A DNA stretch of 34,356 nt from Sorangium cellulosum (GTDB lineage: Bacteria; Myxococcota_A; Polyangia; Polyangiales; Polyangiaceae), in assembly GCA_020720045.1 (NCBI GenBank), contig DYPH01000022.1, positions 1 to 34,356 on the forward strand, in the 5' to 3' direction. Positions 1-34,356 of this stretch are shown here, in pieces; position 1 is the first letter of the stretch; each line of letters starts with the position of its first letter. The notes beneath the pieces were generated by a model, which was given only the letters and a program-made list of their open reading frames with translations, was not told where the DNA came from and ran no database searches. The translations under genes and the position numbers were made by a program.

Positions 1-23
1 CATTGCTTTGATCACATCCCGTG
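1..23. other. Window-edge segment that does not continue the first gene
   Basis: The reading frame of the membrane fusion protein is open from position 24, but this edge holds TGA at 9-11 and TAA at 21-23 in that frame. The first 40 bases are clearly richer in A/T than what follows. The other two frames give no membrane-fusion-like peptide. It is either a chimeric or low-quality contig edge, or the real site of a disruption of the gene. Nothing else can be supported here. Confidence 0.4.
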
Positions 24-854
24 TAAATTGCAATTCCGAGCAGCTACCTAGCGGCGGCCCATCTCTCGGAAGCGCAAAAGAACGAAAAGCTCGCGACCGT
101 CCAGGCCGATCGTTACGCGGCGCTCGCCAAGAACGGCGTCGTTACGCCCCAGGAAGCAGAGTCGTTCGCCCTCAAAGCGAACTCCCAGACGGGCTCCGTC
201 GAATCAAACGCGGCAGATCTCAAACGCCTCTCCACTCTCAAAGCCTATCAGCGCGTCACCGCCCCCTTCGACGGCACCGTGGTCCGTCGTCTCGTCGATC
301 GCGGCGCGCTCGTCGGGAGCGGGACGTCGGCGCTCTTCGAGATCGGTCGGGTTGACACCCTCAAGCTCTTGGTGGACGTTCCGCAGAGCTTCGCCGATGC
401 GGTCCGGGCCAAGCCGGACGAGGCGGCCGTCGTGCAGGTTCGCGGCGGCGGTTCCACGGTTGGCAAGGTCGTCCGCATCGCCGATGCCCTCGATCTCGAC
501 AACCACACCCTTCGCGCGGAGGTCCAAATCCCCGGAGACAAAGGAGTGCTCGCCGGAATGTTTGCGACGGTCACCTTGCACGTAAAGCGGCAAAAACCGC
601 CAATGGTCGTCCCGAGTGCGGCCCTGCTCATCCGGAAAGAGGGGCCTCGCGTTTGGGTCATGGACGAGACAGGGAAGGTCACACCGCGAGGGCTCGTAAT
701 CGTGCGCGACCTCGGAAAAGAGATTGAAGTCGAGCCGTTCGCCGAAGCGAGCGCCGCAAAAGAGGCGACCGGTCTCCGCCCCGGCGAGCGCGTCGTGCTT
801 CACCCCCCCGACGAGCTCACGCCCGGAGCGAAGGTCGAAACGAAAGGCCTGTGA
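24..854 (+). CDS. HlyD/RND-type efflux membrane fusion protein, 5' partial
   Basis: Periplasmic adaptor of a tripartite efflux pump, linking an inner-membrane transporter to an outer-membrane channel. The visible part starts in an alpha-helical hairpin rich in Ala, Gln, Lys and Glu (YLAAAHLSEAQKNEKLATVQ and onward). It then enters the lipoyl/barrel-sandwich half-motif (VTAPFDGTVVRR, then VDRGALVGSGTSALFEIGRVD). After that come the beta-barrel and membrane-proximal domains, ending VVLHPPDELTPGAKVETKGL. This domain order is typical of RND adaptors. The N-terminal signal/lipoprotein sequence and first half-motif lie outside the window or are lost. The frame is blocked by stops at 9-11 and 21-23, so no native start can be given; the internal ATG at 279 is within the lipoyl region and is not a start. 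The pump permease is not in the window, so the substrate is unknown. Confidence 0.85.
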
Positions 855-863
855 ACGCCGCAA

Positions 864-899
864 CTCGGGGCGCGAGGATTCCCCCATCTCCGCGCCGAG
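864..899 (+). terminator. Possible stem-loop after the membrane fusion gene
   Basis: Ten bases after the stop codon, CTCGG plus CGCG (864-874, with a GG bulge) can pair with CGCG plus CCGAG (891-899) around a 16-nt loop. There is no T-run after it, so it is at best a weak or Rho-assisted terminator between the efflux gene and the aldehyde dehydrogenase. Confidence 0.25.
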
Positions 900-917
900 C
901 CGCGGTAAAACGCAGCC

Positions 918-2441
918 ATGACTCTCCGAAGGGCGACGCGCGACGGTCTCGGCAACTACCTCGATGGGCGCTTCGTCGGAGCGAGCGCAACGGGGGCGAG
1001 TGGCGAACTCGCCCCCCCCTCGCCGGCCGATCTCACCGACACGCCGTTTCGGACGTCGTGGTCGGTGGGTGATGTCGACGTCGCCATCGCCGCCGCACAC
1101 GCGGCCAAGAATACCTGGCGAAAGGCACCGCACGAAGTCCGTGCAGAATACCTGCAACGCTATGCGGGCGCGCTCAAGGCGCGGCGCGAGGAGATTGCCG
1201 TCGCGATCGCCCGTTCCATTGGAAAGCCCCTCTGGGAGGCACGCACCGAGGCCGATGCCCTTGCCGCAAAGGTAGCCGTTACCCTCGGCGCCGGAAACGA
1301 ACTGCTCCAGTTTTCGGTCACGCCGGAACCGAACACGCGCATCCGCCTTCGGCCGGTGGGAGTCTGTGCCGTCTTGGGCCCGTTCAACTTTCCGGCCCAC
1401 CTCGCCAACGGCCACTTCGTCCCCGCCCTCGCGAACGGGAACTGCGTGATCTTCAAGCCTTCCGAGAAGGCGCCCGAAGTCGGGCAACTACTTGCGGAAT
1501 GCATTCATGAAGCCGGCTTCCCGCCAGGCGTCTTTCAGCTCCTCCACGGAGGCCCGGAGGTCGCACGGGCCCTCGTCGACCATGCCGGCGTCGATGCGGT
1601 GATGTTTACCGGGAGCACCGCCGTCGGCTCGGCGATCCTCGCCGCAAGCGCCCGCTTCCCGGGTCGGCTGATCGCACTCGAACTTGGGGGTCGAAACCCC
1701 GCGATTGTGTTGGAAGACGCCGACATCACCCATGCCATTCGTGAAATCGTCTTTTCCGCCTACGTAACGGCAGGCCAGCGGTGCACGGCGAACAGCCGCA
1801 TCCTCGTGACCGCAGCGAACGCCGACGAAGTCGTCAGCCGCCTCGCTCGCGCCGCACGCGCCCTCCGCATCGGCCCCCACGAAGACTGCTTCTTGGGTCC
1901 CGTCATTGATGAACGCGCCCTTCAGCGAATGGAAACGATGACGACCGCGTCGGCACACGCCTTTGAGGCGATCGTGCCATTCTCGCGTATCGACGTGACG
2001 GGAGTGCGCGGCCACTACGCGCGCCCTTCTGTGTATCTTGCACACAAATCGGCCACGCCGGCGGATCTCACGGGCGCGCCGCTGCATCTCGAAGAGCTCT
2101 TCGCGCCGGTACTCACCGTCGAGGTCGCCGGCGACGAGGACGACCTGCTCGCACGTGCAAACCTCGGAAACTATGGGCTCGCTGCAGCGGTATTCACCCA
2201 GAATCAGCCCCGCTTCGAGCGCTTCGCCGAGGAGCTCGACGTCGGCCTCTGCAACTGGAACCGGGCGAGCGTGGGGAGTTCGTCGAAGCTTCCTTTCGGC
2301 GGGCGCCGCGCCTCCGGCAATCATCGCCCGGCGGGGCTCTTTTCGAGCTTCTACTGCGTCGACGCCATCGGTGAGCTCCACGTCCCGACGCCCCCATCAA
2401 ATCCACAACTTTCGCCCGGAATGAATGGTGAATCCTGGTGA
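918..2441 (+). CDS. Aldehyde dehydrogenase, AstD-like (N-succinylglutamate 5-semialdehyde dehydrogenase type)
   Basis: NAD(P)-dependent oxidation of an aldehyde to an acid, cytoplasmic. The 507-residue protein has the full ALDH layout: GPFNFPAHLANGHFVPAL and FKPSEKAP in the cofactor domain, FTGSTAVGS, general base Glu255 in LELGGRNP and catalytic Cys289 in TAGQRCTANS, 34 residues apart as in the superfamily. The stretches GKPLWEARTEADA, FKPSEKAPEVGQL and PFGGRRASGNHRP resemble AstD of arginine succinyltransferase catabolism more than other ALDH groups. No other ast genes are in the window, so the natural substrate is open and no symbol is assigned. Its stop codon overlaps the next gene's start (GTGA), pointing to translational coupling with the methyltransferase. 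Confidence 0.88.
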   Translation: MTLRRATRDGLGNYLDGRFVGASATGASGELAPPSPADLTDTPFRTSWSVGDVDVAIAAAHAAKNTWRKAPHEVRAEYLQRYAGALKARREEIAVAIARSIGKPLWEARTEADALAAKVAVTLGAGNELLQFSVTPEPNTRIRLRPVGVCAVLGPFNFPAHLANGHFVPALANGNCVIFKPSEKAPEVGQLLAECIHEAGFPPGVFQLLHGGPEVARALVDHAGVDAVMFTGSTAVGSAILAASARFPGRLIALELGGRNPAIVLEDADITHAIREIVFSAYVTAGQRCTANSRILVTAANADEVVSRLARAARALRIGPHEDCFLGPVIDERALQRMETMTTASAHAFEAIVPFSRIDVTGVRGHYARPSVYLAHKSATPADLTGAPLHLEELFAPVLTVEVAGDEDDLLARANLGNYGLAAAVFTQNQPRFERFAEELDVGLCNWNRASVGSSSKLPFGGRRASGNHRPAGLFSSFYCVDAIGELHVPTPPSNPQLSPGMNGESW

Positions 2442-3337
2442 ATAACAGCATGCTAGCCTGCCCCCGTTGCGGCGCCGATCTTCCGTTCACGCCCGGTGGC
2501 CCCGGACAGGAAGACGAAGAGGGCGTCACCGAACTGACCTGCGAGGAAGGGTGCGTCTACCCGGTGCTGGGTGGTGTCCCGCTCCTGCTGGTCGACGCCG
2601 AGGGCTACGTCGGCCGCCACCGAGAGAGCCTTGTGACGACACTCGCCGAAGCGGATCGCCTCTCGCGCAGCACGCTCGCGACGATTCGCGCGTTCGCCGC
2701 CGAAGAGGACCTTGTCCCCCTCGCCGACGACTGGACGGCGGCCGAAGCGGACGGCGAAGGACTCCCGCGCCGCGGAACGACCGCCGGCCCCCTGGAGGCG
2801 ATTTACGCGCCGCTCCGAGGCCCCCAAGGGTCGACGGTCGCGCAGGCGATAAAGCTCCGTATTCCGAAGAAAATCAAGGGAGACGTCTGCATCATCGGTG
2901 CCGGGGCCGGCCTCGGTGCCGCCCGCTGGCTTCCGCGCACGGTGGCGCCGTGGGTCGTCGATCTCTCCCTCCGCGGAGCACTGCTTGCAACGAAGACGCT
3001 CGGCCGTGGGACTCCCGTCGTCGCCGACGTCGAAGACCTGCCGTTCTTGGAGGACTCCCTCGATTTGGTGGTCGCCGAAAACGTCCTCGACCTCGTCGGC
3101 GATCCCGCCCGCGCCTGTGCCGCGATCGCGCGAAGCCTGCGACGTGGCGGAACCGCCATCGTCAGCAGCCCCGACCCGGCCCTCGGAGGGGACGACGAGA
3201 CGACCCTCGCCCAACTGCTCGGCGAGGCGGGGCTCGCCGTCACCGCCTGCGACGACGACCTCCTATGGCCGCGCCCCCACTCCCGCCGCCGCGTAGAACT
3301 CTACGTGGTTCAAGTATTGACGTGCCGCAAGGATTGA
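2438..3337 (+). CDS. Trm112-like zinc-ribbon plus SAM-dependent methyltransferase
   Basis: Residues 1-55 form a Trm112p-like zinc ribbon: Cys8/Cys11 (CPRCGADL) and Cys35/Cys39 (CEEGCVYPVLGGVPLLL). Residues from about 145 form a class I methyltransferase fold with glycine-rich SAM motif I GAGAGLG (154-160), an acidic turn at VVDLSLRGA, motif II-like VADVEDLPFLEDSLDLVV and a late RSLRRGGTAIV. This is the Methyltransf_11 pattern, usually acting on small molecules; the substrate cannot be read. The chosen GTG start lies inside the stop of the aldehyde dehydrogenase gene; ATG at 2450 is an alternative that would still keep the first cysteine pair. The next gene starts 3 bases after its stop codon. 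Confidence 0.8.
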   Translation: MNNSMLACPRCGADLPFTPGGPGQEDEEGVTELTCEEGCVYPVLGGVPLLLVDAEGYVGRHRESLVTTLAEADRLSRSTLATIRAFAAEEDLVPLADDWTAAEADGEGLPRRGTTAGPLEAIYAPLRGPQGSTVAQAIKLRIPKKIKGDVCIIGAGAGLGAARWLPRTVAPWVVDLSLRGALLATKTLGRGTPVVADVEDLPFLEDSLDLVVAENVLDLVGDPARACAAIARSLRRGGTAIVSSPDPALGGDDETTLAQLLGEAGLAVTACDDDLLWPRPHSRRRVELYVVQVLTCRKD

Positions 3338-3339
3338 CG

Positions 3340-4149
3340 ATGAATGCGCTCGTGCTTCGCGAAGGTACCGCGGAAGATCTGCCGCGCATTGCCGAATTGT
3401 ATAGGGAACTCCAGGTTGACGGTCCACCGCCCGGTTTGCCGCCCGTCGCGGGGCGCTATCGGCTCCGGGTCGCTGTGGATACCCAGCTCTCGGTTGTCGG
3501 CTACAGCTACGCCGAGCATGATGAAACGTCGGATATTCCTATTTTTTTGAGGCACCTTGTGACCGCGCCGGAAGCACGGGGCCGCGGCGTTGCGCGGAAG
3601 CTCTTGGAGGATGCGTCTGGGGGGAGGGCGATTCAGCTCAACACCGACCGGGAAGGTCCCAATGGCGCCTTCTACGAACACCTCGGCTTTGTACAATCGG
3701 GGCTCTCAGAGGCGCTTCGCATCGATTTTCGTGACGTCGATGCGATGCCAGTCTATGCGTGCAGCACCGGCCTTCTCTCCGCAGAACGTCTCGCCCAGTT
3801 CGCCGATGCCTTCGCGCTACCGGTGGCGCGGCTGACGCCGAGTCGCGCCGCCCAGCTTCCGATCGGCGCCTGGGACGACGACGGAGCGCCGCTTGGAGTA
3901 GCCCTCTTCGATTCCGCGTTCCCCGGCTGCTTTCCATTTCGAGTTGCGCGCCCGGCGATCGCAACCGCGTTCCTCCGCGAGGTCGAGCGCCACGCCATCG
4001 AGAAACACCTTTCGCTCATGGTGGAAGACGACGAAGCGACGTGTGGCTTCCTGAAGGCGTTCGGCGCCGAGAGCCGCATTCGGCTGCCGCTACTGGCGAC
4101 CCACCGTTTGAGGACGTTTGACGCCGCGGTGGCGCCCCCGATCCGGTAA
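3340..4149 (+). CDS. GNAT-family N-acetyltransferase
   Basis: Predicted acetyl-CoA-dependent acyltransferase of 269 residues. The N-terminal GNAT domain (about 4-125) shows the core signature: beta4 IFLRHLVTAPEARGRGVARK with the acetyl-CoA loop R80-G-R-G-V-A85, then the beta5/alpha4 element NGAFYEHLGFVQSG. Residues 130-269 have a similar secondary-structure rhythm (for example DEATCGFLKAFGAES) but no acetyl-CoA loop, so a degenerate second GNAT-like domain is possible. The start at ATG 3340 is chosen because AAGGA sits 6-7 bases upstream and it follows the methyltransferase stop by two bases; the frame is open far upstream, but that stretch only shadows the methyltransferase. Substrate unknown; coupling suggests a joint task with the two preceding genes. 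Confidence 0.8.
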   Translation: MNALVLREGTAEDLPRIAELYRELQVDGPPPGLPPVAGRYRLRVAVDTQLSVVGYSYAEHDETSDIPIFLRHLVTAPEARGRGVARKLLEDASGGRAIQLNTDREGPNGAFYEHLGFVQSGLSEALRIDFRDVDAMPVYACSTGLLSAERLAQFADAFALPVARLTPSRAAQLPIGAWDDDGAPLGVALFDSAFPGCFPFRVARPAIATAFLREVERHAIEKHLSLMVEDDEATCGFLKAFGAESRIRLPLLATHRLRTFDAAVAPPIR

Positions 4150-4203
4150 CTTTCCGCGGCCCTCTAGCCGCAGGTACTTCTGTTTTCAACGAAGGAAATT
4201 CCG

Positions 4204-5691
4204 ATGACGGTCCATCTCGCAACGACTACCGACTACGCGTTCGTCAATGAACTCCTGACCTACGGGGAAGACTACAAGCCGCAGGTGGGGGACACGGTGA
4301 GCGAATGCGATTTCACCGCCGTCGATGGGACCGAGTTCCCCGGCAACGAAGGCCTCGTCGTCGCTCAAAACTCCGAAGACGACACTTCGACCATTCGCGA
4401 TACTGAATCGGGCACTGAGTACGTTGTTGGCAACGAAGAGTGGTTCTACATCTCCGAATCGCCGCACATTTCGGCCGTTTGGGAGAAGTATCTTCGCCGC
4501 CCCTTTCCCGATGGAATCGCCTTCGCCGATGCCCTCGTGAGTCCCGATCTCGTCACGCGCCTCAACGCGGATGTGGAGCGCCTCATCGCCCTGGAACCGG
4601 TCGACTACCACCCCGGGTCGGGGACGCGCGTGCGTGACCTCGTGCACCCGTCTCTCTACCCGTATATCCAAGACAAATCGAAGATTAACAAGCTCTTCCA
4701 CCACGGTCCCGCGCTACCCTACGATCGCTTCGGGCGGACCTACGAGAGCTCGAAGTACCAATGGTTGCCGACTCCGTTCCATGTCGCCGAAGACGGTTCG
4801 GTCACCATCCGGTCGTACATCAACAACCTCGATCAGACGCGCCACGCGTCGACCTACGACGACCTCGCGGCCCTGTTCGCTACGGCACTTCCCCTGATTG
4901 AGAGCGTCGTTGGCTACGTCGATGGCACGGTTTTCTGGAAGGACGACAGTGAGACCGAGCACGAGGGGGAGCTCCCCAAGAATATCTCGCTTGCGGCGCG
5001 TCCGGCAAACGTGCGCAACCTCCGCGGTCGCAACCTCCTCGTGATCCCGAAGATCGTCGAATATCGCCTAGGTGCTGGGGAAACTCACGAAGGGGTCTGG
5101 CACGTCGAAGGAATGAGCCACGAGCACATTGTCGCCACCTGCGTCTATGTCCTCGATCGGGATGAGGCTTTGACCGGCGGTGAACTGCGCTTTAAGCGTC
5201 CCTACACCGAAGAGGAAGCCGGTCACCTCTTCTGGAACATTTCCCAGAGCCGCCCGCGGGCGCTGGAGGCGCTCGTCGATGAGGGCACCGTCCCCGTCGG
5301 CGAGGTCGCGACGCCGAAGGGGCGCCTCGTCGTGTTCCCCAACTCGCACATTCACAAACTCAGCCCGCTGAAGCTCGCCGATGGATCGACCGAGGGGCGC
5401 CGCCGCGTGATCGTGTTCTGGATCGTCGATCCGAACGCGCCGATTCCGTCGACGGAGGAGGTGCCTGCCCAGCAAGGCGTCTTGTCCCACGAAGAGGCGC
5501 TGGCGATTCGCCTCGAATTGATGGAGGAGCGGAAGCGCCACAAGCAGTCGCAAGAAGGCGGAGGCCGAGCTTCGCGCAGAGGGGGTCGATGCCCACTTTG
5601 TGAAGCTCGACGTGGAGAATCAGGCGGATCTCGATGCCGCCGTGAAGACGATCGGGGAGAAGGCGGGCAAGCTCGATATTCTCGTAAATAA
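4204..5691 (+). CDS. DUF4246 family protein (2-oxoglutarate/Fe(II) oxygenase-like), C-terminus probably altered
   Basis: The middle and C-terminal parts carry landmarks that I recognise as DUF4246, a family best known from fungi: YHPGSGTRVRDLVHPSLYPY, YQWLPTPFHV followed by SYINNL, WHVEGMSHEHIVATCVYVLD, GRLVVFPNSHIHKLSP and RRRVIVFWIVDP. These fit a double-stranded beta-helix oxygenase with ligands H300-x-E302, a distal His (H384, or H382) and a downstream Arg for 2-oxoglutarate. The catalysed reaction is unknown. The start ATG 4204 has AAGGA seven bases upstream. The family-like sequence continues to about residue 448 (LSHEEALAIRLELMEERKRHK). The last 45-50 residues are Arg/Gly-rich and out of frame with SDR coding sequence, so the present stop at 5689-5691 is probably not the native one. 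Confidence 0.75.
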   Translation: MTVHLATTTDYAFVNELLTYGEDYKPQVGDTVSECDFTAVDGTEFPGNEGLVVAQNSEDDTSTIRDTESGTEYVVGNEEWFYISESPHISAVWEKYLRRPFPDGIAFADALVSPDLVTRLNADVERLIALEPVDYHPGSGTRVRDLVHPSLYPYIQDKSKINKLFHHGPALPYDRFGRTYESSKYQWLPTPFHVAEDGSVTIRSYINNLDQTRHASTYDDLAALFATALPLIESVVGYVDGTVFWKDDSETEHEGELPKNISLAARPANVRNLRGRNLLVIPKIVEYRLGAGETHEGVWHVEGMSHEHIVATCVYVLDRDEALTGGELRFKRPYTEEEAGHLFWNISQSRPRALEALVDEGTVPVGEVATPKGRLVVFPNSHIHKLSPLKLADGSTEGRRRVIVFWIVDPNAPIPSTEEVPAQQGVLSHEEALAIRLELMEERKRHKQSQEGGGRASRRGGRCPLCEARRGESGGSRCRREDDRGEGGQARYSRK

Positions 5692-6145
5692 TGCAGGCAT
5701 TTCAAGTGACTGGGGAGGAAGCATCACTCGGGAGAGCTTCGCCGCAACCCTCAATACGAACGTGATTGGCCCCTGGGCGGCGACGGAGGCATTTGCCGAT
5801 CTCCTCGCAAAGAGCGGCCACGGCCGCGTGGTCAATCATTCAAGTATCCTCGGGTCGATCGAGACGCTCAAGGCGACCGATGAAATGAATGACTTCTTCA
5901 CCTACGCCTACGCCTCTTCGAAGGCGGCACTGAATATGGTGACGGTCATTCAATCGAAGGCATTGGCGGCAAAGGGGATCAAGGTCAATGCCGCCCACCC
6001 CGGATGGGTCAAGACCGACCTCGGCGGCGCCAACGCCCCCCTCGACGTCGAGACCGGTGCGAAGACCGCCGTTGAACTTGCGCTGCTGAACGACGATGGG
6101 CCGACCGGCGGCTACTTCCACCTCGGCAAGAAGCTCCCCTGGTAA
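5549..6145 (+). pseudogene. Short-chain dehydrogenase lacking its N-terminal NAD(P)-binding part
   Basis: From 5549 the frame encodes a clear SDR body: RKKAEAELRAEGVDAHFVKL, then ILVNNAGIS, a serine in VVNHSSILGS, the catalytic YASSK pair, and HPGWVKTDLGG. In a complete SDR of this kind about 40-45 residues precede this point, including the first beta strand and the TGxxxGxG loop that binds the cofactor. They are absent: reading further upstream in frame gives only shadow sequence of the DUF4246 gene. A GTG at 5600 could start translation, but the product would lack the Rossmann core. Most likely the 5' end was lost in a deletion that joined it to the DUF4246 gene, or the assembly is wrong here. 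The downstream DoxX-like gene starts 11 bases after its stop. Confidence 0.7.
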
Positions 6146-6156
6146 GCAGAGGGGCG

Positions 6157-6591
6157 ATGCCTCTCGCCCCGCCCCCATCAGCGCCGCCCGATCGCGTTTG
6201 CCTCGACCGGCTTGCAGCCTCCCGCCCCCTGCGTGGACTGCTAGCCGGCTTGATGGTGACGGTCGGCGTCCTTCATTTTGTTCATCCAGAGTTCTTTATG
6301 AAGATCATGCCGGAATACATCCCGGCAGACAAACACCGTTTCCTCGTGCTCCTTTCCGGATTCTTCGAAATCGCGGGTGGAGTAGGTCTCCTGGTTCCAC
6401 ATACGCGGCGCGCGGCGGCTTTTGGGCTCGTGGCGCTATATATTGCTGTTTTTCCAGCAAACATTTACCTAGCCCTCCATCCGGAAGCGCTCGGCGTAAG
6501 TGCGGCAGCCGCGATCACGCGACTGCCGTTTCAGTTTTTGTTTGTTGCCTGGGCTGCGCTGTACGCGCGCGCGCCAAGGGGGACGGGCTAG
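6157..6591 (+). CDS. DoxX-like small integral membrane protein
   Basis: A 144-residue protein with four predicted membrane spans (about 25-43, 64-82, 86-106, 118-136). The pattern GVLHFVHPEFFMKIMPEYIP, then LSGFFEIAGGVGLLVPHTRRAAAFGLVALYIAVFPANIY, is typical of the DoxX/DoxD-like family of inner-membrane proteins; their roles are mostly unknown, with some tied to redox processes. The start follows GAGGGG by a short spacer. It ends the plus-strand run and converges on the 1606-residue gene with a gap of 7 bases between the stops. Confidence 0.8.
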   Translation: MPLAPPPSAPPDRVCLDRLAASRPLRGLLAGLMVTVGVLHFVHPEFFMKIMPEYIPADKHRFLVLLSGFFEIAGGVGLLVPHTRRAAAFGLVALYIAVFPANIYLALHPEALGVSAAAAITRLPFQFLFVAWAALYARAPRGTG

Positions 6592-6598
6592 ACCGAAT

Positions 6599-9500
6599 TC
6601 AGCGTTTCTTTTTCTCGCGAACCGCCTCTTCAAAGCGCGGAAGGTCCCCGGCGTCGACGCGCTCCCAGGCTTTCTTGTAGAGCACACCCATCGGTTCAAG
6701 GGGCAGCGCGAGTGCGAAGAAGGTGCGATCGTAGAGTTGCGCCTTCCAGGTCTCCATCGGGCCCCACTTGGCGTCCCAGGGGCCGGGTAGGAAGTGCTCG
6801 CGCCCCGCTTTTTCGCGGGTGCCGGTGACAAGGAGCCCGTCGGCGACGAGCGGTGCTGCCGCGGCCTCAAAGGCAGCGGCGCCCCCGACGAGCGCCTCCA
6901 GCCCCTTGCGGGTCGGCGTCGCTGCGGCGAGGAGTACGAGGTAGACGACGACCGATTCCTCGGAAAAGTGTGGGAATTTCCTGCGTGCGGCCGCAACGAC
7001 GTCCGGCGCCGAGACGCGTGGGTCGACGTGGATCGTCGGGCTTGAGGAGACGATTCCTTCAACAAGTCCAGTAACTTCTGAGCTCGTCAAGAAGAGCGCC
7101 GCCCGTGCCGCGTCGGTCCCGTAGGCGCTCTCGGCGCCGATGGCGGCGGCAACCTTGTCGCGGAGCGGTCCGTCGAGTCGCGCTGGCCGGAAGCATCGGC
7201 TTACGCCCCACCGCTCCTCGGTGACGAGAAGACCGTCGACTTCGCGGCCCGTTTGCTCGTTCCCGGCGGCGTTCCGGAATGTCACGGGCGCGCCGCCAAA
7301 CGTCGCCAAATACTGCTCCTTCGCGGCGGTTTCGCTCAGGTAGACCATCGGGAGCGCCACGACGAGGCGCGGGTCGCGGAGGGCAGCGACGAGACGCCGG
7401 AATGTCCCCGGAAGGCCTCGTCGAACCGGGTCCTCTTCTGCCCCTTCGTTCGCGAGGAGCACGAGCACTTTCGCGAAAGAAGCGAGCGTCTCCGGCGCCG
7501 GAAATACCGGTTTTTCGGGCGTAGTTCCCAGTACAGAATCTTCGGAGAAATTTCCAACGCGGGAGGCGCCCGTCGCGAAGTCGGTCAGGACGACGCGAAC
7601 ATCCCCCTTCCACGCGAGGCGCTTCGTCACAAGGGCAACGGTGGCGTCGGGCACCGCAATAGATGCTGAATAACGCTGACGAATCGTCGCTTCAGCGGCG
7701 GCGAGGTGGGCGGCGTCATCGCCAAACGCTTCCGGCGCCGGAAGGCATGCAGCGAGGAAGGAAAGGAATTCGGGGCGTGCCGAGTAGCGCTTCCACCGCT
7801 CTTTCGACACCTTTGCATCGGCCATTTTCAGATCGACTGCTTTGCGGATTTTTTCCCCAAGAAAGTCACTCGTCCAAGTACCAAAGTTGGGCAGACCGGC
7901 TAGCAACAATCGCACATCTGCGACCTCCAACGTCGTGCCCGCGACAAGGGCGGCGAGCACGGCGACGCCCGCTTTGCCCGTCGGAACAGGGACCGGCTCG
8001 GAGCGCGCGATCGCTGCGTCGAGCAGCGCCGTTTTCGCCGTAACGACGACCCGTTCCACGCTCCCCGTGGCGTCCGCCGGGGGAACGACCCCCTCTTCCA
8101 GCGTTGCGCGGAGGAAGAGGGTGACTGCGCGCAAGCCGGCCGTCGTCGCGTTTCCGGCGCCGAGCCGGACGAGCACGTTGCGCGGGGAGAGCGACTCCCA
8201 ACCTTTGATTTTATCAGATGAAATTACGTAGGCGAGCTGGCCTTTGGGGCAGGCGGTGACCCACGCGGTCGTGATCGAAGCTTGCACGGCGACGCGGACG
8301 AAGTCGCCGGCAAGCGGCGTGTCGCGGAGGGCGGTTGCAAATGCGCGGAGGGCGTCTCGAGGGCTCTCCCCCGTGCCCGGAAACGGGCGGGCGAGGAAGA
8401 AGGCGACCGCCTGCGGCAAACCTTCGACGATCGTCTCCCAAGCAAAATGGCTCGGAATCGGGAGGACTTCCGGAACGAGGGGGCCTGCGAGAGCCGCCGC
8501 AGCGAGGCCGTAGCCGGTGCGGACGTCGCCACCGTCGCTGCGAGCGACGAGCGACCGGCCGAGGTGCATGGCCTCGGCGACGGCGCCATCGCGGAGGGCG
8601 ACAGCGGTCGTGCCCGTTGTGGCTTCGCCCGCTGACGCTTCGCTGCGCGGCGGGTTGCAGAGTGCATCGATCCGCTGCACAAGTTCGTGGGCGCCGAAGA
8701 CCTGCGATGCAATGGCGCCGACGAGAACCGGGTCAATCCCCGGAAATGCTTCTTGAATCGCGCGCTCGGTCGCCGCCGCGCTAGGCGGGACCCCCTTTGG
8801 CGCACCGGGAGCGGCGCTGGCAGCTCGGTCGGCGGCGGCTGCAGCGAGAAGCGTCGTGGCGGTCGCCGTGGTGGTGGCGCGAAGCGCACGGCTGGTGGCT
8901 GCATCGCGCACACGAAGGTTCTGAAGCGAAGAGGCACGCGGCAGGCGCAGGAATCCCGCCGAGGGGGTCACCCCAGAACCGACCGCCGAGACCGACACGC
9001 CGCTGCCGTTGAGAATCGTGAAGCGCTCATCCGACTGGTAATTTGCCGCGGCGGCGCGGAACGGGACCGTCGGACCGAAGGGGATGTCGACGAGGGCCTG
9101 AAAGTCGAAATCCCCGCGAAAACGGGCACCGTCAGCGCGTTGGTAGTCGAAGGTCCCTCCACCGGCGACCTGCTTCCGGCGCAGCATCCCGCCAACGCCG
9201 TTCGCCCCACCGGCGACCGGCGAGTGCTCGGAGCCCGGACGCGCCGGCGTCAGCGACAACGCGGCGACGCTCGCCCCGTCGCTCACTTCAGCGAAAGCGG
9301 CGAAGCACGCCGGCCACTCGGTGCGCCCGCCAAGCTTTTTCAACGCATTGTCGACGGGGAAACAGCCGAGCCGTTCGCCGGCGGAAACGAGCCAGTGCTC
9401 GCGCCCGTTGCTGATGGTTTGAGCGTGGATCTCCCATTTCTCAAACCGTTCCCCGGGGGCGAGGATCGGCCCGCCAAAGCTGGTACCAAGGGGCGTTACG

Positions 9501-11419
9501 ATGTCGCGGATAGCCCCATAGAAGTAAGCATTTACCTCCATAGGCTCCCCACCCGAGTGCCATTGAAAATGGTTCGAATAGGTCCCCTTCGGCCGGTGAG
9601 CGATGAGCAGGTCGCTCCGGCCTGTCGCAGGGGCGGTGACGTAAAGCACCTGCTGAACGTCCCCGATGTTCGCCGGCAAATCGTAGCGCACGACCGTCTC
9701 CGCATCGACGAAGACGACAACGCGCGCACCCGCGACCAACGCCGGATAGGACGCAGAGCCGAGGAGCTTCGCACCGGCGATCCCCGTCCTCAACCCCTTC
9801 AGTTCTTTTTCGAAAACGGGCCAGGTCCACTCGTCGAAGAGCCCCCCTCGCAGCGTCGCCGCCAGCGTTTCCGGCCCGCTGACCGCGGTAAGCGCTTCCC
9901 GGATCGCACGCGTCGTCGCGATCGTACGCTCCGGCGACGTCACCCCGGTTGACGTCTTCTGAACGAAGTTCTGTAGGGTATCCTTCGCGCCGAGGAGCCC
10001 GGGAACGGCGACCCCTTTGGCGATCCTGAGCAAGTAGTCTTCACGGGCGCGAATCAAACAGGGCTTTCCAAGGACACACTTTTCGAAGGGCTCTTTTCCA
10101 ATCCCCGCTTCGAGGGTCGTCGCCAGGGCGGAGGCCCATCGTGAATCGGCGAAAATATGCACGGGATCGCGCAGAATACCGGACGGCTCAAAGCGCGCTT
10201 CCGGGGCCGGCTCGACGGCGAGTCCGAGAGCGAGCGCCGCCTCAACGGCGTCCATCAGGTAGCCGCGACCGGCGTGACTGCCGGCGTGCCAGTAGGTCCA
10301 CGCGTCGATGGGGACCGCCCCACCGCTTTGCGTGAGCAGCGGCGCCGACGCTTCGATGAGTGCAAAGTAAGAGGCGGGGAGCGGCACCGATTGCCGGCCG
10401 CGCAAGGCGCCGACAAAGCGGTTCAAACGCCCAAACCAGTCGTGGATCGGGCCACTGCGCGCAACGCGCTTCGGCGCATCAAGGGCGACGAGGAAGTCGA
10501 GCCAACCGAAAATCCCCGATTGAAGCGCCTTGCCGTCAAAGGCGGGAAACAACCCGACAATGCGGTCGCGAATCGCCTCAAGGAGCGGCGATGGGGAGGC
10601 CGTCGAAGCGGAGAGCACCGGGCGATAGGCCTCCCAAAAGTCGGCGGGGGCGCGACGGAGCGACGGGGCGTCGGCGATCGCCTGGAGAAACTCGAGATCG
10701 GCGTCGATGGGGTCGCGCTTGGCGACTTTCGCAAGCTTTCTGAGCTCTTTCGCGAGCCCCGTCATCGGCGGGACCCCGCCCCGAATCCGCGCGACGTGCA
10801 GTTCTCGGTAGCGCCGCTCGCCGGCCGGCGCCCCGAAGGCGGCCATGAGATCGTCCGCATACCCGCCGAACGACTTCGCCGGGACCGCCCCCGCAAGCGA
10901 GAATTCTAGATAGGCCTCTGCGCGCCGATCCTCATCGACAGAAAGCCCAAAGGTGCGCTCGCTTGCGCGCGCCTTCTCGAAGCAGACCGAAGCCATTCCC
11001 GTCGACTCTTCTGCGACGAAGGCACGGCCAGCCTCTTCCCAAAAGGAAGGCAGGAACATGGGCGCTTTCGCCTCGAGCTCCTTCGCAAGAGCGACGAAGG
11101 CGTCTTTCGCGTGGCCCGGCTTCGTCCGAATGCGCGTCGCCGCTCGCCGAAAATCACGCATGATATCCAAGGCAAAGCGCGCATCCTTCGGATGATGCAC
11201 GAGCGCCCACGCGGGGAAGCCGAGGGCACGCGGAGCAGTCGTCCCGACGGTCTTCGCCGGGGACGCCTCCGCAAACCCAAGCACCCCCATCTCGACGTCG
11301 GTCGCGCCGTGGAGCGCCTCGTCGAGGAGGCGAATGACCGTCCGCCCGGGTAGCGCAGGGTGCGTGTAGGATGCAGCGATGAGCGGGCGCGTGGTGCCCG
11401 GGGATGCTTCGGCGGCCAT
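6599..11419 (-). CDS. Giant protein of unknown function, paralogue of the operon giant (1606 aa)
   Basis: Function unknown. The N-terminal block contains ALGFPAWALVHHPKDARFAL, then RDFRRAATRIRTKPGHAKDA and FLPSFWEEAGRAF. The C-terminus contains GREHFLPGPWDAKWGPMETW and ends DLPRFEEAVREKKKR. Both ends match the 1636-residue product at 22834-27744 almost line for line, so these are paralogues. Related giant proteins occur next to MoxR/VWA/SWIM genes in actinobacteria and myxobacteria, sometimes loosely annotated as DNA-binding (from memory). No signal peptide, membrane span or known catalytic motif is visible; it looks cytoplasmic and largely alpha-helical, with an Ala/Thr-rich linker near residues 840-890. 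This copy stands away from the ATPase operon. The ATG at 11419 has no clear Shine-Dalgarno, and a hairpin lies directly before it. Confidence 0.85.
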   Translation of the reverse strand: MAAEASPGTTRPLIAASYTHPALPGRTVIRLLDEALHGATDVEMGVLGFAEASPAKTVGTTAPRALGFPAWALVHHPKDARFALDIMRDFRRAATRIRTKPGHAKDAFVALAKELEAKAPMFLPSFWEEAGRAFVAEESTGMASVCFEKARASERTFGLSVDEDRRAEAYLEFSLAGAVPAKSFGGYADDLMAAFGAPAGERRYRELHVARIRGGVPPMTGLAKELRKLAKVAKRDPIDADLEFLQAIADAPSLRRAPADFWEAYRPVLSASTASPSPLLEAIRDRIVGLFPAFDGKALQSGIFGWLDFLVALDAPKRVARSGPIHDWFGRLNRFVGALRGRQSVPLPASYFALIEASAPLLTQSGGAVPIDAWTYWHAGSHAGRGYLMDAVEAALALGLAVEPAPEARFEPSGILRDPVHIFADSRWASALATTLEAGIGKEPFEKCVLGKPCLIRAREDYLLRIAKGVAVPGLLGAKDTLQNFVQKTSTGVTSPERTIATTRAIREALTAVSGPETLAATLRGGLFDEWTWPVFEKELKGLRTGIAGAKLLGSASYPALVAGARVVVFVDAETVVRYDLPANIGDVQQVLYVTAPATGRSDLLIAHRPKGTYSNHFQWHSGGEPMEVNAYFYGAIRDIVTPLGTSFGGPILAPGERFEKWEIHAQTISNGREHWLVSAGERLGCFPVDNALKKLGGRTEWPACFAAFAEVSDGASVAALSLTPARPGSEHSPVAGGANGVGGMLRRKQVAGGGTFDYQRADGARFRGDFDFQALVDIPFGPTVPFRAAAANYQSDERFTILNGSGVSVSAVGSGVTPSAGFLRLPRASSLQNLRVRDAATSRALRATTTATATTLLAAAAADRAASAAPGAPKGVPPSAAATERAIQEAFPGIDPVLVGAIASQVFGAHELVQRIDALCNPPRSEASAGEATTGTTAVALRDGAVAEAMHLGRSLVARSDGGDVRTGYGLAAAALAGPLVPEVLPIPSHFAWETIVEGLPQAVAFFLARPFPGTGESPRDALRAFATALRDTPLAGDFVRVAVQASITTAWVTACPKGQLAYVISSDKIKGWESLSPRNVLVRLGAGNATTAGLRAVTLFLRATLEEGVVPPADATGSVERVVVTAKTALLDAAIARSEPVPVPTGKAGVAVLAALVAGTTLEVADVRLLLAGLPNFGTWTSDFLGEKIRKAVDLKMADAKVSKERWKRYSARPEFLSFLAACLPAPEAFGDDAAHLAAAEATIRQRYSASIAVPDATVALVTKRLAWKGDVRVVLTDFATGASRVGNFSEDSVLGTTPEKPVFPAPETLASFAKVLVLLANEGAEEDPVRRGLPGTFRRLVAALRDPRLVVALPMVYLSETAAKEQYLATFGGAPVTFRNAAGNEQTGREVDGLLVTEERWGVSRCFRPARLDGPLRDKVAAAIGAESAYGTDAARAALFLTSSEVTGLVEGIVSSSPTIHVDPRVSAPDVVAAARRKFPHFSEESVVVYLVLLAAATPTRKGLEALVGGAAAFEAAAAPLVADGLLVTGTREKAGREHFLPGPWDAKWGPMETWKAQLYDRTFFALALPLEPMGVLYKKAWERVDAGDLPRFEEAVREKKKR

Positions 11420-11421
11420 GG

Positions 11422-11441
11422 CCGACGGTTATACCGGTCGG
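11422..11441 (-). other. Hairpin between lipoprotein stop and giant-gene start
   Basis: CCGACGGT (11422-11429) can pair with ACCGGTCGG (11433-11441) around a TAT loop, with one bulged G. It fills most of the 27-base gap between the lipoprotein gene and the giant gene, and on the minus strand ends two bases before the ATG. With no T-run it is unlikely to be a simple terminator; it could limit ribosome access. Confidence 0.4.
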
Positions 11442-11446
11442 TCTGT

Positions 11447-12124
11447 CTACTTGCAGGCGGGAAGCGCGTTCAAATAGACATCCGCGGCGCAGCCTCCGAA
11501 CGCCTTTGCGCAGGTCGTCCCCGCCGGGGTGGCCTTGTTGGTGCAGGTGCTCTTGATTTCGTTAACGATTGCGTCAGAAAGCTCCCAGACGGCAACGTAA
11601 GCGTCGGTGACCGCATTCGGCCCTGCGCCGGCGTCATAGCTGTAGAGTGCACGCACGCACGTATCGATGCCGTTCGGCGAGCAGGTCTGGCAGTAGGCGG
11701 TTGCGAGCGCCTTTTGGGCGTCGGTGAGGTCTGCCTCGGCGTACTTGGCGTAGCGGCAGCCGGAGCGCGCCGTCCCGTCGCAACTTGCAGCGACGCAGGC
11801 GGTATCGGCCTTTTCAAACGCGTAGCTGTTGGTCGCCGCCTGCTTGGGGCACCACGTCGCGAAGTCGATGCCACACTCGCGTTCTTTGTCGCAAGCGTCC
11901 TGTCTCGTCCCGAGGGCCGCACACCACGCCTCGGGATTTCGGGCGGGACCGGCATCTTTTCCAGCATCACCACCGTCCCGAGCCGCATCGGTCTTTGCGT
12001 CGACGCCCGCGTCTGCGACCGGGAGGTCGACCTCTTCGGAGGCACAACCGGCGATCGTCGATGCGACGGCAAACGACGTTGCACCCATCAGTGCGACCGC
12101 AGAAAACAGGCGACGGGAAAGCAT
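11447..12124 (-). CDS. Cys-rich secreted lipoprotein of unknown function
   Basis: A 225-residue predicted lipoprotein: basic n-region MLSRR, hydrophobic stretch, and lipobox IAGC with Cys27 as the acylated residue. It is followed by an Asp/Ala/Gly-rich linker (about 30-60), as often seen in Polyangiales surface lipoproteins. The mature domain has many cysteines in spaced pairs (for example CAALGTRQDACDKERECG, CVAASCDGTARSGC, CQTCSPNGIDTC), implying a disulfide-stabilised extracytoplasmic fold. No enzyme motif is recognised. It lies 27 bases upstream of the 1606-residue gene on the same strand, and is divergent from the small membrane protein gene. Confidence 0.8.
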   Translation of the reverse strand: MLSRRLFSAVALMGATSFAVASTIAGCASEEVDLPVADAGVDAKTDAARDGGDAGKDAGPARNPEAWCAALGTRQDACDKERECGIDFATWCPKQAATNSYAFEKADTACVAASCDGTARSGCRYAKYAEADLTDAQKALATAYCQTCSPNGIDTCVRALYSYDAGAGPNAVTDAYVAVWELSDAIVNEIKSTCTNKATPAGTTCAKAFGGCAADVYLNALPACK

Positions 12125-12159
12125 TGGGCCGCCTTACTCGATCCCGAGAGGGGGTCCCA

Positions 12160-12173
12160 CCCGCAATTGCGGG
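12160..12173. promoter_or_regulatory. 14-bp perfect palindrome in a divergent promoter region
   Basis: CCCGCAATTGCGGG is a perfect 14-base palindrome. It lies 35 bases before the lipoprotein start and 71 bases before the membrane-protein start, inside the 120-bp divergent gap 12125-12244. The position suits an operator for a dimeric regulator of one or both genes. No matching regulator gene is adjacent and no clear -35/-10 pair was found. Confidence 0.35.
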
Positions 12174-12244
12174 CGAGCGCGATCTCAGCGGCACCCGCGG
12201 GCGGTCCTTGTCGTGCTCGCCGAACGACACTAGGTCGGCCGACT

Positions 12245-12676
12245 ATGACCGGTTCCAGCGATGCAGTGGTGCTCAGGGCCCCCAAAAAGCGGCGCACGGG
12301 CGGCGAAGAACTCGCCTGCGACCCGGCGACGCTCGCCAAGTGGCGAGCCGAGGTGCTGCGCCTTCGGGGCGTGGTTTCCGATCACAAAAATGAAGCCAAG
12401 AACATGATTTGGTTCTTGAAAATTGGTGGTGCGCTGGCGATTCCGAGCGTCTTTTACCACCTGGCAATGCCGTTCGCGGTCTTTGGGTTTGCGCTGATTG
12501 GCTTCCTCACCGGCCACTACTTCGTCCGCGGCCACCTCGCCGAGCGCGAAGAGAACCTCGCCTCCGCCGAGAGCGAGCTTCGGCGCCGCCGCGGACTCGC
12601 CGGCCTGCCCGAGGAGGACGAAACGCTGCAGGAACCGCAGGCTGTCGCGCAAGAGTCGGCCGAGGAAAACCGCTGA
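12245..12676 (+). CDS. Small two-span membrane protein of unknown function
   Basis: A 143-residue protein: cytoplasmic-looking basic N-terminus, a helical segment (27-52), a membrane hairpin (about 54-72 and 74-93, with a short turn between), and a charged C-terminal helix likely to form a coiled coil (96-118), ending in an acidic tail. I do not recognise the family. The ATG at 12245 is chosen because it lies at the end of the divergent gap; the open frame runs much further upstream, but that part is antisense to the lipoprotein gene. gpmI follows 23 bases after the stop and may be co-transcribed. Confidence 0.6.
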   Translation: MTGSSDAVVLRAPKKRRTGGEELACDPATLAKWRAEVLRLRGVVSDHKNEAKNMIWFLKIGGALAIPSVFYHLAMPFAVFGFALIGFLTGHYFVRGHLAEREENLASAESELRRRRGLAGLPEEDETLQEPQAVAQESAEENR

Positions 12677-12699
12677 GTTTCGTGGTAAACGCGACCGCC

Positions 12700-14337
12700 A
12701 TGGCGCTCTCGCTCGCAAAGCATTCTTCTCTCTCCGCGCTGCGCGGTCCCGTTGTTGTCGTTGTGATGGACGGCGTCGGCCTCGGTCGCGAAGACGCCGG
12801 AAATGCTGTGTATCTTGCACGCACTCCCACGCTGGACCGCCTCCGTCGCGGCCCGTCGATGGCGCTTCGAGCCCATGGGACGGCGGTCGGCCTCCCGAGC
12901 GACGACGACATGGGCAACAGCGAAGTGGGCCACAACGCCTTGGGGGCCGGTCGTGTGTTTGATCAGGGGGCGAAGCTCGTAAACGCCGCCCTCAAGAGCG
13001 GCTCGCTCTTCGCCGGCGACGCCTGGACAAAAGCGGTCACCCAGGCGCGCCGCGGCGGCACCCTCCACCTGCTTGGGCTCCTCTCCGACGGTAACGTCCA
13101 TGCCCACCAGGAACACCTCTTCGCGCTTCTTCGGCGCGCCGCCGATGAAGGGGTGCAGCATGCACGCATCCACGCCCTCCTCGACGGACGCGACGTCCCG
13201 GAGACGTCGGCACTTGTGTACGTCGACGCGCTGGAAGCGGTTCTCGACGAGCTGCGCGCCCGCGGCTTCGACTACCGGGTCGCCTCCGGGGGCGGTCGCA
13301 TGACGACCACCATGGACCGCTACGAAGCCGACTGGAGCATGGTCGAGCGGGGCTGGAAGGTACACGTTCGCGCGGAAGGGCGGGCGTTCCCTTCCCTCCG
13401 TGAAGCCGTCGAAACCTTGCGCAAAGAGTCACCGGGAATTGGTGATCAAAATTTGCCAAGTTTCGTCATTGAGGGGGCCTGCCCGATGGCCGACGGCGAC
13501 GCCGTTTTGCTCTGGAATTTCCGAGGAGACCGCGCCATCGAGATCTCCCGCGCCTTCGAAGATCGCGACAACTTCAAAGGGTTTGAACGGGGAACCGTTC
13601 CCGACGTGTTCTTTGCCGGAATGATGCAATACGACGGCGATCTCAAACTCCCAACGAACTTCCTCGTTGCCCCGCCCGAGATCGATCGAACGCTCGCCGA
13701 GTACCTCTCGGCCGCCGGCGTCCACCAACTCGCGATTTCGGAGACACAGAAGTTTGGCCACGTGACGTTCTTCTGGAACGGCAACCGTTCTCAACCGCAT
13801 CCCGGTGAGACGTGGGTCGAAATTCCGAGCGATCTTCGACCCTTCGAGGAGCGCCCGTGGATGAAGGCGGCCGAGATCACCGATCGGCTCATCGATGAAT
13901 TGCGCAGCGGAAGGTACCGCCACGCGCGCGTCAACTATGCGAATGGCGACATGGTCGGCCACACCGGCGCCCACGACGCCACCGTCCTCGCAGTCGAGGC
14001 GGTCGATCTCGAGCTCGGACGGCTCCTTCCGGTGATCGATGCCCTCGGCGGCGCCCTCCTCGTGACCGCCGACCACGGAAACGCTGACGAAATGTACGAA
14101 TGGGACAAGAAGGCGAAAGCGTTCTCCTGCGGTCCCGACGGCTCGCCGCGCCCGAAGACGAGCCACACGCTTAACCTTGTGCCGCTCCATCTGTACGCCC
14201 CCGAACGGCCAGACCTGACGCTGGACTCCGCCACCGGCCGCGAAGGAGCACCGGCAGTCCTCGGAAATATTGCCGCGACCGTCCTCGCCCTACTCGGCTA
14301 TGCGGCGCCCGAGGGGTACCTCCCGTCGCTTGTGTAG
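12700..14337 (+). CDS. gpmI: 2,3-bisphosphoglycerate-independent phosphoglycerate mutase
   Basis: Interconverts 3- and 2-phosphoglycerate in glycolysis and gluconeogenesis through a phosphoserine intermediate with Mn2+ or other divalent ions. Family signatures are intact: metal-binding Asp24 in VVMDGVGLG, nucleophile Ser74 in MGNSEVGHNALGAGR, the substrate-domain HAHQEHLFALL and HALLDGRDVP, NYANGDMVGHTGAHDA, and the second metal cluster TADHGNADEM followed by KTSHTLNLVPLHLY. At 545 residues it is near the upper end of the family; the extra length sits mainly near the C-terminal metal cluster (about 466-482), as in the longer plant-like forms. The ATG at 12700 is preferred; an in-frame GTG at 12682 is possible. 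No obvious Shine-Dalgarno. A hairpin follows the stop. Confidence 0.95.
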   Translation: MALSLAKHSSLSALRGPVVVVVMDGVGLGREDAGNAVYLARTPTLDRLRRGPSMALRAHGTAVGLPSDDDMGNSEVGHNALGAGRVFDQGAKLVNAALKSGSLFAGDAWTKAVTQARRGGTLHLLGLLSDGNVHAHQEHLFALLRRAADEGVQHARIHALLDGRDVPETSALVYVDALEAVLDELRARGFDYRVASGGGRMTTTMDRYEADWSMVERGWKVHVRAEGRAFPSLREAVETLRKESPGIGDQNLPSFVIEGACPMADGDAVLLWNFRGDRAIEISRAFEDRDNFKGFERGTVPDVFFAGMMQYDGDLKLPTNFLVAPPEIDRTLAEYLSAAGVHQLAISETQKFGHVTFFWNGNRSQPHPGETWVEIPSDLRPFEERPWMKAAEITDRLIDELRSGRYRHARVNYANGDMVGHTGAHDATVLAVEAVDLELGRLLPVIDALGGALLVTADHGNADEMYEWDKKAKAFSCGPDGSPRPKTSHTLNLVPLHLYAPERPDLTLDSATGREGAPAVLGNIAATVLALLGYAAPEGYLPSLV

Positions 14338-14344
14338 CCACGTT

Positions 14345-14376
14345 CCCCTTTTCGGAACGCGTCGTTCCGTTAGGGG
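14345..14376 (+). terminator. Stem-loop after gpmI
   Basis: CCCCT plus CGGAACG (14345-14359) pairs with CGTTCCG plus AGGGG (14363-14376) around a 3-base CGT loop, with a small internal loop. It begins 7 bases after the gpmI stop, where a terminator would be expected, but it is followed by CGTTTGCC rather than a T-run. It may be a weak terminator or a 3'-end stabiliser. Confidence 0.45.
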
Positions 14377-14416
14377 CGTTTGCCTATCGCGGGCCATTCC
14401 GCGAACGTGCCGCGCC

Positions 14417-15019
14417 ATGAACGCCCCCCTCAAGCTCTACTTCTCCCCTGGCGCCTGCTCGCTCGCGCTCCTCGAAGCGGGCCTCGAGTTTACGACGGAA
14501 AAGGTCGATCTCGCCGCCAAGAAGACCGAGGCCGGCACCGACTTTAACACCATTAATCCGAAGGGTTACGTCCCTGCCCTCGCAATCGGCGACGACATCC
14601 TCACCGAGGTGACCGCGGTGATGCAGTTCATCGCCGACCAGGCGCCGACCAAGAACCTCGCGGCGGCCGCCGGCTCCGTGGACCGTTACCGGCTCCAGGA
14701 GTGGCTTGGCTTCATCAACTCGGAAGTGCACAAGCCGCTCGGCGGCCTCTTCGGAAAGCCCTCGGAAGAGCTCCGAAATTCGACGGTCGAGCGCGTCTTG
14801 AAGCGGGTCGCCTACATTGACGGCAAGCTCGCTGGCCGCGACTTTCTCGTCGGCGACGCGTTTACCGTCGTCGACGGCTACCTCTTCACGGTGCTTGGCT
14901 GGACGAAGTTCGTCGGCGTCGACATCTCCGCGTACCCGAACGTCGGCGCGTTCCTCGGCCGCGTCGCAGGCCGCGCCGCCGTCCAAGCGGCGCTCAAGGC
15001 GGAAGGCCTTCTCTCCTGA
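14417..15019 (+). CDS. Glutathione S-transferase, beta-class-like, with a shortened first helix
   Basis: A 200-residue cytoplasmic GST that conjugates or reduces with glutathione. Beta-class landmarks are clear: YFSPGACSLA with Cys14, NPKGYVPAL with the cis-Pro, the DILTEVTAVMQFIAD glutathione-binding turn, RYRLQEWLGFINSEVHK with His105, and DAFTVVDGYLFTVLGW in the C-terminal domain. Against E. coli GstA the N-terminus reads GACSLA directly followed by LLEAGLEF; about four residues (SHIT in GstA) that start helix 1 are absent, with the reading frame kept. The joint is at 14467/14468. Whether the protein still binds glutathione is uncertain. The start is chosen because MNAPLKLYFSPG matches the family N-terminus. 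The MOT1-type transporter gene follows 32 bases downstream. Confidence 0.88.
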   Translation: MNAPLKLYFSPGACSLALLEAGLEFTTEKVDLAAKKTEAGTDFNTINPKGYVPALAIGDDILTEVTAVMQFIADQAPTKNLAAAAGSVDRYRLQEWLGFINSEVHKPLGGLFGKPSEELRNSTVERVLKRVAYIDGKLAGRDFLVGDAFTVVDGYLFTVLGWTKFVGVDISAYPNVGAFLGRVAGRAAVQAALKAEGLLS

Positions 15020-15051
15020 CCGTTTACGGTAAGTTGCGGTAGATCGGCCCC

Positions 15052-16221
15052 GTGAGGACCGACCGCATTCGCTTTGATCGGCAGGAGCTCGCCGGCGCCT
15101 TCGGCGACATCGGCACCGACCTTCCGCTCCTCCTCGCGCTCGTAGGGACCTGCCACTTGGACCCTACGAGCGTTCTCGTTTGTTTCGGCCTTGCCCAAAT
15201 CGCCACCGGAATTCGCTACGGCCTGCCGATGCCGGTCCAGCCGCTCAAGGCGATGGCCGCTGTAATGCTTGCGAAAAAGCTTGGTACGGGGGTGCTTACC
15301 GCCGGCGGTGTCGTCGTCGGCGCGGCGATGGCGATCCTCGTCGCGACGGGCGCCCTCCAGCACCTCGCGCGCGCGGTCCCGAAACCGGTCGTGCGAGGGA
15401 TTCAGCTCGGCCTCGCCATCACCCTCGCCACCCTGGCGCTCAAGGAGTACGCCGCCGCCGACGGGCTGCGCGGCTACGTGATCGTCGCAGTCGGCTTCTG
15501 CGTGCTCTTTCTCGCGCGAAATCGGAAACTTCCGGTGCCTGCGCCGCTGATCGTGATGGCGGGGGGCGTCGCCTACGGGCTGTTGACAAAGGCCGACCCG
15601 AGCCACTGGAAAGGGGCATTTGGGTTCCATCTTCCCCATTTGATCGTCCCGAAATCCCACGATTGGATCGATGGCGCGTTGCTGCTTGCCCTCCCGCAAA
15701 TTCCCCTCTCGCTGGGGAACTCGGTCATTGCCACGAGTGACACGACCAAGGCGCTCTTCCCCGAGCGCCCGGTCGCGGTGCGGTCGATCGGCGTCACCTT
15801 CGCCGCCATGAACCTCATCGCCCCGTGGTTCGGCGGCTTCCCGACCTGCCACGGCTGCGGCGGCCTTGTTGGCTTTTACGGCTTCGGTGCGCGGACGGGC
15901 GGCGCCGCTATCCTCTACGGGGCCGCCTACCTTGCCGCCGGTCTTTTTGCAGGGCCCGCCTTCGCCGATCTCGCGCTCGTCTTTCCGCTGCCGATCCTCG
16001 GCGTCGTGCTTTTTGTGGAGGCGCTCGGCCTGGCCACCCTCGCCGCCGACGGGGGCGCGCCGGACGCGGGGATCGCCCCGTGGACGATTGCGGTCGTCGC
16101 GGCGGCGGTCGTCGCCCTCCCCTACGGCTACGTGGTTGGCCTTCTCGCAGGGACGCTGTTCCACGTCGCCGCCGAACGGGGCTGGATTCGCGTCGCCGCG
16201 AACAATCCGGAAACGCGCTAA
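15052..16221 (+). CDS. MOT1-family molybdate/sulfate transporter-like membrane protein
   Basis: A 389-residue inner-membrane protein with about ten hydrophobic spans. Diagnostic stretches are ELAGAFGDIGTDLPLLLAL (12-30), PVQPLKAMAA (61-70) and LPQIPLSLGNSVIAT, characteristic of the MOT1 branch of the SulP-related transporters, which carry molybdate at high affinity in plants and algae. Bacterial members are usually assigned by similarity only, so molybdate is likely but sulfate or tungstate cannot be excluded. The start is GTG at 15052, 32 bases after the GST stop. Its TAA stop (16219-16221) interlocks with the TAG stop of the convergent SWIM gene (16218-16220). Confidence 0.82.
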   Translation: MRTDRIRFDRQELAGAFGDIGTDLPLLLALVGTCHLDPTSVLVCFGLAQIATGIRYGLPMPVQPLKAMAAVMLAKKLGTGVLTAGGVVVGAAMAILVATGALQHLARAVPKPVVRGIQLGLAITLATLALKEYAAADGLRGYVIVAVGFCVLFLARNRKLPVPAPLIVMAGGVAYGLLTKADPSHWKGAFGFHLPHLIVPKSHDWIDGALLLALPQIPLSLGNSVIATSDTTKALFPERPVAVRSIGVTFAAMNLIAPWFGGFPTCHGCGGLVGFYGFGARTGGAAILYGAAYLAAGLFAGPAFADLALVFPLPILGVVLFVEALGLATLAADGGAPDAGIAPWTIAVVAAAVVALPYGYVVGLLAGTLFHVAAERGWIRVAANNPETR

Positions 16222-18038
16222 TTTTTCAATGCGAGTTCTGCCAGCCAGGCCGCCTTCGCAAACGTCCCTTCGGCGGCGTAAAGGTAGGCAGTCGCGGCGA
16301 CGAAGCGTTCGGCGGCAGCGCGACGATCGTGCCCACCAGCCGCCGCGAAGAGGGCGGTCAACAGGGCAGCACCGCCACGAAGGAAGGCCCCATCGAGGTG
16401 AGCGGCATCTTTTCGGAGGGCCTCGTGAGCGCTCGCTGGCAACGAACCACGCCCCGCGAGCGCATAGCGCTCCAGGCGACGGCGTAGCGGCATGAGCGGG
16501 TCGCCGTGGGTGGGCGCCTCCGCGGCGAGCGACGGGGCCGCCGGCGCGGAAGCCGCAGGATCGACGTCGACGGCAGGGCGCGGGAAGCGCGCATGGCGCA
16601 CCCGGTCGAAGGCCAAATTGACAATCGACTTTTCCTCTTCATCAAAGGGGAAAAGCTTCGGCGCCTGGCTCACGCCATCGTCATCCGTGCCTTCAGGTAC
16701 CCTCAAAACACTTCCAGAAACAAGCGCGAGTGGGACGACCATCGCCTCGGTCCCCGGCTCGAGTCGCGCGATCAAACGCGTTTGAACGACGTTCTTTGCG
16801 AGCAAAGAGAGGTTCTCGCGAAAGGCGAAGCGCGGATCGTCAATGGCGACACGCACCCCCACCGTGACGGTGGCATCCCCAACGTTCGTCGTCGCCCGCT
16901 CGCGCGGATCGAGGAAAAAGTGGGCCACGAAGACCGGGCGACCGGCGGCGTTCTCCGCAAACACGCCGTCGAGGAAGACGAGCCCCTGCCCGGCCGCCGT
17001 CGCCGCGCGCGCGAGCTGGTTGGCGAGCGGCTCCGCGAAGAGGGCGTCGCGGACGGCGGCATCGGCCTTCGTCGAAGCGACGACGACCTCTTTTCCGGCG
17101 CCGAGGCGACCGTTCGCGGCGACTTTAGCAGCAGCAAATACAAGCCCTTGGCGACACGCTTCGCGTTGGGGAAGGCTCACTTCTCCGAACCGCAGCGGGG
17201 CGTCGTAGGCGGCGACGGCCCGCTCCGCGGAGCCGGGCATCACGTCCCCCGCGGAAAACAGGCGCTTCCCGTCGGAAAAATGCGTCACGACGCCCGCCTG
17301 CCCGCCGACAAGAATCGGTTCGCAGCAGAGCCCGGTCAGTCGCGCGGAACCATATGCATGATACACGTTTCGCGCGATGCCGACCGCCGTCGCGTCTCCT
17401 CGGCGGAGGCGCTGGGCCAGCGTAAGCAATTCCGCGAGGTCCCGCGTGGCGTCGCTCAGTCGAAAATCAGGGTCGTCGCTCGCACGCTGACGGAGCGCCA
17501 CAAACACGCGAAGGAGCGCCCCTTCAATGGCAGGAACGCCGAGTTTTCGCGCTTCGAAGGAGACGCGGAGTAGGGTCGCCGTGCGGAGCGCCGAGGTCGC
17601 GGCAAAGCCGGCGGCGAGCACGTCGGCTCCGATGGCAAACGCCGCTTCGCCAACGGCGATTTCCGACGGAGAGAGACTCTCGGTCGCCCCTGCGTCGGCA
17701 CTAGCTAGCGCGGCCGGCGCCTCGTTCGACGCCCCGGCGGCGCCCGGGAGGGCGACAGGGAGCACGGAAAGAACCGCCGCTGCATGAAAGCACTTCGGTG
17801 AAAGAAGACAGGTACATTGAACCTGGGAAAGATCGGCAATCAGCGATTCTTTCGGATGCAGGGTCACCTTCTCTTCGCCGTCGGTTGCAACGGAGATCGC
17901 TGCATCCTGCACCGACCATGTCCAGCCTTCGGCGGTCGTCGGCGCACCGTCGAGGCGCTTCTTCATGCGCGCGGGGAGCGCCTCCAGGAGGCTCGCGAGC
18001 AGCTCGGGCGTGAGATTCGGTCGCTCTTGGGCAGTCAT
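16218..18038 (-). CDS. SWIM zinc-finger protein (YehQ-like), last gene of the MoxR/VWA operon
   Basis: A 606-residue protein with a SWIM zinc finger near the N-terminus: Cys75-x-Cys77 and Cys83-x-His85 in QCTCLLSPKCFHAAAVL. SWIM fingers bind DNA or proteins. The rest is predicted mixed alpha/beta with no enzyme motif; a Pro/Ala-rich linker (about 495-520) separates a C-terminal helical part ending in YLYAAEGTFAKAAWLAELAL. The start ATG overlaps the previous gene's TGA (ATGA, 18035-18038), indicating translational coupling. A longer open frame begins 27 bases upstream but would not fit the coupling. The neighbourhood matches E. coli yehQ, also last in its MoxR/VWA run. Exact role unknown. Confidence 0.85.
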   Translation of the reverse strand: MTAQERPNLTPELLASLLEALPARMKKRLDGAPTTAEGWTWSVQDAAISVATDGEEKVTLHPKESLIADLSQVQCTCLLSPKCFHAAAVLSVLPVALPGAAGASNEAPAALASADAGATESLSPSEIAVGEAAFAIGADVLAAGFAATSALRTATLLRVSFEARKLGVPAIEGALLRVFVALRQRASDDPDFRLSDATRDLAELLTLAQRLRRGDATAVGIARNVYHAYGSARLTGLCCEPILVGGQAGVVTHFSDGKRLFSAGDVMPGSAERAVAAYDAPLRFGEVSLPQREACRQGLVFAAAKVAANGRLGAGKEVVVASTKADAAVRDALFAEPLANQLARAATAAGQGLVFLDGVFAENAAGRPVFVAHFFLDPRERATTNVGDATVTVGVRVAIDDPRFAFRENLSLLAKNVVQTRLIARLEPGTEAMVVPLALVSGSVLRVPEGTDDDGVSQAPKLFPFDEEEKSIVNLAFDRVRHARFPRPAVDVDPAASAPAAPSLAAEAPTHGDPLMPLRRRLERYALAGRGSLPASAHEALRKDAAHLDGAFLRGGAALLTALFAAAGGHDRRAAAERFVAATAYLYAAEGTFAKAAWLAELALKN

Positions 18039-21000
18039 CGTCCACGGACCCTTTCCCCGATCCATCCGGCGAGTTCTTCCGGCGAAAGTGCCGCAATCGG
18101 CATCCCCGCGCCAGCGACACGCTCGGCAATTCCCCGGTGAAAACGAGGAGCTCCGCGATCATCAAGGGCAGCGAGGCCGAGCGCGGTGATTCCCGAGCCG
18201 ACGACGTCGCGGACTTCCGCGATGAGCGTCGACACCGATGCCCCCTCTTCGAAGTCGCTGACGCAGACGAGGAGCGTTCGTGAGGGGACGCGGGCGAGCG
18301 TCCGCGCGAAGCGGATCGCGCCGCCGATGTTCGTCCCGCCACCGATGCGAATGCCGAGGAGGAGTTCGAGGGGGTCGTCGACGTGTTCGGAGAGGTCGAC
18401 CACGCCGTCGGAGAAGGTGATGAACTTGGTCGAAAGTGCCGGTATTTTTGCCAAAATTGAGGCAACGAGTGCCGCGTAGATCGTCGACGGCTCCATCGAT
18501 CCGGAGACGTCTACGAGGAGGACGACCTGCCAGTCGACGCTCTTTTTCGCCCGCGTCTTGAAGAAGAAGTCCTTTGGCGTCAACGCGTAGCCGTCCTCGG
18601 CGCGGGCGCTGCGGGGGCGGGCGGTGCCGAGGTTTTCGCGAATCGTCCGCCGGAGATCGAGGGGGCCTCGGGCGCGCCGCGAGGGGCGAGGCGTCGCGAG
18701 ACCGCTCAGCGCCGGTCGGATACGGGTCGCGAGTTCGCGGGCGAGCGCAGAAACAATTTTCTCAATGAGTTTGCGAAGATGAGCGAGGTCCTTTTCGCCG
18801 AGGCCGCCGCGCAGGGCGAGGAGCTGTTCGAGGAGCGCCACGGAAGGCTGCACGGTCTCCGGGTCGAGGGCGGTCGCCGCAGCGCCGTAACCGGCCTCCG
18901 CAGCGGCACCGAGGACCTCCTCGCGGACGCGATCGCCAAAGAGGGTCGTGAGTTCGTCCGCCCACTCGCGGGCCGTCGGAAACGGGGCACCGCGGCCAGC
19001 GCCGCCGCCCTCGCGGGAGCCTTCGCCGTGCCCCTGGCCATAAAGCTCATCGAGGGCGCGCCCGAAGGGGGCCGCTGCGCCGCTCAAGCGCTCGGCCTCG
19101 CGCCCGAGCAAAAGCCGCAGGCGGTCGGCAAGGGTGAGGCGTCGCCCCTCCTTGTCGGAAGATCCTGTCTTTACGGCATCTTCTGCGCCTACGGGCGCGA
19201 GCGCCGTACTCGTCTCCAAGCCACCGAGGCCGAGGGCAACAACGGCGGCACTCCCGGCCGCGTCGGCCTCTGCACCAAACGCCAAGAGCGACGGGTCGGC
19301 CGCGATGGTAAGCAGGCCGGCCCCCTCCCCGAGCGCATCGAGCATCCGCTGGCGGCCTGCCGCCGAGAGCACGTCAAACCCACGACGAAGCGACGGAAGT
19401 TTGTGAAGGAATACCGCTTCTTCCAGCGAATCAATACCGGCAAGTACCGCGTCGGTGAATGCAGGGTCCCCCTCAAAGCGCGGCCCACCGAGCACGAGTG
19501 CGCCACGAATGCGACCCGAGCGCTCCTGAGCACCGTTCGCGTCGTCCGTCCCGAACTGGAAAAAGGAGACAAAGATATTTGAAAATTCTGATCGCGCCGT
19601 CTCATCCAAGAGCGCCTGGGCGGCGAGCGCGGCACCACGCAGCAACGGGCTGCCCTGTTCGGCGAAGCGCCGGATCGCGTCGGTCAGAAGCAAGGGGACG
19701 GGGCGCCCTTCCTCGCGATCGGTGTAGAGCGCAACCACTTCGGCGAACGCCTGGACGTCGCTGTCCTGAGTCGACCCTTCGACGCCGGAAAGGGCGGCGA
19801 GCGCGGCGGCGAGGAGCGCCTCCTGGGCGGCGGGAAAGTCGGTTTGAGGCTTCGCATCGGTGGTGGAAAGGCCGACGATATGCCCTTCGACGATACGCCC
19901 CACAAACGCAAGAAGTGCAACAAGTTCGGCGAACGAAGCCGACGGAATGAGTTCACCATTCAGTCGCGCAAAGAGTTCATCAACGAGAGCGGGTAGAGCC
20001 GCTTCGGCCGCCTGCTCGGCCAGCTCAAGCCAGGTGCCGACCGTCATCGCGTCGTTGGCTACGAGGGCGTGCGCGGGGGCATGGGAAGCGGCCTCGGCGC
20101 TGCCGGTCGCGCGGCGGAGGGCGGCACGCAACTCCCCTTCGGCCGCCTGGGCGAGCGTGATCCCGAAGAGGCTCGCAAGCTCGATCCGCGCCGCAGTTTC
20201 TGGGGTGAATTGGAGGCGATAGCGCTTGGTCAGCGTCGGGAGCGTGCCACGCGCCCCTTGGACGGCGTTGTGACGACGCTCCGCGTAGGGGATCCCGCAG
20301 ACGGCGAGGCGCGCAATCGCGATCGCCCGCTTCGCATCGAGGGGGGAACGCAGCGGATCCAGCGTGATCTCATCCGGTTTTTTGCTGGTCCCCGACTTCG
20401 GCGTGCTGTGGAGGCCCGGCAGACGAAGCTCCTCAAAGACGGCGTCGACGTGGGTAGCGAGCCCGGAACGGGGCGCCCCCGGTGGCAGACGGCCACGGCG
20501 CTGACCAACAAGGACCGCTTCGAGCGCTTTCGCGACGACGCGCCCGCGACCGAGCGTCTCCCCTTGGAGCATCGCGCTCTCGATCGCTTCGAGAAGCTCG
20601 CGACGGCCCGGAGCCGGAAGGTTACGCAAAGCACTCAATTCATTGGCAATTCGCGCAGCCTCGCGGACGTCGGCAAAGGAGGCGACGTGCCCCGCCTGGC
20701 GAACTTCGCGGGCGATGGCGACGAGGAAGCCGGCGAGCACCGGCTCCAACGAACTCTTGGCGACGAGCTGCTCGTAGAGGGCCTGCACGAGGGCCGGATC
20801 GCGAATGCCGGCCGGGTAGCCGCTGCGACTGTCAAACAGGGCAAAATCGTAGGGGACGATCGACGCGCGGACCGGCGCTGGTGCCGGAGCTAGTTCCGTC
20901 TCCACCGCGGCGGCGAGGAGCGCTTCCGCGTGAAAAGAGCCCACAATCGCCACAGGTCGGGCGCCGGGTACCTTAAGTGCATTCTGCACATGTCTGCGCA

Positions 21001-21619
21001 TTTCCGCTTCGCGCAGAAGGTCGCGGGTCGGCACGCGGGGGTCGAGGTTTCGGGTCATCCAACCGAAGAGGAGCGCACCACGACGAATCGCTTCGGCGGC
21101 GTTCGTCGCGCGACTCGGCGCGTGCCCCTCGACGAGGCGGTCCCACAACTCCTCGATATCGACCGACGCGCGCCCACCATCGGCCGCCTCGTGGGCGTCG
21201 TCGGTTGCCGCCTCACGGACGCGCGGCGGCAGCGGCGCTCCGACGGCGCGATCGATGGCGATCACCGGAACGTTTGCCGCCCGCGCCCAACGCACCGCCG
21301 CCAATTCGGGCGAGAAGTCGGCGAACGGATAAAAAGAGACCCCCTCCCCGACGAGCGGGGCCGCCGCCAAAGCGACCGGCGCCTGCGTGGCCGGGTCGGA
21401 GAGCCAAGGGAGGAGATCTTGGAGATCGGTCGGCAATTCGAGAAGAATCACCGTCGGTTGGTAGCTCGCAAGGAGCTCGGGAATCGCCGCAGCGAGCGCC
21501 GGCGAGTGGTGGCGGACGCCGATAAGCCAAGGGGCCGTCGCGGAGGCGAGCCGCTCCAGCGATGCGGCAGCATGTTCGTCGAGGTTACGCGGAGTGGCCG
21601 TTGGCATCGTCGTCCCCAT
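18035..21619 (-). CDS. DUF5682-VWA fusion protein (YehM-like plus YehP-like)
   Basis: A 1194-residue protein joining two parts that are separate genes in E. coli (YehM about 760 and YehP about 380 residues, from memory). Residues 1-750 resemble DUF5682: WLIGVRHHSPALAAAIP (31-47), VILLELP (57-63), FYPFADFSPELAAVRWA (96-112), VIAIDR and VGSFHAEALL. The C-terminal region from about 1030 is a von Willebrand A domain with a complete MIDAS metal site: Asp1037-x-Ser1039-x-Ser1041 in VDVSGSM, Thr1096 in GGGTNIGG and Asp1122 in VSDFEEG. VWA proteins beside MoxR ATPases act as partners or substrate adaptors. The ATG at 21619 is preferred, five bases after the ATPase stop; ATG 21607 is an alternative. 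It is coupled to the SWIM gene by ATGA. Confidence 0.88.
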   Translation of the reverse strand: MGTTMPTATPRNLDEHAAASLERLASATAPWLIGVRHHSPALAAAIPELLASYQPTVILLELPTDLQDLLPWLSDPATQAPVALAAAPLVGEGVSFYPFADFSPELAAVRWARAANVPVIAIDRAVGAPLPPRVREAATDDAHEAADGGRASVDIEELWDRLVEGHAPSRATNAAEAIRRGALLFGWMTRNLDPRVPTRDLLREAEMRRHVQNALKVPGARPVAIVGSFHAEALLAAAVETELAPAPAPVRASIVPYDFALFDSRSGYPAGIRDPALVQALYEQLVAKSSLEPVLAGFLVAIAREVRQAGHVASFADVREAARIANELSALRNLPAPGRRELLEAIESAMLQGETLGRGRVVAKALEAVLVGQRRGRLPPGAPRSGLATHVDAVFEELRLPGLHSTPKSGTSKKPDEITLDPLRSPLDAKRAIAIARLAVCGIPYAERRHNAVQGARGTLPTLTKRYRLQFTPETAARIELASLFGITLAQAAEGELRAALRRATGSAEAASHAPAHALVANDAMTVGTWLELAEQAAEAALPALVDELFARLNGELIPSASFAELVALLAFVGRIVEGHIVGLSTTDAKPQTDFPAAQEALLAAALAALSGVEGSTQDSDVQAFAEVVALYTDREEGRPVPLLLTDAIRRFAEQGSPLLRGAALAAQALLDETARSEFSNIFVSFFQFGTDDANGAQERSGRIRGALVLGGPRFEGDPAFTDAVLAGIDSLEEAVFLHKLPSLRRGFDVLSAAGRQRMLDALGEGAGLLTIAADPSLLAFGAEADAAGSAAVVALGLGGLETSTALAPVGAEDAVKTGSSDKEGRRLTLADRLRLLLGREAERLSGAAAPFGRALDELYGQGHGEGSREGGGAGRGAPFPTAREWADELTTLFGDRVREEVLGAAAEAGYGAAATALDPETVQPSVALLEQLLALRGGLGEKDLAHLRKLIEKIVSALARELATRIRPALSGLATPRPSRRARGPLDLRRTIRENLGTARPRSARAEDGYALTPKDFFFKTRAKKSVDWQVVLLVDVSGSMEPSTIYAALVASILAKIPALSTKFITFSDGVVDLSEHVDDPLELLLGIRIGGGTNIGGAIRFARTLARVPSRTLLVCVSDFEEGASVSTLIAEVRDVVGSGITALGLAALDDRGAPRFHRGIAERVAGAGMPIAALSPEELAGWIGERVRGR

Positions 21620-21624
21620 GGCGG

Positions 21625-22797
21625 TCACTCGCCTTCGAGGCGGGTGCGGAGGTCGTGGAGCGTCTTCCACAACCATGCGTTCTTGACCTCGGGCCCGCCA
21701 TCGGCGCGGCGCTTGACGGGGCCGTCCCAGTAGGCGAGGAGGCGCGCGCGGTCCTTCGGTTCGTCCTTCTCGACGACGCCGCGAAGGTAGCCAGGGACTA
21801 GGCTCAAAGGGTCGCGATCGCTCGGCAAATAGGCGGTCTGTAGTGCGATGGCGCTCGCAACGCCGACCGCTTCCGCGGTGCTCATGACAGCGTTCGGCTT
21901 CTCGACGGCATACCCTTCTGCGGAGCGCCCGAGGCGGAGGTCCCGAAAGATGGTGACGACCGCCTCAAGGACGGCGTCGTCGACCGGTAGTGGCGTCCCG
22001 CTACGGGCAAGCGTCTTCGTGGTGCGCTCTTTGACGAGCGCCGTTTCCTGATTTGCATCCCCGATGGACGGGACGATCTCAAAATTGAAACGTCGTTTGA
22101 GGGCGGCAGACATTTCCGAGACGCCGCGATCGCGGAGGTTTGCCGTCGCGATGACGTTAAACCCCTGATTGGCGAACTCGACGTGCGGCTTGTCCCCACT
22201 GAGTTCAGGGACCGAGAGGCGACGATCGCTCAAGATCGAGACGAGAGCGTCCTGAATCTCGGGCAGGCATCGCGTCACCTCTTCGATGCGGGCGATCGCC
22301 CCGCCGCGCATCGCCGTTAGCACCGGCGACGGCACCAGCGCCTCCGGACTCGGCCCCTTGGCGAGGAGCAAGGCGTAGTTCCAGCCGTAGCGGAGCTGGT
22401 CTTCCGTCGTCCCGGCGGTCCCCTGGACGGTGAGGGCGCTTGTGCCGCTGACCGCCGCCGAAAGGAGCTCGGAAAGCAAGGACTTCGCCGTCCCCGGCTC
22501 GCCGACAAGGAGGAGCCCCCGCTCACCGGCGAGCGTGACGACGGCGCGCTCGACGAGGGCACGGGCCCCGACGAACTTGGCGCCGATCGTCAGGGTTTTC
22601 GGCACGTCCTTCCCGTCGGGGAGCGCGCGAGGTTTTGCCCCCTTTGGAAGCTTCAGCGCCTCGCCGTTAGATCCCATGACGAAGGTCACCACGGCGTTGG
22701 CAGTCAGCCGAAAGCCGGGTGGGCGCACCCCCGTGTCGTAGGCTTCCAAAAAGGCGAGTTCGTCCGCGTAGAGGAGTTCCGCAGGGGGGCTTTGCAT
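21625..22797 (-). CDS. MoxR-family AAA+ ATPase, YehL subfamily
   Basis: A 390-residue AAA+ ATPase. Walker A is GEPGTAKS (99-106), the Walker B region is AIARIEE (167-173), sensor 1 is in NVIATAN (Asn220), and the arginine-finger region is ALKRRFNF (233-240). The stretch LTVQGTAGTTEDQLRYGWNYA and the downstream EALVPSPVLTAM are close to what I recall for E. coli YehL. The Walker B motif reads R-I-E-E instead of the usual hydrophobic run plus D-E, apparently a subfamily trait. MoxR rings pair with VWA proteins to remodel or mature partner proteins; the partner here is probably the next gene's product. GGAAAGAG lies upstream of the ATG. The gap to the preceding giant gene is 36 bases. Confidence 0.92.
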   Translation of the reverse strand: MQSPPAELLYADELAFLEAYDTGVRPPGFRLTANAVVTFVMGSNGEALKLPKGAKPRALPDGKDVPKTLTIGAKFVGARALVERAVVTLAGERGLLLVGEPGTAKSLLSELLSAAVSGTSALTVQGTAGTTEDQLRYGWNYALLLAKGPSPEALVPSPVLTAMRGGAIARIEEVTRCLPEIQDALVSILSDRRLSVPELSGDKPHVEFANQGFNVIATANLRDRGVSEMSAALKRRFNFEIVPSIGDANQETALVKERTTKTLARSGTPLPVDDAVLEAVVTIFRDLRLGRSAEGYAVEKPNAVMSTAEAVGVASAIALQTAYLPSDRDPLSLVPGYLRGVVEKDEPKDRARLLAYWDGPVKRRADGGPEVKNAWLWKTLHDLRTRLEGE

Positions 22798-22833
22798 GAT
22801 GGTCTCTTTCCGTACTTCGCGACTTCGTTCAGA

Positions 22834-25800
22834 TTACTTGGAAGACTTCTTTGCCGTTTTCTTGGCCCGAACCGCTTCTTCAAAGCGCGGCGTATCTCCA
22901 TTTTCGATGCGCGCGTACGCACGCTCAAAGAGGAGGTGAAACGGCAGAAGCGCCATCGGTTCGCCGAAAAACTTCGGGTCGTAGAGGGGCGCCTTCCACG
23001 TCTCCATCGGGCCGAACTTCGCGTCCCAGCCGCCTGGCAAGAAGTGGCCGCGCCCGGTCTTTTCGCGCTTCCCCTCGACAAAGAGCCCCTTCTCCGCGAG
23101 TTCCGCGCAGGCCTTTGTGTAGGCGGCCGGTTTCCAGCCGTTGATGGCGCAGACGGCCTTCGTCGTCGGTTGCGGGAGGGCCAGCGTCTGGAGGTAGAGC
23201 GTCGCCCCCTCCGAGGAAATCCCCTGGTCTTTGGCGACTTTGGCAACGAGCTTCGGTGCCGAAATCGCCGGATTGGTCTCGAGGGAGCCGGCGGCGACCG
23301 GCGTCTCGCGGAGCCGCGCGACGACCGCCGCGCAGTCCTCGGAGAGGAGGTAGAGGGCCGCACGGACGCCATCGCCCCCGTAACGGTCTTCGTCATCGCC
23401 AGAACCGTTGAGGAGCGTCAGGATACGCGCGCGTTCCGCGGTAATTTCCGACGTTCGAACGAAGATCTCGATCTCATTTCCATCTTCGACCGCGAGGACA
23501 ACACCGTCGTCCTTTGCCGCCCACTCCTGCTCGTCCTTCTTGAGCTTCCGCTCCGTTCCGCCATAGCGCGCGAAGAGGGCGGCGCGCTTCTTTGCGTCGT
23601 ATTCGTAGGTGCTCGGGAGCGCGAAAAAGCGATTCTTCTCCAGGAGTTCCCCGCGAAGCCGATCGTAGATTTCCGGCAGTGCCGTCCGGAAGGGATCGCC
23701 AACGGGGAGCGTAGCGGCGAGGAACGGCAGGAGCTGGGCGAGATCGACAAAGGGGGATTCATCGAGGAACAGCACTTCGCTTCTCGGTAGGCCGAAGCGC
23801 TCGCCGGAAACGAGGCCAGCCCCGCGGAACATCTCCGCGTCGGGGGTGCGGAGGGCTGCCAGCACCTTTCGGGTGGCCCCTTCCAGGGAGAGCTGCTTTT
23901 CGCAGACGGCAATGAGCTCTTCCGGGACGGCGATTTGGGCGCCGAGATGGGTCGCCACCGCCGCCTGGAACGCTGCGTAGCCATCCCGCCAGAGGTCACC
24001 GTCCGCGGGAACGCGGGTGGCATCGGCAAGGAATTTCGGGAAGTAAGGCTCGCGAGAGGTTTCGCGAAGGCGGTCCTTCGCCTGCGCGGCGTCGCGTAGC
24101 TTCAGGTCGAGGGCAGTCCGAAGTTCCGCGCCGAGGAAGTCGTGGGTCCAGGTGCGGAGGTTCGGGAGGCCGGCGAAGATCAGCGTCGCGTCAACGGGGA
24201 GCAACGGCGTCCCCTCAACAGCGGCCGCAATTTTCGCAGCGTCAGTCGCGGGCACGTAGGGGACCGGACCATGGGCGTCGTAGGCGGCGAGGACCTCGGT
24301 GAGGAACCGATGATCGTCGGGGACGGTGATCGTCGTGAAGTCGCCGGTCGCATCGGCAGGCACTGAAAATCCCTGGGTATTGTCGCGATCGGCGACGACG
24401 AGCGTGAGCTCGTAGGGGGTCTGTGGCTCATCGTCGTCTTCGCTCGTAACGCGGACGAAGGCGATGCGGCCGTCGGCGAGCTTGGCGAGGAAGGTGTCGC
24501 GCCCCTTCGGCCGCTGGGCGAGGACCCCTTTGCCGACAAGGACCTTCAGCGCCGCCACATGGAGTGTCGCTCCGAAGAACGCCGACGCCTGCTCGGCGAC
24601 CGATCCGAGGAAAGCCCGATAGGCGCTCCGCGATTCTGGATCGTGGTGGGGGCGCGTCATCAGGAAGACGAGCGCGCGAACAAACGTTGCTGCGTGACGC
24701 TCCCAGGTCACTTTTGAATCGGGAATCGGCACCACATTCCCGTCGCCGAGGAGTGCGGAGATAATCAGCGGGAACGCAAGATCAATTGGACCATTTTGGT
24801 ACCCCTCGTCAAAATCAAAGGGAACATTCTGGAGAAGGGTACTGTCGCTTCGCCCCGATTTTGTGGGAGCTTCCGTCGCGGAAGCCTCCGTCAACGCACC
24901 AAGGCGTTGCTCGAGGGCCACTGCGCGGGCGAGGACCTGTGCAATCGCCTTTTGAAGGACGACATCGACGCCCGGGAACGCCGTCGCGAGCGCTGCAGTC
25001 GTCGCCGGCCACGCCGGAAAGGCGTCGTCGGTCGGGTCTTTCTCGTCATCATCGTCGTCGTCGTCGTCGTCGTCATCATTGTCGCCGTTTTCGCTCGCTT
25101 TTGGCGGGGGCACATCGGCACGGGCCCCCCCGAGAAGCGCCTCAACGGTCGCCTCGTCAACGGCGCGAAGGGCGGCGCTGGTCCTTTCATCGCGGGTGAC
25201 AAGGAAGTGGAGCCAGTCGACACGCGGCGTGCGCGCGAAGCCGGCGAGACGAAGACCGCTCGCGCCGAAAGCGCCAAGGGTCTCCCCGTCTTCCCCCTCA
25301 AAGCTGTACGTGTCGTCCCGCGTATCCGACCAGCCCGACGAGACGTCGAGCCGTCGGGTGCTTCCGTCGCCCGGCATCGAGAGGAGGGCGTCCGGCAACG
25401 ATGTGGATGTGTACTTCACCCCGTCCACGCGGACGTGTTCGCGCATGTCGGCGGTATCTTGATGCGATTGAATGCGTCGGTAGAAACCGACGAAACCATC
25501 TTTGAAGCCGAGCGGTGACTTCTCCGCACCGTTCGGCGCGGGCATGTAGGTTACCCCAGCAAGGCGGAAGCCGTCGCTCGCCTCGGAGATCGTCTGGAGA
25601 TGCTTTGGCCAGGAGGCGCGCCCCTTGGCGAAGGTCTGCAGGTCGACCTCAACGAGCTTGAACGGCTCGTTGTACGTGTGCTGGGCACGGAAGAGCTGCG
25701 TGCCGTCAAAAATCAGGTTGCCGCTCGTATCGAGCTTTTCGACGGCATCGCCGGGGCGGACGGGCGGGCCGCCGTAGGTCACGACGCCACCAGGGAGCGG

Positions 25801-27744
25801 AATGTCTTCGGGAATGTCCCGGAAGTAAAACTCGCCCTCGTGGATGTCCTTCGGGGCCTTCATCCACAAGTATTTGCGATCGTACGATTTTTTCTCCCGG
25901 AAAGAGACGAGCAGGTCGCCGCCCATCGGCTTCGTCGGCTCTGCGCAGACGTACATCGTCCGCTCGACACGCTCGACGATGGCGGGCAGGTCGTAGCTGC
26001 GGAGGACGGTCGCGCCGTCAAAGACGACGACGCGCTGCCCGAAACGCAAAATCGGGTGGCGCGCCGTCCCCTCGACGGCAATTTCCTGCGGTTTTACTGT
26101 CGCTTCCGCGAGCGTTTTCTCCCACGCGGGCCAGGCAAACTCATCAAAGAGGCCCGACTGCAGGGTCTTTTGAGCGGCCGGCGTAATCTTGACGGCGGCG
26201 AGGGCCTCCTTCGCCTTCGGAAATTCCGCATAGATCGCCGGTGTCGTCTTTGATTCGAGGGTTCGCAGCGCCGCTTCCATGCCGGGAATACCGCCGGAGA
26301 GCGCATCGATCAAAGAATGGAGACAGGCCCGGCGAGCCTCGACGAAGCCCTTCTTCCCGGCTGCTTTTGCTTCAAAATTGGGATTGCCGAAAACGCCAGA
26401 AACTGCAGATTTCAGCAGTCTATTCCAGGCTTCACTCGCTTCGATCAGAAGCGGGTCCTTCTCAATCGCCGTCGAGAGCTCAAACGAGGAATTCTCCGTC
26501 TTCGGCTTCGCAACCAAGCCGAGTTCGAGGGCTCGCTCGATGATGTCGGTCTGGTATTCGGCGTCTTCCCCGGACCAACGCTCGTAGATCGCGAGTTCCA
26601 CAGGAGTCTTCTCCGCGGCAAGTCGCGGCGCGAGCGCCTCAAGGAACGTGAAATAGGCGGCGGGGAGCGGCTTCGGGTCGCGTCGCCAGCTGTCATGGAA
26701 GGTCACGAACTGGGTGAGCGCCGCCAGCCATGCCGCCGCCTCTTCGGCGGGGCCGGCGTTCAGGGTCGCGACGACGCCGATGTCGGCGAGGAGATCGAGC
26801 CAATCGGCGAGGAACTTTTCGAAGCCCTTCGGCTTGGGGAAAAGATCGCGAATACGCTTACTTGTGATCGAATCCTTCTTCGCCAAGACCCGGAGCGACG
26901 CGCCGTAGGCGACCCAGAAGTCGGCCGGAGCTTTTGCGAGCGATGGGGCCTCGAGGACGGCGACGAGGAACTCGCCGTCCGCTTCCGCTTCGGGGCGCTT
27001 CGCCTCCTTCGCGAGCTTACGGAGCTCCTTCGCGAGACCGGTGAAAGGCGCCACACCCCCTCGAATTCGATGCACATTCAGCGTCCGATAGCGGCGTTCC
27101 GCCTCCAGGGCGCCGAAGGCTGTGACCAGCTCGCTCGCGTAGCCGGCCAGCGATTTGGCAGGCACTGCGCCGGCAAGGGTGAACTCGAGGTAGGCGTCGC
27201 CGCGACGGTCTTCGTCGACGACGAGCTTGTAGGCGCGTTCGGCGGCGCGTGCCTTTTCAAAGCAGGATCCCGCCATCGCCGGGCTATCTTGATCGAGAAA
27301 TGCGCGCCCTGCTTCCTCCCAGAAGCTCGGAAGAAATGCGGGGACCTTCCGCTCAAGCTCTTTGCCGATTTCGGCAAAAGCATCACGGGCGTGCCCGGGC
27401 TTCGTCTTGATGCGATTCGCTGCACGGCGGAAGTCACGCATCACGTCGAGGGCGAAGCGCGCATCCTTCGGGTGGTGGACGAGCGCCCAGCTCGGAAAGC
27501 CAAGCGCGCGCTTTTTCGCGCGACCGACCGATGTCGCCTCGCCATGGGGCTCGAAGCCGAGCACGCCCATCTCCGCGTCGACGGCGGCCGCAAGGCTCTC
27601 ATCAGCCAGGCGGACGATCACGCGATTGACGAGCGCAGGGTGCGTGAAGGATTTTGCCAAGAAAGGGGACGCCACGTCGGCGTCCGTCTTCGCGGAAAGT
27701 GCTGCGATGCCGCCCGCAAGGACGAGGGAATTTCCATCAAGCAT
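22834..27744 (-). CDS. Giant protein of unknown function in the MoxR/VWA operon (1636 aa)
   Basis: Paralogue of the 1606-residue product at 6599-11419, sharing an N-terminal block (SFTHPALVNRVIVRLADESL, ALGFPSWALVHHPKDARFAL, FLPSFWEEAGRAFL) and a C-terminal block (GRGHFLPGGWDAKFGPMETW). No catalytic motif, signal peptide or membrane span is visible; it is predicted cytoplasmic and multi-domain, probably a scaffold or client-binding partner of the ATPase (inference). An acidic linker with 11 consecutive Asp (25045-25077) divides it into an N-terminal part of about 890 residues and a C-terminal part. The start MLDGNSLVL at 27744 is chosen because AGAGGA lies six bases upstream and it overlaps the preceding WGR gene by eight bases (ATGCTTGA); the open frame extends 54 more codons upstream inside that gene and is a shadow. 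Confidence 0.85.
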   Translation of the reverse strand: MLDGNSLVLAGGIAALSAKTDADVASPFLAKSFTHPALVNRVIVRLADESLAAAVDAEMGVLGFEPHGEATSVGRAKKRALGFPSWALVHHPKDARFALDVMRDFRRAANRIKTKPGHARDAFAEIGKELERKVPAFLPSFWEEAGRAFLDQDSPAMAGSCFEKARAAERAYKLVVDEDRRGDAYLEFTLAGAVPAKSLAGYASELVTAFGALEAERRYRTLNVHRIRGGVAPFTGLAKELRKLAKEAKRPEAEADGEFLVAVLEAPSLAKAPADFWVAYGASLRVLAKKDSITSKRIRDLFPKPKGFEKFLADWLDLLADIGVVATLNAGPAEEAAAWLAALTQFVTFHDSWRRDPKPLPAAYFTFLEALAPRLAAEKTPVELAIYERWSGEDAEYQTDIIERALELGLVAKPKTENSSFELSTAIEKDPLLIEASEAWNRLLKSAVSGVFGNPNFEAKAAGKKGFVEARRACLHSLIDALSGGIPGMEAALRTLESKTTPAIYAEFPKAKEALAAVKITPAAQKTLQSGLFDEFAWPAWEKTLAEATVKPQEIAVEGTARHPILRFGQRVVVFDGATVLRSYDLPAIVERVERTMYVCAEPTKPMGGDLLVSFREKKSYDRKYLWMKAPKDIHEGEFYFRDIPEDIPLPGGVVTYGGPPVRPGDAVEKLDTSGNLIFDGTQLFRAQHTYNEPFKLVEVDLQTFAKGRASWPKHLQTISEASDGFRLAGVTYMPAPNGAEKSPLGFKDGFVGFYRRIQSHQDTADMREHVRVDGVKYTSTSLPDALLSMPGDGSTRRLDVSSGWSDTRDDTYSFEGEDGETLGAFGASGLRLAGFARTPRVDWLHFLVTRDERTSAALRAVDEATVEALLGGARADVPPPKASENGDNDDDDDDDDDDDEKDPTDDAFPAWPATTAALATAFPGVDVVLQKAIAQVLARAVALEQRLGALTEASATEAPTKSGRSDSTLLQNVPFDFDEGYQNGPIDLAFPLIISALLGDGNVVPIPDSKVTWERHAATFVRALVFLMTRPHHDPESRSAYRAFLGSVAEQASAFFGATLHVAALKVLVGKGVLAQRPKGRDTFLAKLADGRIAFVRVTSEDDDEPQTPYELTLVVADRDNTQGFSVPADATGDFTTITVPDDHRFLTEVLAAYDAHGPVPYVPATDAAKIAAAVEGTPLLPVDATLIFAGLPNLRTWTHDFLGAELRTALDLKLRDAAQAKDRLRETSREPYFPKFLADATRVPADGDLWRDGYAAFQAAVATHLGAQIAVPEELIAVCEKQLSLEGATRKVLAALRTPDAEMFRGAGLVSGERFGLPRSEVLFLDESPFVDLAQLLPFLAATLPVGDPFRTALPEIYDRLRGELLEKNRFFALPSTYEYDAKKRAALFARYGGTERKLKKDEQEWAAKDDGVVLAVEDGNEIEIFVRTSEITAERARILTLLNGSGDDEDRYGGDGVRAALYLLSEDCAAVVARLRETPVAAGSLETNPAISAPKLVAKVAKDQGISSEGATLYLQTLALPQPTTKAVCAINGWKPAAYTKACAELAEKGLFVEGKREKTGRGHFLPGGWDAKFGPMETWKAPLYDPKFFGEPMALLPFHLLFERAYARIENGDTPRFEEAVRAKKTAKKSSK
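25045..25077 (-). repeat. GAC/GAT triplet run encoding eleven aspartates
   Basis: On the minus strand the run reads GAT, seven GAC, two GAT and GAC, giving 11 Asp in a row, next to Asn-Asp and an acidic Glu-Lys-Asp context. It lies in the linker of the giant protein. Because the unit is a codon, slippage would change linker length without breaking the frame. Confidence 0.9.
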
Positions 27745-28939
27745 TTTCGTCCTCTTTCTTTTCGATCTTCCGCTTGCCGTAGAGAGCACTCGCCATACGC
27801 ATGCCTTCCGAGAAGGCGATCGGCGGCACGTCACGCACGCTGAGTGTCGTTTCCGTGCCATCGGCACTCGAGGAGACCCACACGAGATTCTCCGTGTAGG
27901 CCTCACTCATCGGGTCGTCGGCGCCGATCCAGAAGCGCGCTTCAATGGTCTTCGCCGAACCCGGATTAAAGACGCGGCAGACGGTCCATCCGCCGGAAAC
28001 CCGGTAGCGGAGCGCCTTCGCGGCGCCGCGCGCGTGGGCGAGCATTTCGAACTCGCCGCCACGGAATTTCTCGACAGAAGTTGAGTCGAGTTCCTTGGCG
28101 TCGGTCGGCTTGGCAAAAACCTCCCGGAACAGCTGTTTGGTACCTTGGCTGAGCCCCAACTCGGCGGCGAGGCCGCGCCACTCGTCGAGCTCGCCGAGCA
28201 AAATCGGGTGGGGAACGAAAAACGCTGCGGTCTTGTGCCACTTCGTCTCGCCGTCGAGATCTACAACGCCGACGCCGCGCTCCGCCGAAGCCCCCTTCAA
28301 GAACCCCGCCGCGTCCAGTTCGGGAGCCCCTTTTTTGTCGACGGGGGCGACAATGAGGTTCTCCAAGACTTCCTTGTAGGTTGCATCGATCCACACGGCC
28401 GCGAGCACTTCGGCAGGTGTCGGCAGCGAGCGGAGCATCCACCCTTCGGCGGTCGCCTCGCACTCCTTCGCGTGGGCGGCGAGGAAGTCGCGAACTGCGA
28501 TCAAGCGCTCGGCAACCTCCCCATCTTTCACCTCTTTCGGGACGGCGCTGAGGAGCTTCCCTTTGTCGTTCTTGCAGACAAGCTTGCCGTCGCGGAGGCC
28601 AAGAGAATACCCCTTACCGGCGTCGACGAACCCCTCTTCCGGCGCCGCCGGCTCCACCTCTTTGGCCGCTTTTGGTGCCTTCTTGGTGACGGGGGCCGCT
28701 GCGACGGGCGCTGCACCGTCAGCGGTGGCGACTGCGCCGACTTCCGCGTAGCCCTTCTTCGTCTTTTCCTTCACGAGCTTGTCGTGTTCGGCGATGGCGG
28801 CCGCCTCCGTTGCGAGCTCCTTCAGTTGCGTTTGGCCCGCTGTTCCGATCTTCCCGAAGGTGACGGTGAGCGAAGTACCGTCACGGGTGATCTGCCAGAA
28901 TTTATTAGAAGAACCGTCGGAAAATTCGAAGCGGCGCAT
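27737..28939 (-). CDS. WGR-DUF4132 protein (MolR/YehI-like), first gene of the operon
   Basis: A 400-residue protein. Residues 1-70 form a WGR domain (RRFEFSDGSSNKFWQITRDG, then VTFGKIGTAGQTQLKEL), with the eponymous Trp-Gly-Arg replaced by Phe-Gly-Lys; WGR domains in PARP and MolR-type proteins contact nucleic acid or protein partners. A Lys/Ala/Pro-rich linker (about 75-105) leads to a C-terminal region resembling DUF4132: AAFFVPHPILLGELDEWRGL, GTKQLFREVFAKP and WTVCRVFNPGS. WGR plus DUF4132 is the MolR/YehI arrangement. E. coli MolR was named for an effect on molybdate metabolism but its biochemical role is unclear. ATG 28939 is preferred over ATG 28951, since AAGG directly abuts the latter. 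Its stop overlaps the next gene by eight bases. Confidence 0.85.
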   Translation of the reverse strand: MRRFEFSDGSSNKFWQITRDGTSLTVTFGKIGTAGQTQLKELATEAAAIAEHDKLVKEKTKKGYAEVGAVATADGAAPVAAAPVTKKAPKAAKEVEPAAPEEGFVDAGKGYSLGLRDGKLVCKNDKGKLLSAVPKEVKDGEVAERLIAVRDFLAAHAKECEATAEGWMLRSLPTPAEVLAAVWIDATYKEVLENLIVAPVDKKGAPELDAAGFLKGASAERGVGVVDLDGETKWHKTAAFFVPHPILLGELDEWRGLAAELGLSQGTKQLFREVFAKPTDAKELDSTSVEKFRGGEFEMLAHARGAAKALRYRVSGGWTVCRVFNPGSAKTIEARFWIGADDPMSEAYTENLVWVSSSADGTETTLSVRDVPPIAFSEGMRMASALYGKRKIEKKEDENA

Positions 28940-29543
28940 CGGTGGGATCATCCTTCGTTCGGCGTGGTCGAGCGGCGAGGCGTGCGGCAAACGATCTGGG
29001 AGAAAATCCTGGCAATCGGGAGTCTTCCCGCTTGCACAATCGCGCGTCCTTAGCCGGCGAGAGGCCGGATTGGGGGGCGTCGAAAGACCTCTCTGCGGTC
29101 GATTTCGGGCGGCGAGCATACCGTGCCCTCCTGAGGACACGAGTCGAATCGACGAGTTGCATGCTTGGGCGCCACTTTCTTCTTTTCGCAATATTTTTCA
29201 GCACTCCCGCGAGGGTGGAGCGCGCGCGGCGACAACGCAGTGCGGCGGAGCGTTGAGCCGACTAACGCCTCGCGGCATCTTCTGAGCATCGCGGAACAAA
29301 TCGACCGAACGACACCGATTTTCCCAACACGGCCAGCGATCGTGAGTATGAAGACGGTCACTCACGACACTGCTCTCCACGACGACGACGCCCTCTCGAT
29401 TCTCGGTAGTGCGACTTTCCGATCTGGTGACGCTTCCGTGGGCAGCGAAGTTTTCGAACTCCGCTGGCCCCTCCCTCCGACGACGCGATCCGTTGGAATC
29501 CGGGCACTCCTTTCTCCGATCGCATCGAAATCGAGCTACTTCC
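28940..29543. other. Divergent intergenic region between the MoxR/VWA operon and the RRM gene
   Basis: About 600 bases without a convincing gene; open frames here are Arg/Ser-rich shadows with no family resemblance. It must hold the promoter of the five-gene minus-strand operon and that of the RRM gene. On the plus strand, TTGGGC (29165-29170) and CAATAT (29189-29194), 18 bases apart in a locally A/T-rich patch, could be a weak sigma70-type promoter; that would give the RRM gene a leader of about 340 bases. A 7-base inverted repeat lies at 29341-29366. No clear promoter was found on the minus strand. Confidence 0.4.
29341..29366 (+). promoter_or_regulatory. Inverted repeat in the RRM-gene leader
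   Basis: CGTGAGT (29341-29347) and ACTCACG (29360-29366) are perfect 7-base inverted repeats with a 12-base spacer, about 180 bases before the RRM start. They could be an operator or, if transcribed, a stem-loop in a long 5' leader. Confidence 0.35.
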
Positions 29544-29885
29544 ATGGGCAATCGTCTCTACGTCGGCAATCTCTCCTTCCGCTCCAACACCGACTCCCTC
29601 CGTGAGGCCTTCTCGGCCTTCGGCGAGATCACCGACGTCCACGTCGTTTCCGACCGTGAGACCGGCCAGAGCCGCGGCTTCGGCTTCGTCACCATGGGCA
29701 CCGCCCAGGCGGCCGCCAAGGCGATCGCGGAGATGAACGGCGCCCTCCTCGACGGCCGCCCCCTCCGCGTCAACGAAGCGGAAGAGCGCCCGGCCCGCAC
29801 CGGTGGCGGCGGCGGTGGCGGTGGTGGCTTCCGCGGCGGCAACGGTGGCGGCGGTGGCCGTGACCGCGGCGGCGACCGCTGGTGA
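29544..29885 (+). CDS. Glycine-rich RNA-binding protein with one RRM domain
   Basis: A 113-residue cytoplasmic protein. An RNA recognition motif spans about 4-82, with RNP2 LYVGNL (5-10) and RNP1 RGFGFVTM (44-51), including the RNA-stacking aromatic residues. It is followed by a Gly/Arg tail (about 87-113, runs of Gly broken by FRGG and RDRGG). This is the bacterial/cyanobacterial Rbp layout, linked in several bacteria to cold response and mRNA binding. The open frame extends upstream, but the ATG at 29544 matches the family start MxNRLYVGNL. Only a weak Shine-Dalgarno is visible. It is a single-gene unit, with strong hairpins directly after the stop. Confidence 0.93.
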   Translation: MGNRLYVGNLSFRSNTDSLREAFSAFGEITDVHVVSDRETGQSRGFGFVTMGTAQAAAKAIAEMNGALLDGRPLRVNEAEERPARTGGGGGGGGGFRGGNGGGGGRDRGGDRW

Positions 29886-29892
29886 GAAGGTT

Positions 29893-29912
29893 CCTGCGTC
29901 GCAGGACGCAGG
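29893..29912 (+). other. Perfect 8-bp stem-loop just after the RRM stop codon
   Basis: CCTGCGTC (29893-29900) pairs perfectly with GACGCAGG (29905-29912) around a GCAG tetraloop, starting eight bases after the stop. It precedes the true terminator by about 14 bases and has no T-run, so it may protect the mRNA 3' end or bind a protein. Confidence 0.6.
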
Positions 29913-29924
29913 TAACTTTTCAAA

Positions 29925-29958
29925 AGACCGCCCCCTCTTCTGGGGGCGGTTTCTTTTT
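29925..29958 (+). terminator. Rho-independent terminator of the RRM gene
   Basis: ACCGCCCCC (29927-29935) pairs perfectly with GGGGGCGGT (29942-29950) around a 6-base TCTTCT loop, followed by TTCTTTTT (29951-29958). This is the clearest intrinsic terminator in the window. Confidence 0.9.
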
Positions 29959-30002
29959 GTCCCAAGATTGACACGCGTGCGCCCGTCTCGCATCGAAGGG
30001 CT

Positions 30003-31088
30003 ATGCATCGCCCCGTCGCCGTTCTCGCCCTTGCCGCCTTCACCCCGTTCATCGCATTCGCCTGCGGGGACTCTACGGGCGCGGTCCTTGCCGACGGTGG
30101 GAGTGATGCTCTCGTCGAGTCGCCGAACGACGGCGGGCCCCGCGACGATGCAGCGAGCAACGACGGGTCCTCGGAAGATGCGGCGGTCGGCGACGGTGGC
30201 GCCGTTGATGCCGGCCCGGTGAGCGATCCGGCCGAACCGGGGCCGTTCTCCGTCGCGGTGAGCAACGCATCGGTCACGGCCGCGAGCACCGGCGACACGT
30301 TTTCGGCGATCGTAGCGACGCCGGGTGGCACCGGGCCGTTTCCGGTCGTTGTGTTTGGTCACGGGTTTCAGCTCCCGCCCTCCCAGTACACGAGCTACGC
30401 GAAACACCTCGCTAGCCACGGCTATCTTGCCGTTATTCCGGACTTTCCGACCGGGTTCTCCTCCAACTTCCTCCGTGACGCGAAGGACCTCGTTGCGACC
30501 ATCGACGCGGTGACCCGCGGAAATGGGGCACGCGGCGATGAGACCCGCGTCGGCGTCACCGGGCACTCACGCGGCGGGAAAGCGGCAGTCCTGGCCGCGG
30601 GCCTCGATGCGCGCATCAAGGCGGTCCTCGCCCTCGACCCGGTCGACGGAACCGGCGGCTTTAGCACGTGCAATCCAACGACCGAATGCCCGCCGGCCGC
30701 GACCACCCTCGCCACGCTGCGAATCCCGGTCGGCTACTTGGGGGAAACCCTCGACGCAACCGGTGGCACCTTCGGTCAGGCCTGCGCGCCGGCTGCGGGG
30801 AATTTTCAAGTCTTTTACGGCGCTTCGAAGCCGCCCGCCTTCGCGGTGGACATCAAGGGGGCCTCCCACATGAGCTTCCTCGACAACCCGAATTGCGGCT
30901 TTACCTGCAGCGCTTGCGCCACGGCCACCGCCGATCACGACGCCGTTCTCGCGCTCGCACGGAACTACGAGGTCGCCTTCTTCGACCGCCATCTGCGCGG
31001 CCAGGCAAGTCGCGACAGCTACCTCACCGGAGCAGATGCCGAGCGCCGCTACGTGACTACCGGGCAAGCGACGATTGTGTCGAAGTAG
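30003..31088 (+). CDS. Secreted/lipid-anchored alpha/beta hydrolase (chlorophyllase/PETase-like fold)
   Basis: A 361-residue predicted lipoprotein ester hydrolase. A signal peptide ends at Cys21 (weak lipobox IAFAC), followed by an Asp/Gly/Ala-rich linker to about residue 78, as in the lipoprotein at 11447. The catalytic domain has the oxyanion-region VVVFGHGFQLPPSQYTSYAK, nucleophile Ser189 in GHSRGG, acid Asp212 in LALDPVDG and base His289 in GASHMSF, in the order and spacing of the chlorophyllase/dienelactone/PET-hydrolase group. The GHSRGG elbow is typical of chlorophyllase-like enzymes. Extra cysteines near residues 299-311 (CGFTCSAC) suggest a disulfide. The substrate is not predictable. 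AAGGG precedes the ATG closely, and a TTGACA box at 29968-29973 may be a -35 element with a poor -10. The 3' end overlaps the convergent TetR gene by 32 bases. Confidence 0.85.
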   Translation: MHRPVAVLALAAFTPFIAFACGDSTGAVLADGGSDALVESPNDGGPRDDAASNDGSSEDAAVGDGGAVDAGPVSDPAEPGPFSVAVSNASVTAASTGDTFSAIVATPGGTGPFPVVVFGHGFQLPPSQYTSYAKHLASHGYLAVIPDFPTGFSSNFLRDAKDLVATIDAVTRGNGARGDETRVGVTGHSRGGKAAVLAAGLDARIKAVLALDPVDGTGGFSTCNPTTECPPAATTLATLRIPVGYLGETLDATGGTFGQACAPAAGNFQVFYGASKPPAFAVDIKGASHMSFLDNPNCGFTCSACATATADHDAVLALARNYEVAFFDRHLRGQASRDSYLTGADAERRYVTTGQATIVSK

Positions 31089-31746
31089 AAGCTCTCGCAA
31101 CCTGCTGCATTTCCACCGCTTCTACCAGGCGTAGCACGCTCCCAACGACGCGCTCCCGCGGGAGCACGTAACCGTCGAGATGCCAGCGCGTGACGATGAA
31201 CACGACGGCCCCAATGAGACCGTCGGCGATGAGGCGCGCGTCGGGATCGTCCCAGGCGGCAAAGGCAACGAGCAGCGCGGCGAAGCGGTCCATCGCCGCC
31301 CGATAAAGCGCGTCGATTTGTGGGCTCACGCCAAGGACTTCGCGCATTAGAATGCGGGCAACGCGCGGATCTTCGTTGAATTCAAAGAACGCGGTAAACG
31401 CTTCGCGTGCGAGCGCGACCGGATCGCGCTTCCCAGTGTTCTCTGAGACCGCGAGGGCCCGCTCGGCGGCTGCCAACGTGCGGCGGTTCGCCTCTTCAAT
31501 AAGACTTTCGTAGACGGCCGCTAGAAGCGCTTCGCGGTTTTCGAAGGACTCGTAGAAGTAGCGCTCGGTGAGCGAAGCCTCTGTGCATACCGCACGTATT
31601 GTCGTCGCCTCGTAGCCGACGGTACCTATCAATTCGGTCCCCGCCGCGATGAGCGCCTCGTAGCGGGCACGCCGGCGTTCTTCCGTCGGCAAGCCGCCGT
31701 AGGTCCGGACGCGCGCCGGCTCCGCCTTTTTTTTGTCGCCAGCCAT
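31057..31746 (-). CDS. TetR-family transcriptional regulator
   Basis: A 229-residue one-component regulator. The N-terminal TetR DNA-binding domain spans about 22-72, with the recognition-helix pattern ATTIRAVCTEASLTERYFYE (47-66) and FENREALLAAVYE. The C-terminal helices (80-229) form the ligand-binding/dimer part. The start ATG 31746 is chosen because the longer open frame would run into the operator region. It is divergent from the Baeyer-Villiger monooxygenase gene. Three TGACA-N8-TGTCA sites in the 119-base gap, the nearest 11 bases from this start, suggest it represses both itself and the monooxygenase and is released by a ketone or lipid-like substrate (inference). The gene is convergent with the lipoprotein hydrolase gene and overlaps its last 32 bases. 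Confidence 0.92.
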   Translation of the reverse strand: MAGDKKKAEPARVRTYGGLPTEERRRARYEALIAAGTELIGTVGYEATTIRAVCTEASLTERYFYESFENREALLAAVYESLIEEANRRTLAAAERALAVSENTGKRDPVALAREAFTAFFEFNEDPRVARILMREVLGVSPQIDALYRAAMDRFAALLVAFAAWDDPDARLIADGLIGAVVFIVTRWHLDGYVLPRERVVGSVLRLVEAVEMQQVARASTSTQSSLAR

Positions 31747-31757
31747 GGGCGAATGAT

Positions 31758-31821
31758 TGACACGAATCGTTGTCAGATGAAAAGTGACACGTAACGTTGT
31801 CACTGACATCCTTCGTTGTCA
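31758..31821. promoter_or_regulatory. Triple TGACA-N8-TGTCA operator between TetR and BVMO genes
   Basis: Three inverted repeats with identical arms lie at 31758-31775, 31785-31802 and 31804-31821. Each is TGACA, eight bases, TGTCA, and in all three the spacer ends in CGT, so the right half is CGTTGTCA. Site 2 is extended to GTGACA/TGTCAC. Start-to-start distances are 27 and 19 bases. They fill the divergent promoter region, and the 18-base size suits a TetR dimer. A TTGACA box (31757-31762) overlaps site 1 and could be the -35 of the monooxygenase promoter, though no good -10 follows. Confidence 0.8.
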
Positions 31822-31865
31822 GAAGGGCCGCGCACAGCCCCACCCCATCGCCCCAGGGAAATTCC

Positions 31866-33353
31866 ATGGCCACACCGCTCGACGCCCCCGATTTTGAAGT
31901 CGCGATCCTCGGCACCGGCTTCGCCGGGCTCTGCATGGCCATCAAGCTCCGAGAGACCGGTGAGCGGCGGTTCGTGCTCCTGGAACGCGCGACCGACGTC
32001 GGCGGCACCTGGCGGGACAACACCTACCCCGGCGCGGCGTGCGACGTCCCTTCCCACCTGTATTCGCTCTCGTTCGCCCCAAATGCCGAGTGGTCACGGA
32101 CCTATCCGACCCAACCGGAATTGCTCCGCTACCTGAGGAGCCTCGCCGCCGACAACGGGCTCCTGCCCCACATTCGCTTTGAGCACCGGCTGGAGAAGGC
32201 CGAGTGGGATGGCGAAAAGCGCTGGTGGCGCCTGACGACGACCGGCGGCGTTGTCACGGCCCGGAAAGTGGTCTCGGGGACCGGTGGGCTCTCCGAGCCG
32301 AAGAATCCGGATATTCCTGGTATTGAAACCTTCCGCGGAACGATGTTTCATTCCTCCCGCTGGCGCCACGACGTCGATCTCACCGGGAAACGCGTCGCGG
32401 TGATCGGAACCGGGGCCTCGTCCATCCAGTTCGTCCCCGAAATTGCGCCTGCGGTCGCCCATCTTGACGTCTATCAGCGGACACCCAACTGGATCATTCC
32501 ACGAAGAGATCGCACCTACAGCGAGACGACGAAGACGCTTTTTCGAACCATTCCAGCACTCCGCGAGGCGCACCGGAAGTCCATTTACTGGACGCATGAG
32601 GCCCGCGTTGTCGGCATCGTTCTTCACCCGGCCTTGATGAAGGGCTTCCAACGTCTCGCAGAACGACATTTGAAAGCCCAGGTGCCTGCCGGGGATTTGC
32701 GAAAGAAAGTGCTCCCCGACTACACGATCGGCTGCAAGCGCGTGCTGATTTCGAATGCCTGGTATCCCGCACTCCAGCGACCCAACGTTACCCTCGTCAC
32801 CGACGGAATCGCGAAGATCGAAGGGAATACCATTGTTTCGACCGACGGTACGCGGCGTGAGGTCGACGTTCTGATCCTCGGGACCGGCTTCTACGCCACC
32901 GAAAATCCAATTTCTTCCAGTATTCGTGGCCGCGACGGACTCCTTCTTTCAGAAGCGTGGAAGGACGGCGAGGAGGCCTACCTCGGTACGCTCGTGAAGG
33001 ACTTTCCCAATTTCTTCTTTATCGTAGGCCCGAATACGGGACTCGGTCATTCATCCATGATCTACATGATTGAGGCCCAGGTTGCCTACATTCAATCTCT
33101 CTTCCGACACATGGCTTCGGCATCGGCGACGACACTTGAAGTCTCCCCCGCCGTCCAGGACGCCTACAATCACGAGCTACAGAAGAAGCTGAAGGGCTCG
33201 ATCTGGGCCACGGGGTGCAAGAGCTGGTATCAACATCGAAGCGGCAAGATTACGGTCCTTTGGCCCGATTTTACGTTCAAATTCCTTGAACGTACCCAGG
33301 CCTTCCAAGCGAGCGACTACCTCCTCGATCACCGGCGCCGTCAGGCTGCTTAG
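31866..33353 (+). CDS. Baeyer-Villiger-type flavin monooxygenase
   Basis: A 495-residue FAD- and NADPH-dependent monooxygenase that inserts oxygen next to a carbonyl, turning ketones into esters or lactones. The FAD Rossmann loop is GTGFAG (16-21), and the type I BVMO fingerprint FxGxxxHxxxW is present as Phe156, Gly158, His162 and Trp166 (FRGTMFHSSRW). The NADPH loop follows in VIGTGASSIQFVP, and ILGTGFYATE is the C-terminal ATG-like motif. AGGGAA precedes the ATG by a normal distance. It is divergent from TetR with shared operators; the complete SDR gene follows 56 bases downstream. BVMO plus alcohol dehydrogenase-type SDR is a common pairing for alcohol-to-ketone-to-ester catabolism (inference). 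The substrate is unknown. Confidence 0.93.
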   Translation: MATPLDAPDFEVAILGTGFAGLCMAIKLRETGERRFVLLERATDVGGTWRDNTYPGAACDVPSHLYSLSFAPNAEWSRTYPTQPELLRYLRSLAADNGLLPHIRFEHRLEKAEWDGEKRWWRLTTTGGVVTARKVVSGTGGLSEPKNPDIPGIETFRGTMFHSSRWRHDVDLTGKRVAVIGTGASSIQFVPEIAPAVAHLDVYQRTPNWIIPRRDRTYSETTKTLFRTIPALREAHRKSIYWTHEARVVGIVLHPALMKGFQRLAERHLKAQVPAGDLRKKVLPDYTIGCKRVLISNAWYPALQRPNVTLVTDGIAKIEGNTIVSTDGTRREVDVLILGTGFYATENPISSSIRGRDGLLLSEAWKDGEEAYLGTLVKDFPNFFFIVGPNTGLGHSSMIYMIEAQVAYIQSLFRHMASASATTLEVSPAVQDAYNHELQKKLKGSIWATGCKSWYQHRSGKITVLWPDFTFKFLERTQAFQASDYLLDHRRRQAA

Positions 33354-33409
33354 ACCATCCACGATTCGCACTGATTGCCCAACAATCCTCTATTGATACC
33401 GGGAAAAAG

Positions 33410-34240
33410 ATGAAAGACTTCCGAAACAAAGTAGCGGCAATTACCGGAGCGGGTTCAGGGATGGGGCGCGAGCTCGCCCTCGAACTCGCCAAGCGGGGCT
33501 GTCACGTCGCGCTGTCCGATATTCACGAGGCGAACGTCGAAGCGACGGCGGACAAAGCGCGGGCCTTCGGCGTGAAGGTGACCGCCGCAAAGCTAGACGT
33601 TGCCGATCGGAAGGCCGTCTACGCCTGGGCCGACGAGGTGGTTCGTGAGCACGGCAAAGTAAATCTCGTATTCAACAACGCCGGTGTCGCTCTCGCGGCG
33701 ACGGTCGAGGGGATGAACTACGACGACTTCGAGTGGTTGATGAACATCAACTTCTGGGGGGTCGTCTACGGAACGAAGGCCTTCCTGCCCTACCTCAAGG
33801 CGAGCGGCGAAGGGCATATCGTTAATATATCCAGTGTTTTTGGACTTGCCGGAATCCCCTCCCAGTCGGCCTACAATGCGTCGAAGTTCGCCGTGCGTGG
33901 CTTCACCGAGTCGCTTCGAGTTGAGCTCGACATGATGAAATGTGGCGTCTCGGCGACGAGCATTCATCCTGGCGGCATCAAGACAAACATCGCGAAAGCG
34001 GCGCGCTCGGACGCCAGCATTACCGCGCTCGGTCTCGACCCCGCCGATGCGACGTCGAACTTCGAAAAGGCCTTCCGCACAACGGCCAACCAGGCAGCAA
34101 AGGTCATGCTTCGCGCCGTCGAACGCGACTCGCGGCGCGCGATGATCGGCGCCGACGCGTTCGCCATCGATGGGATGGTCCGCCTCCTTCCCGGCGCCTA
34201 CCAGAGCCTCGTCGCCTTCGCGACGACGCGCATGAAATAA
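33410..34240 (+). CDS. Short-chain dehydrogenase/reductase
   Basis: A complete 276-residue classical SDR, NAD(P)-dependent. The cofactor loop is TGAGSGMG (12-19), an acidic residue ends beta2 (ALSDIHEAN), VFNNAG follows, then NISSVFGLAG with the catalytic Ser, YNASK with Tyr155 and Lys159, and IHPGGIKTNI. The Asp at the end of beta2 (LSDIHEAN) favours NAD(H) over NADP(H). The purine-rich GGGAAAAAG before the ATG is a weak ribosome site. Its position after the BVMO gene suggests it interconverts an alcohol and the ketone substrate of that enzyme and shares its TetR control. It is unlike the truncated SDR at 5549-6145, which lacks its N-terminus. A tandem repeat begins 16 bases after its stop. 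Confidence 0.92.
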   Translation: MKDFRNKVAAITGAGSGMGRELALELAKRGCHVALSDIHEANVEATADKARAFGVKVTAAKLDVADRKAVYAWADEVVREHGKVNLVFNNAGVALAATVEGMNYDDFEWLMNINFWGVVYGTKAFLPYLKASGEGHIVNISSVFGLAGIPSQSAYNASKFAVRGFTESLRVELDMMKCGVSATSIHPGGIKTNIAKAARSDASITALGLDPADATSNFEKAFRTTANQAAKVMLRAVERDSRRAMIGADAFAIDGMVRLLPGAYQSLVAFATTRMK

Positions 34241-34256
34241 CAAACGCGGATCTTCT

Positions 34257-34356
34257 ACGCGTCCGTCCGCGAAGCGGGAGACGGCGCGGAGATCGCTACA
34301 AACGCGTCCGTCCGCGAAGCGGGAGACGGCGCGGAGATCGCTACAAACGCGTCCGT
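34257..34356. repeat. 45-bp tandem repeat cut by the window end
   Basis: Two identical 45-base units (34257-34301 and 34302-34346) and the first 10 bases of a third (34347-34356). Units begin ACGCGTCCGTCCGCGAAGCG and end GGAGATCGCTACAA. Each holds a small hairpin-capable core (CGC-GAA-GCG) and CCGTC/GACGG arms. The unit is a multiple of three and open in all three plus-strand frames, while the minus strand has a TAG in one frame. There are no unique spacers, so it is not a CRISPR array. The true copy number is unknown because the sequence ends inside it. Confidence 0.95.

Follow-up and report, generated by a model that had tools for sequence, protein, structure and literature searches.

What is the function of a bacterial locus that sets a MoxR ATPase beside a metal-site VWA domain and a DUF5682 domain, and which of its parts belong together? 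In E. coli the corresponding yehL-M-P core is present in 97% of complete genomes (5288 of 5426, almost all of the copies chromosomal), yet we found no settled function for yehL-yehQ in the open-licence literature searched. We analysed a related locus in a 34,356-nucleotide stretch of Sorangium cellulosum DNA (contig DYPH01000022.1), referred to here as the window, in which all features described below lie on the minus strand. Five consecutive genes encode a WGR-DUF4132 protein of 400 residues (27737..28939), a giant protein of 1636 residues (22834..27744), a MoxR AAA+ ATPase of the YehL subfamily (21625..22797), a DUF5682-VWA fusion of 1194 residues equivalent to YehM plus YehP (18035..21619) and a SWIM zinc-finger protein of 606 residues homologous to YehQ (16218..18038). 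The first two open reading frames overlap by 8 bp, gaps of 36 bp and 5 bp flank the MoxR gene on its giant and fusion sides, and the fusion and SWIM frames overlap in ATGA; gene positions and junctions alike reproduce those of an earlier, sequence-only reading of this DNA. Ordinary metabolic genes neighbour the operon in the window.

The sequence-only reading had also proposed a likeness to E. coli in gene content and order, which was borne out by BLAST and profile matches to YehI, YehL, YehM, YehP and YehQ. BLAST aligned the window MoxR with YehL at 46% identity, a placement that the MoxR tree shares, and the N- and C-terminal parts of the fusion with YehM at 28% and with the whole of YehP at 37%. 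In profile comparisons the SWIM protein matched YehQ at 97.0% and the short DUF4132 protein matched the C-terminal part of YehI at 97.8%. As the gene order in K-12 is yehI, yehK, yehL, yehM, yehP, yehQ, these matches identify the window operon as a version of the yeh series in which M and P are fused and a giant is added. YehM and YehP are separate genes in E. coli and no giant is present, whereas in the window they are fused and the giant stands between the YehI-like and YehL-like genes. Furthermore, YehI is one long protein with DUF4132 on its C-terminal side, whereas its window counterpart is short. Nothing in E. coli corresponds to the giant, and the idea that this protein is a split-off piece of YehI was rejected (profile match 0.1%). 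Conversely, yehK had no match elsewhere in the locus set.

To establish the domain content, we compared each protein with profiles. Pfam matched WGR (PF05406, 2e-18; 28739..28933) and DUF4132 (PF13569, 2e-19; 28019..28561) in the first gene, AAA_5 (8e-38) in the MoxR, and both DUF5682 (5e-129) and VWA_CoxE (PF05762, 1e-49; 18062..18733) in the fusion, the last with the MIDAS motif DVSGS ... GGT ... SDF. The N-terminal 750 residues of the fusion match DUF5682/YehM, so that DUF5682 and a MIDAS VWA are joined in one open reading frame as had been claimed; in the numbering of a 1213-residue frame the Pfam spans are 66-953 for DUF5682 and 982-1205 for VWA_CoxE. Motor and MIDAS motifs are intact, with Walker A and B in 73/73 MoxRs and DxSGS in 66/66 VWAs of the giant-locus set. 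YADEL, a short N-terminal MoxR motif, was rejected as a general feature, being found in only 51/127.

Two of the earlier domain assignments call for a qualification. WGR and DUF4132 do both occur in the window protein, as had been read, but WGR is lineage-specific. Besides the window protein, WGR turned up in the sister strain, in a single further locus of the giant type (L032) and in some YehI-type proteins; it was not found in the actinobacterial loci of the giant set, where DUF4132 is retained. WGR, which is a nucleic-acid-binding domain in PARPs, is thus dispensable. The SWIM assignment falls below the Pfam threshold (0.026); the window protein nevertheless has the CxC..CxH motif, as do 93/94 homologous SWIM open reading frames.

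Do the five genes form a unit? We scanned named genomes with a profile of the giant, using alignment A3, alignment A1 being too diverse for a contig scan, and recovered 78 giant-bearing loci in Actinomycetota and Myxococcota. All five parts are present in the same order in 63 of the 78, which upholds the co-conservation expected from the window alone and shows the operon preserved whole in many soil bacteria. Of the remaining loci, 14 are truncated where their contig stops, and L074 is an orphan giant. Across the 284 genomes surveyed in the phylum, DUF5682 scores above cut-off in 57 and the giant is present in 15, 13 of which carry DUF5682 (Fisher p = 2e-8). The two giant-bearing genomes without DUF5682 represent a single genus, and no MoxR of the operon type was found in them. 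The completeness of the loci and the co-occurrence of giant and DUF5682 argue that the operon is not a chance assembly.

All giant-type loci fall in one clade of the MoxR tree (100/100), and pairwise identities of the six domains correlate across 59 complete loci (r 0.83-0.96), which speaks for joint inheritance rather than contact, since shared species history contributes to such correlations. In the same 59 loci mean identity is highest for MoxR (78%), lower for SWIM (45%) and lowest for the giant (41%); the last two diverge more quickly than the motor parts. In one single-contig genome (G087) a MoxR-fusion-SWIM set (L026) has no adjacent giant, and a giant lies 4 Mb away. Neighbours that recur beyond the operon across loci reflect lineage synteny only. 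These results show that the operon has evolved as one unit. For physical contact among its parts, the only direct evidence is the fusion of VWA to DUF5682, and the fusion argument is stronger than first put: the two are fused in 65/65 giant-type loci that hold both, and a VWA-DUF5682 fusion also occurs in a second, separate MoxR clade (L033, L035, L036, L039 and L042).

In a set of 60 neighbourhoods, MoxR, DUF5682 and VWA nearly always adjoin, and SWIM-type proteins accompany this core in most subtypes. One subtype (L012-L020) resembles the window in having the core and a SWIM-type protein, with a HEAT-like partner, DUF5691; unlike the window it has its own MoxR clade and no fusion, giant or DUF4132. 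Loci of the E. coli YehI type may be fused or unfused. Another subtype (L066-L071) has the order VWA-MoxR-DUF5682 and a small protein without a Pfam match which, judged by eye, resembles SWIM; by its MoxR, a second DUF5682 locus in the genome of the window (L008) is of this type. The common, near-universal core is MoxR, DUF5682 and VWA, which a SWIM-type protein and a partner made of helical repeats usually join.

DUF5682 is not mentioned in the open-licence literature searched. To determine what kind of domain it is, we compared 80 of its sequences, often just 20-25% identical to the window protein. Seven residues are invariant among them: H37, E61, E105, D123, R203, M207 and H230. A set of 62 DUF5682 sequences that includes E. 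coli likewise has a small group of essentially invariant residues within its first 230 positions. The seven line up with the TraB motifs GTAH, VELD, AE, VDR, DERD..M and VGAAH, giving the DUF5682/TraB pairs GVRHHS/GTAHIS, LLELP/CVELD, SPE/GAE, AIDR/LVDR, REAEM/ERDLFM and VGSFH/VGAAH. HHalign aligned the N-terminal domain with a TraB alignment at 98.0% (E 2.3e-13), whereas seven decoys (reversed or column-shuffled) and three unrelated families gave at most 0.4%. In the phylum survey, six of seven fetched proteins with sub-threshold matches to the DUF5682 HMM were TraB-type by motif.

An AlphaFold2 (AF2) model of DUF5682 (pLDDT 87) points the same way. With VIA-align, residues 27-240 (20900..21541) matched chain DQ/E of Tetrahymena complex IV (Z 9.1-9.3), C. 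jejuni ChaN (Z 7.7) and the Ere-type structures 3b55, 2rad and 2qgm (Z 5.8-5.9). Tetrahymena complex IV includes a TraB-family subunit (PMC10060162), and from its fold we infer that chain DQ/E is this subunit. ChaN, Bcr135 (3B55) and TIKI belong to one superfamily, which has a His/Glu site and a conserved basic residue (PMC6254334). A Foldseek search with the model gave no PDB match below E 0.04, its top row being the same Tetrahymena chain, and the DUF5682 sequence gave no useful match to the PDB; the fold assignment thus rests on VIA-align and profile homology. Together these comparisons give good support to the view that the first ~240 residues of DUF5682 belong to the TraB/TIKI/EreA/ChaN superfamily.

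The domain is thus a predicted hydrolase, though an intact site does not imply cleavage, because the superfamily has non-enzymatic members: PMT lacks the catalytic 2His/2Glu set and ChaN binds haem (PMC6254334). If the domain does cleave, what it cleaves could also be an ester or a small molecule. One alternative dispenses with catalysis altogether: MoxR and VWA would remodel a large complex as a regulatory or assembly chaperone, and DUF5682 would be a structural or peptide-binding module. The AF2 model, in which the larger part of DUF5682 is a helical repeat, is in keeping with this, and RavA-ViaA is reportedly proposed to remodel complex I. Assembly and maturation are the main tasks of the MoxR-VWA pairs known so far (PMC3893208). 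Nevertheless, invariance of seven residues over 80 divergent sequences is unexpected for a purely structural module, and we regard this alternative as distinctly improbable.

The match to ChaN bears on a second alternative, in which MoxR and a CoxE-like VWA insert a metal or cofactor into an enzyme, DUF5682 binds a cofactor and the MolR/molybdate name is meaningful. CoxD/CoxE and Mg-chelatase are the models for insertion by such a maturation chaperone, and haem binding by ChaN is the model for the part of DUF5682. The VWA scores best as VWA_CoxE, related WGR/DUF4132 proteins are labelled MolR in the literature, and a gene for a MOT1 molybdate transporter adjoins the operon. By contrast, MOT1 adjoins the operon in no locus other than those of the window and the sister strain (L072), for which reason we take its placement as coincidence and reject a molybdate link; no metalloenzyme gene recurs beside the operon; and DUF5682 matches TraB-type hydrolases by profile and retains every one of the seven motif residues. 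A maturation chaperone is consequently an account we consider unlikely.

The giant gave no match in Pfam, NCBIfam or PADLOC, and its family none by sequence among solved structures. A second full-length paralogue of 1606 residues lies outside the operon (6599..11419) and is 37% identical to the operon giant over its length. An AF2 model of residues 540-1636 (pLDDT 81.9) starts with some 24 strands. Model residues 1-312, residues ~540-851 of the protein (25192..26127), matched mostly propeller-type chains in VIA-align, many of them propeller-plus-solenoid scaffolds, at Z of 6.5 or less; below Z 8, as in these rows, a match may be merely a common arrangement. At the other end a compact helical domain (22903..23271) is modelled with pLDDT mostly above 90 and coincides with a conserved block in alignments A1 and A5. 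The model suggests that the giant probably carries a beta-propeller, then helical repeats, then this compact C-terminal helical domain, which by eye looks winged-helix-like. The sequence-only reading contained neither the probable propeller, the second paralogue and the lack of an E. coli counterpart for the giant nor the TraB/TIKI-like domain of DUF5682 and the dispensability of WGR.

A third alternative is an anti-invader conflict system in which the TIKI-like domain would be a toxic effector, released when the giant or SWIM protein senses phage or plasmid. MoxR-VWA ternary systems with peptidase domains have been described (PMC7159879). Also in favour are a patchy distribution in Myxococcota (the 57 of 284 genomes with DUF5682), giants in tandem in Actinoplanes (L083 and L095) and the fast divergence of giant and SWIM protein. 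Against it, PADLOC gave no meaningful match for six proteins (best weak values 0.026-0.054), the presumed effector is one invariant domain and not the typical variable effector set, and the genes next to the operon in the window are metabolic. The E. coli locus is moreover near-core and almost entirely chromosomal, and such near-universality argues against a mobile defence island there. A search of phage and plasmid records yielded a single phage record, which is unannotated, and 40 from plasmids, among them several mega-plasmids or whole chromosomes; it gave no sign of a phage-borne system. We think it unlikely that the operon is a conflict system of this kind.

The reading that we prefer, tentatively and at a little less than even confidence, is that the operon encodes one ATP-driven MoxR-VWA machine with a built-in hydrolase. 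By analogy with other MoxR-VWA pairs, the VWA metal site would grip a peptide or partner, and the YehL-type MoxR ring, using ATP, would pull or remodel what the VWA holds; for conflict systems, capture of a peptide by vWA and subsequent action of MoxR have been described (PMC7159879). The TraB/TIKI-type domain of DUF5682 would then cut the remodelled substrate, most likely protein, and the SWIM protein, the DUF4132 protein and the giant might recruit targets or hold the assembly together. A more specific version is possible, though less likely than not: that the operon and the E. coli yeh locus represent a new class of ATP-dependent protease, made up of a MoxR ring, a MIDAS VWA adaptor and a TIKI-type peptidase, which the giant, SWIM and DUF4132/WGR proteins direct to nucleic-acid-associated targets. 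To our knowledge, no AAA+ protease has an active site of the TIKI type.

The machine is likely to act in a response to stress or damage, though this is weakly supported. In D. radiodurans, DUF4132/WGR genes are induced on DdrO depletion (PMC8533742); this is indirect, a lead for the role rather than support for this operon. SOS control was considered and rejected: Gram-positive LexA-type boxes, counted as one motif with one mismatch allowed and with approximate start codons, precede the DUF4132 gene in 11 of 75 loci other than the window versus 13.7% of random stretches, and so are not enriched.

Three things are new here: the assignment of DUF5682 to TraB/TIKI, the family of the giant, and the strict form of the operon with five genes and a fusion. 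Membership of the TraB/TIKI superfamily yields a specific, testable prediction for DUF5682, since it names the residues to be mutated and the activity to be measured. Which parts belong together can be seen from the fused five-gene operons of actinomycetes and myxobacteria, and the giant adds a large conserved family without an entry in the Pfam and NCBIfam copies searched.

MoxR-VWA pairs, and the YehL subfamily by name, were already described (PMC3893208). RavA-ViaA of E. coli resembles the operon in having a MoxR ATPase and a MIDAS VWA partner in one operon (PMC3893208); it differs in that its ATPase is of the RavA subfamily and in that no hydrolase, SWIM, DUF4132 or giant protein has been described for it. 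MoxR-vWA ternary conflict systems occur in VMAP, iSTAND, FtsH and beta-propeller types, with peptidase domains (PMC7159879). They share with the operon the MoxR and VWA core, a third protein, a predicted propeller and an occurrence in multicellular bacteria. Unlike them, the operon has DUF5682 as its third component and no variable effectors, and its probable propeller lies in the separate giant and is not fused to the VWA, which sits at the C-terminus of the fusion with no propeller C-terminal to it; VMAP, iSTAND and FtsH gave no Pfam match in the five operon proteins, and bpMoxR scored 20.8 bits on the window MoxR against a cut-off of 27. With the TraB/TIKI superfamily, residues 27-240 of DUF5682 share the modelled fold, profile homology and all seven signature residues. 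Unlike the other members of that superfamily, the domain is set in a larger helical protein, is fused to or lies beside a VWA and has a dedicated MoxR motor.

A second, full-length giant gene lies on the minus strand about 5 kb downstream of the operon (window 6599-11419), its product sharing 37% identity with the operon giant, and the intervening interval holds gpmI, GST and MOT1 genes, all on the plus strand. An orphan giant similar to this second copy is present at the compared locus L074 and, apart from the operon, in the surveyed genomes G087, G019 and G038. Giants are also present in G026 and G191, genomes of one genus in which MoxR and DUF5682 of the operon kind were not found; there the giant may have its own separate role. 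In Actinoplanes, the operons at L083 and L095 carry two and three giant genes in tandem, respectively, with the remainder of the operon intact.

The genome of the window (G000) has a second DUF5682 system on contig C342 (L008:28-5194), with the gene order VWA-MoxR-DUF5682 and a DUF5682 frame of 1011 aa. Its MoxR belongs to a clade other than that of the window operon's MoxR. Alongside the VWA-MoxR-DUF5682 loci L066-L071, a small SWIM-like protein without a Pfam match recurs (for example, L068:3865-4656). A DUF5682/VWA match with 30% identity was also obtained in phage record MT835988.1 (9359-12560), but this unannotated 14-kb 'Bacteriophage sp.' record, of faecal origin, may be a bacterial contig rather than a phage.

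Upstream of the operon lies a plus-strand gene for a chlorophyllase/PETase-like alpha/beta hydrolase (window 30003-31088). An ordinary neighbour is the plus-strand gene at window 4204-5691; its product matches DUF4246 and, more weakly, 2OG-Fe(II) oxygenase. The MFS_MOT1 molybdate transporter gene (window 15052-16221, plus strand) is convergent with the operon; its proximity to a 'MolR'-type gene is striking, but apart from the window it occurs at the operon only in the sister strain (L072).
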